Shown here: positions 1 to 64,000 of the stretch, in pieces
How positions within the stretch are numbered: the stretch's first letter is position 1
How the letters are laid out: each line of letters starts with the position of its first letter
DNA from: a virus
IMG/VR virus record: IMGVR_UViG_3300027801_002586
Coordinates: 18,070-82,069 of that record
Length of the DNA stretch: 64,000 nt
Direction: 5' to 3' (one strand)
Translations under genes and position numbers: made by a program
Notes under the pieces: model-generated
Seen by the model: the letters and a program-made list of their open reading frames with translations, nothing else
Databases searched by the model: none
Told to the model about the DNA's origin: nothing

Positions 1-594
1 GATGCTAGTGGTTCTATGGGTGGAGAAAAATGGAGACAGACTATGATTTCTACCATTGCTATTTGTAAGGCTGTTGATATGATTCAAAATGTTGATGTGA
101 TGGTTTCTTTTAGAAGTACTCACGAAGGTGGTCACAGAAGAAATAGAGATATGAGTTCACCATTAATCTTGATTGGTTATGATTCAAGAGTTGACAAGTT
201 TTCAAAAGTGAAAAAAATGTTTCCATGTATTTATCCTGGTGGAACTACTCCAGAAGGATTATGTTTTGAAGCTATTCTAAAAGATATTGTTCCTACTACT
301 AATAATAGAGAATCTTATTTTTTGAATCTTTCAGATGGGATGCCAATGTTTAGTAATAATGATGTTGATTATTATAATAAAACGGCAATAAACCACACTA
401 AGAAAATGGTTGATGAGATTCGTAAACAAGGTATCAAAGTTATGAGTTATTTTGTTAGTGATACAAACTACGATAGGTCAGAGAATCTTAGAGATTTCAA
501 AAGAATGTATGGTAAAGATGCCGAGATGATAGATTTGAGCTCAGTACTTCAAATTTCAAAAACAATGAACAAAAAATTCTTGGAGAAAAATTAA
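1..594 (+). CDS. VWA (von Willebrand A) domain protein, 5' truncated
   Basis: The frame is open from base 1, so the gene begins upstream of the window. The first visible residues are DASGSM, the metal-ion-dependent adhesion site (MIDAS) signature of VWA domains, followed by a Rossmann-like pattern with a second acidic turn, LSDGMP, near residue 106. VWA proteins of this type (CobT-like) commonly work with a MoxR/CobS AAA+ ATPase as a substrate-remodelling pair, and such an ATPase lies about 500 bp downstream. The stop codon overlaps the next start (TAATG). The exact target is unknown. Function is inferred from motif and neighbour. Confidence 0.75.
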   Translation, partial: DASGSMGGEKWRQTMISTIAICKAVDMIQNVDVMVSFRSTHEGGHRRNRDMSSPLILIGYDSRVDKFSKVKKMFPCIYPGGTTPEGLCFEAILKDIVPTTNNRESYFLNLSDGMPMFSNNDVDYYNKTAINHTKKMVDEIRKQGIKVMSYFVSDTNYDRSENLRDFKRMYGKDAEMIDLSSVLQISKTMNKKFLEKN

Positions 595-833
595 TGGGTC
601 ATAAAAAACCGCTAGTAGCTGCTAGAAGAAGAGAAGTGGCAGGAATGTTTTTCAAGTGGATATACAATAATTTAATTAATAAAAAAAATACTAAATGTAT
701 GTGTGGGTGGAATATGAAACCATTTGAAAAATATACAGATAGACACCAATGGATATGTATATGGAAAAAATGTGGATGGGAAGCATTTGATAATAATGAT
801 GGTAAATTACATTGGTTTAAAACAAAAAAGTGA
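594..833 (+). CDS. Small zinc-ribbon-like protein
   Basis: A 79-residue protein with paired cysteines, CMC near residue 35 and C-x4-C (CIWKKC) near residue 55, each followed by Gly-Trp, which is the spacing of a small zinc ribbon. The rest is basic and aromatic. It overlaps the VWA gene by one base and is probably translationally coupled to it. I do not recognise the family; a nucleic-acid or protein-binding adaptor is possible but not shown. Confidence 0.6.
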   Translation: MGHKKPLVAARRREVAGMFFKWIYNNLINKKNTKCMCGWNMKPFEKYTDRHQWICIWKKCGWEAFDNNDGKLHWFKTKK

Positions 834-842
834 AAATAACAC

Positions 843-872
843 TTGACTCGTATAGTAAAAAAGCCTTATATT
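843..872 (+). promoter_or_regulatory. Sigma70-like promoter, repeated family, copy 1
   Basis: TTGACT (843-848) and TATATT (867-872) are separated by 18 nt. The spacer CGTATAGTAAAAAAGCCT is a slightly degenerate form of the shared spacer. The downstream small gene can start at ATG 878, six bases after the -10 box, or at ATG 899 behind AGGGAG. Confidence 0.8.
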
Positions 873-877
873 GTCAT

Positions 878-997
878 ATGACAACAGGGAGAAAAATTAT
901 GGATTGGAAATTAATAGGTTATAGGATTGCTGAGTTTGGTACGGCACTACTTATATTTGTATCATTTTATTTATGGATGATTATTGCTAATATTTAA
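878..997 (+). CDS. Small membrane protein, possibly leaderless
   Basis: Two in-frame starts are possible: ATG 878 (39 residues), which sits at the expected transcription start of the promoter just upstream and would be leaderless, and ATG 899 (32 residues), preceded by a good ribosome site AGGGAG (886-891). The product has one hydrophobic segment covering most of its second half (ALLIFVSFYLWMIIA) and ends shortly after it. It is a single-pass membrane peptide of unknown role, transcribed alone between two members of the same promoter family. Confidence 0.55.
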   Translation: MTTGRKIMDWKLIGYRIAEFGTALLIFVSFYLWMIIANI

Positions 998-1020
998 TTT
1001 AAAAAAAGTGAAGAAAACAC

Positions 1021-1050
1021 TTGACTTGTATAGGCAAAAAGCCTTATATT
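1021..1050 (+). promoter_or_regulatory. Sigma70-like promoter with palindromic spacer, copy 2
   Basis: TTGACT (1021-1026), 18-nt spacer containing AGGC-AAAAA-GCCT (1032-1044), TATATT (1045-1050). An A-rich tract precedes the -35 box. It drives the AAA+ ATPase gene. Confidence 0.85.
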
Positions 1051-1120
1051 AAGGTATAAGAAATGGGAAAAAAATTAACAATTGAAAAATAAAGAAAACA
1101 AAAAAAAGGAAAAAACACAT

Positions 1121-2278
1121 ATGGCTAATTTAGTTGTAAAAATCGAAAAGTCTGGAAACAGATATAATGCTTGGGATATTGATGGTAATAAGTTTACTTC
1201 AAAAATCTCAATTTCTGCTCGTAAACGAGCTCACAAAAAGGGTATGGCCCTTGAACAGAGAGTTAATAAATCAGGTAAGAACTACTGGTGGGTAGTTCCA
1301 ATGTCTGAATTTGAAGCTAATTCTGCTCCAATATTTGATGTATCTTCAATAGAGATTCCATCAGACCATGCTGAAGTTCTTAACTTCATACACGATTCAT
1401 ATAAACTAAAACCTAAAGGTTTAGTTATGAGAGAATTAAAGTGGAAGTACTTAATCCGTTCTGCCGTAAGAGGTAAGAATATTTTAATGACTGGCCCTGC
1501 TGGTTGTGGAAAAACTATGGCTGCTAAATCTTTGGTTAATTCCTTAGATAGGCCAGATTACTATTTTAATATGGGTTCTACACAAGACCCACGAGCCACC
1601 CTAATCGGTAACACTCATTTCGATAAAAAGAAAGGTACTTACTTTTCAGAGGCTCTTTTTGTAAAGGCTATTCAAACACCAAACGCTGTGATTCTTCTTG
1701 ATGAATTATCAAGAGCTCACCCTGATGCTTGGAATATTCTGATGACGGTTTTAGATGCTGGTCAAAGATATCTTAGGTTGGATGAGGCTGATGGTCAAAC
1801 TACTATCCCAGTTGCTGAAGGTGTAACTTTTGTAGCTACGGCTAATATCGGAAACGAATACACAAGTACTCGTGTAATGGATAAAGCTCTAATGGATAGA
1901 TTCACTATCGTGGAAATGGATGTCTTAACTGATGAAGAGGAACTTGGCTTACTTACTTATATGTTCCCCCATGTTGAGCCTGATTTAATGAAGGCTGTTG
2001 CTGAGATTGCTCATACTACACGTATGGAATCAAAATCAGATACTGGGAAAGTTTCTGCTGGAGTTTCTACGAGAACTTCGGTTGAGATGGCTGGATTACT
2101 TTACGATGGTTTCGGAATCGATGAGGCTGCTGAAGTAAGTATCTATCCACAATTCGCTGATGATGGCGGGATGGATTCTGAAAGAACTTTTGTAAAGCAG
2201 TTAGTTCAGAAGTACATCAATGATGGTTCGGACGAGGATTTATTCAATGTTGAGGATGAATCGGAAAATATGAGTTAG
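1121..2278 (+). CDS. MoxR/CobS-like AAA+ ATPase (AAA_5 type)
   Basis: 385 residues from ATG 1121, which has AAGGA about ten bases upstream; an in-frame TTG at 1082 would add 13 lysine-rich residues and is less likely. Walker A GPAGCGKT is at residues 125-132, Walker B VILLDE at 190-195, and a sensor-type segment (FVATANIGNEY) and arginine-finger region (MDRF) follow. The N-terminal 100 residues are a separate small domain that I do not recognise. The family remodels protein complexes in an ATP-dependent way, usually with a VWA partner, which is encoded just upstream. It is called cobS in some marine phages, but a cobalamin role is not supported here. A strong terminator follows. Confidence 0.85.
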   Translation: MANLVVKIEKSGNRYNAWDIDGNKFTSKISISARKRAHKKGMALEQRVNKSGKNYWWVVPMSEFEANSAPIFDVSSIEIPSDHAEVLNFIHDSYKLKPKGLVMRELKWKYLIRSAVRGKNILMTGPAGCGKTMAAKSLVNSLDRPDYYFNMGSTQDPRATLIGNTHFDKKKGTYFSEALFVKAIQTPNAVILLDELSRAHPDAWNILMTVLDAGQRYLRLDEADGQTTIPVAEGVTFVATANIGNEYTSTRVMDKALMDRFTIVEMDVLTDEEELGLLTYMFPHVEPDLMKAVAEIAHTTRMESKSDTGKVSAGVSTRTSVEMAGLLYDGFGIDEAAEVSIYPQFADDGGMDSERTFVKQLVQKYINDGSDEDLFNVEDESENMS

Positions 2279-2292
2279 GTCTTACCTAACTC
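2272..2292 (+). terminator. Perfect 9-bp hairpin at the end of the AAA+ gene
   Basis: GAGTTAGGT (2272-2280), loop CTT, ACCTAACTC (2284-2292). The stem includes the TAG stop codon. There is no immediate T run, so it may protect the mRNA 3' end or act with the following terminator. Confidence 0.5.
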
Positions 2293-2296
2293 GGTG

Positions 2297-2343
2297 TGGC
2301 TGGTGGTTTTTGATTTCCTTTCTTTCCCATCAGCCATTTTTTT
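2297..2343 (+). terminator. Rho-independent terminator
   Basis: TGGCTGGTGG (2297-2306) pairs over ten positions (one G-T) with CCATCAGCCA (2327-2336) and is followed directly by seven T (2337-2343). It closes the first transcription unit. Confidence 0.85.
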
Positions 2344-2366
2344 ATACATTTTGGAAATTTGAAAGT

Positions 2367-2374
2367 ATATTTAT
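2367..2374 (+). promoter_or_regulatory. Candidate late promoter element ATATTTAT
   Basis: The element ATATTTAT lies in the gap after the terminator, 16 bp before the next start codon. It matches elements found ahead of the other late operons. Confidence 0.4.
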
Positions 2375-2390
2375 AAATGAGGAATAAGAT

Positions 2391-2747
2391 ATGATAAAAA
2401 TTATTAAACGAGTTTTAAATCGACATAGAGATACTCAAGGTAATATTGGTTCGGAAGCATTTCGTGATTTGTTAGCAGTAGAAATTGCTGCAGTTATGAA
2501 ATCTAAGGGTTGTTATACTGAATATGGTGATAGTGAAGCAAAAGATAATCCACTCAGTATGGAAATGTGGAAAGGTTATAATACAGAAAAATTATCTAAA
2601 GAGTATTTAGATGCTTGGACTTGTGACCATTGTGGTAAACATACTCACAAAGTTGAATATGATTATCTTGGTAATGGTACAAATCACTTACAATGTGAAT
2701 TAGAACTTGAAACAAAAAACGAACAAATAGAATTGGAGCTTAAGTGA
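2391..2747 (+). CDS. Hypothetical protein with Cys-x2-Cys motif
   Basis: 118 residues, ATG 2391 preceded by GAGGAATAAG. The N-terminal half is helical. The C-terminal half has CDHC near residue 80 with a further Cys and several His residues, consistent with a zinc knuckle. Its stop overlaps the GTG of the next gene (GTGA). No family recognised. Confidence 0.6.
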   Translation: MIKIIKRVLNRHRDTQGNIGSEAFRDLLAVEIAAVMKSKGCYTEYGDSEAKDNPLSMEMWKGYNTEKLSKEYLDAWTCDHCGKHTHKVEYDYLGNGTNHLQCELELETKNEQIELELK

Positions 2748-3025
2748 CAGTTACTTATGATAGATATTTAATATTGGCTAGTTATTCAACAAAAATAAGT
2801 GGCGATTATAGTGGATATGTAGGGTTTAGAGAATTGGTTGACGTGTTAGAAAATATAGCAGTAAAACAAATTAATACATATTTATATAATGGAAACCATT
2901 ATACATCTGAATTAACAATAAATGAAGTTAATGTTATTTTAGATTGTGTTAAAGATGGTAAGTACAATAGTGGCTTTGATAAGTTAAGAAAGATATCAAA
3001 CCAAATTGGGATACGACGAATTTAA
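2744..3025 (+). CDS. Hypothetical protein
   Basis: 93 residues from GTG 2744, with GGAG 6 bases upstream, inside the preceding stop. Mixed helix/strand composition with many Tyr and Asn; no motif recognised. Coupled to the previous gene by the GTGA overlap. Confidence 0.55.
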   Translation: MTVTYDRYLILASYSTKISGDYSGYVGFRELVDVLENIAVKQINTYLYNGNHYTSELTINEVNVILDCVKDGKYNSGFDKLRKISNQIGIRRI

Positions 3026-3031
3026 ATAAGT

Positions 3032-3047
3032 AGAGAAGTAGTTCTCT
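3032..3047 (+). other. Short hairpin in the leader of the nuclease gene
   Basis: AGAGAA-GTAG-TTCTCT forms a perfect 6-bp stem 30 bp before the nuclease start. No T run follows, so a leader element is as likely as a weak terminator. Confidence 0.35.
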
Positions 3048-3076
3048 TAGTTACATTAAATAACAGGAGAATTACG

Positions 3077-3625
3077 ATGGCAAAAAAACTTGATGTTCGT
3101 GAATATCAATGTGAATTGGTAAGAGTTTTAGATGGAGATACAATCGATTGTTATATTGATTTAGGCTTTCATTTAAAAATTAAAAAAAGAATTAGATACA
3201 TGGGTATTGATACTTGGGAAAGTAGAACCCGAGATTTAGAAGAAAAAGCAAAAGGTCTATTAGCTAAAGCTCGGAATAAAGAATTGTTAGAGGGTGGAGT
3301 ATTTAAACTGAAAAGCTTCGGAACGGGAAAGTTCGGAAGAGTATTAGGAGAAATATTTGTATCACCAGATGTTGTTGGTGAACACATTACTGAGTGTATT
3401 AGTAACCCAGATTCTAAAATTGATTTATCTGTCGATGGTTGGGTAAGTATAAATGATATTCTAATTGAAGAAGGTCATGCTTATGATTATCTTGGTGGAA
3501 AGAAAAAAGATTTCAAAGCTGAAGCAGCTAAGGAAATTGGAAAAGAAAAAGTTGAGGCTAGTAAAGATTATGTTGATAAACCAACAGAAGAAAAAGAAAA
3601 AGAAGCAGGAGCAAAAGAAGAGTAA
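3077..3625 (+). CDS. Staphylococcal-nuclease-like (SNase/thermonuclease) protein
   Basis: 182 residues. The SNase core is visible: RVLDGDTID at residues 16-24 (metal-binding Asp residues), a basic strand, GIDTWESR around 43-50 (the catalytic Asp/Glu/Arg region), and GKFGRVLGEIF near 97-107. It carries a long Lys/Glu-rich tail from about residue 145 to the end. The family hydrolyses DNA or RNA with calcium. There is no signal peptide, so it should act in the host cytoplasm, perhaps in host DNA breakdown. Start ATG follows CAGGAG. Confidence 0.85.
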   Translation: MAKKLDVREYQCELVRVLDGDTIDCYIDLGFHLKIKKRIRYMGIDTWESRTRDLEEKAKGLLAKARNKELLEGGVFKLKSFGTGKFGRVLGEIFVSPDVVGEHITECISNPDSKIDLSVDGWVSINDILIEEGHAYDYLGGKKKDFKAEAAKEIGKEKVEASKDYVDKPTEEKEKEAGAKEE

Positions 3626-3701
3626 CACATATAAGATTGTTGTTCCTTATGCTACCGAAACAACAACAATGAGTTACGAACAAATAACCTGGAGTTCTTA
3701 A

Positions 3702-3992
3702 ATGGAAGAAACACGATTTATATACTTTACAGCAAAGTGGTGTGGCCCTTGCAAAACATTTAAACCTATAATGGAAGGTTTGGAAGCAGAGGGATATCCT
3801 ATCTACTTTCAAGATGTTGACGAAGACCAAGTACTTGCAGAATCATATCAAATCAAATCAGTACCTACAATTAAAATTGTAAGAGGAAATGAAGTGCTAG
3901 AGACTATGATTGGAATACAAGACCCTGAAATAATGGTTGGTAAATTTCAATTATATGCACCCTTAGAATTTGGTGTTGAAGATGAAAGCTAA
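3702..3992 (+). CDS. Thioredoxin-like protein
   Basis: 96 residues with the active site WCGPCK (Cys14 and Cys17) and the cis-proline segment SVPT near residue 54, so the fold appears complete though short. Phage thioredoxins can serve as reductants for ribonucleotide reductase or as polymerase factors; neither is seen here. It ends with an acidic tail and its 3' end overlaps the next gene. Confidence 0.9.
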   Translation: MEETRFIYFTAKWCGPCKTFKPIMEGLEAEGYPIYFQDVDEDQVLAESYQIKSVPTIKIVRGNEVLETMIGIQDPEIMVGKFQLYAPLEFGVEDES

Positions 3993-4158
3993 AGTAGAGT
4001 TTGAGTATCCTACTATTGAAGGGATGATTTATAAAGATACTATTATAGTATGTGAAGAATTAGATTTTAATAGTAGGGTAGGTGACGAAAAAGTTAAGGG
4101 TAAATTAGATACTGGTAAGATAGTATGGATACCCAAAAAATTATTAAGAAAAATGTAA
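3982..4158 (+). CDS. Small hypothetical protein
   Basis: 58 residues from ATG 3982, overlapping the thioredoxin gene end; upstream in-frame TTG codons are less likely. The sequence alternates strands (VEFEYPTIEG, GKIVWIPKKLL) and could be a small beta-barrel. No family recognised. Confidence 0.5.
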   Translation: MKAKVEFEYPTIEGMIYKDTIIVCEELDFNSRVGDEKVKGKLDTGKIVWIPKKLLRKM

Positions 4159-4176
4159 TTTTTAGTTATTGATTAA

Positions 4177-4184
4177 CTATTTAT
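4177..4184 (+). promoter_or_regulatory. Candidate late promoter element (CTATTTAT)
   Basis: CTATTTAT followed by ATACAG, one mismatch from the shared ATATTTAT element, about 110 bp before the Hsp20 start and just before its structured leader. Confidence 0.35.
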
Positions 4185-4205
4185 ATACAGATTAAAATTT
4201 CAATG

Positions 4206-4258
4206 CTCGAAAGAGGTTGATTAAAAGATAGAATACTGATGTCGAAAGAATCAGTATT
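4206..4258 (+). promoter_or_regulatory. Two GAAA-capped hairpins in the Hsp20 leader
   Basis: Hairpin 1 is CTC-GAAA-GAG (4206-4215). Hairpin 2 pairs AATACTGAT (4232-4240) with ATCAGTATT (4250-4258); inside it TC-GAAA-GA continues the stem with one bulged G. Both are closed by GNRA-type tetraloops. They lie between the putative promoter and the Hsp20 ribosome site and could stabilise the mRNA or regulate translation. Confidence 0.55.
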
Positions 4259-4293
4259 TAGTTAGACAAACAAGTTAACAAAGGAGAAAACAA

Positions 4294-4767
4294 ATGACTA
4301 AAGTTATCTTTAACGCAGGAGTCCCTATTATTGATAGGGATAATTTCCTAACACCATTCGATAGAATGTTCGACCAAATCGTGGAAAATTCATTTCCCGA
4401 TATCACAAAATCAGTAGGAGTAAAACCATTTCAAGGTACTGCATATCCAAAAGTAAATGTATATGAGTATGATGATAGGGTTGGTATAATAGCCGAAATC
4501 CCAGGTCTTGATAAAAAAGATTTATCAATAGATGTGGAAGAAGGCGTATTAACTATTGCTGGAAACAAACATGGATTGTTTGATGATAAAGGTGCAAAAG
4601 TAATTCGTAAAGAATTAAAACATTCATCTTTCAAACGACAATTCGAATTGGGTGATTTACTGAATGGAGATAAAATCAAAGCAACATTTAAAGATGGATT
4701 GCTTTCGATTGATGTTCCTAAAGTAGAACCAAAGAAACCAATTAAGACCTCTGTCAAGATTTCCTAA
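4294..4767 (+). CDS. Small heat shock protein, Hsp20/alpha-crystallin family
   Basis: 157 residues with an alpha-crystallin domain from about residue 45 to 145: KVNVYEYDD, AEIPGLDKKDLSIDVEEG, and the conserved GLLSIDVPK near the end, followed by a short tail ending SVKIS that resembles the I-x-I docking motif. Such proteins hold unfolding clients without ATP. Start ATG follows AAAGGAG. A J-domain protein lies downstream, so the phage carries a small chaperone set, perhaps for virion assembly. The leader is structured. Confidence 0.92.
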   Translation: MTKVIFNAGVPIIDRDNFLTPFDRMFDQIVENSFPDITKSVGVKPFQGTAYPKVNVYEYDDRVGIIAEIPGLDKKDLSIDVEEGVLTIAGNKHGLFDDKGAKVIRKELKHSSFKRQFELGDLLNGDKIKATFKDGLLSIDVPKVEPKKPIKTSVKIS

Positions 4768-4768
4768 C

Positions 4769-4954
4769 ATAATAAATGTAGGAAACGATAAGTATGTTGT
4801 TCTTGGAACGGCAAAGGTGGACACTGGTTTTACAACAGAAGAACTTAAGTCTCAGTATGGGTACGCCGATGCCGTTCTTAGGAACGGAGATGTATATTAT
4901 ATCTGCTATAAAATGATAGAAGCAGAATTTGAAGAACTAAATCAAGAAACATAA
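4769..4954 (+). CDS. ORF after Hsp20 with no standard start codon
   Basis: A protein-like frame of about 60 codons runs to TAA 4952-4954, with strands such as YVVLGTAKVDTG and GDVYYICYKM. It has no ATG, GTG or TTG near its 5' end; it begins two bases after the Hsp20 stop, in the +1 frame. Options are an ATA/ATT start, coupling to Hsp20, or +1 frameshifting at TCC-TAA-C at the Hsp20 stop, which would give a C-terminally extended Hsp20. A sequencing error is also possible. Confidence 0.4.
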   Translation: MINVGNDKYVVLGTAKVDTGFTTEELKSQYGYADAVLRNGDVYYICYKMIEAEFEELNQET

Positions 4955-5205
4955 ATTGATATCGTGATTTCTTGTTACCACTTAGGTGGGTTGTTGTTTT
5001 CGGAAGTGAGGTTAGAAGTTGAAAAACAGACTAACAAAAAGTCCTATTAACAAATATAGGTAATCTTAACAGCGAATAGGCTGGGTTGTAGACCACGCGT
5101 AAGGTTACCACAATTAGTTTTGTATGGAGATACTTAATATAGAAAGTGTCGGAAGAATCTGAAATAAATAACGATTAGGTATGCACAGATGATACTTATT
5201 ACTAT
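4955..5205 (+). ncRNA. Non-coding, apparently structured stretch before the J-domain gene
   Basis: No convincing frame is seen. CCAC-TTAG-GTGG (4978-4989) is a perfect short hairpin followed by a T-rich tract. GGTAATCTTA (5059-5068) pairs with TAAGGTTACC (5100-5109), one G-T, and encloses possible inner helices (GCG/CGC and GGT/ACC). The fold has no T-loop or anticodon arm, so it is not a tRNA. It may be an independent small RNA or the leader of the next gene. Confidence 0.35.
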
Positions 5206-5733
5206 ATGAATCTCAAACAGATTAAGCAAAGAAAAGTGAGACAGAAACTTGCATGGTTACAATCCGAATTGGAAGAAACTAAAATTATATATAAAACTTG
5301 TATAGAAAGATTTAATACAGATTTTAGAAACTATTTAATGGGGGGTGATTCTACACCAGACCCATCATCTAAGTTAAGTAAAGACCCACTCGATAAAATT
5401 GAATCCGATGTTGATGATGATACATTGAAAGCAGTATATCGTAAGGTGGCAGGAAAAACTCACCCCGATAAGGGTGGAGATTCTGATAAATTTAAATTAG
5501 CGAATGAAGCTAATAAAAATAAAGATTTTGGAAAGTTGTTAGATATGGCTGATGAATTAGGTCTTGAAGTTCCTATGGATGATAGAATGAAATTTGAAAT
5601 GGAACAACAGATTAAAGCAGTATCCAATAATATAACAAATATGAAATCCACGATGGCGTGGGTTTGGGTTCACATTGAACCAAATTCAAAAGATAATATG
5701 AAGCAATATATTCTACAACAATTGAATATATAA
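5206..5733 (+). CDS. J-domain (DnaJ-like) protein
   Basis: 175 residues. The N-terminal 70 residues are a charged helix; the J-domain core follows, with YRKVAGKTHPDKGGD containing the HPD tripeptide at residues 86-88 that stimulates DnaK ATPase. The remainder is helical with no zinc-finger or substrate-binding domain, so it is a minimal co-chaperone that would recruit host DnaK. Close to the Hsp20 gene. No clear Shine-Dalgarno sequence is seen before ATG 5206. Confidence 0.85.
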   Translation: MNLKQIKQRKVRQKLAWLQSELEETKIIYKTCIERFNTDFRNYLMGGDSTPDPSSKLSKDPLDKIESDVDDDTLKAVYRKVAGKTHPDKGGDSDKFKLANEANKNKDFGKLLDMADELGLEVPMDDRMKFEMEQQIKAVSNNITNMKSTMAWVWVHIEPNSKDNMKQYILQQLNI

Positions 5734-5734
5734 C

Positions 5735-5742
5735 ATATTTAT
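5735..5742 (+). promoter_or_regulatory. Candidate late promoter element ATATTTAT
   Basis: ATATTTAT followed by ATATAAC, 24 bp before the next start codon in the gap after the J-domain gene. Confidence 0.4.
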
Positions 5743-5765
5743 ATATAACAAAAAGGTTAATACAC

Positions 5766-5957
5766 ATGAGAAGAAAAATAGAAGTAATAGACAAGATAAA
5801 TTCAATTCAACTTGAGGTAGAGAGACTACACGAGAGAACACCCGAAGATACTGGTGATAATAGGTTTGACTTAATACTAAGAATCACAAAAGGATTAAAA
5901 ACGATGTTGGACGATTTAGAAAATATCGTTGAATTAGAGTCTGATGGTATTGAATAA
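5766..5957 (+). CDS. Small helical protein
   Basis: 63 residues, strongly helical and charged with heptad-like leucines and isoleucines, so probably a short coiled coil. It precedes the membrane coiled-coil protein by 14 bp in the same operon. No family recognised. Confidence 0.6.
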   Translation: MRRKIEVIDKINSIQLEVERLHERTPEDTGDNRFDLILRITKGLKTMLDDLENIVELESDGIE

Positions 5958-5971
5958 ATAGGAGAGTACAG

Positions 5972-6883
5972 GTGGAACGCTCAGAAAATTTCCATATATG
6001 GTTGGGAATCTCAGCATTACTTATTGCAGGTAGTGCAGGATTCTTTTCCGTATTTGGATTAAGCAAATTATTTAGTGGTGCAACATTAAGTGTAATCGTA
6101 ATGGCGAGTTCATTAGAACTTGGTAAGTTGGTTACTGCTGCATTCGTATATAGATATTGGAAACTGATTAGTTGGTTTCAAAGGATATATTTAAGTACTG
6201 CAGTAATAGTATTAATTGCTATTACATCTGCTGGTATCTTTGGATATCTAAGTAATGCTTATCAAGGAGCGACCGTCCAGTTCGAAAAAGAATCTACTGC
6301 CTTATTATATATGGAAGATAGATTAGACCAGTTAAAAGAAGATAAGATATTTTTAACTGAGGAATTGGAAGTGGCAATATCAGAATTACCTGATAACTAT
6401 CTTACAGCAAAGAGAAAACTTCGAGAGGAATATCAACCACAGATATCTGATATCAATAAACAAATGTTAGATTTAAAAGGTGAGGTGGGGGAATTAAAAA
6501 TTGCCCTTGTGGAGACTGGAGTAGATGTCGGCCCAGCAATATATCTGGCTCGAACATTCAACACGGATGTAGATTCGGTCGTTAAGTTTTTCATCTTTAT
6601 TCTAATATTCGTCTTTGACCCATTAGCTGTTATGCTAGTTGTAGCATTTAATCAAGCGATAGTACTTAGGGGAGAAGAATCCGAATTAAAAATTGGTAAT
6701 CAAAAAAGCTTGCTTACCAAGAAAGCAAAAAATTGGTGGGAAGTATATGGTGAAACAAAAGATAAGATTCTTAAACGAGAAGATATTGTTGAACCAGAAG
6801 AAGATGTAGTAGAGGTTATCAAAGAAGATAAAACTTCCGATAAAAATATTAGAAAGTCATTAAGAGGTGGAGTTAGAACATAG
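5972..6883 (+). CDS. Membrane protein with long central coiled coil, DUF4407-like
   Basis: 303 residues from GTG 5972, with GGAGAG nine bases upstream. Three hydrophobic segments lie in residues 10-95, then a charged coiled coil (about 105-180), then a further hydrophobic segment (FFIFILIFVFDPLAVMLVV) near 205, then a soluble acidic tail. This arrangement resembles the DUF4407 group of membrane proteins. The role is unknown; an inner-membrane function during infection is likely. The family call is tentative. Confidence 0.65.
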   Translation: MERSENFHIWLGISALLIAGSAGFFSVFGLSKLFSGATLSVIVMASSLELGKLVTAAFVYRYWKLISWFQRIYLSTAVIVLIAITSAGIFGYLSNAYQGATVQFEKESTALLYMEDRLDQLKEDKIFLTEELEVAISELPDNYLTAKRKLREEYQPQISDINKQMLDLKGEVGELKIALVETGVDVGPAIYLARTFNTDVDSVVKFFIFILIFVFDPLAVMLVVAFNQAIVLRGEESELKIGNQKSLLTKKAKNWWEVYGETKDKILKREDIVEPEEDVVEVIKEDKTSDKNIRKSLRGGVRT

Positions 6884-6891
6884 TATATATT

Positions 6892-6899
6892 ATATTTAT
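6892..6899 (+). promoter_or_regulatory. Candidate late promoter element ATATTTAT
   Basis: ATATTTAT followed by TAGTAAGAAC, about 50 bp ahead of the phoH-like gene. Confidence 0.4.
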
Positions 6900-6950
6900 T
6901 AGTAAGAACCCGCGGATTACATTTAATTAAAACTTAATGGGAGTGTTACT

Positions 6951-7787
6951 ATGAGTAGTAAAGCAAAAGTAAAAACTATAACAAAGGTTGTATCAACTCA
7001 AGATTGTCAAAACAAACGACAAGCATTATCACAGATGAAACGTATCAAATGGGACATCGATTTCAAAAACACAAATCAAAAGAAATTTTGGGATACCATT
7101 GTATCTAATACTATTAATTTTTGTATAGGCCCTGCAGGATGTGGTAAAACATATATTGCAACATATTGGGCACTACAACATTTAGTTGATAAAAATTCAA
7201 AGTATGATGGGATTATTATTACTAAACCAATGGTGGAAGTTGATGGAGAAAAGATTGGATACCTACCAGGTAATATCGATGAGAAAACTGACCCGTTTAT
7301 GCAATCAGTATATTATAATATGGAACAGATAATTGGTAAGCAGAGAATGGAAGTTTTAAGAGCTGCAGGATTGATTAAAGTTGTACCATTAGCTTATATG
7401 CGTGGATTAACATTACAGAATAAAATTGTGATATTAGATGAAGCACAGAATGCTACAATACCACAGATTAAAACTTTTCTTACAAGAATTGGAATGGGTT
7501 CTAAATATATTGTAAGTGGAGATTTAATGCAGAGTGATTTGAAAGCAAAAGGGGCAAATGCATTAGAAGATAGTATCAGGAGATTTACTGGTTTATATGG
7601 TGTAGGATTTTCTCAGTTCGGAATGAAAGATGTTGTTAGACATCCAATCGTTGCAGAACTATTAAGTAGATATGAAGATAAGTTTTTTATTGATGAGAGT
7701 GTTACTGCAGAAGCAACACTATCTGAATGGTTAACACATCCCACATACGAACATCCAAAGTACTCACATTATTGGGAGAAAAATTAA
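6951..7787 (+). CDS. PhoH-like P-loop ATPase
   Basis: 278 residues. Walker A GPAGCGKT is at residues 60-67 and Walker B VILDEAQNAT near 152, with the PhoH-typical ITKPMVEV and SGDLMQSD segments. Length and motif order fit phage PhoH proteins. PhoH is widespread in marine phages; it is predicted to be an RNA-linked ATPase, and its benefit to phages is unresolved. Start ATG follows GGGAGTG. A member of the promoter family follows directly. Confidence 0.92.
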   Translation: MSSKAKVKTITKVVSTQDCQNKRQALSQMKRIKWDIDFKNTNQKKFWDTIVSNTINFCIGPAGCGKTYIATYWALQHLVDKNSKYDGIIITKPMVEVDGEKIGYLPGNIDEKTDPFMQSVYYNMEQIIGKQRMEVLRAAGLIKVVPLAYMRGLTLQNKIVILDEAQNATIPQIKTFLTRIGMGSKYIVSGDLMQSDLKAKGANALEDSIRRFTGLYGVGFSQFGMKDVVRHPIVAELLSRYEDKFFIDESVTAEATLSEWLTHPTYEHPKYSHYWEKN

Positions 7788-7800
7788 CTTAAAAAAACAC

Positions 7801-7830
7801 TTGACTTGTATGGGCAAAAAGCCTTATATT
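7801..7830 (+). promoter_or_regulatory. Sigma70-like promoter with palindromic spacer, copy 3
   Basis: TTGACT (7801-7806), 18-nt spacer containing GGGC-AAAAA-GCCT, TATATT (7825-7830). The downstream ATG is at 7836, so the predicted transcript starts at or within one base of the start codon. Confidence 0.85.
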
Positions 7831-7835
7831 CAGCT

Positions 7836-8345
7836 ATGAATAAAAATACTATAATTTTTGATTTGGATGGAACTCTAGCTAACATTGATGTTAGAAGGAA
7901 TAAGTCTTTAAAACCCGATGGTAAGTTAGATTGGGAAATCTTTGCTGCTCCACAATCAATTTTAGATTTAGACGAACCTAATCTTCCAGTAATCAAGATG
8001 GCTCAAATGTTCAAAGCCGATGGCTTTAAGATTGTTATCTTTAGTGGAAGGAACGATAGAGGATTTGTTGCTACTAACCATTGGTTAACAAGATACGATG
8101 TTCCATTCGACCTTTTAGTATTAAGACCTGATAAGTTTAAAGCTAACTCATGGCCTATTGCTGATGGAAATCAAGCTACATCTGATATGAGGTTTATGCC
8201 TGATGAGATTCTAAAGAAAGCTATGTTAGATACCTTTGTTGATATCGATGATGTATTCTTGGTTGTTGATGATAGAGATAAGGTTGTTAAGATGTGGAGA
8301 GATTTAGGATTAAATACTTTTCAAGTAGCACCAGGAGATTTTTAA
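7836..8345 (+). CDS. HAD-family phosphatase, PNKP 3'-phosphatase-like
   Basis: 169 residues from ATG 7836; a longer reading from 7806 would run through the promoter and is rejected. The HAD nucleophile motif IIFDLDGTLAN has Asp9 and Asp11; IFSGRND is motif II, and a VVDDRDK segment supplies the motif IV acidic pair. The layout resembles the phosphatase half of T4 polynucleotide kinase (PseT), without a kinase domain. A role in repairing nicked tRNA or DNA ends is plausible. No ribosome site is possible because the message appears leaderless. Confidence 0.8.
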   Translation: MNKNTIIFDLDGTLANIDVRRNKSLKPDGKLDWEIFAAPQSILDLDEPNLPVIKMAQMFKADGFKIVIFSGRNDRGFVATNHWLTRYDVPFDLLVLRPDKFKANSWPIADGNQATSDMRFMPDEILKKAMLDTFVDIDDVFLVVDDRDKVVKMWRDLGLNTFQVAPGDF

Positions 8346-8376
8346 ATGGATAAAATAAAATAGTTAAAAATAACAC

Positions 8377-8406
8377 TTGACTTGTATAGGGTTTTAGTGT
8401 TATATT
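8377..8406 (+). promoter_or_regulatory. Sigma70-like promoter, copy 4 with divergent spacer
   Basis: TTGACT (8377-8382), 18 nt, TATATT (8401-8406). The spacer starts TGTATAGG like the others but then diverges and lacks the inverted repeat. Confidence 0.7.
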
Positions 8407-8433
8407 ATAGTAATAAATAAAGGAGTTATAAAA

Positions 8434-8582
8434 ATGAATTTACCAGAAATAAAAACGATAGAAGATATGAAATCGTTGGTATCACAGATGGTGATACCTA
8501 CAAAGAAATTAAATATAAAAAAGCTAAACCATTATTAGATAGTGGTGAATGGGTAGTATATGTAGGAGGCCCAATAACATGA
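8434..8582 (+). pseudogene. Small gene interrupted by a one-base frameshift
   Basis: ATG 8434 has a strong AAGGAG site and begins MNLPEIK, but this frame stops after 34 codons. In another frame the downstream sequence reads as a coherent domain (EIVGITDGDTYKE, then LLDSGEWVVYVGG) up to TGA 8580-8582, whose stop overlaps the next start. Adding one A to the run at 8451-8455 would join the two into one protein of about 49 residues. This is either a homopolymer sequencing error, a real inactivating indel, or slippage. Confidence 0.55.
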
Positions 8583-8809
8583 AATCGGAGTTACAAGTAG
8601 TAAAGAGTCTTGTAAAAAAATATTCTAATGATAAAGAATTAGGTAGTGCAGTTAGACGATTCTTGACAGAAGATTATTGGATACAAAAAGGTAATACTTT
8701 AAGAGTTCTTGAATATCGAGAACTTAAAGAATTTAAAAGTCTGGCAACGTATGGACAGGACCATATAGCGGCAGAAAGAGAATGGCTGGAGCAGTTAGAA
8801 AAGATATGA
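8579..8809 (+). CDS. Hypothetical helical protein
   Basis: 76 residues from ATG 8579, preceded by a strong AGGAGG nine bases upstream and overlapping the previous stop (ATGA). An earlier GTG at 8549 is less likely. The protein is charged and helical. Its stop overlaps the next ATG (8806). Unknown function. Confidence 0.6.
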   Translation: MKSELQVVKSLVKKYSNDKELGSAVRRFLTEDYWIQKGNTLRVLEYRELKEFKSLATYGQDHIAAEREWLEQLEKI

Positions 8810-8988
8810 GAACAATAAAATTAACCACATTTAATGACATCGAAGATTGTGATAGACAAGATGTTAATGACCTGATTTCGGCACTCGTAAGAATGGGTTA
8901 TGAAGTATGGATGGCAGACCATTCCGTTTGTTTTAACTTGGGGAATGATGACGTAATAAAAGAAGAAAATAATGAGGAAGAGAAATGA
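8806..8988 (+). CDS. Small hypothetical protein, duplicated copy A
   Basis: 60 residues from ATG 8806, overlapping the previous stop; ATG 8782 would add eight residues. The core, with DVNDLISALVRMGYEVWM, looks like a small alpha/beta fold with a Cys near FNLG. A near-identical gene lies at 10255-10452. Unknown function. Confidence 0.6.
   Translation: MRTIKLTTFNDIEDCDRQDVNDLISALVRMGYEVWMADHSVCFNLGNDDVIKEENNEEEK
8813..8969 (+). repeat. Direct repeat copy A of a 157-bp duplication
   Basis: It matches 10262-10418 with about eight differences by eye, all clustered in short patches, with over 80 consecutive identical bases in the middle. Confidence 0.85.
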
Positions 8989-9278
8989 AAACAATAGAGC
9001 TTGAAGAAATAGCACCTTACATGAACGAAACTCCGATTTGCGAGCAAACGTTCATTGATTGTGGATTTGAAAGAATAGATGTTTCGGTAGAAGAAAGTGG
9101 TGATGACATGCCCACTCATTATTACACATATGATTTCGGAACTACTTATGACCCATCATTAATTTCAGAAATGGACTTTACAGGAGTTCAACTATTTAAT
9201 GAAGAATATAAAACTTGGCATACTGAAGGTGAATTACAGCTTTTGTTTATGTTGTTTTTAAAAGAAGAAGAGAAATAA
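8985..9278 (+). CDS. Hypothetical acidic protein
   Basis: 97 residues, ATG overlapping the previous stop. Acidic, with two Cys near the N-terminus (PICEQTFIDCGF) and a helical hydrophobic C-terminus. No family recognised. Part of the small-gene operon transcribed from promoter copy 4. Confidence 0.55.
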   Translation: MKTIELEEIAPYMNETPICEQTFIDCGFERIDVSVEESGDDMPTHYYTYDFGTTYDPSLISEMDFTGVQLFNEEYKTWHTEGELQLLFMLFLKEEEK

Positions 9279-9279
9279 A

Positions 9280-9825
9280 ATGGACTACCCGACAGATTTT
9301 AATAAAAAAAGACCAGGGCCCTGGGATGACGAAACATTTGAATTAGCAGAAGATGTATTTGCAACATGGAATAAAGAGAATGTAAAATGGTATAATAAAT
9401 ACTTTATAGTACCATTTGAGAGATTCATACACGCCATTGAAGATTTCCCATCTGAAGCCAAGTGGTTTTATCAACGTGGAAGTAGAGGTTGGTCTGATAG
9501 GTCAGCTTGGTCTATTGATACTTGGTTGGTAGATAATTTGATTCCAATGTTAGAACGATTGAAGAACAATAAGCAGGGCACACCATCCACGATGTTTAGA
9601 CAGAAAGACGGAGTTGACAAAGATGGAAATCCAACTGATGAAGCCTCTGCATTAGCAGAACAAAGGTGGGAAAATGTATTGGGTGAAATTATTTATGGAT
9701 TGAAATGTGCAAAGACAATTCAGAATTACGATTACGAAGATAAAGAAGATGTAAAGAAGCTAACAAAGAGTTCCCAACGTTCATTTGAATTGATTGGAAA
9801 ACACTTATTTAATTTATGGGATTAG
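9280..9825 (+). CDS. Hypothetical phage protein rich in Trp
   Basis: 181 residues beginning one base after the previous stop. The central segment (FYQRGSRGWSDRSAWSIDTW) and the helical C-terminus resemble conserved proteins of unknown function in tailed phages. No catalytic motif is evident. Confidence 0.6.
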   Translation: MDYPTDFNKKRPGPWDDETFELAEDVFATWNKENVKWYNKYFIVPFERFIHAIEDFPSEAKWFYQRGSRGWSDRSAWSIDTWLVDNLIPMLERLKNNKQGTPSTMFRQKDGVDKDGNPTDEASALAEQRWENVLGEIIYGLKCAKTIQNYDYEDKEDVKKLTKSSQRSFELIGKHLFNLWD

Positions 9826-9826
9826 T

Positions 9827-10258
9827 ATGATTGACAAAACAATAAAATTAGCTGGTGAGTATCCAAGTGATTTCAAACCATCTATATCAGTACAAGAAGT
9901 ACAACAATTTTTTAATGCACATAGTTTTCATAATGGCAGAATGATAGGTGGCAGTAAATCCGGATATAGGAATATGCATCCTGATGATTTAATTATATTC
10001 AATGCTAATATATTAATGCCAGGTCATGGTAAAGTATGGTATGGGGATTTAAATCTTACCGAAGATTATTTAGTATTAAAAGAAATTGCTCAAAATTTAA
10101 ATACAGAGTTATATGTGTTGCGGGAATCGCATGCGAGATTTGGTGAAGAGGATAAACCAATTGATGAGTTGATTAAAAAGGCAGTATGGAATACAAGTGA
10201 AGATAACCCAACTAAAGAATGGTATTTAAACAAGCAGGATAAAAAGTATAAGAAATGA
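9827..10258 (+). CDS. Hypothetical protein
   Basis: 143 residues from ATG 9827, just after the previous stop; a TTG at 9794 inside the previous gene would add 11 residues and is less likely. It contains a glycine/His-rich segment (GGSKSGYRNMHPDD) and an alpha/beta pattern near ELYVLRESH. The stop overlaps the next ATG. Not recognised. Confidence 0.55.
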   Translation: MIDKTIKLAGEYPSDFKPSISVQEVQQFFNAHSFHNGRMIGGSKSGYRNMHPDDLIIFNANILMPGHGKVWYGDLNLTEDYLVLKEIAQNLNTELYVLRESHARFGEEDKPIDELIKKAVWNTSEDNPTKEWYLNKQDKKYKK

Positions 10259-10452
10259 AATCAATAAAACTAACCACATTTAATGACATTGGTGATTGTG
10301 ATAGACAAGATGTTAATGACCTGATTTCGGCACTCGTAAGAATGGGTTATGAAGTATGGATGACAGATGATTCCGTTTGTTTTAACTTGGGGAATGATGA
10401 CGTAATAAAAGACGAAAAAGATTTAAATAAAAAAAGTGAAAAAAGTACTTGA
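10255..10452 (+). CDS. Small hypothetical protein, duplicated copy B
   Basis: 65 residues, ATG overlapping the previous stop. It differs from the copy at 8806-8988 in a few residues (for example IED to IGD, MADHS to MTDDS) and has a different Lys-rich tail. The high DNA identity points to a recent duplication or gene conversion. Confidence 0.6.
   Translation: MKSIKLTTFNDIGDCDRQDVNDLISALVRMGYEVWMTDDSVCFNLGNDDVIKDEKDLNKKSEKST
10262..10418 (+). repeat. Direct repeat copy B of a 157-bp duplication
   Basis: Second copy of the repeat at 8813-8969, offset by 1,449 bp in the same orientation. Confidence 0.85.
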
Positions 10453-10478
10453 CTCTTTGGCTAGTTTATACTTATATT
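10449..10478 (+). promoter_or_regulatory. Sigma70-like promoter, copy 5 with unrelated spacer
   Basis: TTGACT (10449-10454), 18 nt, TATATT (10473-10478). The spacer is not the shared one. It lies over the end of the preceding gene and its -10 box is only eight bases before ATG 10487. Confidence 0.65.
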
Positions 10479-10486
10479 AAAGGCAT

Positions 10487-10759
10487 ATGAATAATCAAGA
10501 ATTAGTAGATTTGATAGTAAAGACATTTGATGGTGTAATCATCGATGATTATGGTTGGGAACATTACACTATACCAAATAAGAAATATGATATTCGATTT
10601 GATGCATCTCGAATAGAATGGGCATGTGATTGTCCAGCATTTATGTACCGAAGAAAATTTAAGAAGAAGTATTGTAAACATATTATTGAGATACAGAGTA
10701 AAAAATTAGAACAACGGGTGGCAGATAGCAGAGGCCGTGCTGGTGCCAGAGTGGTCTAA
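10487..10759 (+). CDS. SWIM zinc-finger-like protein, 3' end inside the tRNA
   Basis: 90 residues from ATG 10487, next to the predicted transcription start, so the message has almost no leader. The motif CDC...CKH near residues 46-65 matches the SWIM zinc finger (C-x-C-xn-C-x-H), a DNA/protein-binding module. The last eight codons, including the stop, lie inside the tRNA-Cys gene, so processing of the tRNA would cut this mRNA. Confidence 0.7.
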   Translation: MNNQELVDLIVKTFDGVIIDDYGWEHYTIPNKKYDIRFDASRIEWACDCPAFMYRRKFKKKYCKHIIEIQSKKLEQRVADSRGRAGARVV

Positions 10760-10810
10760 TGGGGTGGATTGCAAATCCATTGTTCGTCGGTTCAAATCCG
10801 ACCCAGCACT
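10737..10810 (+). tRNA. tRNA-Cys (GCA)
   Basis: Acceptor GTGCTGG (10737-10743) pairs perfectly with CCAGCAC (10803-10809). The anticodon loop is TTGCAAA with anticodon GCA, and the T arm is GTCGG-TTCAAAT-CCGAC. The discriminator is T and CCA is not encoded. 74 nt. The 5' end overlaps the SWIM gene. Confidence 0.93.
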
Positions 10811-10833
10811 CAAAATATAAACGGAGATGAAAA

Positions 10834-11052
10834 GTGAGAATAACAGAAATAATAACACGATTGGAAAAGATTGAACTTGAATCAGATGGTGAGGTTAATG
10901 CGATGTGTACTAAATTGATAGATGATTTGATAGAGTTTGAACTTATAGTGGATAAAGAAATACACAAGATTACAGAAAATTTGAAAACCGATGATTGGTT
11001 GGAGATGTTGTTAGCAGAGGGTATTAAATCTGGTTCAGTAGGGGAAGCTTAA
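10834..11052 (+). CDS. Small acidic helical protein
   Basis: 72 residues from GTG 10834, with GGAGATGAAAA upstream. Very acidic and helical (EKIELESDGEVNA, LIDDLIEFELIV). It lies directly after the tRNA. No family recognised. Confidence 0.55.
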   Translation: MRITEIITRLEKIELESDGEVNAMCTKLIDDLIEFELIVDKEIHKITENLKTDDWLEMLLAEGIKSGSVGEA

Positions 11053-11080
11053 TGTCGGTAAAATTAATTAAAAAAAACAC

Positions 11081-11110
11081 TTGACTCGTATAGGCAAAAA
11101 GCCTTATATT
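11081..11110 (+). promoter_or_regulatory. Sigma70-like promoter with palindromic spacer, copy 6
   Basis: TTGACT (11081-11086), 18-nt spacer containing AGGC-AAAAA-GCCT, TATATT (11105-11110), preceded by an A tract. It drives the operon starting at 11162. Confidence 0.85.
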
Positions 11111-11161
11111 AAAGTAATAAATAAAAATTGACAAATAAACAAATAAATAAAGGAGTTAAAT

Positions 11162-11635
11162 ATGTCACAAACAATATTTGAAAAAGCAGGGGGATATGTA
11201 GTGAGTAAGGAAGTAATATATCCTTTTCAAGAAAATGTAAATTATATGGATTGTACTCACTGCCACATACCCGTAAGGAATGTGGGAGAGACTGCTACAT
11301 CAGTAGTTTGTTCTCGATGTTTAATGGGACAAGTTGCTAAACAATTCCCCGAATCAATGGAGTCTATACGTACATACAAACCAACAGGACGACCAGCAGG
11401 TTGGCATTGGATGGCTGAGTTTGTAGATAAAGATGGTAACGTCTTTCATAAAGGTAAAGAGGTGAAAAAGTTAAAGGGTACATTAAAACCCACTAAGGCT
11501 TCTAAACCTAAGAAACGAATTAAACGTCGTACTAAAGATGCGATACTTGTTGCAACTTATAAAGAAAAACAAATTCTAAAAAAAGCTGCTAAGAAACAAC
11601 AAGATTTTCTTAATCATATAACTGAGGATAAATAG
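11162..11635 (+). CDS. Zinc-ribbon hypothetical protein with basic tail
   Basis: 157 residues. CTHC near residue 32 and CSRC near residue 51 form a likely zinc ribbon. The C-terminal 60 residues are strongly basic (KPKKRIKRRTKD), suggesting nucleic-acid binding. AAGGAG lies seven bases before the ATG. The leader is about 45 nt, unlike the leaderless members of the promoter family. Confidence 0.65.
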   Translation: MSQTIFEKAGGYVVSKEVIYPFQENVNYMDCTHCHIPVRNVGETATSVVCSRCLMGQVAKQFPESMESIRTYKPTGRPAGWHWMAEFVDKDGNVFHKGKEVKKLKGTLKPTKASKPKKRIKRRTKDAILVATYKEKQILKKAAKKQQDFLNHITEDK

Positions 11636-11637
11636 TT

Positions 11638-11796
11638 ATGAGTAAAAAAGTAAAAGGTCAATTCGACCATTACAAAAAATGGACTACTGACGAGGGATAC
11701 ACTTTCCTTGCGGAGAATAAAGAAGATGCTGAAGCGTATCTTAAAGTAACTGGTAGTGGTTCATTAGGTAAACTAAAGGAGGTCGAAGTTGGGTAG
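11638..11796 (+). CDS. Small hypothetical protein
   Basis: 52 residues starting two bases after the previous stop. The sequence (GYTFLAENKEDAEAYL) resembles a small alpha/beta peptide. Its end contains the AAAGGAGG ribosome site of the next gene. Unknown function. Confidence 0.55.
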   Translation: MSKKVKGQFDHYKKWTTDEGYTFLAENKEDAEAYLKVTGSGSLGKLKEVEVG

Positions 11797-12061
11797 TTTA
11801 GATAAAATAATAGATTCCGTAACTTCCGCTGTGGAGACTGGAAATAGGTTTAAAGTAGGTGAAGTACTTAAAGGTGATAAACGATTGGAAGATGAGTCTT
11901 ACGAAGATTTTAAAATTCGTAGGAAGGTTGAAAAGGGGTTAGTTAAGGATTATCTTAAAGGAAGATTTATTACAGATAATAAATCATCAGATGGAAAAAA
12001 TGAACCATTGGTTACTAAGAGCAAAGAAGGTGGCCGACCAATATTAGAGCGTAATGTTTGA
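11789..12061 (+). CDS. Hypothetical protein with TTG start
   Basis: 90 residues. The TTG at 11789 is supported by a very strong AAGGAGG seven bases upstream, inside the preceding gene. The protein is charged and helical, with a Ser/Lys-rich tail. Not recognised. Confidence 0.6.
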   Translation: MGSLDKIIDSVTSAVETGNRFKVGEVLKGDKRLEDESYEDFKIRRKVEKGLVKDYLKGRFITDNKSSDGKNEPLVTKSKEGGRPILERNV

Positions 12062-12140
12062 ATTTTTAGTAGTATGTTTACTGATTTACATTGCAGTAAA
12101 ATTAAGTGATATTAACGATAGTAATAAACCTGGATTTTAA
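12054..12140 (+). CDS. Tiny membrane protein
   Basis: 28 residues, overlapping the preceding gene end and sharing a TAATG overlap with the deformylase gene. The first 17 residues are hydrophobic ([17 protein letters not shown]), so it is a single-pass membrane peptide. Function unknown. Confidence 0.5.
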
Positions 12141-12730
12141 TGAATAAGGTAGTTGATTGTTTTAAACACGATAACCCAGTTATCCACAAAAAGTTAAGAG
12201 AGGTTTCAGTTGAAGAAGGACTTGAAATTGCCGCAGAACTATTTAAGATACTTAATGAACGAGGGGATGGCATCGGGTTGGCTGCTAATCAAGTTGGTAT
12301 TGATGCTGCTGTTGCTGTACTTAATGTTCGCGAACCGATTATCTTAATTAACCCAAAAATACTTTCAAAAGAAAATGAGATACCTTATTATGAGGGATGT
12401 CTATCTTTCCCAAAGAAAGGTTGTCATACCAAACGATATGAAACCATACATATACAAACCGCACAGGAAGAGAGTGGTTGGGTGTTTAGTGGAGCATTAA
12501 GTGGAAGTGATGGTAAAGGTAGTTGGGAAAAACATGATGCCGAAAATGACGAATTAAGATTGTTAGAAACCATATGTGTTCAACATGAGATTGACCATTT
12601 AAATGGGTTAACAATATTTGATAGGGAAGATAAACCACAACCTATTATAAGTAAAAAGGCCGTGGGCAGGAATGAACCTTGTCCTTGTGGTAGTGGTAAG
12701 AAGTTCAAAAAATGTTGTATAGGAAAATAA
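12140..12730 (+). CDS. def: Peptide deformylase with C-terminal SEC-C zinc motif
   Basis: 196 residues. All three deformylase motifs are present: GIGLAANQ (44-51), EGCLS (85-89, metal Cys87) and HEIDH (149-153). The enzyme removes formyl groups from nascent proteins. The last 20 residues are a SEC-C motif with Cys181, Cys183, Cys192 and Cys193 (ending KFKKCC), a zinc module usually found on SecA, here fused to the deformylase. An insert around residues 118-136 (Ser/Gly-rich) is unusual. Marine phages often carry deformylases, thought to help mature abundant phage or photosystem proteins. Confidence 0.92.
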
Positions 12731-12731
12731 T

Positions 12732-13013
12732 ATGAGAATTAGATTATGGAATAGATTTCTAAAGATGATGGATACAAAAGTTCCACTTTGGATAATCTTA
12801 GTAATAATGAATTTCTATTGGTTGACTACTTCAGTATATGATATAATTATACAAAGAGGGTTTCAACAAGCTATTATCCAAATGGAAAATGGGGAGTTGA
12901 CTGTCTTAGAAGGAAGAGTTACACCAAGTGGAAGATTAAAACGAATAGAGGAATTTTTAGGAATGCCTCGTTCATTAACAGATGATAAACCAATCGTAAG
13001 GAAGAATAAATAA
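12732..13013 (+). CDS. Hypothetical membrane-anchored protein
   Basis: 93 residues with one transmembrane segment (VPLWIILVIMNFYWLTTSVY) near residues 18-37 followed by a polar domain. TAATG overlap with the next gene. Unknown function. Confidence 0.6.
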   Translation: MRIRLWNRFLKMMDTKVPLWIILVIMNFYWLTTSVYDIIIQRGFQQAIIQMENGELTVLEGRVTPSGRLKRIEEFLGMPRSLTDDKPIVRKNK

Positions 13014-13255
13014 TGGCTGGATTCAAAGGTAGACCAAGTAACAAAAGACCAATAGTTGAAGCAATTAGACGCAAGTGTGTTGGTTGTGGTAAAATTAAAG
13101 AAGTTAAATTTAAAAAATATTGGATACCATCTTATTCAGATTTAAGTGAGATACCCGTATATTTAAAGAATGGCCCGAAAACCAATCGGTTAGAACGTAA
13201 GGGTGCGATAGTTAAATACTATTGTGAATATGAGTGTTATCAAGAACATTTATAA
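13013..13255 (+). CDS. Small zinc-finger-like protein
   Basis: 80 residues, basic. CVGC near residue 22 and a second pair (CEYEC) near residue 72 are suited to binding one zinc. The stop is adjacent to the next ATG. Not recognised. Confidence 0.6.
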   Translation: MAGFKGRPSNKRPIVEAIRRKCVGCGKIKEVKFKKYWIPSYSDLSEIPVYLKNGPKTNRLERKGAIVKYYCEYECYQEHL

Positions 13256-13486
13256 ATGAGTAAGAAGAAATCAATCTACGATTCGGGTACAACCAAAGGT
13301 TCAGCACCAAGAACATCAGACAAGAAAAGGTATGATGATAATTGGGAGAAAATCTTTGGTAAGAAAGAAAACTCATCAACACCCAATCCATATGGTGATG
13401 ATGATTTTGCAACACCAACAGAATCGAGTGGAAGTGTTAAACATTTCGCGGATGGGTTTCACGAAGGCAACTGGCAAGATGATTGA
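13256..13486 (+). CDS. Hypothetical hydrophilic protein
   Basis: 76 residues, rich in Ser, Lys, Asp and Gly with little predicted structure. Starts at the base after the previous stop. No family recognised. Confidence 0.55.
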   Translation: MSKKKSIYDSGTTKGSAPRTSDKKRYDDNWEKIFGKKENSSTPNPYGDDDFATPTESSGSVKHFADGFHEGNWQDD

Positions 13487-13601
13487 AAAAATAAAATCCA
13501 TTTTGGGTAAACTTCGTAATATGTATTTTATGTACCAATACGGAAAACACTTACAAAAACGAATCGAGAAAAACGATTTCGGAAGGAGACCTGAATATTA
13601 A
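13479..13601 (+). CDS. Small basic helical protein
   Basis: 40 residues from ATG 13479, overlapping the previous gene by eight bases and the next gene by one (TAATG). Amphipathic and basic. The longer frame from 13332 runs inside the previous gene and is not believed. Confidence 0.5.
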   Translation: MIEKIKSILGKLRNMYFMYQYGKHLQKRIEKNDFGRRPEY

Positions 13602-14083
13602 TGCAAACATTTTTACCATATAGTGATTTTGAAAAATCAGCCAAAGTATTAGATTGGCGTAGACTTGGTAAACAACGAGTTGAGGGTATGCAGATTTTAA
13701 ATGCTATCGAACAGAAACCAAGAAAAGATGGGAAACCATATAAGGGGTGGGTTAATCATCCTTGTAGTGTTATGTGGAAAGCATATGTACCAGCATTAAA
13801 ACACTATACTAATATTATTATTACAGAGTGGATTAATCGTGGATACAATAACAATATGAAATTCTATGCTGTTGATGATTTAGTAATACCACATTGGATA
13901 GGTGATGAGCGAATACATTCATCACACAGAGCTAACCTATTAAGAAAAGATTTTGAGTGGTATGGACAGTATGGTTGGGATGAAGGTCTCAAAGATGTAG
14001 AAACTGCACCCTATGTGTGGCATGATATTGAGGGTAAGTTTTATGAACAATTGATAGGAACGGGAGTTAGAAACTATTTATGA
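13601..14083 (+). CDS. MSMEG_6728-like / Pyr_excise family protein
   Basis: 160 residues beginning MQTFLPY, with LGKQRVEGMQIL near residue 24 and a HSSHRANLLRKD segment near residue 107. This pattern is typical of the MSMEG_6728 family related to the T4 pyrimidine-dimer glycosylase DenV (Pyr_excise). A DNA repair role is suggested by the family, not shown. Confidence 0.75.
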   Translation: MQTFLPYSDFEKSAKVLDWRRLGKQRVEGMQILNAIEQKPRKDGKPYKGWVNHPCSVMWKAYVPALKHYTNIIITEWINRGYNNNMKFYAVDDLVIPHWIGDERIHSSHRANLLRKDFEWYGQYGWDEGLKDVETAPYVWHDIEGKFYEQLIGTGVRNYL

Positions 14084-14094
14084 TTTACAAACAA

Positions 14095-14110
14095 GGTTTA
14101 ATAATAAACC
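14095..14110 (+). other. Short hairpin in the leader of the next gene
   Basis: GGTTTA-ATAA-TAAACC forms a perfect 6-bp stem about 25 bp before ATG 14136. No T run follows. Confidence 0.3.
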
Positions 14111-14135
14111 ACTAAACAAACAAGGAGTACAGGTT

Positions 14136-14339
14136 ATGTATTTTGAAACACAAGTAATATTTACAGAAGAAATCCCAACGAAGAATGGAGTACGAGAAAA
14201 GAAAACTCGTAGAGCATTTTTAGTTGAGTGTGATTCTGTATCAGTAGCAGAAGCAAAGGTAAATGAAACATTAAAAGATTCACCATATCCCTTTGAAGTT
14301 AAAGTAGCAAAAGAATCTAAAATTGTAGAGGTAATTTAG
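14136..14339 (+). CDS. DUF4494-like small protein
   Basis: 67 residues. The layout (MYFETQVIF, then SVSVAEAKVNETL) resembles DUF4494 proteins of Bacteroidetes and their phages. Function unknown. AAGGAG upstream. Its stop overlaps the GTG of the next gene. Confidence 0.5.
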   Translation: MYFETQVIFTEEIPTKNGVREKKTRRAFLVECDSVSVAEAKVNETLKDSPYPFEVKVAKESKIVEVI

Positions 14340-14482
14340 TGAAACCAGATAAAGTAGAGATGGTATTTGATATCATAATTACAAGTCTTAAACTTGGAGC
14401 AGGATGTATATTACTATATGTGATGTATCAGTTCACTCAAGGTATGGGAGCATGGGTTGAATTAGATAGGATTACGAGATGA
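14339..14482 (+). CDS. Small membrane protein
   Basis: 47 residues from GTG 14339, overlapping the previous stop. One hydrophobic segment (LGAGCILLYVMY) near residues 19-30. Unknown function. Confidence 0.5.
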   Translation: MKPDKVEMVFDIIITSLKLGAGCILLYVMYQFTQGMGAWVELDRITR

Positions 14483-14515
14483 TGGGTTATTACAAATCTA
14501 ATATAGGAGTTGAAC

Positions 14516-14722
14516 ATGAGTTATAAAGGTTGGGATACTATGTTAGGATTGTTTGGTGCTGGACTTATAATATTGGCAACACTATTATTTTTTGTTCCTT
14601 TTTGGGCATTGTGGAATTGGATAATGCCTGTATTTGGATTACCAACATTGACGATTTTACAGAGTATAGGATTATACTTATTATTGAAACTTGTGATATT
14701 TACACCTACAACAAAGGAGTAA
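14516..14722 (+). CDS. Small two-pass membrane protein
   Basis: 68 residues from ATG 14516, six bases after AGGAG; the TTG at 14510 is less likely. Two hydrophobic segments (residues 9-35 and 43-62). Holin-sized, but the position away from the lysis cluster makes that call weak. Confidence 0.55.
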   Translation: MSYKGWDTMLGLFGAGLIILATLLFFVPFWALWNWIMPVFGLPTLTILQSIGLYLLLKLVIFTPTTKE

Positions 14723-14726
14723 CGAA

Positions 14727-14882
14727 ATGTCACTTGCGGAAATAAAGAAAAAATTAGAAAAAGCCTACAATGAAGAGGATTGGGGTATAGTAGAAGATTT
14801 ATTAGAAACATTATCATATGAAGTTGAAATCGAAGGCGAAGGTTTTTGGGGTGATGACGATGATGATGTGGAAAATGATTAA
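14727..14882 (+). CDS. Small acidic protein
   Basis: 51 residues from ATG 14727 behind AAAGGAG, ending in an Asp-rich tail (GDDDDDVEND). It ends seven bases before the tmRNA. Unknown function. Confidence 0.55.
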   Translation: MSLAEIKKKLEKAYNEEDWGIVEDLLETLSYEVEIEGEGFWGDDDDDVEND

Positions 14883-14889
14883 GTAGTAT

Positions 14890-15230
14890 GGGGCTGCTTG
14901 GTATCGACAGGTGTTATTTGACACTTGGGTGCAACGGAGTTTGAACAAGACTCGCTACAAAAGGTTCACTTTGATTAATTGGCACACAAGCTAATTTAAC
15001 TTACGCTTACGCGTAACATCTTACTTATGACACCGATAGTAAGATAAGATGTCGACATCGGTAGACCACTCTTTTTATAGGTTGGAGTTAAACTTAATCT
15101 TTCAGTTAAGCCATTCTGTGTAAAATGGTGAAGTGGGTTGGAGATAACTACTTATTTGGAATCTCACTAAGTTGTGAATGACCCTTTGGAAAAAGCAGAC
15201 TGGACGCGGGTTCGACTCCCGCCAGCTCCA
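14890..15230 (+). ncRNA. ssrA: tmRNA (transfer-messenger RNA)
   Basis: The 5' end GGGGCTG (14890-14896) pairs with CAGCTCC (15223-15229) with the same G-U as in bacterial tmRNA. The 3' part has the T arm GCGGG-TTCGACT-CCCGC and the 5' part has the tmRNA-like TATCGACAGG and GGTGCAACGGAG. The best tag frame is GGC 14981 to GCG 15013, encoding GTQANLTYAYA, then TAA. An H-type pseudoknot follows: stem 15018-15024/15039-15045 and stem 15032-15037/15057-15062. CCA is not encoded. Length of about 341 nt is normal. tmRNA rescues stalled ribosomes and tags their products. Confidence 0.93.
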
Positions 15231-15264
15231 CAAAACAATAAAAAATGAAAAGGTTATATTTAAA

Positions 15265-15582
15265 ATGGTAGAATATATTTTGTTAGGTATTCTTGCTCCT
15301 GTAGTTCTCAATCTAATGCACTTATTGGTTGGGATATATGTGGTGGTACAAAGAGGTAGTGTAATGTCATTAGGATTTTCTGGCATAAGTTTCTTAACTA
15401 AAACAATCGGAATGATGCTTCTAACTTGGGTAGGGGTAAGTAAATTAAACTTAGACGTTCAGATATTTGTGCCAATGTTGGCATTCTTTTGGTTCTTTAC
15501 TCATATAGTAGAAGCCTTTGTGATACAACATTACATAGATGAAAATCAATCTGAATATATTAAAGGGATACAAATAAAATGA
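15265..15582 (+). CDS. Hypothetical membrane protein
   Basis: 105 residues from ATG 15265; the longer frame from 15178 would run through the tmRNA and is rejected. About three hydrophobic segments with few charged residues. AAAAGG lies upstream. The stop overlaps the next ATG. Unknown function. Confidence 0.6.
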   Translation: MVEYILLGILAPVVLNLMHLLVGIYVVVQRGSVMSLGFSGISFLTKTIGMMLLTWVGVSKLNLDVQIFVPMLAFFWFFTHIVEAFVIQHYIDENQSEYIKGIQIK

Positions 15583-16175
15583 ATTTTAACAAGTTAGCTA
15601 GATATTTATATACGAGTGGAAATGACGATTCATATGAATCAGTAATGAAAAATATAAGAACATATTCAAGTTTGGCTTTTATAGCCTTAGTGATATTTAA
15701 TGGTTTCGTATGGACAACGATTTTTGATAATTACAAGAGTTTTCATCAAGAAACTTTGGTGAACTTGAAAGAGGATAATCAGAAACTAAACAATTTAGTT
15801 TCGGAACATAACCTTGAGGGGATGGATGTGGTAGTAACGATGTATCATCCAGTTTCGTATCAAACAGACTCCACACCGAACATTCTCGCGGATGGAACGC
15901 GAATACGGGTACACAAAGCTAGTGAGTACCGATACATAGCGGTTAGTAGGAATCTTTTGAAACGCTGGGGTGGTTGGTTAGATTACGGCGACTTTATTCT
16001 CTTAAAGGGAACTGACGGTAAAGATGGTATGTACCAAGTAAAAGATACAATGAACGCAAGATTTGTAAATCGTATAGACATCTTGGAATCACCAGGTACA
16101 AAACCATACAAGTTCGATATTGCTCAAATATCAAGAGTGCCAGATGATACTTTTGTGTCATACAACAATAAATAA
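15579..16175 (+). CDS. Membrane-anchored 3D-domain (double-psi beta-barrel) protein
   Basis: 198 residues. One transmembrane segment (LAFIALVIFNGFVWTTIF) near residues 32-49, a short coiled coil, then a C-terminal domain (about 85-195) with TDSTPNILADGT, SRNLLKRWGGWLDYGD and VKDTMNARFVNR. These match the 3D domain of MltA/RlpA-like lytic transglycosylases, including its Asp residues. It should sit in the periplasm facing peptidoglycan and may help lysis or entry. Catalytic activity is not assured. Confidence 0.65.
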   Translation: MNFNKLARYLYTSGNDDSYESVMKNIRTYSSLAFIALVIFNGFVWTTIFDNYKSFHQETLVNLKEDNQKLNNLVSEHNLEGMDVVVTMYHPVSYQTDSTPNILADGTRIRVHKASEYRYIAVSRNLLKRWGGWLDYGDFILLKGTDGKDGMYQVKDTMNARFVNRIDILESPGTKPYKFDIAQISRVPDDTFVSYNNK

Positions 16176-16201
16176 AAAATAAAAAATACAACAGGTAATA
16201 A

Positions 16202-17821
16202 ATGAAAAAATGGTTTTATGAGAGAAGTAAGTTCTCTGAGTTTAAATCAAATACGACTTATCATAAGTTGTTAGAGATGTCAGTAGAGGATTTCAATGAG
16301 TGGGCACGATTGCTAAGACAAGAAGTAACTACTCAATGGGATGAGTATGGAACACCACCTGTAATCGGTAGAGATGAAGATGGTATTATTCAAAAATTCA
16401 AAAAATTAAAAGACAATCCTTGTAATTATTTAATTGAAGATAATACTGGTGATGATGAATCACTTGGTATAATTAAAAACTTCAATAAAGATGCAAGTAG
16501 TGTTAATCAATTCTTCCCAACAATGTTAAAAACAAAAATCAGTATTGGTGCATCAGCCGATAATGGATTATCTATATACGACCACTTTGGTGACCCAGAG
16601 TTAGAAGATAAGTTTGTTCACATTATGCGTAGAGCAGTAAAGAAAGATTCTATGTATAGTTGGAGTAGAAGTATTGTAACCAAGAAAGATGAGAATCCAT
16701 TTTGGAATGGACAGACTGGTAAAGAGTTTATTAGAGATGTACACGAGGGTAAAGTGTTTACTGGTAAATACAAAGATACAGGTATTGTACTTGCAAGAGT
16801 AAAAGAAAATACTGTCGGTAATTATGGTACAATGAATGAAGAGTTTAAAGGACATGGAAATGTTTATTTAACTGCAGAGGAAGTACAAGAGTGTAAAGAT
16901 AGTGGTTACTTGAATGATACACAATTAAGTAACATACCAGATATAGTTTCAAGCGAAACGAGTAAGACTGGTAATGTAACTAAGTTCTTATATTTGATTA
17001 GACATTATGACAAAACTATCGGAATCTTTCCAAAGATATTACAAGTGTTTAGATTAGCGTGTGGACAACCTGCAGTAAACTTTCCACCATTAACTGCTAA
17101 ACTTTTGTATGAAAAATTTACAAATCATATAGAAAATCAAGAACAAAAATTTCATATCTATGACCCATCCGCAGGTTGGGGTGGTAGAATATTAGGAGCA
17201 ATGAGTTCTCGTAAGAATATTCATTATGTAGGTACAGACCCTAACCCAGATAACTTAGGTAGATATCAAGCAGTTGCTGATTTCTATAATAGTAATTGTG
17301 TTGATGATTTTTCTGATAACTTCAATAAGTTTTTTGATGTAGAGAAACAATCAAACACGTATGAAGTATTTAGTGATGGGAGTGAATTAATATCTAACAA
17401 TCCAGCATTTCAAAAATATAAAGGTAAGTTGGATGTAGTATTTACTTCGCCACCATACTTTAATCGTGAACAATATTCCCAAGATGAGAATCAGTCGTTC
17501 AAAGCCTATAGTGAGTATCAAGACTGGAGAGATAACTTCTTAGAACCCACTTTACGAACTGCGTATGAGTATCTCAAACGAGATAGATATATCCTTTGGA
17601 ACATCGCTAGTATAAAGATAGGAGCAAATACCTACTATGATTTAGAGGGTGATAGTAGAAAAATATTAGAAGAGCTTGGTTGTGAGTATAAAGGAAAGCT
17701 AAAAATGTTAATGACAAGGATGATTGGCTTAGACCCAAGTAAGACTGGAATATTAAATTCAGTACAATATGATAATAATGTTTATAAATTTGAACCTATA
17801 TTTGTGTACTATAAAAGATGA
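16202..17821 (+). CDS. DNA methylase-like protein (SPPY motif) with large N-terminal extension
   Basis: 539 residues. SAM-binding motif I is DPSAGWGGR from Asp321; VFTSPPYF (SPPY at 416-419) is the N6-adenine/N4-cytosine motif IV. About 310 residues precede the methylase core and are not recognised; they may recognise DNA or substrate. It overlaps the next gene by four bases (ATGA), and so heads a translationally coupled block with a TS-like enzyme, an AsnB-type enzyme and a PLP enzyme. It could protect DNA from restriction or act within base hypermodification. Confidence 0.75.
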   Translation: MKKWFYERSKFSEFKSNTTYHKLLEMSVEDFNEWARLLRQEVTTQWDEYGTPPVIGRDEDGIIQKFKKLKDNPCNYLIEDNTGDDESLGIIKNFNKDASSVNQFFPTMLKTKISIGASADNGLSIYDHFGDPELEDKFVHIMRRAVKKDSMYSWSRSIVTKKDENPFWNGQTGKEFIRDVHEGKVFTGKYKDTGIVLARVKENTVGNYGTMNEEFKGHGNVYLTAEEVQECKDSGYLNDTQLSNIPDIVSSETSKTGNVTKFLYLIRHYDKTIGIFPKILQVFRLACGQPAVNFPPLTAKLLYEKFTNHIENQEQKFHIYDPSAGWGGRILGAMSSRKNIHYVGTDPNPDNLGRYQAVADFYNSNCVDDFSDNFNKFFDVEKQSNTYEVFSDGSELISNNPAFQKYKGKLDVVFTSPPYFNREQYSQDENQSFKAYSEYQDWRDNFLEPTLRTAYEYLKRDRYILWNIASIKIGANTYYDLEGDSRKILEELGCEYKGKLKMLMTRMIGLDPSKTGILNSVQYDNNVYKFEPIFVYYKR

Positions 17822-18504
17822 TAATAATTAAAGCAAACTCACCAACAGATGCTTGGATACAATCACACGAGTATCTTTTAGCAAATGGTAACAAAGATGT
17901 GATGAATGAAAGTATTAATATGTCGGTAGAGATAGAAGATAACTTCGATGTCGATATAAAATTTGATGGAGTATTCAGAGAAATCTTTGGTGATGATAGA
18001 ATAGATTATGCAAGTTCAGTTACATTTGTTAAACCAACAGAACATCCGTTTATGGATGAGTTACAATACAAACAGAATGATATCAAAGTAAAGTGGAATA
18101 AAACTTATTGGGGTAGAATGATTAATTGGGATAATAGTTTTAATCAAATAGAACAAGTTATTAAAAGATTAAAAGAACATAAGAATAGTAAAACAATTGC
18201 AATGAGTATCTATGACCCAAAATCAGATGGTAGAAAAACTATGAGTGGAATGCCATGTTTATTATCGATAGATTTAAAACCACGAAAAGATGGATTGTAT
18301 TTAACAGCATTCTTTCGTAGTATGAGAATTAGTAAAAGTGGTTATGCTGATTGGATGGCGTTGTGTGAATTAGGTAAGTTCTTATGTGAACAAGCAAATT
18401 TAAAATTAAAACGAGTTACCACAATTGGCGGTTCGGTACATATTGGGGATATGAATAACGAAAAGAAAAATGTGAGGGAGTTGCTTAGTGTGTGGAATAG
18501 TTAG
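17818..18504 (+). CDS. Thymidylate-synthase-like enzyme with dCMP-type Asp (candidate dCMP hydroxymethylase/methylase)
   Basis: 228 residues, shorter than ThyA and closest in outline to archaeal-type TS. The catalytic Cys is Cys147 in MPC; aligned without gaps to E. coli TS (Cys146), Arg and Ser fall at +20/+21 (Arg167, Ser168) as in TS. At +31, where TS has Asn177, there is Asp178. In T4 dCMP hydroxymethylase that position is also Asp and selects dCMP over dUMP. GGSVHIGD near 203 matches the C-terminal His region. The TS Asp169 equivalent is not conserved. So it likely makes a C5-modified dCMP, or a related product. Start overlaps the methylase stop and its end overlaps the AsnB start. Confidence 0.7.
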   Translation: MIIIKANSPTDAWIQSHEYLLANGNKDVMNESINMSVEIEDNFDVDIKFDGVFREIFGDDRIDYASSVTFVKPTEHPFMDELQYKQNDIKVKWNKTYWGRMINWDNSFNQIEQVIKRLKEHKNSKTIAMSIYDPKSDGRKTMSGMPCLLSIDLKPRKDGLYLTAFFRSMRISKSGYADWMALCELGKFLCEQANLKLKRVTTIGGSVHIGDMNNEKKNVRELLSVWNS

Positions 18505-19993
18505 TACTATTGGTTATACAGAAGATGATGTAGAGGTGATGTTACAGGAGATTGAACATCGAGGTAGAGACAACAGAGAAATTTATCAGAGTGGTAATGT
18601 TATACTTGGACATAATCGTTTAAGTATTAATGATGTTAGTTCAGATGGGAATCAACCATTCGTATGGAATGATTATGCACTTGTAGTTAATGGTGAGATA
18701 TGGAACTATCCACAATTAAGAAAAGAATATGAAGAACGAGGTTATAGATTTTTTAGTAATAGTGATTCGGAAATAATTTTATATTTGTATAAGGAGAATG
18801 AGTTACCAAGATTAGATGGTATGTTTAGTTTTGCACTACACGATACAATGACTAATCAATTAATTCTATCGAGAGATTGGGTTGGTAAGATACCATTATA
18901 TATTTACAATAATGATACGAATATTATAGTAGCATCTGAAATGAAATCCATACTAAAAATATTACCACAAGCAGAATGTAAGTTTGTACCAAAAAATTCG
19001 GTGGTTACAATAGGAACTGAAACTGGAACAATACATATTGAGAAAGATTATTATTTTAGTTTTTCGAAATATGAAGTAAAAGAATTTGACCAAGATGAAG
19101 TGAATAAAAAAACATATGAGTTATTGGATAACGCTATTGAAAAAAGATTATTAAGTGATGTTAAGGTTGCAACTTGTTTGAGTGGTGGAATTGATTCAAG
19201 TGTGATTACTTATTTGTTAAGTAAGAAAGTACCTGATATAGTATCTTATACAGTCAAGTTCGATGAAGATTCAAGAGATTTAATGTTTGCAAGAATGGTT
19301 GCAAAACATATTGATGTACCATTGGTTGAGGTTGAGATACCAAGAGACCCAGAAGAAATAAAAAGAAAATTTTTAGAAACAATTAGGGTTATAGAATATC
19401 CATCAACAGTCCAAATGGAAGTTGGTATTTTACAAAGTTATGTTGCAGAACAAATGGCAAAGGATGGGGTTAAGGTTGCGTTTAGTGGTGAAGGTTCTGA
19501 TGAGGCGTATGGTTCATATGGTATGGTAAGAATGTTCAGTAAGAAACCTGACTGGAGTGATGTAAGAAAAAAGATGTTTGAAAAACAATACTATGGTAAT
19601 TTACTTCGTGGTAATAATATTTTTATGAACTATGGAACAATCGAATTAAGATGTCCATTCTTCGATTTGGATTTTTTAAATTACACCACAAACTTGAATC
19701 AGCCAGTATTGGATAATGGTGGTAACCAATGGAAGAAACCACTTGCTGAAGCATTTCGTGGCCACTTACCAGATGAAGTATGTGACCAAGAGAAAAGAGC
19801 ATTTCAAAAGGGAACAAACTTTAAAGACTATATAGAAGATTTAATTCTTAATGATAGAGATTTAAATTTTAGAAATAGAAAAAAACTATTTCATTGTATA
19901 GGAGATAACTTTGAAAAAATATTTGGTTTCAAACATAAAGGTATGAGAGATACTTTGAGTGGAACTGAAAGTGGATTTAATAAATGGGCATGA
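18488..19993 (+). CDS. AsnB-type glutamine-dependent amidotransferase/asparagine synthetase
   Basis: 501 residues from GTG 18488, a start fixed by the required N-terminal MCGIVS with Cys2 as the glutaminase nucleophile. The class II GATase domain spans about 1-190; the synthetase domain has the PP-loop SGGIDSS (232-238) and SGEGSDEAYGSYG near 335-347. Family members activate a carboxylate with ATP and transfer ammonia from glutamine. Its overlap with TS-like and PLP enzymes suggests amidation of a small-molecule or base adduct rather than simple asparagine synthesis. Confidence 0.88.
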   Translation: MCGIVSTIGYTEDDVEVMLQEIEHRGRDNREIYQSGNVILGHNRLSINDVSSDGNQPFVWNDYALVVNGEIWNYPQLRKEYEERGYRFFSNSDSEIILYLYKENELPRLDGMFSFALHDTMTNQLILSRDWVGKIPLYIYNNDTNIIVASEMKSILKILPQAECKFVPKNSVVTIGTETGTIHIEKDYYFSFSKYEVKEFDQDEVNKKTYELLDNAIEKRLLSDVKVATCLSGGIDSSVITYLLSKKVPDIVSYTVKFDEDSRDLMFARMVAKHIDVPLVEVEIPRDPEEIKRKFLETIRVIEYPSTVQMEVGILQSYVAEQMAKDGVKVAFSGEGSDEAYGSYGMVRMFSKKPDWSDVRKKMFEKQYYGNLLRGNNIFMNYGTIELRCPFFDLDFLNYTTNLNQPVLDNGGNQWKKPLAEAFRGHLPDEVCDQEKRAFQKGTNFKDYIEDLILNDRDLNFRNRKKLFHCIGDNFEKIFGFKHKGMRDTLSGTESGFNKWA

Positions 19994-20829
19994 TAGAAAC
20001 ACCAATAGAAACCTATAAACTAAGTGGTATTGATGTAGATGTTAAACGAGATGATTTAGTTGGTGATGGTATTAATTATCCACGATGGGCAAAGATAGAT
20101 GGTATCCGAAGAATATTAGAGAGTGCTGATATAGATAAAACAAAACCACTAACACATTTATCAGTATATGGAAGTTGGACAGGTTGGGTACTGAGTGGTT
20201 TATGTAAAGAATATGGAATAGAATTTATTTCTGCTTATCCAGATACCCAAAGGTTTCCACAAATATTATTAGAAAGAGTTGTGGGTAATGGGGGAACTCT
20301 ACATCCTATGAGACCCAACATGATGGCGTTTATGCAAAATAAATTAAACACCCAAGCAAAAGAAAATGGTTGGCAACAATTACCATACGCGTTTAATCAT
20401 CCAGCATATATTAATTACATGGGTGAGAGAATGAAACAAGTTTTAGAAGAAAATGAATATGATAATCTTATAGTTAGTATCGGAAGTGGTGTTACTGCAA
20501 GTGGATTAATAAAAGAGTTTTTAGAATACAATGATGATTGGTGGAAATTATCTGCCAAATCAAAAAAAGTTTATTCAATCACGATGAGTGCATTCTCATC
20601 AACAAAAAAGATTTTAAATGAGAATCACGCAGGTGATTTAAAAAACATACTACTCGAAAAATCACCATATGCATTTGATGATATGATGGATGACTATAAA
20701 GTACCATTTGATTGTAACGAATTTTGGGACAAGAAACAATGGTATTGGTTAGAGAATAATATACAGAACTTAAAAGGTAAAACCTTATTTTGGAATATCG
20801 GCGGTTCTTATTTAAATTCAATAAAATGA
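19990..20829 (+). CDS. PLP-dependent enzyme, fold type II (ACC deaminase/D-cysteine desulfhydrase-like)
   Basis: 279 residues from ATG 19990, whose ATGA overlaps the AsnB stop (ATG 19984 is also possible). The early KRDDLVG and the candidate Schiff-base Lys35 in WAKIDG align with the KRDDL...GNK segment of ACC-deaminase-like enzymes. GSGVTASG (165-172) is the phosphate-binding loop. It could act on an amino acid to supply or trim a side group. Last gene of the overlapping block; the substrate is unknown. Confidence 0.75.
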   Translation: MIETPIETYKLSGIDVDVKRDDLVGDGINYPRWAKIDGIRRILESADIDKTKPLTHLSVYGSWTGWVLSGLCKEYGIEFISAYPDTQRFPQILLERVVGNGGTLHPMRPNMMAFMQNKLNTQAKENGWQQLPYAFNHPAYINYMGERMKQVLEENEYDNLIVSIGSGVTASGLIKEFLEYNDDWWKLSAKSKKVYSITMSAFSSTKKILNENHAGDLKNILLEKSPYAFDDMMDDYKVPFDCNEFWDKKQWYWLENNIQNLKGKTLFWNIGGSYLNSIK

Positions 20830-20838
20830 AAAAAACAC

Positions 20839-20868
20839 TTGACTTGTATGGGCAAAAAGCCTTATATT
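20839..20868 (+). promoter_or_regulatory. Sigma70-like promoter with palindromic spacer, copy 7
   Basis: TTGACT (20839-20844), 18-nt spacer containing GGGC-AAAAA-GCCT, TATATT (20863-20868), preceded by an A tract. It starts the HD/gp55-like/GH6 operon. Confidence 0.85.
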
Positions 20869-20901
20869 AAGTCATACTAAAATTGGAGATATATAAATAA
20901 T

Positions 20902-21675
20902 ATGAAGAGTTTAACAGCAGAAAAAATACAAGAGAATTACAACTCACTGCGAAATATTATCACTATGAATTTCTCGGGTGAACGACTTGAGAAATTAAAT
21001 AAGATGTATGATTATTTCGAGGATAGGATGATGTTAGCACCAGCAAGTGCAAAGGAACATTATCACAATGCTATGGTGGGTGGATATGTAGAACACGTAT
21101 TACACATTGTAGATTTTTCACAATCAGTAAAAAAGTTGTGGGAAGAAAAGGGAGCAGAAATTGATTTTACAGATGAAGAATTAATCTTTGCTGCATTACA
21201 TCACGACTTAGGTAAAGTAGGTAATTTAGATTATGATTACTATATACCAAATGAATCAGATTGGCATAGGAAGAATCAAGGTAAGATTTATACACACAAC
21301 CCTGAATTACCTTATATGACAGTAACGGATAGAGCATTTTATTTACTTCAACATTTTCAAATACCTTTAACAGAAAACGAATATATGGGTTTAATGTTAA
21401 CAGATGGGATGTATGAAGATGCAAATAAAAAATACTTAATGACGTTCTTACCAGAGACTGGATTACGAAGTCATATATCACGAATATTACACCAAGCAGA
21501 TATGATGGCAACATTTATAGAATCTGATGAATGGAAGCGTGGAGATAAAAAAGAAACTAAACGAGTTGCTAAATCAGTTGGTAACATCAAAAATGCAGTT
21601 GCAACAGAAGTTGATACTAAACTCAAAGGTGAAAATGCTAAAGAGTTATTTAACGAGTTGTTTGGAGATAAATAA
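20902..21675 (+). CDS. HD-domain phosphohydrolase
   Basis: 257 residues. Metal ligands of the HD fold are visible: His residues near 53-65 (HYHNAMVGGYVEHV), the doublet His101-Asp102 in AALHHDLGK, and a distal HQADMMA near 203. Such enzymes cleave nucleotides or signalling phosphates. It starts the operon that includes the gp55-like sigma factor. Substrate unknown. Confidence 0.85.
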   Translation: MKSLTAEKIQENYNSLRNIITMNFSGERLEKLNKMYDYFEDRMMLAPASAKEHYHNAMVGGYVEHVLHIVDFSQSVKKLWEEKGAEIDFTDEELIFAALHHDLGKVGNLDYDYYIPNESDWHRKNQGKIYTHNPELPYMTVTDRAFYLLQHFQIPLTENEYMGLMLTDGMYEDANKKYLMTFLPETGLRSHISRILHQADMMATFIESDEWKRGDKKETKRVAKSVGNIKNAVATEVDTKLKGENAKELFNELFGDK

Positions 21676-21935
21676 TGGTAGTAGAAATATTGCTTGGGGT
21701 ATTTGTAATAGTTTGTATAGCCCTAAGTTGGACAACATATAATCAAATACAAAAAGTAGAAAGGTTAGAAGATTGGGTTGAGAACTTCTCGGCACAAATT
21801 ATTTTAACACAACGAACACTTGCAGAATTAGATTCTGAGGGTAAGTTTGAATCCGATGATGATATCGGAACAGTCTTTACAGCAATTAAAGATACGGTCA
21901 ATGATTTAAATAAATTAACAATAGAGGATATATAA
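21675..21935 (+). CDS. Membrane-anchored small protein
   Basis: 86 residues. One N-terminal transmembrane segment (VEILLGVFVIVCIALSW) followed by a helical acidic domain. TAATG overlap with the HD gene. Unknown function. Confidence 0.6.
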   Translation: MVVEILLGVFVIVCIALSWTTYNQIQKVERLEDWVENFSAQIILTQRTLAELDSEGKFESDDDIGTVFTAIKDTVNDLNKLTIEDI

Positions 21936-22658
21936 ATGCCACCAAAAGCAAAAAAGACATCACCACGATATTACTTTCATCAAGGAACTGAAGATGCAAT
22001 CGTCAGATTGAATAAAGAAACTCGTGCTCATATGAAACAACGAATTTACAATGAACATATTCGCACACCATTTGAGAAACTTGCTGAGAATATAATTCAT
22101 ACATTTAAATTTTATTACTTTGATGTTCCATCGGATGATGTGAAACACGAAGTGGTATCATTCTTATATATGAACATCCACAAATTTGCTGAAGGTAAGG
22201 GAAAAGCTTTTTCATACTTTAGTATTGTTGCTAAGAATTATTTAATTTTACATAACAACAATAACTACAAGAAGATGAAACAACATGATTCTGAAGATGT
22301 AATGGATTATAAAAGAGACCCTGTCGGAGAACTTCGAGGTAAGGAATCTAAATCTATGGCAATGGAATATATAGAACAACTTGCGGATTATTGGAGAAAT
22401 AATTTAACAACAGTCTTTAAACGAAAGAAAGATTTGGATGTTGCTAATTCTGTAGTGGAGTTAATTGATATGAGACATAATATTGATAACTTTAATAAGA
22501 AAGCATTATACATTCTTATTCGTGAGATGACGGGTTCTAATACACAACACATTACTCGTGTAATTAATGTGATGAAGAAACATCATAATAATCTACACAA
22601 GGCTTATGTAGCTACTGGTTCAGTTGATACTAAACGAACTGGTAGTTGGTTTGAGTGA
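21936..22658 (+). CDS. gp55-like late transcription sigma factor
   Basis: 240 residues. The central segment DDVKHEVVSFLYMNIHKF and GKAFSYFSIVAKNYLI resembles sigma70 region 2 and T4 gp55 homologues of marine phages, which recognise the late promoter -10 element and work with the sliding clamp. A basic C-terminal part follows. Candidate targets are the ATATTTAT elements upstream of the structural operons. It is transcribed from a sigma70-like promoter, as expected of a middle gene. The GTGA overlap couples it to the GH6 gene. Confidence 0.7.
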   Translation: MPPKAKKTSPRYYFHQGTEDAIVRLNKETRAHMKQRIYNEHIRTPFEKLAENIIHTFKFYYFDVPSDDVKHEVVSFLYMNIHKFAEGKGKAFSYFSIVAKNYLILHNNNNYKKMKQHDSEDVMDYKRDPVGELRGKESKSMAMEYIEQLADYWRNNLTTVFKRKKDLDVANSVVELIDMRHNIDNFNKKALYILIREMTGSNTQHITRVINVMKKHHNNLHKAYVATGSVDTKRTGSWFE

Positions 22659-23467
22659 AACTCTATAAACAAGATTGGGATTATCGGAAAATAAATACCG
22701 ATGAATATCCACAATTAAAAGCGATTACATCACAACCAAATTCTTTTTGGATAATAAGTAATCCTAAAAAACCACTCAAACGAGTTACAACAAGAATACG
22801 AAGATTATGTAGAAGAGCACATCCATACCAACCTATTATAGTTTTATATGCTATACCTGGTAGAGATGTAGGTGGACATTCAAAGGGTGGGTTATCTGAT
22901 AAACAATATATAAAATATATTGGAGATATTGCAAAAGGTATTGGTTCATATAAACCAATAGTAATATTCGAACCTGATGCTATTCCACATATGAGAAGGA
23001 TGAATTTCTTTCAACGAACAAGTCGAACAAGGTTAATCAGAAAATCTTTAAAACTCTTATCACAATGTAGTGCACAAATTTATCTTGATATAGGACATCC
23101 CAATTGGTTAAAGGTTGGAGATGCGTCTACTTATTTAAATCTTTTTAATGATAATAAGATAAAAGGCTTTTCAGTTAATGTAAGTAACTTTGTTACTACG
23201 GATAAATGTATTCGATGGGGTGATAAAGTTTCCGATAGAACCGATTTAAATTATATTATAGATACATCAAGGAATGGTACTGAAGTATGGGAAACCTTTA
23301 ATCCAGAAGAAATGAAACTTGGAGAAAAACCAACAATCAGAACTTCATCAAGAAGTTGTGATGCTTATCTTTGGATTAAAACACCAGGTGAAAGTGATGG
23401 TGCCGTAAATGGTTGGCCTAAAGCTGGTAGATTTGATGCTGAAAAAACCTTATCTCTTATAAACTAA
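22655..23467 (+). CDS. Glycoside hydrolase family 6 (GH6)-like protein
   Basis: 270 residues from GTG 22655. GH6 landmarks in order: YAIPGRD with Asp71, IFEPDAIP with Asp108 (general acid), YLDIGHPNW near 143, IIDTSRNG near 201, and YLWIKTPGESDG with Asp248 (base region). GH6 enzymes cleave beta-1,4-glucans by inversion. No signal peptide, so it acts either in the cell or carried on the virion. Very unusual for a phage and shorter than typical GH6 catalytic domains. Confidence 0.85.
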   Translation: MKLYKQDWDYRKINTDEYPQLKAITSQPNSFWIISNPKKPLKRVTTRIRRLCRRAHPYQPIIVLYAIPGRDVGGHSKGGLSDKQYIKYIGDIAKGIGSYKPIVIFEPDAIPHMRRMNFFQRTSRTRLIRKSLKLLSQCSAQIYLDIGHPNWLKVGDASTYLNLFNDNKIKGFSVNVSNFVTTDKCIRWGDKVSDRTDLNYIIDTSRNGTEVWETFNPEEMKLGEKPTIRTSSRSCDAYLWIKTPGESDGAVNGWPKAGRFDAEKTLSLIN

Positions 23468-23493
23468 AAAGGGAGAGCCGGATAAGCTCCCCC
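23466..23493 (-). terminator. Rho-independent terminator for the leftward gene
   Basis: Read leftward, CTCCC/GGGAG (23487-23491 with 23471-23475) forms a stem followed by five T (complement of 23466-23470). It may also slow rightward transcription from the GH6 gene. Confidence 0.65.
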
Positions 23494-23516
23494 TTAGTTA
23501 TCTATCCGATATAGTA

Positions 23517-23738
23517 CTACTTACGGAATAAACCCACCAACACCAATAAAGCTACTAATCCAGCGAAACCTGATTCGCCAAAATTATTAATTATTGCTGT
23601 TAGGTTACCAATAACATTAACGCCGAAAATACCGCTTCCGAATATTACTTCAGAAACCGCACCAATGGCTACAAACGACATAAGTAGTTGAGCAATGTCA
23701 TCTACCCAGCCTTTTACGAGTGTTATGATTTCCTTCAT
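23517..23738 (-). CDS. Small two-pass membrane protein on the leftward strand
   Basis: 73 residues. Two hydrophobic segments (IAQLLMSFVAIGAVSEVIF and a C-terminal AGLVALLVLVGLF) with a Gly/Asn-rich middle, ending FRK. GGGAG precedes the start by ten bases. It is one of only two leftward genes and has its own terminator. A holin or a membrane-inserted structural peptide are both possible; no family recognised. Confidence 0.65.
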   Translation of the reverse strand: MKEIITLVKGWVDDIAQLLMSFVAIGAVSEVIFGSGIFGVNVIGNLTAIINNFGESGFAGLVALLVLVGLFRK

Positions 23739-23830
23739 ATGGTTATATCTCCCGTTAGTTAATCAATTAGTCGGAAATTGTTACCGACATAATATAACTA
23801 TTGTATATATTAGGAAATATTTTTGGGTAT

Positions 23831-23838
23831 ATATTTAT
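23831..23838 (+). promoter_or_regulatory. Candidate late promoter element ATATTTAT, baseplate operon (site 1)
   Basis: ATATTTAT followed by ATACACC. The surrounding TATATTTATATA is near-palindromic, so it reads TATAAATA on the other strand toward the leftward gene, which is the T4 late consensus. Confidence 0.45.
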
Positions 23839-23862
23839 ATACACCAATTTTTTAAGAATTTG

Positions 23863-23870
23863 ATATTTAT
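23863..23870 (+). promoter_or_regulatory. Candidate late promoter element ATATTTAT, baseplate operon (site 2)
   Basis: ATATTTAT followed by TATTGTAAC, 24 bp before ATG 23895, the first gene of the baseplate operon. Confidence 0.45.
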
Positions 23871-23894
23871 TATTGTAACAATATAGGTAGAATT

Positions 23895-24275
23895 ATGGCA
23901 ATAGACTTTGAAGTATTCGAGGGAAAAACTTTATCAGATGTATTTAAAGACATTTATGATAACTCAAACAAAAACAAAATTCAATTAGAAGTTCTAATGA
24001 AAGAGGTAGTTGGGTTCATCAAGGATGGTGATACCGCTGTGCAGATAATTCCTATGTTGAAAGAGTATTTAGAAATCAACGTAAAGAACGATGAACAACT
24101 TGTTAAGTTAGCAACCATTGTACAGAGAATGGCAACTGCTAATAGTAAAGGTGATGATGATGATAACTTTATGTTGAGTGATAGAGAAAAAGAACAATTA
24201 ATGAATAATATTAAAAGCACGGTCGAGGAACTTCAAGACCATTCGGATAACATAACTGCAAAATTAGATAATTAA
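23895..24275 (+). CDS. Hypothetical helical protein, first gene of the baseplate operon
   Basis: 126 residues, helical and acidic (DDDDNFMLSDREKEQL), likely a coiled-coil tail-assembly or tape-measure-associated factor by position. Its stop overlaps the start of the gp5-like gene. No family recognised. Confidence 0.6.
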   Translation: MAIDFEVFEGKTLSDVFKDIYDNSNKNKIQLEVLMKEVVGFIKDGDTAVQIIPMLKEYLEINVKNDEQLVKLATIVQRMATANSKGDDDDNFMLSDREKEQLMNNIKSTVEELQDHSDNITAKLDN

Positions 24276-25402
24276 TGTCGTATAATATAAAACCAAATGT
24301 TGGGACTAAATCAGGTCCAATCATGGGTAATAGAGTACAAAATGTTGAATCTACTTTACGATTAATAAAAGAAATATCATCTGAAGATGGTAAGTTTTAT
24401 GAGTTAGAACCTTTAGAAATATTAGAGGTACATTTAGATGATACAAAAAACTCTTTCCCACAAGGGAGTGATGGGCCCGATTATACTTATCTCGGTGGGG
24501 TAAAGGGTAGGTTTGTAATTTCTGAAGTTGGATTAAACATTGATAAGTTAAATGATTATAAACCATTGAATCCACAGATTCAAACAACACCAATAATTGG
24601 TGAGATTGTAATTGGTGTAAAGTATCTTGGGCAATTATTTTATACAACCCAAATAAACTTTTTTGGTAATCCAAATTTTAATACACAACATGGATTGAGT
24701 AAAGGTAAATCAAAAGATACCTTAGTATCAGAAAAAATAGATACTGCAAATGAACAAGATGACACTTCAGTAAATCTCGGATACTATATGACAGCAGATG
24801 CTGATGCAAGAAAAATTTTACCAAGTGAGGGTGATGTTATTATTGAGGGTAGATTTGGAAACACTATCAGATTGGGTAGTGATATTAAAAATGAAAATCT
24901 GGAATCCCCAAATATTATTTTAAACGCCGGACAAACTAAAGAGGGTGATAAGAAAGTACCAATTAAAGAAGTAATCGATACAGATGGTTCGAGTGTATAT
25001 ATCACTACTAATCAACCATTAGAATTTACACCTGGTACTGCAAGTCAATTAACACCACCACCATATGAGGGTAAAAACATTTTACTAAGTTCGGATAGAA
25101 TTATTTTTAATACAAAGAATGGTGGAGATATTGGATTGTTTAGTAACAATAACATTTCCTTAACAGCAGCAAAAGAAGTTGTTATTGAATCTCCTGTAAC
25201 TAAGATTGGTAGTATTCAAGCAACAGAACCAATGGTATTGGGTGCAATACTTGAATCAAAATTAAATGATATCTTAACATTAATTGAAACTGGTTTGTTA
25301 GCACCAACAGGACCCGTAATTGTTGGACCTGGTGCACCAATATTAGCAAGTTTAAAATCCACCTTGGCTCAAATAAAAAGTCCAAATAATGTGGTAGAGT
25401 AA
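24275..25402 (+). CDS. Baseplate central spike protein, gp5-like (OB fold), no lysozyme domain
   Basis: 375 residues. Segments GEIVIGVKYLGQLFYTT and VIIEGRFGNTIRLGSD are typical of gp5-type OB and spike proteins, and GSSVYITTNQPLEF is the usual downstream feature. A beta-rich stretch (SDRIIFNTKNGGDIGLFS) suggests a beta-helix. The lysozyme domain of T4 gp5 is absent. It sits at the baseplate tip and punctures the host membrane. Confidence 0.75.
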   Translation: MSYNIKPNVGTKSGPIMGNRVQNVESTLRLIKEISSEDGKFYELEPLEILEVHLDDTKNSFPQGSDGPDYTYLGGVKGRFVISEVGLNIDKLNDYKPLNPQIQTTPIIGEIVIGVKYLGQLFYTTQINFFGNPNFNTQHGLSKGKSKDTLVSEKIDTANEQDDTSVNLGYYMTADADARKILPSEGDVIIEGRFGNTIRLGSDIKNENLESPNIILNAGQTKEGDKKVPIKEVIDTDGSSVYITTNQPLEFTPGTASQLTPPPYEGKNILLSSDRIIFNTKNGGDIGLFSNNNISLTAAKEVVIESPVTKIGSIQATEPMVLGAILESKLNDILTLIETGLLAPTGPVIVGPGAPILASLKSTLAQIKSPNNVVE

Positions 25403-25436
25403 TGAAGAAGAATGGAATAGAATTTCAGAGGAAAAT

Positions 25437-25889
25437 ATGAGTTGGGATATATTTAGAGCTGAGTATAAACAAGGTATAGACGCAGGTGATGATATGGCTA
25501 AAGTAATTGCCGAATCATATGATAAATGTGTTAAGACTGGAATGACAATTGGTACGGCACCACCCGCTCCATTAGCTAGTGGTAATGTGGCAGGATTAGA
25601 AGTAATGTTGAAATTGTGTTTTTCATCTTATGGTGTAACACCATTTCCAATCCAACTTGATAATGGATTAAAATTATATTGGTTGGGTGGAGTTACGGCA
25701 TCGGGTTCGACTGTAATCGTACCAGGAATAACTGCAGGATATGTTCCAATGGGAGCAGCAAATGCAACAATAGAAGATTTTATAGAACAATTAATAATGA
25801 GTTTTAAAAACCACATGGGACAGGTAAGTGGATTATTTCCATCAGCACCAGCACCTTTACCATTTGCAGGTTACAATGTACCAGGATAA
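25437..25889 (+). CDS. Hypothetical tail/baseplate protein
   Basis: 150 residues, Gly/Ala/Pro-rich with small strands (SYGVTPFPIQLDNGLKLYW). AGAGG upstream. Placed between the spike and the gp25-like gene, so probably structural. Not recognised. Confidence 0.6.
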   Translation: MSWDIFRAEYKQGIDAGDDMAKVIAESYDKCVKTGMTIGTAPPAPLASGNVAGLEVMLKLCFSSYGVTPFPIQLDNGLKLYWLGGVTASGSTVIVPGITAGYVPMGAANATIEDFIEQLIMSFKNHMGQVSGLFPSAPAPLPFAGYNVPG

Positions 25890-25900
25890 AGGAGTTAGAA

Positions 25901-26398
25901 ATGACTAAAAAAGAATTAGTAAAAATAATACAAGAAGTTGTGCGTAGAGAAGTACAAAAAGAGGTCAAACAGATATTTATTACTGAGGGAATAAATAGTT
26001 TGAAAGCTAAACGTACTACTCTCAAATCAACCGCACCAATCGTGAAGAAGAAACCGATTCAAAAGAAAGTTGTAAAAAAACGAGACCCCGTTAACTATAC
26101 ATCAAACGAATCATTAAACAGCATTCTAAATGAGACTGTTGGGTTAGGTAAAGGGGATACTGATGAGTATCCAACAATGGGTGGTGGAGTATTTGATTCA
26201 ACACGAGCAACGGAACTATTAGGTTATGGGGAAGGTGGTCTTGGTGGAGATAAAGAAACTGCTAGAAAAGTTGGAGCAGTACAAACGATGAAACAAGCAG
26301 GAGTTTCTTCAGACCAATTACCTGAGAGTTTAGTTAACGCGTTGACAAAAGATTATAGTAAATTAATGAAACATGATAAGATGAAGAGTAACAAATAA
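25901..26398 (+). CDS. Hypothetical structural protein
   Basis: 165 residues. N-terminal basic coiled-coil (VRREVQKEVKQIF), a Lys/Arg-rich linker, then a Gly-rich region. AAAGGAG precedes the ATG; the stop overlaps the gp25-like start. Position suggests a baseplate or tail role. Confidence 0.6.
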   Translation: MTKKELVKIIQEVVRREVQKEVKQIFITEGINSLKAKRTTLKSTAPIVKKKPIQKKVVKKRDPVNYTSNESLNSILNETVGLGKGDTDEYPTMGGGVFDSTRATELLGYGEGGLGGDKETARKVGAVQTMKQAGVSSDQLPESLVNALTKDYSKLMKHDKMKSNK

Positions 26399-26850
26399 TG
26401 CCAGAAAATGTAAACTTAACCAATAACCCATCTGTCACACAGATTAATGAAGATGAAGATTCATTCTTCGGGTGTACATTTCCGTTAACATATAAGGGAG
26501 ATAATGTTGGATTTTTTCCAAGAGCTAAAACGGTCAAGGAACAAGCATTTTCTAATATTAAAAATTTATTGTTAACTCAAAAAGGTGAACGCGTAGGTCA
26601 ACCTAATTTTGGTAGTAACTTACCATCATTATTATTTGAACAAGTTGGTGAAGATTTAAGTGATAGGATTGAAGAAGCAATCCACGAAGCTTTAGAAGCA
26701 TGGTTACCTTATATAAAAGCACAAAATGTTTTTGTGGTACAAGATAAACAAAACCCAAACCAAGTAGTGGTTACTTTAGAATTTGTCGTAACTGTCGATG
26801 ACCCTGATTCCCCAGAAACGATAACATTCAATTTTAACTCAGGAGGATAA
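26398..26850 (+). CDS. Baseplate wedge protein, gp25-like
   Basis: 150 residues. FFPRAKTVKEQAFSNIKNLL, then QKGERVGQPNFGSNLPSLLFE, are the W_rx_l/GPW_gp25 signature of the baseplate wedge subunit, which contacts the tail sheath and primes its contraction. The length is typical. Neighbour of gp6-like gene, as in other myoviruses. Confidence 0.9.
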   Translation: MPENVNLTNNPSVTQINEDEDSFFGCTFPLTYKGDNVGFFPRAKTVKEQAFSNIKNLLLTQKGERVGQPNFGSNLPSLLFEQVGEDLSDRIEEAIHEALEAWLPYIKAQNVFVVQDKQNPNQVVVTLEFVVTVDDPDSPETITFNFNSGG

Positions 26851-26852
26851 CA

Positions 26853-28823
26853 ATGGCTAATGATGTAGATTATGGGCTAAGTAATAAAAAAGAAAAAAGA
26901 GATATTAGATATATTGGTAGGGAGTTTACGTCCATAAGAGCTAATTTATTAGAATACGCTAAATCTTATTATCCAACTGCATATAATGATTTCAATGAAT
27001 CTTCACCAGGTATGATGTTTATTGAAATGGCAGCATATGTTGGTGATACATTATCTTTTTATATCGATACACAATATCGAGAAACACTATTACATGCTGC
27101 GGAAGAAAAGAAAAATATTTATAAGATTGCACAATCATTTGGGTATAAACCAAAACTATCTCATCCAGCATCAGTACTTTCAGAAATAACAATTGAAGTA
27201 CCAGCAGAAGATGATGGTACAGATGTAACACCTGATTTAGATTATGCATTAATGGTTAACGCTGATAGTTTATTCTCATCAAAGACAGGTAGAACTTTTA
27301 GATTGTTAGATGATGTTAATTTTAAAACATCTTCATCACTTGATTCGCGAGTAGAAAAAATATCACAATATGATAGTGACACACCAACACACTTTACATT
27401 AACTAAAAAATGTTTATTAGAATCTGGTACAAAAACTTCCGAGAATTTTACATTTGGGGAAGGGATTAAATTTGATAAAGTTATTTTAAGTAAAGAACGA
27501 GTAATACAGATTTTAAGTATGGTTGATGATGATGGGAATACTTGGCATGAAGTTCCTTTCTTAGCACAAGATACAGTCTTTTCATCAGCAGAAAATAACG
27601 CAACAACCACACCGGATGTTTCTGCTAACGCTGCAGATGCACCTTATATGTTAAAGTTAATTAAAACTGCAAACAGATTTACAACCTATACAAGAAGTGA
27701 TGGTAAATCAGAATTGAGATTTGGAGCAGGAACATCTACAAATGCAGATGAAGAATTAGTTCCAAACCCAGACAATGTTGGTTCATCATTAGGAACTGGT
27801 GTTAGTAAACTTGATGCATCATTTGACCCAAGTAACTTTTTAAAAACAAAAGCTTTTGGACAAGCACCAAGTAATATTACATTGACTGTGAATTATACAT
27901 ATGGTGGAGCAATAGAAGATAATATTCTTTCAGGCGAATTGAAAAATAATGATAGTCTTTCTACAACATTAAATGAAGAGGGATTAGATGCTGATAGTGT
28001 AAAAGATGTTAAGACGAGTATTAGTATTACGAATAAAGAACCTGCAACTGGTGGAAGTAGTGGTGAATCTGCAGAAGAAATTAGACAGAATGCATTAGCA
28101 TATTTTAATTCACAAAATAGAGCAGTTACTAAAGAAGATTATATAACAAGAGTTTATTCATTACCACAGAAGTATGGTAATGTTGCTAAAGTACATATTG
28201 TACAAGATGAACAATTAGAACAGAATACTCAAACTATTGTAAAGGATGGTAAGATTGTTAGAGAGAAAAACATAACAACAATACCTAATCCATTAGCATT
28301 AAATATGTATGTATTGGGATATGATAGGAATAGAAAGTTAGTTGCATTGAATGCAGCAGTTAAACAAAATCTTAGAGTTTACTTATCACAATATAGAATA
28401 CTAACTGATGCAATAAATATTAAAGATGGTTACACAATTAATATTGGTGCGAGATTTTCAATTATTACTCAAAGAGGATTTAATAAAAATTCAGTACTAT
28501 TAAAATGTATTGATGCCGTAAAGAATCATTTTAATATTCAAAAGTGGCAAATTAATCAACCGATAATTTTAAGTGATATTGCATATACAATATCGTTAGT
28601 TGACGGAGTTGCAAGTGTTGTTCCACCCGAAGATGATAATCCACAAAAACAAATGGTGGTTGTCGAGAACAAGTGGAGAACTGAGAATGGATATAGTGGA
28701 CACGTATATGATTTACAATCAGCAACAAAAGATGGAATTATTTACTCATCACTTGACCCAAGTATATTTGAACTTAAATTCCCCAATTTAGATATTGAGG
28801 GTAGAGTAGTAGGAGATATTTAA
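26853..28823 (+). CDS. Baseplate wedge protein, gp6-like
   Basis: 656 residues, close to T4 gp6 (660). The N-terminal region (NDFNESSPGMMFIEMAAYVGD, TLLHAAEEKKNIYKIAQSFGYK) is typical of the gp6/J-like wedge family. It forms the iris ring of the baseplate. AGGAGG precedes ATG 26853. Confidence 0.85.
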   Translation: MANDVDYGLSNKKEKRDIRYIGREFTSIRANLLEYAKSYYPTAYNDFNESSPGMMFIEMAAYVGDTLSFYIDTQYRETLLHAAEEKKNIYKIAQSFGYKPKLSHPASVLSEITIEVPAEDDGTDVTPDLDYALMVNADSLFSSKTGRTFRLLDDVNFKTSSSLDSRVEKISQYDSDTPTHFTLTKKCLLESGTKTSENFTFGEGIKFDKVILSKERVIQILSMVDDDGNTWHEVPFLAQDTVFSSAENNATTTPDVSANAADAPYMLKLIKTANRFTTYTRSDGKSELRFGAGTSTNADEELVPNPDNVGSSLGTGVSKLDASFDPSNFLKTKAFGQAPSNITLTVNYTYGGAIEDNILSGELKNNDSLSTTLNEEGLDADSVKDVKTSISITNKEPATGGSSGESAEEIRQNALAYFNSQNRAVTKEDYITRVYSLPQKYGNVAKVHIVQDEQLEQNTQTIVKDGKIVREKNITTIPNPLALNMYVLGYDRNRKLVALNAAVKQNLRVYLSQYRILTDAINIKDGYTINIGARFSIITQRGFNKNSVLLKCIDAVKNHFNIQKWQINQPIILSDIAYTISLVDGVASVVPPEDDNPQKQMVVVENKWRTENGYSGHVYDLQSATKDGIIYSSLDPSIFELKFPNLDIEGRVVGDI

Positions 28824-30001
28824 TGTTTTATTTTGAATACCCAATAACAGATACAACAATTTATCAAGGCAATATCACATCTTCAATTAATACAGGTTTA
28901 GATGAGATATTAGAGGTTTCAAAAAATGTTAATTCTTCAGGTACAACAATTAGTGTATCAAGAGCATTATTAAAATTTGATTATAGTTATATCTCATCAT
29001 CCGTAGCAAGTGGAATAATACCAGTTGGTGCAAAATATTTTTTAAACTTATATGATGCAACTTCAACAGAACTTGCTACCGAACAAACATTAGAAACCTA
29101 TATGGTTAGTGGAAGTTGGACTGGTGGAACAGGAACATTAGATAGAGACCCTGTATTAAGTGATGGTGCGAGTTGGAAGTATCGTGATAATGATACCGAG
29201 AAAACTGAATGGGTTAGTGGTAGTACAACACAAGGTGGTACTTGGTACACTTCAAGTTTAGATAGCTCATATAATGTTTCATCATCATTTGATTTAGTTT
29301 ATGAAACACGAGATATAAGAATGGATGTAACAGATTTAGTTAAGAATCATATCTATTCAAGTTCAGTATTTCCAAATGATGGATTTATTGTAAAAAGAAA
29401 TAATACAGCAACCAGTCAAAGTTTATATTCTATATTTGACCCCACAACAGCAACTGGTTCTGCAGAGGGAAATTCAACACCACTTGGTAATTTGAAATTC
29501 TTTTCAAGAGAAACCCACACAATCTTTCCGCCAAAGTTAGAAGTGGAGTGGGATGATTCATCATGGAACACAGGAAGTTTGGGTGAATTAGCAGCAACTG
29601 ATTTAGATAGGTTGACAGTTTACTTTCAAAACATGAGGCCTGAATACAAAGAGAAATCAAAAGTAAAGTTTAGAGTTGTGGGTAGAGAATTATATCCAAC
29701 AAGAGGATTTGAGACAACTCCCGCAGCATTAACAATTAAAACTTTACCACAAGGTACTACTGCAATGGGACAAGGTACATATTATTCAGTAAAGGATGCT
29801 CATACCGAGGATGTAATAATACCATTTAGTACAGGCTCAATAGTTAGTTGTGATTCAAGTGGTAATTACTTTAATGTATGGATGGATGGTTTCCAACCCG
29901 AAAGATTTTATAGATTTGAAGTTAAGGTCGTTAGTGGTAGTGGTGTGAATCAAACTTCTATGATATACGATGATGATTATGAATTTAAAGTGGTGAGGTA
30001 A
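28823..30001 (+). CDS. Structural protein with DNRLRE-like domain
   Basis: 392 residues, beta-rich and Ser/Thr-rich. The repeated element SRALLKFD near residue 50 and long strands suggest a DNRLRE-like jelly-roll. Sits between gp6-like and gp7-like genes, so a wedge or fibre-connector role is likely. TAATG overlap with gp6-like gene. Confidence 0.6.
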   Translation: MFYFEYPITDTTIYQGNITSSINTGLDEILEVSKNVNSSGTTISVSRALLKFDYSYISSSVASGIIPVGAKYFLNLYDATSTELATEQTLETYMVSGSWTGGTGTLDRDPVLSDGASWKYRDNDTEKTEWVSGSTTQGGTWYTSSLDSSYNVSSSFDLVYETRDIRMDVTDLVKNHIYSSSVFPNDGFIVKRNNTATSQSLYSIFDPTTATGSAEGNSTPLGNLKFFSRETHTIFPPKLEVEWDDSSWNTGSLGELAATDLDRLTVYFQNMRPEYKEKSKVKFRVVGRELYPTRGFETTPAALTIKTLPQGTTAMGQGTYYSVKDAHTEDVIIPFSTGSIVSCDSSGNYFNVWMDGFQPERFYRFEVKVVSGSGVNQTSMIYDDDYEFKVVR

Positions 30002-30002
30002 A

Positions 30003-30638
30003 ATGCCTTTAACGTATGAACAGGCTAAGAGTAAAGATTTTTATCGCAATGTACAAGATGCGGATGAACAAAAACATTTAAAAGCCGTTGAAGAAGAAAA
30101 GAATAGAGCTGCAATAAGTGGTTCTGCAATTGATGCTTTAAATCCGTTACGAGATGAAAATGGTTTCTTGTTATCTTACGAGGACCCAAAAAAACCAGGA
30201 CAAACTTTAACGGAAGATTATCAATATGTTCGACTCAATGTTGAGCAAAAATCTGCAACAACGGGAGATACGATTAGACACTTCGGGGATGATTTACAAT
30301 TTTTAGAAATTATGCCGAGGGAAATCGAAGAACCAATTATGACTGAAGCAGAACTCAACTTGATGAAAACAGATTTAAGAAGTAAAATAGAAGAGCAAGA
30401 TATACTCAATCAAACATTAGATGTAACTATGAAACAATTACAAAATTCAATTGCAGTTACGAATGAACTTCCAGAGCCATATCCAAATGTGGAAGAAGAA
30501 CTTGCAAATATTCAAGCGAACAAAGAAGAAATTAGTGAACGAGCTAAAAATGCTAGTGGATTACTTGATAGTGAGAAACAAGGTAAAAAATCTGCAGATG
30601 CAGTTGCAGATATATTAGCAAAAACGACTGGGGATTAA
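30003..30638 (+). CDS. Hypothetical baseplate-associated protein
   Basis: 211 residues, mainly helical and charged, with long heptad-like regions in the second half (about 115-190). It lies just before the gp7-like gene and may be a clamp or connector. Not recognised. Confidence 0.6.
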   Translation: MPLTYEQAKSKDFYRNVQDADEQKHLKAVEEEKNRAAISGSAIDALNPLRDENGFLLSYEDPKKPGQTLTEDYQYVRLNVEQKSATTGDTIRHFGDDLQFLEIMPREIEEPIMTEAELNLMKTDLRSKIEEQDILNQTLDVTMKQLQNSIAVTNELPEPYPNVEEELANIQANKEEISERAKNASGLLDSEKQGKKSADAVADILAKTTGD

Positions 30639-30641
30639 TGA

Positions 30642-33600
30642 ATGTTACAATTTGGCTTAACTGAAAAAGATAGAGAACAATTAGAATATCCAAAAAGATT
30701 GTTTAGTGGTTTTGGTAGAGACCCTAATGATTTTATACATTTCTATGTCTATGATATGGAAGATACATTATTGGAAGATGATATTCTTAGTACGGGTGAT
30801 GTATTATTCCGTAATGATAATACAATTGATTTAGATATTGGTGGCCACATCAGAGATTTAGGATATGATTCAGGTGAGTTCAAAGTAAAGTATCTTTTCC
30901 TTAGAAGATTAGCTGGACAAAAGAAAACCATTATGGTGAACGATGAGGGATACATCAATATGGGAAAAATATCCACTAAGGTTATCAATGGCAAAACAAG
31001 ATTTTTCAAAGGTGGGGAAACACCAACAAATCAAACTTTAGAAGAGTTATATGCAAAAGAAATGAAATATGTGGTGAAAGAAGTTTCACCATCAAAAAAT
31101 GAAGTAAAGGTAGATATTCAATTAATTAATAATATACCATATCGTAAGAATTTTGCTGGTATAAATAAAGATTTTGTTTATGTTCCGAATAGAAAAGGTG
31201 GTTCTGGTGCTGGGACAATCAGATTTGACAAAACTGATGGTAATGTTTTAATACTTACTCCTGGACAATCCGAAAGAGGGTTCACAGATGCTATGGTGGG
31301 TGGTGATATTATTATTAAGGGTATGTATGAATACACATTAACCGAAACTAAAATGGTAGAGATTAAGGTTAAGAAAGAAACTCAAGTTTTAGTTGATAAG
31401 GGAAATAGAAATTCTCCAAGACCTAAGGATAAAAAAGTATTATTCAATGATATTGTAAAAACTACTATCGATAAAGAACCTGTTGCAGTACGAGAAATAT
31501 TAGAAGCAACACCCGGTCCTGACCAAGATTACGAAGATTATAGAGATAATGATGAGTATGGAAGTGTTTGTTTTACTGGGGATACAAAAATTAAATTAAG
31601 TAATAATCGTACCATTCCAATCAAGATGATGAGACCTGGTATGAAAGTTAAAACCGAACAAGGTTACGCAAAAGTATTAAAGGTAGTTAAGGATAATCGA
31701 CCTTATGGAGATAAATTAGTTCGTTACAAAAATCTTACCACTACAGACCATCACCCAATTAAACATCAAGGTAAATGGTACTTAGCAAATGAAGTTGGTA
31801 CTGAGTTTAAAGCTGGAGCATTAGATGTTTGGAATCTAATACTGGATAAACATCATACTATTATTGCTAATAATGTAACATCTGCAACACTTGGTAAGTG
31901 GAATAGTATTACTCATTTCTTAGAGAATAGAGATAAAAGAATTAATATGTTAAGATTATCTGAAGATTTTGAAGATAGTGGTGGAGGCGGTTCAAGTACC
32001 ACAGTCAATACTGATAATTCTGCTGAAGAAGTACTTGCAGAAGTAATTAATAACATACCAGAAGATGAAAATGTTCCGGCAGATAGACTTCCGGCATCAC
32101 CACTTGAACCAGATAACGAATATATTGTTGATGAAAGACCAAGACCAATTACAAAAGAAATAATTGAAGATTTTGCTACTGATGAAGAGTCTATTCTAAA
32201 ATTTAAAACTGTCGTAACATTTGAAAACGAATTAGTTCCAATTGATGTGTTCACTCAAGTACCCATTGATTTTACAGCTAAGGTTGTTGAGATAATGGAT
32301 TATAATAGAATAAGAGTTGATACTTCATATGAAGAAGGAGCAAATAAAGCAGACCATAGTGGTGAAGATAGATTTAATGATGTATTCACCGATATGTTTT
32401 TAACTTTTAGAAAAAATAAAGTAACCAGATTAAATACTTACATGGTTACTAAAGAGGGGTATCACTTATGTATAAATGTACTTGATGCACCCAAATCATC
32501 AGTTCCTGATAGTGATAAGAAATTACCGATACGTGATGTGGCAGATAGAACTGCACGATATATTAAAACATATTCACCATTACCAGAAACGATTGAGAAA
32601 AATGATTTAGTTTATTTCGTAGAAGAAAAAATGGAGCCATATGAAGATATGGTAAAATTAACAAAGTTTGTAGAAGAAACTCCTGAAGTATTATTTTTAA
32701 GAGTTCCAAATTTAAACTCAACAACAAATCCAATCAATTTTAGAAGTACTAATTATAAAAAGTATGATGATTTAATTGGAACTGATACACAAGTTCAGGA
32801 AGATATTACAAATTATATTCATTCAAGTAGTTTATTAGATGTGCAATTATCAATTGATTATTCTAAACGAACTGATGCAATTGGTTTAGACCGAACGGAT
32901 TATGGGTTTGGAAACTTTATTAACTTTGGTGGAGCAGAAAATAGACTACGAAATTTTAAAAAGAAAATAACATTAATAGAGGGATATAAAACAGATTCAC
33001 ATAATTTAATAAACATATCTTCGTCAGCAGATACACGAGCTAGTATAAATATGAAGAAACGTCAAGTGGTAAATAGTTTCGACCCATATGAAAATTATCT
33101 ATATACTGTCTCATCAAGTTACGCTACAAGTTCAGTTGGTGAATATTATACTGCCTCATGGCCTAAGACAAGTGGTTCAAGAGCAGATGGTACAGACTTT
33201 ACGTTAGAACATACAAGTGGTTCAACATTCACTACTTGGTTTGATACTTGGACTGGATATGCAAAAGAATTTGATACTTATAACCAAAATAGTTTAGTAA
33301 ATAATTTACCACTTCATGTGGCGAGTGATACAGAGAATAAAGTATTCTTAGATTTTATGGATATGACTGGACAACAATTTGATGAGATATGGTCTTATAT
33401 TAGACACTTCACGGATATAAATGAAAAGAGTAATAAATTATCAGAGGGCATTTCAAAAGATATAGTTCGCGAAGTAGCGAAGAGTATGGGATTTGAAGTT
33501 GATAGCGGAAATGATTTAGTTATCTTACCCGAATACTTGTTAGGTAAAACCGCAGATGGTGCAGATAAATATGAATCACCACAAGAAGAATTAACCGAAG

Positions 33601-35660
33601 AGATATGGAAACGAATTTTAGCTAATATGCCGTTCTTTATGAAGAACAAGGGTAACCAACGAGCGATGAAAGGGTTGATAAATTGTTATGGTATTCCAAG
33701 TTCAATACTAAGAATCCGAGAGTATGGTGGACCAGATTTAAATGATAGTGTTAGTTATGAAATAAAACGAAAATTTAGTTATGCTGCGGATTTTAAATCG
33801 AGTGAGTATTTAAAATTCCCTTGGCAAGATGATGGTACGAGTGGAATTAAACCAGAAACTATAGAATTTAGATTTAGAGCACCCACTTCAAAGGATATGA
33901 CAATTGTTCAGAAAGGTGTTGGTAATCATAGTTTTGCAATTCAATTACAAGATAACGGAGCAACCGATTCTTATGGTAAGTTAAGATTTAGTGTATCTGC
34001 ATCAACAGGTATTCAATTTATGACATCATCACTACAACCATTTTATAATAATGATATGTGGAGTGTGATGTTAACACGAGTATCACAGAGTGGATTAGAT
34101 TTAGTAACAGATGCAAACGCACAAGATATAACATATCAGTTAACATCAAAACAATATGATGCTACAAGGCAAGTTATTTTATATCAAACAAGTGAGAGTG
34201 TAAGTATAGATGGAAATGCTTCTGCTGGAGCAGCATTTAATAATGCGTTCCATACTGATGGTACATTTTATATAGGTGGTAACGGAGAATTTGGTACAAG
34301 GTTTAGTGGTTCAATGATGGAGTTTAGATTGTGGAGTGAACCATTATCACAAAGTGTATTTGATAATCATGTCCAAGCACCAAAAAGTTATAATGGTAAT
34401 ACTACAAGTTCTGCTTATGATAATATGATATTTAGATTACCAATAAATGATAATACTGATTTAAATACTTTACCAGAATCGGTAGATGATAAATCATATA
34501 AAACATCTTATCATACAAGTGCAAGTGCAGTTAACTTTAGTGGTAATCCATTTAGAAGTTTAGTAGACCAAGAAAAATTAAGAGTTCCAAACATTGGACC
34601 TCAAAGAAGAAACGCAACAAAGATTAGAAGTGAGGCAACTAAACTAAGTGGTAACTTATCATCAAACATTAGAGTTGAACAGTCATCAATGGATTTTGCA
34701 CCAACAGATAGTAATAAACTTGGTATATTCTTTTCACCTACTGATGTAGTGAATGAAGATATAATGTATTCCTTAGCAGATATAAACCTTGATAATGAAA
34801 TTGGTGACCCAAGAGACCAATATGCTGATACCTATCGAGGATTAGAGAGAGTACAGCGAGAGTATTGGAAAAAGTATAGTCGTTCAAATAACTTTTGGGA
34901 TTATATGAGAATCATAACTTTCTTTGATGGAAGTATTTGGAGTCAATTAAGGAATATGGTCCCAGCAAGAACAAATGCAACACTTGGTTTATTAATAGAA
35001 CCAAATATTTTAGAGAGAAGTAAACAGGTAGTGGGTAAAGTACCAAGTTTCGAAAATACATATTATGAAAATGCTAATCAATTTGGAGATGGAATACAAT
35101 TATCAAGTAGGTTAAGTAGTTCTGCAGCACCTAATCCATTTACACTTTCGGGTACATTACCTTTATATGAGGGTGAAATTAATTTATATACAATGGATAG
35201 TGGTTCAATTGGAATACTTGGGAATCCAACATTAAATAAGATAGCAGAGATAGACCCAAGAACACCATTCCAATCACTTTATGCAACAGCAAGTATTACA
35301 TTCGGTGATATAGATATAACATTTGAAGAAGCGGTGCAACCTTTTATCACTGCTTCAAGATTATCAGAACATAATGATATTAAAGTTCCTTACTATACGA
35401 GTTCATTATCGGATTCAATAGCAAAGGGATATGGATATCATACAGAGTACAATGGGAATTACCAATTTAGTGCATCATACGAAAGAAGTTCATACACGAG
35501 TGTAGCACTTGATTCATCACTATTTAGGTTATTCTATAAAGGTAGCAATTTAACAAAAAACAACACGATAGATGGATTAGACCCAGTTGAAATAACGATT
35601 ACTACACCTTCAAGGTTGGTAACACAAGAACCTGGTGATTCTAAATTAAAAGTAGAGTAA
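30642..35660 (+). CDS. gp7-like baseplate wedge protein with embedded Hint domain and LamG-like domain
   Basis: 1,672 residues. The N-terminal 300 residues are a baseplate-type region. A Hint (hedgehog/intein) domain follows from Cys310 (CFTGDTKI) through TTDHH (367-371, block B) to about residue 418. The usual C-terminal His-Asn is not seen; the end reads IIANNVTSATLG. After a Gly-rich linker and Asp/Glu-rich segments, a concanavalin/LamG-like domain is visible near residues 1070-1250 (beginning TIEFRFRAPTSK). Large size and position fit a gp7/gp8-type wedge. It may self-process at the Hint. Confidence 0.75.
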   Translation: MLQFGLTEKDREQLEYPKRLFSGFGRDPNDFIHFYVYDMEDTLLEDDILSTGDVLFRNDNTIDLDIGGHIRDLGYDSGEFKVKYLFLRRLAGQKKTIMVNDEGYINMGKISTKVINGKTRFFKGGETPTNQTLEELYAKEMKYVVKEVSPSKNEVKVDIQLINNIPYRKNFAGINKDFVYVPNRKGGSGAGTIRFDKTDGNVLILTPGQSERGFTDAMVGGDIIIKGMYEYTLTETKMVEIKVKKETQVLVDKGNRNSPRPKDKKVLFNDIVKTTIDKEPVAVREILEATPGPDQDYEDYRDNDEYGSVCFTGDTKIKLSNNRTIPIKMMRPGMKVKTEQGYAKVLKVVKDNRPYGDKLVRYKNLTTTDHHPIKHQGKWYLANEVGTEFKAGALDVWNLILDKHHTIIANNVTSATLGKWNSITHFLENRDKRINMLRLSEDFEDSGGGGSSTTVNTDNSAEEVLAEVINNIPEDENVPADRLPASPLEPDNEYIVDERPRPITKEIIEDFATDEESILKFKTVVTFENELVPIDVFTQVPIDFTAKVVEIMDYNRIRVDTSYEEGANKADHSGEDRFNDVFTDMFLTFRKNKVTRLNTYMVTKEGYHLCINVLDAPKSSVPDSDKKLPIRDVADRTARYIKTYSPLPETIEKNDLVYFVEEKMEPYEDMVKLTKFVEETPEVLFLRVPNLNSTTNPINFRSTNYKKYDDLIGTDTQVQEDITNYIHSSSLLDVQLSIDYSKRTDAIGLDRTDYGFGNFINFGGAENRLRNFKKKITLIEGYKTDSHNLINISSSADTRASINMKKRQVVNSFDPYENYLYTVSSSYATSSVGEYYTASWPKTSGSRADGTDFTLEHTSGSTFTTWFDTWTGYAKEFDTYNQNSLVNNLPLHVASDTENKVFLDFMDMTGQQFDEIWSYIRHFTDINEKSNKLSEGISKDIVREVAKSMGFEVDSGNDLVILPEYLLGKTADGADKYESPQEELTEEIWKRILANMPFFMKNKGNQRAMKGLINCYGIPSSILRIREYGGPDLNDSVSYEIKRKFSYAADFKSSEYLKFPWQDDGTSGIKPETIEFRFRAPTSKDMTIVQKGVGNHSFAIQLQDNGATDSYGKLRFSVSASTGIQFMTSSLQPFYNNDMWSVMLTRVSQSGLDLVTDANAQDITYQLTSKQYDATRQVILYQTSESVSIDGNASAGAAFNNAFHTDGTFYIGGNGEFGTRFSGSMMEFRLWSEPLSQSVFDNHVQAPKSYNGNTTSSAYDNMIFRLPINDNTDLNTLPESVDDKSYKTSYHTSASAVNFSGNPFRSLVDQEKLRVPNIGPQRRNATKIRSEATKLSGNLSSNIRVEQSSMDFAPTDSNKLGIFFSPTDVVNEDIMYSLADINLDNEIGDPRDQYADTYRGLERVQREYWKKYSRSNNFWDYMRIITFFDGSIWSQLRNMVPARTNATLGLLIEPNILERSKQVVGKVPSFENTYYENANQFGDGIQLSSRLSSSAAPNPFTLSGTLPLYEGEINLYTMDSGSIGILGNPTLNKIAEIDPRTPFQSLYATASITFGDIDITFEEAVQPFITASRLSEHNDIKVPYYTSSLSDSIAKGYGYHTEYNGNYQFSASYERSSYTSVALDSSLFRLFYKGSNLTKNNTIDGLDPVEITITTPSRLVTQEPGDSKLKVE
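31569..31895 (+). other. Hint (hedgehog/intein) domain within the baseplate gene
   Basis: Residues 310-418 of the gp7-like protein. It has the opening Cys, GDT turn, and the TxxH block B His370/His371, but no homing-endonuclease insert and no canonical C-terminal His-Asn. This resembles bacterial intein-like or Hint domains that cut or ligate poorly. Confidence 0.7.
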
Positions 35661-35674
35661 AACTTTGCATTCTT

Positions 35675-35682
35675 ATATTTAT
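35675..35682 (+). promoter_or_regulatory. Candidate late promoter element ATATTTAT
   Basis: ATATTTAT followed by ATATGAAC, about 46 bp before the next tail gene. Confidence 0.45.
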
Positions 35683-35728
35683 ATATGAACGCTATCCATC
35701 TTAGTTCAATTCAACAGGAGTAAAAAAA

Positions 35729-36484
35729 ATGGGATTTTTAAATAACACAAGCGTAACCGTCGATGCCGTTCTTACGAAGAAAGGTCGAGAATTACTCGCA
35801 AGAGGTCAAGACGAGTTCAAAATAACGAAATTTGCTTTAGCAGACGATGAAATCGATTATCGTTTGTGGGATACAGCACATCCTAATGGTTCTAATTATT
35901 ATGGCGCAGTGATTGAAAACATGCCGTTATTAGAAGCATTTGTAGATGAGAATCAAATATTAAGATATAAATTAGTATCTCTTCCAAAGAATACTGCGAA
36001 ACTTCCTATCTTGGAAGTTCCATCACCATCATTGGTTTTTAATGGACCTGGTATTACCCAGACCATTACACCAAATACAAGAAATGGTAGTGATGCTGAA
36101 GGTGGTTATAGTTTCGTATTACACGATGCTACTATCGCTAACTTAACACCAGTAATCATTAGGAAGAATAAAAAGAGACGAAAGAGTAAAAAACTTAAGC
36201 TTGGAGCAGCTCAAAAATTTGGAGCAGCAGCACTTATGAATGAATTTGATTTCATACAAAAAGAAGATATAGCAGATTTACAAATGAACACGGGTGCAAC
36301 AACACCAGTATTCCTAAATGAAGAAGAGAGAAAGCGTTCAATCACTTTATCTGGACATTCAGTAAATCTTGTTTCTCGTTCAGTAACAACAGATACTTCA
36401 ACCAATATAACGGTCGTGGGATTATCAACAGGTGCTACATACAATGTGGCAGTTACGATAAAAGCCGACCAGAGTACACTATAA
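35729..36484 (+). CDS. Tail/fibre-associated structural protein
   Basis: 251 residues starting MGFLNNTSVTVDAVLTKKGR, a form common in marine phage tail genes. A basic patch (KNKKRRKSKKLKLG) lies near residue 148. AGGAG precedes the ATG. Beta-rich C-terminus with TTDTSTNITVVGLS. A baseplate peripheral or fibre-attachment role is likely. Confidence 0.6.
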   Translation: MGFLNNTSVTVDAVLTKKGRELLARGQDEFKITKFALADDEIDYRLWDTAHPNGSNYYGAVIENMPLLEAFVDENQILRYKLVSLPKNTAKLPILEVPSPSLVFNGPGITQTITPNTRNGSDAEGGYSFVLHDATIANLTPVIIRKNKKRRKSKKLKLGAAQKFGAAALMNEFDFIQKEDIADLQMNTGATTPVFLNEEERKRSITLSGHSVNLVSRSVTTDTSTNITVVGLSTGATYNVAVTIKADQSTL

Positions 36485-36494
36485 GGAGTAGATG

Positions 36495-37505
36495 ATGTCA
36501 GTATTTACAAGATTCGATTTTTCAAATGATGTAGTGGAAAACCAACGAGTTAAAATATCGAGTGGTATTTTTAGTGGTGGAAGTGGAACAATGACCGCAT
36601 TTTATACTGCTTCTTCACAAGGACAAGTAACAGGTTCTCACTTATCGATATATCACCAAGACCCCGCTACTAATGCTTCAACCGCAGAGATTCAATTTTC
36701 GTTGGGATATGCTCACTTTCAAGGAAGTGGTTCAGCAGGAAACACCACAAAGTTAACAACAGGTGGTAGAGATTCTGCAACAATGTATAGACAATTTTCT
36801 AATGTATTGTTACCACCACTAACAGAAAAGTTTAGTTTTTCAAGTTCGCCATCGGCATCTGAAGATTTCTACTTTGTTAGTTTTAACAGAGCACGAATGA
36901 GAGAAAAGATTGACCCTGGTAATTGGGAAATTAAAGTTGGTACGACACACTTGATTGATGATAGTGGTGCTACAAATAATCCTACAGTCAATGAGGGTGG
37001 TAGAGTGTATAATATTGTTTCGGGTTCATTAGAGACTGGAACTGGTGTTATTAAAACTGCAGCAGCTTCACAAACTGGTGGAGCAATTGGAGCATTTTAT
37101 CCTGATTTGGGGATTATATTATTAAACGCAACACATATGGATGACGTCGCTGGAATGGGTACTGCAAGAAGTACCGATTCATTTGATGATAATCCTAAAA
37201 AGTTCTTTAATAAAATTGTAACTGGGACGAAGTTCCAAGTTCGTAGAGAAGAAGAAATTAGTTCTACTAACTTCTTTTGTAGGGTTAATAATAAAAAGTA
37301 TAACTTTAGTTCTAACCCAACTTTCTTTACAGGTTCAGATGGAGCTATGACAAACTCAACATTCTTTAAAGACCCTAAAGTGTACATTACACAAGTTGGA
37401 CTTTATAATGAAGATAATGAGTTGTTGGCAGTTGCAAAATTAAGTAAACCAATATTAAAATCATATTCAAGAGAAGCTATTATAAAAGTAAAACTTGACT
37501 TCTAA
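36495..37505 (+). CDS. Tail protein paralogue 1
   Basis: 336 residues from ATG 36495, six bases after AAGGAG; ATG 36492 is only three bases from it. The C-terminal motif ITQVGLYNEDNELL recurs in the next gene as a near match, so the two are paralogues of a tail or fibre assembly. Beta-rich, Ser/Gly-rich. Confidence 0.6.
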   Translation: MSVFTRFDFSNDVVENQRVKISSGIFSGGSGTMTAFYTASSQGQVTGSHLSIYHQDPATNASTAEIQFSLGYAHFQGSGSAGNTTKLTTGGRDSATMYRQFSNVLLPPLTEKFSFSSSPSASEDFYFVSFNRARMREKIDPGNWEIKVGTTHLIDDSGATNNPTVNEGGRVYNIVSGSLETGTGVIKTAAASQTGGAIGAFYPDLGIILLNATHMDDVAGMGTARSTDSFDDNPKKFFNKIVTGTKFQVRREEEISSTNFFCRVNNKKYNFSSNPTFFTGSDGAMTNSTFFKDPKVYITQVGLYNEDNELLAVAKLSKPILKSYSREAIIKVKLDF

Positions 37506-37517
37506 AGGGGAAGGATA

Positions 37518-38525
37518 ATGTTAAAAAACATTGACCCGTCCGATAAGTCAATCAAACCTTTTAAAGTTTTTAAAAACTTCACTCTCACTAATATTAGTAG
37601 TGGGAGTGGACATTTAACTTTAAAAGCAGTTAGTGGTTCTATTCATAATTTTATGACTGGGTCTGCCGCTTCACAAAGTTTCGGTAGATATGTCCACGCA
37701 AGTGGTGGTTTTGAATTTGGAACATATTATGATATTCCAAATTACTTTATGATTAAAAACTTATATTATGAAAATGATGAACCTTTAAGGACATTCGGAA
37801 GTAACAATTACAAAAAAACTAAAAAAGTATTAGGTGGTAGTGCACGAGTATTTACTATCCCACGAAACTTATTTGGTGAAAAAGTAAAGCCGGGTAGTAT
37901 CCAAATGGATGTAACTACTGGTGGAGTTACCTATGATTTAAGAGATGATGGTGATGGTAATATTTATGATTACAATTACTCATCAAGTTTTGCAGCGTAC
38001 AAATCATCATCATGGGATTATGATAAAGCGGATGCAAACGGAAGTGGTTCTCAAGTAGGAAACGCTTTTTACGAGCATGGTGTGATAGTAATCACAGATA
38101 CAGGTTCATTATGGAATGCTGGAACTGATACTGGACACGATTTAAAATATAAATCTACACAAACAATATACGAATATGAATATATTGTTACGTTAGAACC
38201 AAACGAATATAATGCCACAACAAACATAAGTACAACATTTGAACGGAGTGGTAGTATATCTATAGGAAAGGGTAGTAAAAATATTTCACAATTCTTTCCA
38301 CCTAACTCAGACCCTACAGGACATGGGACTGGGAGTTATAAAGATGAATATAATGCAGCAGTAAAATACGAGGGATTTGTAACACATTCAGATTTCGAAC
38401 CTTATTTAACAACAGTCGGTTTGTATAATGATAATAATGAATTATTGGTAGTTGGTAAATTAGCCAAACCAGTAAGGTTATCTAAAGAGACACAAACTTC
38501 AATAGTTGTTAGATTTGATGTTTAA
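37518..38525 (+). CDS. Tail protein paralogue 2
   Basis: 335 residues. Shares with the upstream gene the C-terminal motif LTTVGLYNDNNELL and similar length. GGGGAAGGAT precedes the ATG. Probably a fibre or baseplate subunit. Last gene of the block ahead of the envelope cluster. Confidence 0.6.
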   Translation: MLKNIDPSDKSIKPFKVFKNFTLTNISSGSGHLTLKAVSGSIHNFMTGSAASQSFGRYVHASGGFEFGTYYDIPNYFMIKNLYYENDEPLRTFGSNNYKKTKKVLGGSARVFTIPRNLFGEKVKPGSIQMDVTTGGVTYDLRDDGDGNIYDYNYSSSFAAYKSSSWDYDKADANGSGSQVGNAFYEHGVIVITDTGSLWNAGTDTGHDLKYKSTQTIYEYEYIVTLEPNEYNATTNISTTFERSGSISIGKGSKNISQFFPPNSDPTGHGTGSYKDEYNAAVKYEGFVTHSDFEPYLTTVGLYNDNNELLVVGKLAKPVRLSKETQTSIVVRFDV

Positions 38526-38539
38526 TTTATAAATATATT

Positions 38540-38547
38540 ATATTTAT
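38540..38547 (+). promoter_or_regulatory. Candidate late promoter element ATATTTAT
   Basis: ATATTTAT followed by TATAGGAAC, about 90 bp ahead of the T9SS cargo-like gene. The leader holds no obvious frame. Confidence 0.45.
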
Positions 38548-38637
38548 TATAGGAACAGACATTCCCACATATATCCGTTAGCATACCCGCGACCGGAAGG
38601 TTAATACAGATAGAATAACACATTACTGGAGTTTTGA

Positions 38638-41268
38638 ATGTTTAATAAATATTTAAAGTCTATGGTTCTATTATTGGTACTTTCCCTTTCGTGGGCACAA
38701 GAGCCAATAATTCGAATCAAGCAAACAGGTGAATATAATTTACCAAAAACTTGGTGGAGAGACTCAGATACTTTCCAACTACAGACATATCTTGCGGATG
38801 ATACAAATAATCCCGCTTTATATAACAATAACTTTGATGCATTTAGAGATAGTGTACTGACTATGGAAGTTACACTTGATGATAATGGTGCAGATATTAC
38901 TGCATTCAGATTAGATATAATCTTTGATAATGATTTAATCGATTGGGACCACAATGATACTGAAGTAATAAAAGGTTCTCACTTATCAGCTGCAACCGAG
39001 GGAGATTCTACAGCGGGTGCGGATTACTCATATGAAGTAGTTCATTATTCTGATGTTGGGTATATAGATTCAATTCAAACTGCAAATAGTGAAATATCAG
39101 AAGCGAATGCACGATATGATTGGTTAAGAATTACTATGGTATCACACAACGGAAACACTTTTAAGTTTGGTGGTGGTAATGGTGTACAGAAACAATTAAT
39201 AAAATTAAATTTTAAAATAGATGATGTGGTGGATAATTTTCAACCACAATCATTTAGAATACCAACACTTTATAGTGGTGGAATGGGGTACTACACTTAC
39301 GCTTCAGACGACTATCTATTAGATTACAAGGTTTACATCGATGGTAACTGGGGAACAGAAGAAACTTATGATGGTGGAGCTCGTGGAGATATTTCACTTC
39401 ATCCAAAACTTTTAGATGTTGAGGGATTCTTTAGATACGCTCAACGTAATGGTACTGATGATGATAAAACTTATCCATATTGGAAAATTAAATTTGAATT
39501 GGATGCTAGTAATCCGTCAAGTTATTCCACTTGGTATAATATAGAAGGCATACCTAATGATGTAAATACTGCAGATGAGGATTTATCCGATGATGTAATT
39601 GGTGACCATACTTCTACATTTTGGTATGATGATAAATCTACAACTGCAATGCAAACTTTACCAGGTGAGGGATTCTTAGGAATTAGTTATTATGATTCGA
39701 CATATACAGATGATAGAGGATATTTTAATATTCAATTACCACGAAACAATTATTATCGTGTTTCATTTTTCCCACCAGATGCTGAGGATAATATAGAAAC
39801 TCATACTCAACTCGAACTTGATAGGTACGCAATTACTAATCTTAATGATGCAATTGCCTCATTCAATTTTCAGTCTAATAAATTTAAATCCGTAGTGGGA
39901 GTTGATACTTTAAATTCAGTTGAATACTTTATCGGAGATGTTGATGGAGATGATGTATTTCAATTAAATGACTCATATTTTTTATGGGCATATACATCAC
40001 AGATACTTGAAAACTACACTCACTTAAATGGAAACTCTTACGAGAATTGGGGTACGATAGATACTTTAAGAGAAAATAATCAACCATTTCCTTATGTTTG
40101 GTATGAGAGTTTAGGAGCACAGAAGTATGAATTTACAGTCTTTCCTGATGCAGATTTTGACCAAAGTGCAACATTACAATTTGGACAGATAGAAGTTATC
40201 AACCCACTTATGAATACAATTCAGACTGGATTAGATACATTAAGTTTAAACTTAGGTGCAGGTATATCTACATATGGTAGTGATGCTAATCCAGATGTTA
40301 CACTTCCTGATTGGGCATATTTCTTTACAGGAGATATTAATGCAACTGGTACTAAAGTTGATGAAACAGATGGTGATGGATACATTAATGTAAACGGAAA
40401 TACATTTTATAGATGGGGCAGTGGTACTGCACCAGGTACTTGGGCAAATAAAATTGTATCATCTACACCCGATGTGTTTTTTACAATGCCAGCAGATTCA
40501 ACTGTCAGGGTTCAAAGTGGTGACCAAATAGAAGTTCCATTATATATTACACCTGAACAATTAAAAGCAATTCAAGTTGCTGGATTTGAGTTTGAAGTAG
40601 AGTTTAATACTAATCAATTAAAATTTATAGATATGAAAACGGATGTTCTTCCAGGCCCATGGTTTACTTATGTAAACGTACATGAAGCAGATGATATTGG
40701 GTATCAGAAAGTTTCCTTTGGTGGTATGGATTACTCACCAGGTAACGCACCTGAAACGTATTGGATAGATGAACCAATGATTGCGTTGAATATGATTTTT
40801 CAAGCAAACTTTCCAGATTCGGAATGGACTGAAGCAGATGTGCAATTCGTAGGAAAGTATTCCGCGGGAGACCCAAGTGGTAATGACTTATTAGTAGATA
40901 GACAAGATGGTAAAGTATTGGTATGGAATAAGTATTGGGCATTCGGTGGTGGTGAACCAAACGATGATGAACTAACTTATAACTATCCAAATCCATTTGA
41001 TGAAACTACTAAGTTCCAGTTCTTTGTAGATGAACTAACCGATGTAAAGATATACATATTAAATTCAATGGGACAATATGTAGGTACATTATTAGATGAA
41101 TCAGTTTCACAAGGTATTCATACATTTGATTTTAATAACCAACCAAGTGTTTGGTTACCTGAAGAAAGTGTTTATCAACAACACCAATCGTTAGAACCAG
41201 GTGTTTATATATTTGTTCTTGAGACAGATAAGAGAATTAAAGCAAACAAATTCACGGTCGTGAAATAG
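38638..41268 (+). CDS. Secreted protein with signal peptide, dockerin/cohesin-like parts and T9SS C-terminal sorting domain
   Basis: 876 residues. Signal peptide MFNKYLKSMVLLLVLSLSWA, cut near residue 20. Internal calcium-binding dockerin-like segments (GDVDGDDVFQLNDS near 437 and a DGDGYINV region near 578) and a cohesin-like domain near 620-760 (beginning VQSGDQIEVPLYI). The C-terminus from Asn782 (NYPNPFDETT, then GVYIFVLETDKR and a final KFTVVK) is the Por/T9SS type A sorting domain. Such cargo crosses the outer membrane by the host T9SS. A phage gene with this domain is rare. Confidence 0.85.
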   Translation: MFNKYLKSMVLLLVLSLSWAQEPIIRIKQTGEYNLPKTWWRDSDTFQLQTYLADDTNNPALYNNNFDAFRDSVLTMEVTLDDNGADITAFRLDIIFDNDLIDWDHNDTEVIKGSHLSAATEGDSTAGADYSYEVVHYSDVGYIDSIQTANSEISEANARYDWLRITMVSHNGNTFKFGGGNGVQKQLIKLNFKIDDVVDNFQPQSFRIPTLYSGGMGYYTYASDDYLLDYKVYIDGNWGTEETYDGGARGDISLHPKLLDVEGFFRYAQRNGTDDDKTYPYWKIKFELDASNPSSYSTWYNIEGIPNDVNTADEDLSDDVIGDHTSTFWYDDKSTTAMQTLPGEGFLGISYYDSTYTDDRGYFNIQLPRNNYYRVSFFPPDAEDNIETHTQLELDRYAITNLNDAIASFNFQSNKFKSVVGVDTLNSVEYFIGDVDGDDVFQLNDSYFLWAYTSQILENYTHLNGNSYENWGTIDTLRENNQPFPYVWYESLGAQKYEFTVFPDADFDQSATLQFGQIEVINPLMNTIQTGLDTLSLNLGAGISTYGSDANPDVTLPDWAYFFTGDINATGTKVDETDGDGYINVNGNTFYRWGSGTAPGTWANKIVSSTPDVFFTMPADSTVRVQSGDQIEVPLYITPEQLKAIQVAGFEFEVEFNTNQLKFIDMKTDVLPGPWFTYVNVHEADDIGYQKVSFGGMDYSPGNAPETYWIDEPMIALNMIFQANFPDSEWTEADVQFVGKYSAGDPSGNDLLVDRQDGKVLVWNKYWAFGGGEPNDDELTYNYPNPFDETTKFQFFVDELTDVKIYILNSMGQYVGTLLDESVSQGIHTFDFNNQPSVWLPEESVYQQHQSLEPGVYIFVLETDKRIKANKFTVVK

Positions 41269-41274
41269 GAAGAG

Positions 41275-42144
41275 ATGATGAAAAAAATATTACTAAGTTT
41301 ACTATTATGTAGTTCATTATTCGGACAGGTTAATAGAATATTAACATTATCACCAACTGCAGAAGAAGCAAGTTTAGGAAATCAATCATTGACATTTCAT
41401 AATCCTGCTCGTAATTACTTTAATACTGATAGTTTGGTGGATTTAAGTTTTACCCGAGTAAATTGGTTAACTAACATCACGGATGATATGGGATATAATT
41501 ATGTTGGTGTTGGGTATAAAAACATAACCTTCAGTTTATTATATTTTGATTATGGTGAACAGAACATCGCGGATGAGTATGGGACAATATCAGGAAGGTT
41601 TGAACCTAACTCTCTTGTTGCATATGTAGGCTGGGGTACTAAGTTAAAACACAAGAAAAAGAAAGTGGAAAATATTGCTATAGGTTTTGGTGGTAAAATT
41701 GTTAACCATACATTACATACCGAATCCGCTACTGGGTTACTCGTAGATGCAGGAATACATTTCAACAATCTATGGGAACGAGTTGATTTAGATATTATGA
41801 TTAAAGATTTCGGAGCCGCACCAGAGTTTAATAATTACAAAACAGAAGTACCTACAAGTTTTAGTGTAGGATTTTCAGTACCAGTAAAACAATTTCGATT
41901 CTATAATCAATGGAACTTATACAACGGGTGGTACACTCATGGTCAGGGTTTAAAATATAATTACAAAGATTTATTATCTACTAACATTGGATACTATAAC
42001 GATGTAGAGTATGGGTTAAATTATTCGTCAGTAGGTTTAGATTTTAAATATCAAAGTTACAACATAGGAGTGGGTTACATCATAGGTGATGAAACATTCC
42101 CATTGAGTAATACTTTTCAATTAACAATAAACGTGGAGATATAA
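41275..42144 (+). CDS. PorV/PorQ-like outer-membrane beta-barrel protein
   Basis: 289 residues with a signal peptide (ILLSLLLCSSLFGQ). LSPTAEEASLGN then NPARNYFN is the N-terminal pattern of PorV/PorQ family barrels, which receive T9SS cargo at the outer membrane. The rest has alternating aromatic strands ending in a barrel-type C-terminus. ATG 41275 or 41278 follow GGAAGAG. It lies seven bases after the T9SS-type cargo gene. Confidence 0.8.
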   Translation: MMKKILLSLLLCSSLFGQVNRILTLSPTAEEASLGNQSLTFHNPARNYFNTDSLVDLSFTRVNWLTNITDDMGYNYVGVGYKNITFSLLYFDYGEQNIADEYGTISGRFEPNSLVAYVGWGTKLKHKKKKVENIAIGFGGKIVNHTLHTESATGLLVDAGIHFNNLWERVDLDIMIKDFGAAPEFNNYKTEVPTSFSVGFSVPVKQFRFYNQWNLYNGWYTHGQGLKYNYKDLLSTNIGYYNDVEYGLNYSSVGLDFKYQSYNIGVGYIIGDETFPLSNTFQLTINVEI

Positions 42145-42145
42145 A

Positions 42146-42208
42146 ATGTGTGAATGTAAAGAATGTAAATGTGGCAGTACTTGTGAATGCAAGTGTTGCG
42201 AATGTTAA
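42146..42208 (+). CDS. Metallothionein-like Cys-rich microprotein
   Basis: 20 residues with nine cysteines: MCECKECKCGS then TCECKCCEC. The ATG follows GGAG with seven bases spacing, and the gene starts two bases after the previous stop. Repeated C-x-C and C-C pairs suit clusters of zinc, copper or iron. It may buffer metal or redox-modify host proteins. This is too small for most ORF calls. Confidence 0.65.
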   Translation: MCECKECKCGSTCECKCCEC

Positions 42209-42223
42209 AATAAGGAGTTAGTT

Positions 42224-42634
42224 ATGGCTAAAGACATAGTTGATGCAGAGAATCTCGTTGAAGAGATTAAAGGGAAAAAGTTTGGATTATCGATTAATAA
42301 CATTGTTGCTATTGTTACTTTTCTTTCTACCGCTATTGCTGGTTGGTATAGTTTTACTGCCCGCATTGATTCGTTGGAAGAAGTAGTTACAGGGTTTGCA
42401 GATGCAAGTGATATCGAAATCGTAACAGAAAAATTCAATAAGTATGATGAGATATTCGCAGGGTACGATAGTGAACTACAATATCTTCGTGAGAAAGTTG
42501 ATAAACTAAAAAACCCAAAGATTAAATCTTATGATGGTGATATTATTAAACTCGAAAATGAGATTAGTAAATTACAAGGTGAGATTAAACGATTGGAAAA
42601 ATTATTAAAAGACCCGTTATCTGATTTTAGATAG
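42224..42634 (+). CDS. Membrane-anchored coiled-coil protein
   Basis: 136 residues. One transmembrane segment (NIVAIVTFLSTAIAGWYSF) near residues 26-44, then a long charged coiled coil (LQYLREKVDKLKN, LENEISKLQGEIKRLEKLLK). Inner-membrane spanin- or chemotaxis-like shape. It may belong to the lysis cluster. AAGGAG precedes the ATG. Confidence 0.6.
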   Translation: MAKDIVDAENLVEEIKGKKFGLSINNIVAIVTFLSTAIAGWYSFTARIDSLEEVVTGFADASDIEIVTEKFNKYDEIFAGYDSELQYLREKVDKLKNPKIKSYDGDIIKLENEISKLQGEIKRLEKLLKDPLSDFR

Positions 42635-42649
42635 GTCGGAAAGGATTAT

Positions 42650-43006
42650 ATGATAGGATTACTCGAATTACTATTAGGTATTGTGATTGGGGTGGGGATA
42701 TCTAATGTAGATATGAAACCAGTCTATCCAACTGATAGTACAAAGGTTAGTGCCGAGTATATAATAATTTATCAAGATTCTAATTTTGGTAGAGGATATA
42801 GTTGGTATAGATACCCAAATTTGTGGCATCAATCTACAGCGTTAAATTACAAATACGGATACCGAACACAAAGAGGAACTGATGTTCCAATGAGAACTTG
42901 GGGTGGTAAACGTAAAGTTAAAAAAAGTGGTGAATACACTAAACCTAAAGGCAAAAGGGGTGGTGGCCATAATGGTAAAAATAAGTCAAATAGGAGACAA
43001 CAATGA
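42650..43006 (+). CDS. Hypothetical exported protein
   Basis: 118 residues with an N-terminal hydrophobic segment (GLLELLLGIVIGVGISN) and a Tyr/Lys/Gly-rich tail ending in Arg/Gln. Overlaps the next gene by ATGA. Not recognised. Confidence 0.55.
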   Translation: MIGLLELLLGIVIGVGISNVDMKPVYPTDSTKVSAEYIIIYQDSNFGRGYSWYRYPNLWHQSTALNYKYGYRTQRGTDVPMRTWGGKRKVKKSGEYTKPKGKRGGGHNGKNKSNRRQQ

Positions 43007-43644
43007 ATAAGATATTCTCAGTATTGTTATTAATGGGGTTGATAGGATGTGCTGCATCCGTATCGACTGAACAATATGTTGGTGAGTATGAAAAGCAGAA
43101 ATCGGTAGATGAATTAGAAATTACCAAAGTAGACGGATTAAAAATCGTAGAGTTAAAGATTAATAAGGAACTTGAAGAAAGATATCCAGAACTTGCAGAA
43201 AAAAGGGTTGCATTTGGTCTTACCCAAGAAATGGAAAATGTGGCATCTTATACAGGTAGATTCAATCTTATTGAGGCTGATAGAGATAATCAATTAATGA
43301 TGTTGAATGATTTAAAAGCAAACAACGCTAAAATTGATGTAGCTAAATATTGGGGATATGTTACCATTTATGATTTCGCAGTAAATCTTACTGAGGATAT
43401 AAAAGGTGGGAAAATAATAACAAGTAATGAAACCATTATAGGTATTCAAGTTAAATTAGTTAATTTAGAAAACACCCAGTATGTTGTTGGTAGTGGACAA
43501 GGTAGAGCTAAAACTACAGGCCAAGGATTTTTAATGAATCCTAACATGGAGTTTAATCAAAGTTCTTTAAGTTCTGCAGGTAACAAAGCAATGGAAACTG
43601 CTGTTGTTAATGCAATCCGAGCATTAGACCGTAAGGGTTGGTAA
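43003..43644 (+). CDS. CsgG-like lipoprotein 1
   Basis: 213 residues. A lipoprotein signal with lipobox LIGC (Cys16) follows an N-terminal Leu-rich stretch. The mature part (RVAFGLTQEMENV, LIGIQVKLVNLENTQYVV-like strands, then a C-terminal helix) resembles CsgG-type outer-membrane secretion channels. Curli-type CsgG/F genes have been reported in some marine phages; their purpose is debated. Short relative to full CsgG, so a partial channel is possible. Confidence 0.6.
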   Translation: MNKIFSVLLLMGLIGCAASVSTEQYVGEYEKQKSVDELEITKVDGLKIVELKINKELEERYPELAEKRVAFGLTQEMENVASYTGRFNLIEADRDNQLMMLNDLKANNAKIDVAKYWGYVTIYDFAVNLTEDIKGGKIITSNETIIGIQVKLVNLENTQYVVGSGQGRAKTTGQGFLMNPNMEFNQSSLSSAGNKAMETAVVNAIRALDRKGW

Positions 43645-43653
43645 AAGAAATGA

Positions 43654-44649
43654 ATGTGGCAGAAATTAATATACTTAGTATTACTTTGTAGTACAATATC
43701 TGCCCAGTCGTTCTTCTATAGTTATATTGACCCCTGCAATCAGACAACGATTAAGGAGTCGTATTCACTACAAGAAGATGATAGTGGTGGATTTCAAGTT
43801 ACTTATTATAATCGTACCAGATATTTTACATTTGAACAAGTTTTAAATGGGGAATTAGAAGCGTGGGCAGAATCAGTTTATAATGATTTTGAAGATTTAT
43901 TTCCATGTGCAGTACGAGTTGCTGAAGAAATATTATCATCTGTTATTGCAAGTAGTGCTGCTTCACAATTTAGTAAAACCGATGATATCTCGGTTGATGC
44001 TGGTCAAATGAATTATGCAATTCAGAGTACTACAAGAGATTCGTTAACTGGCGACTGGATAACTTCATTTAATAGTGTTTATACTTCGGAGAGTTTTGAT
44101 GGTAGTAGAACACATGATGGTAATTTTAATTTTACAGATGATTTAAGGAAGGGTTCGGTAACATACGGACAAGGATTTAAATTTAAGGCTAAGAAACAAA
44201 ATGTACAAATAAATGGTACTGGATTAGCCTTTGAAACTTTTGAGGGGTGGGATTGGTTAGCTTCAATATCCTACGCAAAATCCCTACAAAAACCATTGGC
44301 TGAAGCAATTGTTATAACTGGAACGTATGGTAATGTTAGTGAATATAATTTTGCTAATATTAGTGTGGTGTATGGAATGAATTATCCACTTAAATTTCGT
44401 AATGTGGATTTGTTAATAAGTAATTATATGGCATACACAATAATGCGATATTATGAGGGTAATAATTCAGGTGAACGATATTTATTATTAAGAAGTCCGA
44501 TAATAATGTTTCCAACCATATCGATGGATTGGAAAGTGGGTCAAGCATTCAAATTGAATCTTGGCTTCTCAATGGGTATAAATACGGTCGTAAATGATTA
44601 TGGCGAAAGAAGTAAAACGTATAGTTTATTATTTGGAACTTACTTTTAA
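43654..44649 (+). CDS. Outer-membrane beta-barrel-like protein
   Basis: 331 residues with signal peptide MWQKLIYLVLLCSTISAQ. The rest alternates aromatic and polar strands, ending in Phe (LLFGTYF), as in outer-membrane barrels. Two Cys near residues 28 and 90 may pair. It lies between the two CsgG-like genes, which suggests a joint envelope role. No named family. Confidence 0.6.
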   Translation: MWQKLIYLVLLCSTISAQSFFYSYIDPCNQTTIKESYSLQEDDSGGFQVTYYNRTRYFTFEQVLNGELEAWAESVYNDFEDLFPCAVRVAEEILSSVIASSAASQFSKTDDISVDAGQMNYAIQSTTRDSLTGDWITSFNSVYTSESFDGSRTHDGNFNFTDDLRKGSVTYGQGFKFKAKKQNVQINGTGLAFETFEGWDWLASISYAKSLQKPLAEAIVITGTYGNVSEYNFANISVVYGMNYPLKFRNVDLLISNYMAYTIMRYYEGNNSGERYLLLRSPIIMFPTISMDWKVGQAFKLNLGFSMGINTVVNDYGERSKTYSLLFGTYF

Positions 44650-44659
44650 GGAGAATAAA

Positions 44660-45187
44660 ATGAGAATAGTAATGAAATTTCTTTTAGGGTTCATAATAAT
44701 GGGAATCATAAAAGGACAGGATTTACCAACACCTGCAATTGTGGGTGAAGATTTAGTTAGACCAACTTTGAGAATATCAGAGTTTGTAGATGTTTCTGAT
44801 AGGGTGACAGTTGAAGATGAAAGAATAACATTTGGTATTCGACAACTATTACAAGAAGCATTTTCAGATACAAGGTATATTTTAACTGATGATAATAATT
44901 CAGATTTCGTAGCATCGGTAGAAGTAGTGTATCTTGGAAAACCAAATGAAGCATTTAGTATTGTAGGATTATTTAATCGTAGAAGTACTAAAACAGAAGT
45001 TAGGTTATTAGTTAAGTTGGAAAATTCCAAATCAGGTATCATTAAATCATCTAAAGGTGAGGGTGAAATTGCAACAACAATTACAGCGACAGGATTACAA
45101 ATCTCTGAAGATGTACCATTCAACAAAACAGAGTTGGGTGGAGCAGTAAGAAAAGCTATTGATGATGCACTCTCTACACTTGACTAA
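44660..45187 (+). CDS. CsgG-like protein 2
   Basis: 175 residues from ATG 44660 behind AAGGAG; an earlier ATG at 44594 inside the previous gene is less likely. A hydrophobic N-terminus (MKFLLGFIIMGIIKGQ) acts as signal. FGIRQLLQEAFSDTRYIL and DFVASVEVVYLG with C-terminal LGGAVRKAIDDAL match the CsgG/LpoB-type fold. It resembles the protein at 43003. Next gene starts at its stop. Confidence 0.6.
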   Translation: MRIVMKFLLGFIIMGIIKGQDLPTPAIVGEDLVRPTLRISEFVDVSDRVTVEDERITFGIRQLLQEAFSDTRYILTDDNNSDFVASVEVVYLGKPNEAFSIVGLFNRRSTKTEVRLLVKLENSKSGIIKSSKGEGEIATTITATGLQISEDVPFNKTELGGAVRKAIDDALSTLD

Positions 45188-45921
45188 TGATTAAGAAAGA
45201 TGCCATTTTTGGTGTTGTACTAAACATCTTGATAATATCTGCTGTTGTGGGTATAAGATATTATTACGCACAACAAGAAATGGATTTTTTAACCAAAGAT
45301 TCAGGTAGACAAGAAGGATTAATAACTGTCAACAAAGTTGAGATAGATACTTTAAATCAAGAGGTTGAGTATTTGAGGGTATTATCAAATGACCAACACA
45401 ATGAACTTCAAAATTTACAAGTAAAATATTACGAACAAGTAAAATGGAATACCGAGTATAATCAGAAAATTAAAAATCTGAAAGATGACCTCGATAGTCT
45501 TGGGATAGAATTGGGATTAGCATATATGAATACTATTCCGTTTCAATTTGAGTTTGGTTCACAAGATGCTTATATGAAAGTGTTTGGTGGAATGGGATAT
45601 AAATTACAGAATAACGCAATAGTAGATTCAGAAACTAATGTTGGGTTTGATGGAAATTTAGCATTTGGTGCACCTATAATTGACCAAGTTGGGAAGTATG
45701 AATTTTTAGCATATAACGAAGATAGAGTTTGGGAATCTGATGGGAATCGAGTGGTGATGAATGGTGGTACAGCAAAAACCATTAAACTGAAACCACCAAG
45801 AAATCAGTTTAGTATAGGGCCATTTGTGGGAGTACAATATGATAAAAATACTGGATTAACTGAACCCGTAATTGGATTTGGTGTGACATATAATGCGTTG
45901 AAAATTTGGGATTGGAAATGA
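45187..45921 (+). CDS. Spanin-like membrane coiled-coil protein
   Basis: 244 residues. N-terminal transmembrane segment (IFGVVLNILIISAVVGIRYYYA), a periplasmic coiled coil (about 40-95), then a beta-rich domain ending FIGPFVGVQ-like and IGFGVTYNALKIWDWK. This resembles i-spanin/DUF6808-like proteins of Bacteroidetes phages. It is next to two holin-like genes, so a lysis role is plausible. ATGA overlap with the next gene. Confidence 0.55.
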   Translation: MIKKDAIFGVVLNILIISAVVGIRYYYAQQEMDFLTKDSGRQEGLITVNKVEIDTLNQEVEYLRVLSNDQHNELQNLQVKYYEQVKWNTEYNQKIKNLKDDLDSLGIELGLAYMNTIPFQFEFGSQDAYMKVFGGMGYKLQNNAIVDSETNVGFDGNLAFGAPIIDQVGKYEFLAYNEDRVWESDGNRVVMNGGTAKTIKLKPPRNQFSIGPFVGVQYDKNTGLTEPVIGFGVTYNALKIWDWK

Positions 45922-46241
45922 TTGATAAGAAAATAGCAAAGTTAAAAGATGTAACCACTCGCCAAGACCAAAAACATTGGATTAATAAAGAGTTGGTTGG
46001 GATTATACAATATCGTCAAGCTAGAAAGTGGTACGTATCTTTAATTATTATGGTGATATTTATGAGTGTACTGATGTTGATGTTATTCTATATCGGACAG
46101 GGAAAAGACCTAATGCCAGAGTGGAAGGAAATTCTATTGGTGTTGTTAGGTGGGTTTATAGCAAGTTTTAGTAAAGTTGTTGATTTCTGGTTTAATAACC
46201 AAGAGAATGATAATAAGTTATTAGAACATGCAGATGATTAA
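45918..46241 (+). CDS. Holin-like two-pass membrane protein
   Basis: 107 residues from ATG 45918 (ATGA overlap with the previous stop); a TTG at 45906 is less likely. Two transmembrane segments: WYVSLIIMVIFMSVLMLMLFY and LLVLLGGFIASFSKVVDFWF. The GGFIASFSKVVDFWF segment is typical of phage holins. It would permeabilise the inner membrane at lysis. Confidence 0.7.
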   Translation: MIDKKIAKLKDVTTRQDQKHWINKELVGIIQYRQARKWYVSLIIMVIFMSVLMLMLFYIGQGKDLMPEWKEILLVLLGGFIASFSKVVDFWFNNQENDNKLLEHADD

Positions 46242-46255
46242 TAAAGGAGAGTAGT

Positions 46256-46510
46256 ATGTTAGAAAAATTTATGATACAAGAATGGGGAATTGTTGGAGTT
46301 ATTATTATTATGTTCTTTGGTATGTTAAGATTCTTAAAAACTCAGTTAATAGGTAAGCTTATTGAAGTTGAAGAAATTAATATTAAACTTATTGATAGGT
46401 GGAATCGTAGCGATGAAATAAGAGATAGGAGACATGAACAATTGTTAGAACAAATAAATCGAATAACCGATGATTTAAATTTTATTAAAGGAAAATCAAG
46501 TGCCAAGTAA
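46256..46510 (+). CDS. BhlA/UviB-like small membrane protein
   Basis: 84 residues. One N-terminal transmembrane segment (WGIVGVIIIMFFGMLRFL) followed by a helical charged tail, the layout of BhlA/UviB holin-like peptides. AAAGGAGAG precedes the ATG. Part of the lysis group. Confidence 0.6.
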   Translation: MLEKFMIQEWGIVGVIIIMFFGMLRFLKTQLIGKLIEVEEINIKLIDRWNRSDEIRDRRHEQLLEQINRITDDLNFIKGKSSAK

Positions 46511-46640
46511 AGCAGCAAAATCAAGAAAAGCAAGAAAACAAAAATTAAATGAGAAATGGAAGATTGAAGGTCGGACCGCCAATCAACATAAAAAATGGAA
46601 AGCTAAACAAGTTGATAACAAACCAAAGTGGGGAAGATGA
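46500..46640 (+). CDS. Small basic protein
   Basis: 46 residues from GTG 46500, overlapping the previous gene by 11 bases, with AAAGG upstream. Rich in Lys, Arg and Trp, with no hydrophobic segment. It may bind nucleic acid or peptidoglycan. Overlaps the PAP2 start by four bases. Confidence 0.5.
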   Translation: MPSKAAKSRKARKQKLNEKWKIEGRTANQHKKWKAKQVDNKPKWGR

Positions 46641-47248
46641 TAAAATTAAAAGAATTGATTGAATTACAATCTATGGTTTATACCGAAACCATAAAGCCTA
46701 AACACAAACAGAGGTTTACAAGACCTACACCAAGTTTTCACGAGAACATTATTATGCCGCGGTATCAACCACCCGCAAATGATAGTTCTACTACATTAGA
46801 TGAAGTTAAGTATTTGGGTTCATTAAAACTAAATGAAGAATTGGTACTGAAGTATGAAGAAGTAAAGGATGTATATAAACCTTATGCAGAAGAACTTGGA
46901 ATTGGTGAATATGTTGATAAGGTAATTCACGAATCCGTAAAGTGGATTATGACTTTGAAATATGATTATAATCGACCAAGGCCCTTTCAGATTGCTGAGT
47001 TCTATGGTATTAATTTAAATGGTACACAAACTGATAGTATGAAAACACCATCGTATCCAAGTGGTCATGCAATACAAGGATACCTAATCGCGGATATATT
47101 AAGTAAACACAATCCAAGTAATACTACACTATATAAAGAACTTGGGGAAGAGATTGCTCACTCAAGAATAGTTGGAAAAGCACATTATCCATCTGATAAG
47201 AAGTATGGAAAGAAAATTGCTGATGCTTTATTTAAAGGATTAAAATGA
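46637..47248 (+). CDS. PAP2-superfamily phosphatase-like protein
   Basis: 203 residues from ATG 46637; the GTG at 46628 is less likely. PAP2 motifs in order: KYDYNRPRPF (KxxxxxxRP), TPSYPSGHAIQGY, and HSRIVGKAHYPSD. No transmembrane bundle is seen, so it is a soluble acid-phosphatase-like member. The substrate could be a lipid or nucleotide phosphate. ATGA overlaps both neighbours. Confidence 0.8.
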   Translation: MIKLKELIELQSMVYTETIKPKHKQRFTRPTPSFHENIIMPRYQPPANDSSTTLDEVKYLGSLKLNEELVLKYEEVKDVYKPYAEELGIGEYVDKVIHESVKWIMTLKYDYNRPRPFQIAEFYGINLNGTQTDSMKTPSYPSGHAIQGYLIADILSKHNPSNTTLYKELGEEIAHSRIVGKAHYPSDKKYGKKIADALFKGLK

Positions 47249-47640
47249 TACCTAAATTAGCAACAATACATCTACTGATGGAGCGAGTTGATTTTCAATT
47301 CATTGCTTCTCAATTGGTTGAATATTATGGATTACGAAGTAAAGTGAAGTTTAACGTAAAGGGTAATAATGATGGTGATTATGATTGGGATAATGATATT
47401 ATTAATTTACGAAAATCTTACAAAAATGTCAAGGAATTTATTGTAAGTGTTCTACACGAAATTCATCATGCTGATATGGTTAAGAAATATGGTAGGAAGA
47501 AGTTCTTAAAGAAATATCAACAAGCAGATGATATGGCTGATGTACAAGGTTTTAGAAGATATGATGATAACAAGTGGGAAAAGAGAGCAGAGAATTGGGC
47601 TAAACAAGAATATAATAGAAAATGGAAAGATAAATTCTAA
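47245..47640 (+). CDS. Zincin-like HExxH protein
   Basis: 131 residues. LHEIHHAD contains the metalloprotease motif HExxH at residues 71-75. The C-terminal helix (KRAENWAKQEYN) may provide the third ligand. The ORF is short for a protease, so the substrate is unknown. Overlaps PAP2 by four bases. A late-cluster endopeptidase or structural protein is possible. Confidence 0.7.
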   Translation: MIPKLATIHLLMERVDFQFIASQLVEYYGLRSKVKFNVKGNNDGDYDWDNDIINLRKSYKNVKEFIVSVLHEIHHADMVKKYGRKKFLKKYQQADDMADVQGFRRYDDNKWEKRAENWAKQEYNRKWKDKF

Positions 47641-47691
47641 TTTGAGCTTTTGTTCTGATATATATTATTAACTATAGTTATGTTAACATTA

Positions 47692-47723
47692 AAGGTTCTA
47701 AGAAAAATCACAACCTTATTTTT
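47692..47723 (+). terminator. Weak terminator-like hairpin
   Basis: AAGGTT (47692-47697) pairs with AACCTT (47712-47717), followed by ATTTTT. It would end the envelope/lysis transcript. Confidence 0.4.
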
Positions 47724-47781
47724 CTCTGAAATTATTACGTCCAATTAAAAAATAAAAATTACATTCTGAGAGATTTATAAT

Positions 47782-47789
47782 ATATTTAT
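47782..47789 (+). promoter_or_regulatory. Candidate late promoter element ATATTTAT
   Basis: ATATTTAT followed by TAATAACT, about 67 bp ahead of the nuclease/primase operon. The 216-bp gap 47641-47856 holds no frame beyond this and the hairpin. Confidence 0.45.
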
Positions 47790-47856
47790 TAATAACTAAT
47801 AATTAAAAGCTTTTAAATAATATAACTAATATTAACTTTAACTTAGGTTATACACT

Positions 47857-48189
47857 ATGAAAACTCGTTCGGCAAAGAACAAAGGCAAACGTCTACAAAA
47901 TTCAGTAAGAGAACTTCTTCTCGAAACATTTACAGATTTAGAATCAGATGATATTAAATCCACAACGATGGGTGAAAGTGGAGAGGATATTCAGTTATCA
48001 CCTGCAGCCCGTAAACTTATACCATACTCATTCGAGTGTAAGAATCACGAAAAATTAAATATATGGAGTGCCTTAGAACAAGCAGAGGAATACTCACATA
48101 AAGGAACACCAGTTGTGGTGTTTAAAAGAAACAGGTCAAAGACCTACGCAGTAATAGAACTAAAAGAATTTGTAGAACTTATTAAATAA
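47857..48189 (+). CDS. PD-(D/E)XK nuclease-like protein 1
   Basis: 110 residues. GEDIQLSPAARKLIPYSFECKN gives an Asp then Glu-x-Lys (ECK) pattern of restriction-endonuclease-like folds. Size and neighbours (primase, gp46/47) suggest a Holliday-junction or recombination nuclease. Overlaps the next gene by one base. Confidence 0.65.
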   Translation: MKTRSAKNKGKRLQNSVRELLLETFTDLESDDIKSTTMGESGEDIQLSPAARKLIPYSFECKNHEKLNIWSALEQAEEYSHKGTPVVVFKRNRSKTYAVIELKEFVELIK

Positions 48190-48536
48190 TGGAATATTCA
48201 TCAGACTTTAAATATGACTTGGGTGTCGGAAAACTTAAAGGAGAAACAAAACTTCATACTATGTTAGAGGATTCTAAAATAGAAGTTAAGTTTGATAGAA
48301 AGACAAGAGATACTGGTAATGTTTATATAGAGTATGAATCAAGAAATAAAGCTTCTGGTATTAGAACTACACAAGCAGATTATTGGGCATACTTTATTGA
48401 AGATGAAGAAGTATATGTAGTGTCAGTAGAAAAACTAAAGGAAAAAATTGCCAAACTAAATCCTAAAAGAATACCAGGTGGAGATAATAACACATCTATG
48501 GGGTTTTTAATAAAATTAGAGGAACTTATTAAATGA
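48189..48536 (+). CDS. PD-(D/E)XK nuclease-like protein 2
   Basis: 115 residues. KIEVKFDRKTRDTGNVYIEYES has Glu-x-Lys (EVK) and a following strand, as in small PD-(D/E)XK nucleases. A second nuclease-like protein next to the first may act as a pair. Overlaps the next gene by four bases. Confidence 0.6.
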   Translation: MEYSSDFKYDLGVGKLKGETKLHTMLEDSKIEVKFDRKTRDTGNVYIEYESRNKASGIRTTQADYWAYFIEDEEVYVVSVEKLKEKIAKLNPKRIPGGDNNTSMGFLIKLEELIK

Positions 48537-48757
48537 GTGTAACAACCATATCAGAAGATGGTAAAGAATACGATGATACTTTTGTAACAAGTATTGATTC
48601 AATTAACATATTGAAAGAAATGTTAGCTGATGATAAAACTTGTGATGAGAATGGAAAACTTACTGAGTATGGAAACAAAAAATTAAAAAGGTTACAAAAG
48701 AAGTGGTGTAGAGAAAATCAACACAAGAATTATAATAACGAAGATTATCAAAAATAA
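48533..48757 (+). CDS. Small hypothetical protein
   Basis: 74 residues, acidic then basic, helical. ATGA overlap with the previous gene. Not recognised. Confidence 0.5.
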   Translation: MSVTTISEDGKEYDDTFVTSIDSINILKEMLADDKTCDENGKLTEYGNKKLKRLQKKWCRENQHKNYNNEDYQK

Positions 48758-48767
48758 TGGGGATTAA

Positions 48768-49691
48768 TTGAGTCAGTTAGTTATAAACATATTAGATAAA
48801 GCATTAAAATCTAAGGGTACAAAATTAAAGAAAACAAATGAGTATATGTATTGGTCACCATTTGTTTCACATCATAAACAAAAATTACAAGTCAATATAG
48901 AGACTGGTAAGTGGCATTGTTGGGTAAGTAATCAAGGTGGACATAATCTATTTCAATTACTCAAACAGATAAATGCAAATCATATATTATATAAAGAATT
49001 AAGTGATGCTACTGGTAGTACATATTACCAAAAGAAAGATGATAAAAAGGAAATCGCGGTAACCTTACCCAAAGAATGTAAACCATTATGGAATGGTGGT
49101 GATTCAGTACAGAAGTTACACGCATTAAAATTTGTTATGGAGAGAGGATTATCTTACGAAGATATTATCAGATATAACTTAGGGTATTGTTTATCAGGTA
49201 CATATCAGAATAGAATTATTATACCATCATATGATAGTGATGGAGTATTAAATTATTTCGTTGGTAGGGATTTCTATCAAGGCGGGATGAAGTATAAGAA
49301 TCCACCCGTACAAAAGGATATCATCGGATTTGACCTATATGTGAATTGGGATGAACCGATTATACTTTGTGAGGGTGTATTTGATGCTATGGCCATTAAA
49401 AACAATAGTATTCCCTTATTCGGAAAAACAATTTTACCTAAACTTTATAATAAGATAGTCGAAAAGCGAGTCAAAGAGATAGTTATTTCTTTAGACGATG
49501 ATGCGTACAAGTCATCTTTGGAAATAATATCTAAACTAAAGGCGTTGGATATCGATGTAAGGTTCATAAAGTTACAGGGTAAAGACCCAAGTGATTTAGG
49601 TTATTTACAAATGATTGACCACGTGTTATCATCTAATATAGTTGATTTTAAAGAATTAATGAGGATGAAAGTTTATGGAAACAAACGATAA
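48768..49691 (+). CDS. DNA primase (DnaG-like, Toprim)
   Basis: 307 residues from TTG 48768, with GGGGA five bases upstream. The N-terminal part (YMYWSPFVSHHKQKLQVN, then GKWHCW) is a shortened zinc-binding-domain analogue; the Toprim core has ILCEGVFDAMAIKNN (Glu) and VISLDDDAYKSS (Asp triad). It primes lagging-strand synthesis. No replicative helicase is seen in the window. Confidence 0.8.
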   Translation: MSQLVINILDKALKSKGTKLKKTNEYMYWSPFVSHHKQKLQVNIETGKWHCWVSNQGGHNLFQLLKQINANHILYKELSDATGSTYYQKKDDKKEIAVTLPKECKPLWNGGDSVQKLHALKFVMERGLSYEDIIRYNLGYCLSGTYQNRIIIPSYDSDGVLNYFVGRDFYQGGMKYKNPPVQKDIIGFDLYVNWDEPIILCEGVFDAMAIKNNSIPLFGKTILPKLYNKIVEKRVKEIVISLDDDAYKSSLEIISKLKALDIDVRFIKLQGKDPSDLGYLQMIDHVLSSNIVDFKELMRMKVYGNKR

Positions 49692-49884
49692 CATATGGAA
49701 GTTTGGTGCAGGACATCATAAAGTGTATATAACTAATTCTAAGGCATACAAGAAAATAAAAGTGTATTTGGGAATTTCAAGAGATAGTTATTATAAGAAA
49801 AATGGCAAAGTATTTGCATGGGATATTACTTGTGAAAATAAGAAATTATCCAAAGTAAAAAAAATACTAAAGGAGTATTCTTGA
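49675..49884 (+). CDS. Small hypothetical protein
   Basis: 69 residues, basic with Tyr/Lys-rich strands, overlapping the primase end by 17 bases. Its stop region holds the AGGAG for the next gene. Not recognised. Confidence 0.5.
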   Translation: METNDNIWKFGAGHHKVYITNSKAYKKIKVYLGISRDSYYKKNGKVFAWDITCENKKLSKVKKILKEYS

Positions 49885-52800
49885 TACAGGAAAAAGTTAA
49901 AGTTCCTTTCAGAAAATTAAAATATATACACCATATTTCCGACATACAGATTAGAAATCTGAATAGGCATAAAGAATACGAACAAGTATTTAATGGGCTG
50001 TATGAGGAAGTAAAAAAGAATCCAAAGAATGCAGTTGCATATATTGGTGGTGATATAGCACATAGTAAAACCGAAATGTCTCCAGAGTTAATTGACCAAT
50101 TATCTCGACTATTCAAAAATTTAGCAGACATATGTCCTACAATTATTATTGCAGGAAATCACGATTGTAATCTAAATAATCTAAATAGAATGGATTGTTT
50201 AACACCTATCGTAGAAAACTTAAATCATCCGAATTTACATTATTTAAAACGAACAGGTGTATATACATTTGCAGATACTGATTTTGTAGTATGGGATGTT
50301 TGGGATAAGGAATCCGATTACATTAAAGCTAAAGATATTCCAGGAGATAATACTAAAGTTGTATTGTTTCATGGAACAGTCGATAGAAGTGAAACTGATT
50401 TGGGATTTAAGTTACCAAGTAAAGTAAAGATGAGTATGTTCAAAGGATATGATTTTGGATTACTTGGTGATATACACAAAAGACAACATTTAAATAAAGA
50501 AGAAACTATTTCTTATTGTGGTTCGTTAGTACAACAAAATCACGGAGAGGATATTGGTAAGGGTTATTTACTTTGGGATGTTCCTGCCCGCAAATCGGAG
50601 TATATAGAGATACATAATGATTATGGTTATTATACGATTGATATTGATAATGGTAAGTTACCTGATTTAAGTGATTTACCAAATAAACCACGAGTTCGGG
50701 TACGAGTAAGTAATACAAAACCTGCTCAATTAAAAAGGTTAATGACTAAGATTCGGAAAATGGCTAAGATTCAAGAATCAGTTGTAACACGAGTAGATGG
50801 GTTATCAACGGATAAGATTCGAAATAAGAAAATAAACATTGGTGATGTAGCAGATGTAGGTTATCAATATAAATTAATTAGTGAGTATTTAAATAGCAAT
50901 TATATGGTGGATGATGACACCATGATAAAGATAAAAAAAGTACTTACCGATTTAAATTCAGTTGTACCCGAAGCAGATATCCAACGAAATGTAAGTTGGA
51001 AATTAAAGAAATTTGAATTTAGTAATTTGTTTAGTTACGGAGAAGATAATGTAGTAGATTTCACAAAACTAAATGGTGTAGTTGGATTGTTTGCTCCTAA
51101 CGCTAGTGGTAAATCTGCATTATTAGATGCTCTATGTTTTAATCTATTTGATATGAGTTCTCGTACATTTAAAGCTGATAATATTATCAATAAAGCAAAA
51201 AGTACATTACATTGTAAAGTTAACTTTGAAATAGATGGTATGGATTATTTTATCGAGAAGAAAGGTAAAATAAATCTAAGGACTGGACATGTCAAAGTTG
51301 ATATAGAATTTTGGATGATAGATGAGACTGGTGAGAAGTTATCATTAAATGGAGACCAACGAAGAACTACACAAAATAACATCAAACGAGTTATTGGTAA
51401 TTATGAGGATTTCATTCTTACATCTATGAGTTCACAAAATAATTCTACAGTCTTTATAGATAAAACACAAAAGGAACGTAAAGAGTTATTATCCCAGTTT
51501 ATGGGATTGAAGATATTTGATACTTTATGGCAACAAGCATCTGAAGATATTAAAGAAGTGAATACACTTTTGAAAGATTTTAAGAAAGCAGACTATGATA
51601 GTGAGTTAGCTAATATAACTGATGAGTTGATTCTACTTGAAGCAAAAGAAACAGATTTCAAGACAGATGAGATGGGATTGAAGAAACAGGCAAAATCGGT
51701 ATTGGATAATATTAAGAATCAAACATTAAGATTGAAACCAGTAGATGATACATTAAGACCTATAGATACCTTAGAAAAGGAACACTCTAAGTTAACAACA
51801 TTATCGGATAATGTCAAGTTAAAATTAGATGAGTATATGGTTGAACAATATGACTTTGAAAAAGCAACTCAAGAGATAGAGAATAAGATTGCAATCTATC
51901 AAACTGATGGTGTAGATGAGAAGTATTTTGAATTAGAAAAATTAGAACAAGAAATAGATTTGTTTCAAATTGAAGTAGATAAATTAAGAGCAGATGTTAG
52001 GGTTAAATTGGATAAGATTGAAAAGCTTGGTAATTTAACACATGATGAAGATTGTAAACATTGTATGAGTAATCCATTTACATTAGATGCTATTCAAACG
52101 AAAGAGAATCTTGATAAGGATAAACTACTTGCACAACAATATCTACAAAAGAAACAATTGATGGAAGATGAGATACAGACCAGATTCAAGGTTCGTGCAT
52201 TTAAAAAAGATTTGGATACATTATCTGACCAATTAAATGAAAAGGGTAGATACCACGATAACATAACATCTAATATAACACTTATAAAAGAAAAGCAAAA
52301 AAATATAATTGCCCAATTTAGTTTAATCACAAGTGATATTACAAAATCAAAAGCACAAGAACAGAATGTTGTATTTAATTCACAAGTAGAAAGTGAAATT
52401 GATAAGTTACAGACTAACAATGATGATTTGGATTATCAGTTAGATATGGTTGCTAAAAAATTAACTACGTTACATGGTGATATTCAAGTATTGAAAACTA
52501 AAGAAACACAAATCAACGATAATATCAATAAAGTAGAAGAACTCGAAGATTCACATCAGGCATATCAATACTTACTTGAGGCAATTAAACGAGATGGTGT
52601 TCCTTATGATTTGATTAGTAAATCATTACCCACAGTCGAGGGTGCAGTAAATGATATTCTTGCACAGATAGTTGATTTTAGTATTGTGTTTAATATGGAT
52701 GGTAAACAAATAGATACTCACATCGTATATGATGATGATAGAGTTTGGCCATTAGAATTATCAAGTGGTATGGAACGATTCGTTAGTTCTCTTGCAATAA

Positions 52801-53042
52801 GAGTTGGTTTAATGAATGTTAGTAATTTACCACGAAGTAACTTCCTTGCTATTGATGAAGGTTGGGGAACGATGGATAGTGAAAATTTAAATTCAGTTTC
52901 ACAATTGTTCCAATATTTGAAATCACAATTTCAATTTACAATGGTAGTTTCACACATAGAAACTATGAGAGATTTTGTTGATACTCTATTAGAGATTAAG
53001 AAAGTTGATGGTAGTTCTTCAGTTAAATTTAGTAGGGATTGA
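49881..53042 (+). CDS. Fused gp47-gp46-like (Mre11/SbcD-Rad50/SbcC) nuclease-ATPase
   Basis: 1,053 residues from TTG 49881 behind AGGAG. The N-terminal third is a metallophosphoesterase with Asp21 (HISDIQIR), GGDIAH and AGNHD motifs; it continues without a stop into an SMC/Rad50 ATPase with Walker A FAPNASGKS (Lys411), coiled coil with zinc hook Cys725/Cys728 (CKHC), signature LSSGM (960-964) and Walker B Asp992-Glu993 in FLAIDEGWG. In T4 the two halves are separate proteins that resect DNA ends for recombination. The fusion is notable. Confidence 0.9.
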   Translation: MIQEKVKVPFRKLKYIHHISDIQIRNLNRHKEYEQVFNGLYEEVKKNPKNAVAYIGGDIAHSKTEMSPELIDQLSRLFKNLADICPTIIIAGNHDCNLNNLNRMDCLTPIVENLNHPNLHYLKRTGVYTFADTDFVVWDVWDKESDYIKAKDIPGDNTKVVLFHGTVDRSETDLGFKLPSKVKMSMFKGYDFGLLGDIHKRQHLNKEETISYCGSLVQQNHGEDIGKGYLLWDVPARKSEYIEIHNDYGYYTIDIDNGKLPDLSDLPNKPRVRVRVSNTKPAQLKRLMTKIRKMAKIQESVVTRVDGLSTDKIRNKKINIGDVADVGYQYKLISEYLNSNYMVDDDTMIKIKKVLTDLNSVVPEADIQRNVSWKLKKFEFSNLFSYGEDNVVDFTKLNGVVGLFAPNASGKSALLDALCFNLFDMSSRTFKADNIINKAKSTLHCKVNFEIDGMDYFIEKKGKINLRTGHVKVDIEFWMIDETGEKLSLNGDQRRTTQNNIKRVIGNYEDFILTSMSSQNNSTVFIDKTQKERKELLSQFMGLKIFDTLWQQASEDIKEVNTLLKDFKKADYDSELANITDELILLEAKETDFKTDEMGLKKQAKSVLDNIKNQTLRLKPVDDTLRPIDTLEKEHSKLTTLSDNVKLKLDEYMVEQYDFEKATQEIENKIAIYQTDGVDEKYFELEKLEQEIDLFQIEVDKLRADVRVKLDKIEKLGNLTHDEDCKHCMSNPFTLDAIQTKENLDKDKLLAQQYLQKKQLMEDEIQTRFKVRAFKKDLDTLSDQLNEKGRYHDNITSNITLIKEKQKNIIAQFSLITSDITKSKAQEQNVVFNSQVESEIDKLQTNNDDLDYQLDMVAKKLTTLHGDIQVLKTKETQINDNINKVEELEDSHQAYQYLLEAIKRDGVPYDLISKSLPTVEGAVNDILAQIVDFSIVFNMDGKQIDTHIVYDDDRVWPLELSSGMERFVSSLAIRVGLMNVSNLPRSNFLAIDEGWGTMDSENLNSVSQLFQYLKSQFQFTMVVSHIETMRDFVDTLLEIKKVDGSSSVKFSRD

Positions 53043-53192
53043 TGGCATCTTAGCTTTAGGTGTAGAACCACCTTTCATCTTACCCAATGTTTGATTGATA
53101 AAAGAAGAACAATTAGTTCTATTCTCTTTACAATAATACTTTAGCCATTCCATAACATCTTCATCTAATGTGAAGTTATATCTTTTTTTCAT
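53019..53192 (-). CDS. Ribbon-helix-helix-like regulator, leftward
   Basis: 57 residues from ATG (complement of 53192), with a possible upstream GTG at 53204. KKRYNFTLDEDVMEWLKYYC then NCSSFINQTL has the strand plus two-helix form of RHH (CopG/Arc-like) DNA-binding proteins. The tail is basic. The 5' flank carries a direct repeat (GAGTATAAA twice). It may repress a phage promoter. One of two leftward genes; it overlaps the end of the nuclease gene. Confidence 0.6.
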   Translation of the reverse strand: MKKRYNFTLDEDVMEWLKYYCKENRTNCSSFINQTLGKMKGGSTPKAKMPSIPTKFN

Positions 53193-53253
53193 TTTTATAC
53201 TCACTTTATACTCATCTTATACATATAAATAAGTATCATTATTTTAAATTTTA

Positions 53254-53261
53254 ATATTTAT
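53254..53261 (+). promoter_or_regulatory. Candidate late promoter element ATATTTAT
   Basis: ATATTTAT followed by ATAGGACT, 34 bp ahead of the giant fibre gene. Confidence 0.45.
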
Positions 53262-53295
53262 ATAGGACTACTTTTATAACGAGGTACACACTTAA

Positions 53296-56200
53296 ATGGC
53301 AATCTTAAAGAGAATCAACAAATATCAAGGTTTAAAGGATATAGATATACTTGTCGAAGAGACTGGGTTAACTTCCCAATACTTTCAAGTTTACGATTTT
53401 CCAAACCAAATACCACAAGGTAAATCATCATTCTTAGTTGCAGGTTCACCTTTCTTAGCAGACAATGTAGAACTTAAAGTTGAAATATTAGATGCGGGTG
53501 GGAACACTGTCTATACTGAAGCAATAACAAATTATCTTGAGGGTGGTGCACGCCGTGTATCAATAGAGGTATATGATGATGTTATACCTGGTGATGGTTT
53601 TATGTATATTGTTGGGGAACTTAAAACTAACTATCAACAGATATCAGGTTTAGAAAACAACAATGATGAAATAACTGATTCTCAGATAACCGACCCTAAA
53701 AGTTTTGGAAACATTAATCCAGCTAATTTATCCGAAGAATTTATAGACCAACTTACTGCACAAAATGCTCAAGATGTTCCAACAGAATTTCAAGGTGTTT
53801 ATAATGTACGATATGTAAGACCAATTTTTATTAATGCGGCATTACCTAATTCACAACCAATTTTCTTTTATCAACAACCAAGAGTAACTGTCACAGAAGT
53901 TGTTAAACCTTTTATAGAACAATTAGCACCAAGTGGTTCAGTTGTATTGAGTGGTAGTATTGAAGCAAATCCTGCTCCAGATTTAACACCACTACCAGCA
54001 CCAATTGCTCCACCACCAGGATTTCCAAAGAATCCAACAGCAGAGGGATTGGGTCAGATTGGACAAATAAATGAAATATTTAAATCAAGTAAAAAATCAA
54101 AATCAAATCCATTTAGAAATTCTGGGTTTAGGTCAAGGGGGAGATTAGTAAGAAGGTCATCACCTGAACAAGATAGATTCTCAATGAGAGTACACCAACT
54201 TGAAGAATCAAATGAAACCACAAAGGATAAGGCATCGAGTGCATTAATTGGTGCAACTCTAACTATTAAATCACCAAAAATTGATTTAGTTAAATATCCA
54301 GCAGAAGAGTTTGATGTACCTACTTCATTCCATACAAGTATTAAAAAAGTTTTAAATGAAGAAACGATTGTACCAGTAGATGATTTCTTTATTACAAGAA
54401 AAGATACATTAGAAAAAATACCAGTTCCAATTATAGCAGACGAGGTTGCTGGGAATGGACAATCTGAAGTTACAATGTCTTATACACCTTTTCCTGAACA
54501 ATCACTTAGTGCAACACATAATCGTTCTTTTGCTGATGTAACAGTCGCAAACCTACGAACATTTAGTGGGGATGTTTACAAGACAAAAATTTATGGAAAG
54601 AGTCAAGGTTCACTTGGAGATTTTGAATTACTACATGAGGGTACAATCGAATCCCCACAAACTTTAATAGACCCATATAGTGTAGATGGATTTTTAAATA
54701 TAGGTTATTTTCATACTCAAAGTATTGTTGATAATTATTGGTTGTTAAATGGTGGTACTGCTGCAAGAAATGATAGTAAGATTTTAGATGGTATTGAGAT
54801 TAGTGGTTCAAACTATGCAGTAGGTTCATCAGTTGAACTTACAACATCGGGTAGTTTTGCATTAGAAAAGGGTGTACCTTATTCAATTACTTTTAATGCA
54901 CATTATTTCAAGGAAGATAAAGTACAAGATAACGATGATGTAGAAAAAGATTTTGAGTTAGATGTATTGGTATCGGAAGCAGCATTAATAGGTGGTACTT
55001 TATCCGATACATATCAATCAGTAGGTAAAGTAGATATAGGGAATAATAACTTAAATGAGGGTTCAATACCAGGTATTTATACTACGTTCATAACGCCGAG
55101 TGATATTGGTCCAACTCTTAAATTAAAATTTAAATTAAATGCTGGTAGGGCAATTATAAATGATGTAGTTGTACGACCACACGCAGAAACAAACTTTAAT
55201 CCAGATTACTTTAGGGTAGTACTTCCGATGGCATATCCATTACCCAAACAACCAGATTTATATGATTTCTTAGTAGAGTTTTATGATGTAAATAATAATA
55301 TTGCAGAAACATTCACGATAGGTCAAAACATAGAATTTACAGGTGCACCATTAAATATCGATGGTGAGGATAACTTACTTAGTGGTTCATTATACATTGG
55401 TTCTACACAAGGTAGTGGTTTTGAGATGGCAGGAGTATCTTCTGCATTCTTACGGTCTATTGGATATAATGGGTTTGACAGAACAATTGCAGAAAGTAAG
55501 GGTGGATTTTTATTGTGGAGTGGTTCTATCGGGGATAGATTAACTGCAAGTGAAGATTATGATGGAGTTGGGTTAGAGATAGTAGATGCTCATACTTCAC
55601 AAGATAGATATTTAAAATTTAGAACAAACCCAAGCACATTTGAAGTTGTTACCGACCAGTTCTTCTTAGGACAAGCTGGTAGTTCTTTTGTAAGTGGTTC
55701 AAATGGTAACATCGAAATATTCTCATCAGGTACTACAACATTAAGTGGTAGTAATGTAGATATTTTAACACCTAATTTTTTCTTAGGTGGTTCGAGTGCA
55801 TTTGTAAGTGGTAGTGGTGGTAATATAGAAATAAGTTCAAGTAATTTCCATGTCACTCCAGAGGGTAATGTTACAATGAGTGGTGATATTACTGCAAACG
55901 CTGGTTTCATCGGTGATTGGGCAATTGTAGATGGTCAGATAAGTGGTAGTAACATTACATTAAATGCTGATAATTCTACAATATTTAAAACAGACCAAGG
56001 GCCTGGCAGTGATTCATCAGCAGCATTTGATGCATTAAGAGATGAGTATTATATAGATTTTACACCGACCGAAGAATCTCCAAATAACTATTATATTAAA
56101 ATGGGCCCAAGTTTTATGGTGGATAAGGATGGTATCTTAATCGCAAGTGGTGCAACATTTGAGGGAAGTATTACTGCATCAGAAGGTTTAATTGGTGGGT

Positions 56201-59200
56201 TCACTACAGATAGTCATTCATTCCATAGTAACAATATTTTCATAAGTGGTTCACCCGCAATTGGTGGAGTTGACCATCCACGATATATGTTTATCTCATC
56301 TTCAAATTTCAATGTAAAAGAAAATGGGGATATAACTGGTTCAAGTGCTTTATTTGATGGTAACACAAGTATATCAGGAACTACTACTATTGGTGGAAAT
56401 TTAACTGTCAATGGTACAGGTACGATTGCATCATTTGGTTTAACAGAAACTGCAATATCAAGTTCTAACGATAAATTAATATTGAAATCAAGTGGAGAAA
56501 TAACTTCATCTGCTGCTAGGATTGTTGGTAGTGATGTAGATATAGATGTTGAGAAATTCGAATTAGATGCTAATAATTTAGAAATATCTTCTACACATTC
56601 ATCTATGAGTTTAGGTGAGGGTAAGATAGATTTAGTTGGTGGTTCTACTTCATTTATACAAGTTGGTTCTGCAAATGCAATAACATTGAAAGATGATGGA
56701 ACTGATAGGTTTTTGGTTATTGGAAGTAAAACATCTTTCTCACATTTCAACCAATCTACCGCAGGAGTAATTTTAGGTACAGATGGTGGAACTACAAAAT
56801 TTGAAGTAGTTGGAGATGCATCTAATTACATTTCTTTTAACGGAACAGCATTTGATATCAAATCAGAAGAATTTGGATTAAAGACTTCAACACTACACAT
56901 ATCATCATCTAATGGTGGTGTGATTGCTATGGGTTCTACAATACCACAAAAAGTAGAACAGGCTGGAATATTTTTAAGTGGTAGTGGACAATTTAGTTTC
57001 TACTCATCATCACGAGGACATATAGTATTCGATGGTACAGATTTTAAAATTGCCTCAAAGAATTTAACAATAGATACATCAACACTTGATATTAATACTG
57101 CGGGTGGTGGTAACATTGCACTTGGTAGTGGAACACCATCATTAAGTGCTGCAGGTATTTTCCTAAGTGGTAGTGGAGATTTTAATTTCCAAAAAGATGG
57201 AAATAACTTTATAAGACAGAGTGGTGGAGCATTCCAAATAAAAGCAGATACTTTTGATTTAGATGCTACAACACTCATTATGGATAGTGCTGGTGATAGT
57301 GGAAATGGAATAATTAGATTGGGTGCAAGTGGAGGCCCATCTAGTCCAACAAATGGTACTGCTGGTATTTATATGGATGGGGGTGGAGCACTTAATGTTG
57401 TAGGAAATGCTACAAACTTCTTTAGGGTAGATGGTGGTTCATTTACGATTAAATCCGATACATTTGATTTACAAACCACAACCTTTTCTGCATCATCTGC
57501 AGGTACTGGTAAGATTTCACTTGGACAAACACCACCTACAAGATACGATAGTGGAAATGGTATATTCTTTGATGGAGATGCTAACTTCCTAATCGGTAGT
57601 GCAAGTGGAGATAAGATACAATTTACCAATGGTGATTTTACAGTCCAAGTTGGTTCATTAGAATTGGATGCAAGTAATATAGAGATTAGTTCAACGAACG
57701 CTTCTATGTCATTGGGTGAGGGTAATATTATACTTGATGGTGCTAACAATAAAATTAAAGTTGGTAAAACTACTAATAAATTAATTGAGATTGTAGGTTC
57801 ATCTACACAAGGATACATTGCAACAGGTAAAGATTCCGCTACATCTACAACCGCAGGATTTTGGTTAGCAAACAATAACACAGACCCAGAATTTGCAGTT
57901 GGAGATTCTACAGATTTTATTAGATTTAATGGTGGTAACTTAGATATTAATTCTCAAAAACTTGAGATTGCAGCATCCACATTACAATTATCCACAACCG
58001 AAGCAAGTATGAGTCTTGGACATAATGCACAAAGTGGTTCTTATGGTAGAGTTATATTAGAGGGTGCAGGAGTACCAACATTAAGAATTGGAAAACAAGC
58101 ACACACCATTACACTTGCAACTGGTAGTGGTATTTATATGGATGGTGATGGTAACTTTAGATTTGGTGATGATGATGGTGGTATAAAATTTAATAATGGT
58201 AATTTCTCAATTACTGGTTCTGATGTAGATATTGATGTAACAGATATTAATATTACTTCGACTGGATTTAGATTATCATCCACAAATGCTTCGATGTCGT
58301 TAGGTACAAACGACCAATTATTAGTACACGCCAATAGTTCAAGTCCATTTTTAAGTATTGGACAATCTACAAAGGGTTACGGACAAACAGGAATATTTCT
58401 TGGGTATATAAATTCAGTATCAAGACCACGAGTTTCGTTTGTTGGTTCAACGGGTCATTTTAAAGTTGACCAAGATGTTGATATAAAAACAGAAACATTT
58501 GAAATGGATGCGAATAGTGGTGATTTACAAATATCAAGTGCTCATAAATCAATGTCATTGGGAGACCAATCTATTGTACTTGATGGGCCAAACAAAAAAA
58601 TAACAGTCGGTACGGGTAATCAGATTAGTATCGTGGGTGGAGCATCAGATAACTTTATTACTATGGGTAGTAAAACGGGTATGGATAGTACTCAAGGTAG
58701 TGGAACTGCAGGTATCATTATTGGGATGGATGGAAGTAATCCACAAGCTGAATTTGTAAAAAGTGCAACCGAATATTTTATATACGATAATGGTATAGAT
58801 ATGAAAACACTTAACTTTGAGTTAGATGCGGGTACAGGAGATTTACAAATATCATCAGCACAAAAATCAATGAGTTTGGGTGATGGTAATGTAATATTAG
58901 ATGGATTAGAAAAAGCAATTATACTTAATTCAGGTAGTAATTCGATTACTTTACAAACTAATGCTACTGATTCATTTATGGTAATGGGTAGTAAGACAAG
59001 TTTTACAGAAGAGGGTAGTGGAACTGCTGGAATATTAATTGGAATGGATGGAAGTAATCCACAAGCTGAATTTGTTAAGAGTGCTACTGATTACTTTATA
59101 TTTGATGATGGTTTAGATATAAAAACTACTAAACTTGAATTGGATGCTGGTTCATTACAATTATCTAATACACATAATTCTATGAGTTTAAGCCCTGATA

Positions 59201-62200
59201 GTAGTAATCCTATCAGAATGGTTGGTGATGGAACTGATGCATTTATTACGATGGGTGGAAAATCAAGTTTTGGTAATGAGGGAAGTGGTACTGCTGGTAT
59301 TATTATCGGTATGGATGCTTCTAATCCACAAGCAGAGTTTGTTAAAAACTCTACAAATTATTTTATATTTGATGATGGTATTGATATTAAAACTGATACT
59401 TTTAAATTAGATACTACACGATTAGATATCGATTCATCCACAAGTAGGGTTCAAGTTTTTGATAGTGAGGGTGATGAGGTTTTACGATTAGGAGAGATAT
59501 CAGATAGTGCATCAGATTTATATGGATTAAAAGTTTATGATGGAGCAGGAACAGGTTCTACCGATACATTAGTAAAACTTGGTGGAGAGGGTAATGAAAT
59601 AGCTGGTTGGACTATCACGAATGATAGATTATCTGGTGGTAATATGATTATCCGACAAGATGGTACGATTGAATCTGCAGGATTTGCAAGTGATGTTGCA
59701 GGTAGTGGATTTAGATTAACTGCCGCACAAGGTGGATTCTTAGAAGTAGAGAATGCTAAGATTCGTGGAACATTGGCAACTGCAGTATTTGAGAAAGAAT
59801 CTGTCAACGCGGTTGGTGGACAATTATATGTAGCAAACTCTACAGTCTTAACATCAAGTGCATTTGCTGTAAATGCGATACATACAGCAGCACAAGAAAC
59901 AATGTCAGTTGCAAATGTAACTGGTTTCTCATCGGGTGAAATTTTATCATTAAAGAAAGTATCGAGTACAGGTTTTGCAACAGAGTATGTAAAGGTATAT
60001 AGTGCTTCGCGAGATGATATATCAAGCGATGTTAATTTTGCGGGTAACCTATTTGTTACTCGTTCATTTGGTCAAGGCGTTACAGGAGATAGTGGTTCTT
60101 TAGGAGAATCCCCAGCGGTTTCACAATCGTATAGTGGTTCACAAGTAATCGTATCGACTGGTAAACTTAACACAGGTTATATCAGATTAAACGCAAATCC
60201 AAATGATGAAACCACACCTTATATGGATATTGTTGAGAGAACGGGTAGTGGAATATATGATGTAGATTTAAAAGTTAGGTTAGGTGATTTAAGTGGAATA
60301 AGTAGTGGATTATTGTTTGGAAACACTTCACCTGGATTTGGTATCTTCACCGAGAATGGTTTCTTTAGTGGGGGTATAACTGCAACTACTGGTTCGATTA
60401 CAGGTCAGTTATTTGTAAACACAAGTGATTCAGAAAGATTAATTTTAGGTGTTGATATAAGTGGTACTAACGATGGTTTACACATAAATGATAATAACTA
60501 TTGGTACACGACTGGTGCTTGGAAAGTTGGTGGAAGTACTTATAATATTTCTAACGATTCAAGTGGAAATATATCCTTAAATCCAAAATCACTTGATATA
60601 AATGTAGGTACAGATTTTGAATTATCATCAACACACAAATCTATGTCATTTGCAGATGGTGATTTATTACTAAAGAAAGAAGGAAGTGATGCTTCAATTA
60701 CAGTCGGTGGAACTACAAGTAAACAGATTACAATCAAGGGTAGTGATACTCAAGGATACATCGCATCAGGTAAAACATCAGCAACATCCACAACTGCTGG
60801 ATTTTGGATAGCAAATAACAATACGGATACCGAATTTCATATTGGTGATGCTGGTAATTTCTTAAAGTATGATGGGGGTACTTTAACACAAAAGATACAA
60901 TCTTACGAACTTGATGCTAATGAGGGTGATTTACAGATATCATCTACACACAAATCAATGTCCTTGGCAGATGGAGCAGTTATATTTGGACAGAAAAGTA
61001 GTGGAGTAGGGTTTGGACAATTTGGTAGTGATTCATCAAAAGCAATTCAGATAACAGGTAGTAATTCACAAGGTGTTATAAGAAGTGGTAAAGCATCTGC
61101 AGCAGATTTAACTGAGGGATTCTGGTTAGCAAATAACAATACTGATGCAGAGTTTCATATCGGTGATGGTACAAGTGCAATTAAATTTGATGATAATCAA
61201 TTACACATAACTTCTTCTAAATTTGAACTTGACGCGGGTGAGGGTGATTTACAAATTTCTTCACTACATAAATCAATGAGTCTTGGGGATGGTTCTTTTG
61301 AAGTTATCGGTGACCAAACTAACAATCTAACAAAATTAAAAGTTGGACAACACACGATACAAAACATTCAAATGACTGGTAGTTCAAATGCTGGTATATT
61401 GAAAAGTGGTAAGAAAGGAATCAATGATTTAAATGCTGGATTCTATATGTCAAATGAAGCAGGTACTGCTAAATTTCATGTCGGTGATGGTACAAGTGCA
61501 TTAAAGTTTGATGGAAGTAATCTACATATAACCGCATCACAAGCTAATTTAAGTGGTGATGGTGTAACTATCGATGTTAATACATTTGAGTTAGAAGCAG
61601 CAAATGTAGAAATCTCATCAGGTCAAGCATCAATGAGTGTTGGGTATGATGATAATATAGCTGGTGGTATAAATATTAAAGGTGGTGCAACATCTACTAT
61701 TGGGTTTGGAAGTAAAGCAGCACCAAGAATGAAATTATCAAGTACTTCAACGGATAGTTACTTATCAATTGGTAACATCGCGTTTGGTAGTGAAACTACT
61801 GCTGGTATTTTAATTGGTAGTGATGATGGAAATCACGAATTTAGAATTTATAAAGATTCAGATGAATATTTTACATATGATGCTTCAAGTGGATTTGATT
61901 TAAAAACAGATTCATTAGAAATAGTAACTGAAGGATTAACAATATCTGGTAGAAGTGGTACAGCCGCAACTAACAAAATCTCATTAGGTACAATCACGAG
62001 TGATAGTGATACAAGTGGTCAAGGTGTATTTATGGATGGTGGTGGACACTTCAGAGTATTCGGAGATGCGAATAACTTTATGATTGTTGATGGTGGTTCA
62101 TTACAAATTAAATCAGATAATGTAGATATTCAATCGACTGTATTCTCATTGGATGCAAATAGTGGAGATTTACAATTATCAAGTACACAGAAATCCGCAT

Positions 62201-64000
62201 CATTTGCAAATGGTAAAATCGTTATAGAGGGTTCAAGTACTAATGGTAGTTTAAAAATTGGTGGAGTTGGAAGTGTTACAGATACAGGTGGAAGTAACAA
62301 AGGATTTTATGCAGAGGGTGATGGAGATTTTATCGCTAAAGCAGGAGCAAACGAATATATAAAATTTGATAATGGTAAACTTGGAATTAAAGCAAGTGAT
62401 TTAAGTATCTTAACCACAGGTACAAATAAAATTAAAATGGAATCAAGTGCAAGTACACCAATAATCGCATTGGGTACAACACTTCCAACCGCATATAATA
62501 ATGGTGATGGTTTTTATGTAGATGGTACTGGTAAGTTATTACTTGGTAACTCAAGTGATAATCATGTCAAGTATGATGGAAGTACTTTGACTGTTGCGGG
62601 TACGATTAATATTATTAGTGGAGATTTAGCTGGTATCGATGGTGATACAATTAGTGGTTCATATCCACCAGCATCTGCTTCACAAGATTTAAGTTTTGCA
62701 ACACAAGTTGTGTTGGATTCTGCTGGTATGAGTTTAAAGAATGCTGATGCAAGTAAAACATTAGCAATTTATGGAGCAACATCAAAAATATTTGATGGTT
62801 TAAATTCTAACACTTATGTAGAGGTTGGTGGTAAAGGAATAACACAAGTTAGTGGAAGTGTAACGGGTAGTGTATTAACCAACGGAGTGTTGAGTTTATA
62901 TGGTTCTGGTTCAGAAAAAGCAGTATTTAGTGGTACAGGTTCATTATTTAGAGGTGATACACAAAACACATTTACACGAGTAGATTCAAATGGATTAACA
63001 ATTGTAGATAATGGAGTTACACAAGGTACATTCACAAATGGTACAATTAATCTTTATGGAAACAATGGTACGGATAGAAAAGTAACGATTGATTCAGATG
63101 GTATGAGAGCATACTATGATTCAAATAATTATACGAATGTAAGTTCGAGTGGATTTACAATTGTTGGTGGTGGTGCTAGAAAAGTATCTATAAATTCATC
63201 AAGAATACAAATGGGTGAAGATGGTGAAGCAAGAACACTTATTACCGATACTGATATTTCTATGTACTCTGGACAATCAACACCTTATAGAAGAGTACAT
63301 CTTGATAGTACAGGTAGAGCAGCATTTGGTGGAGCAGCAGGAGCAGATGTATCAGTAACAAGTACTGATGATGTAGTTAGAATAAATCCAGGTGGTGGTG
63401 TAGCAATTTATGAAGATAGTAATAACTATGCTTCTATGAGTTCAGCTGGTATGGAAGTATTTCAAGGTGGAAATTCAGTTTCAAGTTTTGGTAGTTCAGT
63501 TAGAATTGGAAAAGCTGGTCAAGCAAGAACTGAGATTAGTGATACTGAAGTTGCTATGTATGGTGGAGAAGGTACACCAATAAAGAGAGTATTAATAGAA
63601 TCAGATGGAACTATAAATCTTGGTGGGGACACATCAACTGATGTAAGTGCAACTTCTACAGCTGATGTTATTAGAATAGACCCAGGTAGTGGAATAACAC
63701 TTTTTCAAAATAGTACAGATTTTGTAAGTATTACTACAAGTGGTGTAAGTGTACACGCAGGTGATGCAACAACTGCTTCAGCGGTATTTGGTACGACTGT
63801 AACGATTCGTGGAAATAATTCTGATGCTGATAGAGTTGTAATTGATGATGGTGGAATGAATGTATTTAGTAATTCAGTACAAAGAGCTGGATTTCACGAT
63901 ACTGGTTCAATATTTTATGGAGATGAAGCAAACACATACACAAGAGTAAACTCAAGTGGAATGCAAGTAGTGTTGGATGGTTCTGAAAAAGCAGCAATCG
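53296..64000 (+). CDS. Giant tail fibre protein, 3' truncated by the window end
   Basis: The frame from ATG 53296 appears open to base 64000, giving at least 3,568 residues. The N-terminal part has a Pro-rich linker near residue 235 (PLPAPIAPPPGFPKN). From about residue 1,090 the chain is made of beta-rich repeats of about 105 residues; each carries a form of the motif SMSLGDG, many with GFWLANNNTD or GIIIGMDGSNPQAEF. Segments such as FIGDWAIVDGQISGS are typical of tail fibres. The start has GAGG upstream. It would form the long receptor-binding fibre. Confidence 0.85.
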   Translation, partial: MAILKRINKYQGLKDIDILVEETGLTSQYFQVYDFPNQIPQGKSSFLVAGSPFLADNVELKVEILDAGGNTVYTEAITNYLEGGARRVSIEVYDDVIPGDGFMYIVGELKTNYQQISGLENNNDEITDSQITDPKSFGNINPANLSEEFIDQLTAQNAQDVPTEFQGVYNVRYVRPIFINAALPNSQPIFFYQQPRVTVTEVVKPFIEQLAPSGSVVLSGSIEANPAPDLTPLPAPIAPPPGFPKNPTAEGLGQIGQINEIFKSSKKSKSNPFRNSGFRSRGRLVRRSSPEQDRFSMRVHQLEESNETTKDKASSALIGATLTIKSPKIDLVKYPAEEFDVPTSFHTSIKKVLNEETIVPVDDFFITRKDTLEKIPVPIIADEVAGNGQSEVTMSYTPFPEQSLSATHNRSFADVTVANLRTFSGDVYKTKIYGKSQGSLGDFELLHEGTIESPQTLIDPYSVDGFLNIGYFHTQSIVDNYWLLNGGTAARNDSKILDGIEISGSNYAVGSSVELTTSGSFALEKGVPYSITFNAHYFKEDKVQDNDDVEKDFELDVLVSEAALIGGTLSDTYQSVGKVDIGNNNLNEGSIPGIYTTFITPSDIGPTLKLKFKLNAGRAIINDVVVRPHAETNFNPDYFRVVLPMAYPLPKQPDLYDFLVEFYDVNNNIAETFTIGQNIEFTGAPLNIDGEDNLLSGSLYIGSTQGSGFEMAGVSSAFLRSIGYNGFDRTIAESKGGFLLWSGSIGDRLTASEDYDGVGLEIVDAHTSQDRYLKFRTNPSTFEVVTDQFFLGQAGSSFVSGSNGNIEIFSSGTTTLSGSNVDILTPNFFLGGSSAFVSGSGGNIEISSSNFHVTPEGNVTMSGDITANAGFIGDWAIVDGQISGSNITLNADNSTIFKTDQGPGSDSSAAFDALRDEYYIDFTPTEESPNNYYIKMGPSFMVDKDGILIASGATFEGSITASEGLIGGFTTDSHSFHSNNIFISGSPAIGGVDHPRYMFISSSNFNVKENGDITGSSALFDGNTSISGTTTIGGNLTVNGTGTIASFGLTETAISSSNDKLILKSSGEITSSAARIVGSDVDIDVEKFELDANNLEISSTHSSMSLGEGKIDLVGGSTSFIQVGSANAITLKDDGTDRFLVIGSKTSFSHFNQSTAGVILGTDGGTTKFEVVGDASNYISFNGTAFDIKSEEFGLKTSTLHISSSNGGVIAMGSTIPQKVEQAGIFLSGSGQFSFYSSSRGHIVFDGTDFKIASKNLTIDTSTLDINTAGGGNIALGSGTPSLSAAGIFLSGSGDFNFQKDGNNFIRQSGGAFQIKADTFDLDATTLIMDSAGDSGNGIIRLGASGGPSSPTNGTAGIYMDGGGALNVVGNATNFFRVDGGSFTIKSDTFDLQTTTFSASSAGTGKISLGQTPPTRYDSGNGIFFDGDANFLIGSASGDKIQFTNGDFTVQVGSLELDASNIEISSTNASMSLGEGNIILDGANNKIKVGKTTNKLIEIVGSSTQGYIATGKDSATSTTAGFWLANNNTDPEFAVGDSTDFIRFNGGNLDINSQKLEIAASTLQLSTTEASMSLGHNAQSGSYGRVILEGAGVPTLRIGKQAHTITLATGSGIYMDGDGNFRFGDDDGGIKFNNGNFSITGSDVDIDVTDINITSTGFRLSSTNASMSLGTNDQLLVHANSSSPFLSIGQSTKGYGQTGIFLGYINSVSRPRVSFVGSTGHFKVDQDVDIKTETFEMDANSGDLQISSAHKSMSLGDQSIVLDGPNKKITVGTGNQISIVGGASDNFITMGSKTGMDSTQGSGTAGIIIGMDGSNPQAEFVKSATEYFIYDNGIDMKTLNFELDAGTGDLQISSAQKSMSLGDGNVILDGLEKAIILNSGSNSITLQTNATDSFMVMGSKTSFTEEGSGTAGILIGMDGSNPQAEFVKSATDYFIFDDGLDIKTTKLELDAGSLQLSNTHNSMSLSPDSSNPIRMVGDGTDAFITMGGKSSFGNEGSGTAGIIIGMDASNPQAEFVKNSTNYFIFDDGIDIKTDTFKLDTTRLDIDSSTSRVQVFDSEGDEVLRLGEISDSASDLYGLKVYDGAGTGSTDTLVKLGGEGNEIAGWTITNDRLSGGNMIIRQDGTIESAGFASDVAGSGFRLTAAQGGFLEVENAKIRGTLATAVFEKESVNAVGGQLYVANSTVLTSSAFAVNAIHTAAQETMSVANVTGFSSGEILSLKKVSSTGFATEYVKVYSASRDDISSDVNFAGNLFVTRSFGQGVTGDSGSLGESPAVSQSYSGSQVIVSTGKLNTGYIRLNANPNDETTPYMDIVERTGSGIYDVDLKVRLGDLSGISSGLLFGNTSPGFGIFTENGFFSGGITATTGSITGQLFVNTSDSERLILGVDISGTNDGLHINDNNYWYTTGAWKVGGSTYNISNDSSGNISLNPKSLDINVGTDFELSSTHKSMSFADGDLLLKKEGSDASITVGGTTSKQITIKGSDTQGYIASGKTSATSTTAGFWIANNNTDTEFHIGDAGNFLKYDGGTLTQKIQSYELDANEGDLQISSTHKSMSLADGAVIFGQKSSGVGFGQFGSDSSKAIQITGSNSQGVIRSGKASAADLTEGFWLANNNTDAEFHIGDGTSAIKFDDNQLHITSSKFELDAGEGDLQISSLHKSMSLGDGSFEVIGDQTNNLTKLKVGQHTIQNIQMTGSSNAGILKSGKKGINDLNAGFYMSNEAGTAKFHVGDGTSALKFDGSNLHITASQANLSGDGVTIDVNTFELEAANVEISSGQASMSVGYDDNIAGGINIKGGATSTIGFGSKAAPRMKLSSTSTDSYLSIGNIAFGSETTAGILIGSDDGNHEFRIYKDSDEYFTYDASSGFDLKTDSLEIVTEGLTISGRSGTAATNKISLGTITSDSDTSGQGVFMDGGGHFRVFGDANNFMIVDGGSLQIKSDNVDIQSTVFSLDANSGDLQLSSTQKSASFANGKIVIEGSSTNGSLKIGGVGSVTDTGGSNKGFYAEGDGDFIAKAGANEYIKFDNGKLGIKASDLSILTTGTNKIKMESSASTPIIALGTTLPTAYNNGDGFYVDGTGKLLLGNSSDNHVKYDGSTLTVAGTINIISGDLAGIDGDTISGSYPPASASQDLSFATQVVLDSAGMSLKNADASKTLAIYGATSKIFDGLNSNTYVEVGGKGITQVSGSVTGSVLTNGVLSLYGSGSEKAVFSGTGSLFRGDTQNTFTRVDSNGLTIVDNGVTQGTFTNGTINLYGNNGTDRKVTIDSDGMRAYYDSNNYTNVSSSGFTIVGGGARKVSINSSRIQMGEDGEARTLITDTDISMYSGQSTPYRRVHLDSTGRAAFGGAAGADVSVTSTDDVVRINPGGGVAIYEDSNNYASMSSAGMEVFQGGNSVSSFGSSVRIGKAGQARTEISDTEVAMYGGEGTPIKRVLIESDGTINLGGDTSTDVSATSTADVIRIDPGSGITLFQNSTDFVSITTSGVSVHAGDATTASAVFGTTVTIRGNNSDADRVVIDDGGMNVFSNSVQRAGFHDTGSIFYGDEANTYTRVNSSGMQVVLDGSEKAAI
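56570..62230 (+). repeat. Tandem repeats of about 315 bp in the fibre gene
   Basis: A SMSLG-type motif recurs near 56603, 57706, 58010, 58293, 58551, 58870, 59180, 60643, 60958, 61278, 61632 and 62198; several intervals are 310-320 bp. The unit at 58680-58860 and the next ones are near-identical at protein level. This is the record of internal duplication. Confidence 0.8.

Follow-up and report, generated by a model that had tools for sequence, protein, structure and literature searches.

A recurrent viral gene cassette encoding thymidylate synthase-fold, AsnB-type and PLP enzymes: a candidate route to decorated cytosine in phage DNA

We describe four overlapping genes at positions 16202-20829 of the window (the whole 64,000-nucleotide stretch of viral DNA analysed), which encode homologues of an SPPY-type methyltransferase (MT), a thymidylate synthase (TS), the amide ligase AsnB and a pyridoxal phosphate (PLP) enzyme. 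We put at about 0.6 the probability that the cassette represents a third, modular route to amino-acid- or amide-decorated cytosine in phage DNA. That it is a DNA-modification pathway of some kind is a considerably safer proposition, and this functional class we regard as likely; the base and the product we infer. DNA hypermodification protects phages against restriction and is a source of DNA-labelling enzymes. The cassette combines relatives of two proven hypermodification systems, and a limited literature search, conducted mostly by title, returned no paper that we recognised as describing TS, AsnB and PLP together. The preliminary description had read the block as base hypermodification, a reading that homology to the PLP enzyme of phage M6 and to CmoY-type ligases supports in part.

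All four genes are on the plus strand, in the order MT, TS, AsnB, PLP. The MT gene (16202-17821) encodes a 539-residue homologue of SPPY-type DNA amino-methyltransferases, and the TS gene (17818-18504) a TS-fold protein of 228 residues, putatively a dCMP C5-modifying enzyme. They are followed by the gene for a predicted glutamine-hydrolysing amide ligase of the AsnB type (18488-19993; 501 residues) and that for a 281-residue fold-type-II PLP enzyme (19984-20829), a homologue of M6 gp52. The end-to-end overlap reported earlier was confirmed. It amounts to 4 bases (ATGA) at the MT/TS junction, 17 at TS/AsnB, where AsnB starts at a GTG codon to give Met-Cys-Gly-Ile, and 10 at AsnB/PLP, which becomes an ATGA overlap if PLP starts at its second ATG (19990). 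The four genes would be co-translated. Overlap lengths differ among loci; in locus L027, for example, TS and AsnB are separated by one base. A megablast search of positions 14000-23000 of the window against phage records gave no match. The block is more than a chance arrangement, because many viral contigs contain relatives sharing 39-98% identity and the order TS-AsnB-PLP recurs.

Viral collections were scanned with short peptide patterns, a method biased towards close relatives. Before counting, duplicate proteins were removed, as were loci whose flanks were short, leaving 34 of 50 distinct TS loci, 34 of 53 AsnB loci and 32 of 67 PLP loci. The counts are not independent, since the loci belong to related phages. 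Every one of the 34 TS-anchored loci, within the reach of patterns that missed loci L195 and L196, also carried PLP together with AsnB (30 loci) or a stand-alone AsnB-type ATPase (4 loci). TS and PLP were both present in 31 of the 34 AsnB-anchored loci, the exact order TS-AsnB-PLP was found in 41 of the 53 distinct AsnB loci, and AsnB or the ATPase accompanied all 20 TS-bearing PLP loci with full flanks. The cassette is spread over three contig groups with dissimilar neighbouring genes. Pairwise distances among 27 sets were correlated with r of 0.93 for AsnB-PLP, 0.76 for TS-AsnB and 0.62 for TS-PLP. MT is a looser partner, also found without the trio: among the 19 full-flank MT loci counted (from the best 80 MT matches, 77 of them distinct), PLP was present in 10, six of these PLPs being of a more distant subfamily, and AsnB in four. 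The co-occurrence in related phages on which the earlier description had staked its proposal therefore held for the TS-AsnB-PLP trio and, more loosely, for MT.

Several loci depart from this arrangement. TS is missing from a sister group (12 of the 32 full-flank PLP loci), in which a 2-hydroxyacid dehydrogenase occupies its slot; this protein had no match in phage records, and the proposed cytosine model does not explain the group. A radical SAM enzyme is encoded in or beside the operon in related loci L018, L195 and L196. The L018 enzyme was considered as a homologue of M6 gp53 and rejected, BLAST giving no significant match. Locus L187 has a fused TS-AsnB frame without the AsnB N-terminal Cys, possibly an artefact of assembly or of a deletion.

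The assignment of cytosine comes from TS, which matched PF00303 at 34.4 bits (cut-off 24.3). The catalytic Cys147 and Asp178, the latter at the position of E. coli Asn177, are present in all 28 distinct relatives. Asp178 aligns with an Asp of T4 gp42, whereas the corresponding residue is Asn in M6 gp58 and in a phage ThyA. The T4 residue, Asp179, is described as a key determinant for dCMP (PMC6400193), and TS proteins from cytosine-modified contigs are described as having mostly Asp177 (PMC8670742). The closest PDB sequence match of the TS profile was MilA from mildiomycin biosynthesis (E 7.7e-8). In structural searches with the TS model the best rows were AfhB, the dCMP hydroxylase of phage HY126 (PDB 9iqu and 9iqc; Z 17.1 and 16.5), followed by MilA (Z 15.7) and ordinary TS (15.3). 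The AfhB alignment covers 193 residues with an rmsd of 3.7, and AfhB has Asp in the column equivalent to Asp178, although its identity to TS is 18%; a narrow literature search found no paper on AfhB. Cytosine is thus probably the modified base, on the strength of one invariant residue and of structural neighbours. The preliminary description contained no cytosine assignment.

TS resembles T4 dCMP hydroxymethylase in its fold, its catalytic Cys and the Asp at the cytosine-selecting position, and the comparison extends to MilA. The two differ in length (246 residues for gp42) and in context, gp42 adjoining a beta-glucosyltransferase gene and the cassette TS being followed by AsnB and PLP. A less certain difference concerns the catalytic Glu (T4 Glu60), described in PMC6400193 as conserved in TS/CH/dCH: a MAFFT alignment, poor over the N-terminal half, offered no clear counterpart in TS. 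The pLDDT of the TS model is below 50 at residues 62-73, 81-108 and 127-146. No phage record matched TS by tblastn at E 1e-5. Two TS-bearing records encode a separate ThyA (G003) or ThyX (G021), and the TS homologue is therefore not needed for dTMP there.

The fold-type II call for PLP made earlier gained support from PHROG 7093 (E 1.4e-22) and little from Pfam, where PF00291 fell under the cut-off (E 0.041), although M6 gp52 is above it. By tblastn, PLP matched 62 of 50,697 phage records, including M6, YuA and SN1; the hosts were Pseudomonas (52), Bordetella (8), Sphaerotilus (1) and Stenotrophomonas (1). Identity is 27.1% to the M6 protein (E 1e-18) and 28.5% to that of YuA, over 95% of the length. 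The four neighbourhoods inspected among these records (M6, Bordetella MW2, Stenotrophomonas Bhz59 and SN1) all have the M6-type gene order and a TS homologue. In a full-length alignment Lys37, in a (K/R)RDDL...K region, is common to all 60 PLP sequences including M6 gp52, and we infer that it is the Schiff-base lysine. The PLP profile had only weak matches in the PDB, the best being an aspartate racemase (E 0.0017). A scan of 84,980 bacterial and archaeal genomes gave 28 pattern matches and no relative, which, because two narrow patterns were used, is weak evidence of absence. PHROG 7093 carries the name threonine dehydratase, a label also borne by the M6 cassette gene.

M6-type thymidine hypermodification, the product of which we take to be 5-(2-aminoethyl)-dU, shares with the cassette a homologous PLP enzyme and a TS homologue in a phage, and HD-type genes are nearby in both. 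The cassette differs in the cytosine-type Asp of its TS where M6 gp58 has the uracil-type Asn, and in the presence of AsnB and the SPPY MT. The neighbours of the PLP gene in M6 are an amino acid:DNA transferase (ADDT), a radical SAM enzyme, a 5-hmdU kinase with its helical domain, and Nmad5 (PMC9476957). In cassette records, which are fragments or of uncertain completeness, ADDT (PF18724) was found in none of 19 (M6 control, E 2.3e-48) and in none of 12 in a further scan run without a control. The 5-hmdU kinase was likewise not found, either as HMUDK (PF18748, 0 of 19) or as HMUDK_hel (PF18723, 0 of 12), the M6 control being positive for both.

AsnB scored 144.7 bits against PF00733 and 117 bits against GATase_7, both far above the cut-offs; the family calls made earlier for MT, TS and AsnB thus all stand. 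All five glutaminase and PP-loop (SGGxDS) motif patterns are intact in 47 of 48 AsnB relatives. AsnB also scored 295 bits against the asparagine synthetase model TIGR01536 (cut-off 267), which, with the dehydratase name of PHROG 7093, would suit an auxiliary metabolic function: AsnB as an asparagine synthetase and PLP as an amino-acid dehydratase, beside a nucleotide-synthesis TS by operon chance. We consider this highly improbable. Where the E. coli and human enzymes have TTIRAS/TTVRAS, all 48 relatives have STVQMEV, WTQVSPA or close variants, none of them with Arg; the Arg position falls opposite Gln309 in the human alignment or Glu311 in the E. coli alignment, two residues apart. The corresponding Arg325 of E. 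coli AsnB is, we assume, important for aspartate. Asparagine synthesis is moreover ill-suited to the glutaminase-less ATPase found in the AsnB slot, the dehydratase label is shared with the M6 gene, and two of the TS-bearing records have their own ThyA or ThyX.

The nearest phage relatives of AsnB point to DNA modification. Its best phage match is TurkishDelight gp124 (32.5%, E 2e-67; 33%, E 5e-79 pairwise), whose gene adjoins CmoX-like and CmoA-like genes. The stand-alone ATPase that fills the AsnB slot in some sister loci matches a phage F1 protein (E 4e-13) and, weakly, the CmoY of Synechococcus phage S-B43 (E 1e-5, the match spanning 47% of the ATPase). In the reverse direction S-B43 CmoY found nothing at E 1e-3 in the window and the loci collected by then; the phage F1 relative gave 67 matches there. 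The best phage relatives of AsnB, and those of the ATPase, adjoin CmoA-like and C5-methyltransferase genes. AsnB thus appears to resemble the glutaminase-bearing CmoY type and is a predicted amide ligase. The authors of the S-B43 study report that they could not obtain soluble protein for one cluster of CmoY homologues, those bearing a glutaminase (PMC12783734). The present cassette places this architecture in a fixed genetic context, and its substrate therefore becomes testable.

The CmoA-CmoX-CmoY system, which makes 5-carboxymethylcytosine in S-B43, would have in common with the cassette an AsnB-type ATP-dependent amide ligase, in glutaminase-bearing and stand-alone forms (PMC12783734). The cassette differs in possessing TS, PLP and the SPPY MT, and neither CmoA nor CmoX was found with it. 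CmoA (TIGR00740, E 1e-3) was found in none of 21 records; three phage CmoA-like proteins matched this model with E of 2.6e-25 to 9e-49, all under its curated cut-off. Nor did tblastn with CmoA and two CmoX-type queries (E 1e-3) match the window or the loci collected by then. Membership in the M6 kinase/ADDT system and in the carboxy-SAM system was rejected, because the kinase, ADDT, CmoA and CmoX were searched for in these records and loci and not found.

The target could also be something other than DNA: free nucleotides, a nucleoside antibiotic-like compound, or RNA. MilA, as the nearest PDB sequence to TS, would fit such a target, and of the three AsnB-match neighbourhoods inspected (among 17 phage records matched) that of S-SCSM1 is a glycosyltransferase cluster. 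Those of TurkishDelight and Motura, by comparison, are DNA-modification clusters. The M6-type cassettes around all four inspected PLP relatives, the CmoA and C5-methyltransferase genes next to relatives of the ATPase and the best relatives of AsnB, the amino-type DNA methylase linked to the cassette and the lack of PLP relatives in the two-pattern genome scan also argue against a non-DNA target, which we regard as very unlikely.

MT matched PF01555 at 29 bits (cut-off 26.7). It has motifs I and IV (SPPY) of the N4/N6 DNA amino-methyltransferases, as DPSAGWGGR and TSPPYF; the Gly-Trp-Gly and TSPPYF elements are invariant in 12 of 12 aligned relatives. The N-terminal 270 or so residues carry no functional assignment. 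The AlphaFold model has a pLDDT of 74, and its top Foldseek rows are generic SAM methyltransferases with poor TM scores; phmmer and profile searches of the PDB gave nothing useful, and the 24 phage records matched were all partial matches. We consider MT probably to be a sequence-targeted DNA alkyltransferase within the same island.

MT might, however, supply the chemical handle in place of TS, by moving a 3-amino-3-carboxypropyl or carboxymethyl group from SAM onto an exocyclic nitrogen of the base, where PLP and AsnB would process it, with TS separately modifying the same or another base. In favour of this, 31 of the 32 full-flank PLP loci have MT no more than 8 kb from PLP, and MT also occurs with the more distant PLP subfamily where TS and AsnB are absent. 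The phage's record encodes, beyond the window, proteins resembling MetK and MTA/SAH nucleosidase and an APRT protein, which could feed and recycle SAM. SPPY is, on the other hand, the usual motif of ordinary N4-cytosine methylases, the fold search with MT was unspecific, and linkage among TS, AsnB and PLP is tighter than linkage to MT. CmoX and CmoY offer a precedent for a SAM-derived carboxylate followed by an amide (PMC12783734), but CmoA was not found in the 21 records. We judge this alternative distinctly unlikely.

Returning to TS as the source of the handle, we can sketch a pathway, the specific order of which is tentative and more apt to be wrong than right. As its family and Asp178 suggest, TS would act on dCMP and add a one-carbon or oxygen handle at C5, either hydroxymethyl, as with T4 gp42 and MilA, or possibly hydroxyl, as with AfhB, and the modified dCMP would then be incorporated into DNA. 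By homology to M6 gp52, PLP would next build or trim an alpha-amino-acid side chain on the base. AsnB, by homology to CmoY, would finally adenylate the side-chain carboxylate and amidate it with ammonia from glutamine; in sister phages the glutaminase-less ATPase in this slot might join an amino acid instead. Three slots have alternatives, with the ATPase for AsnB, a radical SAM enzyme for PLP and the hydroxyacid dehydrogenase for TS, as would be expected of combinatorial chemistry. Such a chemistry would dispense with a base kinase, an amino-acid:DNA transferase and carboxy-SAM: PLP or the radical SAM enzyme would build an alpha-amino-acid side chain directly on C5-activated cytosine, and the carboxylate of that side chain would be capped, with ammonia or an amino acid, by AsnB or the ATPase. 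The boldest version would have MT donate the aminocarboxypropyl arm of SAM. We offer this as a speculation that is unlikely to hold.

The same phage record encodes, again outside the window, a carbamoyltransferase, which is present in only 4 of 17 cassette records. Downstream of PLP on the plus strand, a possible accessory gene (20902-21675) encodes an HD-domain phosphohydrolase-like protein (PHROG 28876, E 3.3e-12; PHROG 5889, E 1.9e-13). Among the 32 full-flank PLP loci, 7 have an HD gene no further than 8 kb from PLP; such a gene is also near MT, with neither TS nor AsnB, in 5 of the 19 full-flank loci drawn from the best 80 MT matches.

The genes MT, TS, AsnB and PLP lie on the plus strand at 16202-20829 of the window, which covers bases 18070-82069 of an 82,069-base viral record, and form a conserved modular cassette whose most likely function is cytosine hypermodification in phage DNA. 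MT, the first gene, encodes an SPPY methyltransferase homologue; TS, the second, a protein of thymidylate synthase fold; AsnB, the third, a class II glutaminase joined to an ATP-pyrophosphatase; and PLP, the fourth, a fold-type II enzyme. The preliminary description had the four overlapping end to end, and this was borne out: the MT/TS junction is ATGA, TS and AsnB overlap by 17 bases (the AsnB GTG start gives Met-Cys-Gly-Ile), and AsnB and PLP overlap by 10 bases, or as ATGA if the second ATG is the start. Baseplate-wedge, DNA primase and SbcC-like genes in the window indicate a tailed phage.

Linkage was checked by four anchored tests in IMG/VR, with genes labelled by custom-built profiles. 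The expectation that the four families co-occur elsewhere held for TS, AsnB and PLP and only partly for MT. All 34 full-flank loci among 50 distinct TS proteins had PLP together with AsnB (30) or with a stand-alone AsnB-type ATPase (4), and 29 had MT. Anchoring on AsnB gave 53 distinct proteins, with TS and PLP at 31 of the 34 full-flank loci and the exact order TS-AsnB-PLP in 41 of the 53. Of 67 distinct PLP proteins, 32 had at least 3.5 kb on either side; within 8 kb of these, MT was found in 31, AsnB in 25 and the glutaminase-less ATPase in 3. Each of the 32 loci had exactly one of TS (20) or a D-2-hydroxyacid dehydrogenase (12), the latter being PF02826 in both members scanned; the sister loci L112, L121 and L127 are examples of this replacement. 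Among the matches listed for MT, 77 were distinct and 19 had full flanks, with PLP at 10 (6 of a distant subfamily) and AsnB at 4, so MT belongs to a broader family. The cassette occurs in three groups with unlike neighbour genes: window-like phages, larger phages with putative ribonucleotide reductase genes (L027 and L037, by eye), and L055/L056, where it lies beside a putative clamp loader gene (by eye).

TS retains the catalytic Cys, and an Asp occupies the position of E. coli Asn177 in 28 of 28 proteins. The equivalent residue is likewise Asp in T4 gp42, whereas it is Asn in gp58 of Pseudomonas phage M6 and in a phage ThyA. The available text of two papers describes T4 Asp179 as a key determinant of the choice between dCMP and dUMP (PMC6400193) and reports Asp177 in most TS proteins from cytosine-modified MetaGPA contigs (PMC8670742). 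Compared with Foldseek candidates, the TS model (pLDDT 71, moderate confidence) best matched AfhB, a phage dCMP hydroxylase (Z 17.1 and 16.5), then MilA (15.7) and ordinary TS (at most 15.3), although these differences in Z are small. Because of the invariant Asp and the match to AfhB and MilA, the target base is likely cytosine. The C5 product could be either hydroxymethyl or hydroxyl, since TS shows no evident counterpart of the catalytic Glu found in folate enzymes. A separate ThyA in one TS-bearing record (G003) and ThyX in another (G021) mean that TS is not the sole possible dTMP source there.

The AsnB query matched 17 phage records, and three neighbourhoods were examined. The best match, Streptomyces phage TurkishDelight gp124 (33% pairwise), is flanked by a C5-MTase with an SPPC motif and a CmoA-like gene; the Motura relative lies within a 7-deazaguanine cluster and that of S-SCSM1 among glycosyltransferases. 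TurkishDelight gp123-125 (L138), consecutive genes for a C5-MTase, a CmoY-like protein of glutaminase type and a CmoA-like protein, form a candidate amide-type 5cxmC system; two further genes there are annotated ParB-like, the one scanned having no Pfam match. Matches to the stand-alone ATPase came from Staphylococcus phage F1 (E 4e-13) and, at E 1e-5, from S-B43, S-B05 and RB11-B, four phage records in all; in S-B43 and F1, a CmoA-like gene and one annotated as C5-MTase are neighbours of the matched gene. In reverse, the F1 protein as query gave 67 matches across the window and the loci; the S-B43 protein gave none at E 1e-3. CmoY of Synechococcus phage S-B43, with which we equate the matched gene by its neighbours rather than by accession, attaches glycine to 5-carboxymethylcytosine in DNA; for a second cluster of CmoY homologues, with a glutaminase domain, the available text suggests ammonia use, soluble protein not having been obtained (PMC12783734).

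PLP matched 62 of 50,697 phage records by tblastn (52 Pseudomonas, 8 Bordetella, 1 Sphaerotilus and 1 Stenotrophomonas phages), 40 of which were itemised. Four neighbourhoods, one per host group and all from phages classed in Rabinowitzvirinae, share one order: PLP gene, "photolyase"/radical SAM, "terminase"/kinase and TS homologue. By profile score the M6 neighbours are ADDT, radical SAM, 5-hmdU kinase, its helical domain and Nmad5, genes named a thymidine-modification cassette in the SN1 paper (PMC9476957). PLP is homologous to M6 gp52; Lys37 is conserved in 60 of 60 proteins, gp52 included, and a TS homologue is common to both cassettes. The distant PLP subfamily occurs near SPPY MT genes without TS and AsnB (L264, L276, L304, L328); among the matches listed it was present in 22 MT-anchored loci, and by pattern all 22 proteins have a lysine downstream of an RDDL/REDL motif.

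Judged by homology, the cassette appears to bring together a cytosine-type TS, a PLP enzyme of M6 type and a ligase resembling CmoY. We do not claim membership of the M6 or Cmo pathways because their defining genes were not found in the records searched, which are fragments or of unknown completeness. ADDT and HMUDK were found in 0 of 19 cassette records and HMUDK_hel in 0 of 12, all three being detected in M6 as positive control. The CmoA model matched 0 of 21 records, although it did recognise three phage CmoA-like proteins (E 2.6e-25 or better), and CmoX and CmoA as tblastn queries matched nothing in the window and loci. The assignment does not extend to the product, the step order or the role of the SPPY protein.

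The cassette is also variable in composition. A 308-aa ATPase occupies the AsnB slot, again with small overlaps, in L026, L029 and L033. A radical SAM gene follows AsnB directly in L195 and after one small gene in L196, and no PLP was detected in these two loci. The L018 AsnB is 98% identical to that of the window, and between it and PLP lies a radical SAM gene that belongs to the family of L195's (40% identical); the first 15 codons of this L018 gene (L018:2447-3868) resemble by eye the PLP enzyme N-terminus, as if it were recently inserted. L053 and L054 are 85-86% identical to the window in TS, 58-60% in AsnB and 48-50% in PLP. Over 27 non-independent gene sets, protein distances correlated most strongly for AsnB-PLP (r 0.93), then TS-AsnB (0.76) and TS-PLP (0.62), from which we infer that one side chain may be the substrate of both AsnB and PLP, and the base that of TS. 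L187:4353-6485 is a single 710-codon TS-AsnB frame without the AsnB N-terminal Cys, reflecting fusion, deletion or assembly error.

Elsewhere in the window's own record, L061:2642-10273 encodes a carbamoyltransferase, APRT, IMPDH, a sugar dehydrogenase, and MetK-like and MTA/SAH-nucleosidase-like proteins that score below NCBIfam cut-offs; all but the sugar dehydrogenase could be a phage SAM supply and recycling set. Carbamoyltransferase occurs in 4 of 17 cassette records and MetK in 6 of 14. A C5-hydroxymethyl handle and high SAM demand would be compatible with these genes. A 5hmC carbamoyltransferase was active in vitro, and its contig also held a TS gene, according to the available text (PMC8670742).

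The window also has a tRNA-Cys (10737-10811), a pyrimidine-dimer DNA glycosylase domain (13601-14083; PF03013, E 1.1e-22) and a tmRNA gene (14890-15233; Rfam RF00023, 84.4 bits; ARAGORN tag peptide GTQANLTYAYA). The protein encoded at 22655-23467 belongs to glycosyl hydrolase family 6 (PF01341, E 1.3e-40), which seems unusual in phage; window-like relatives have it beside the cassette. At 53296-64000 a reading frame stays open for 3,568 codons or more and runs past the window end.
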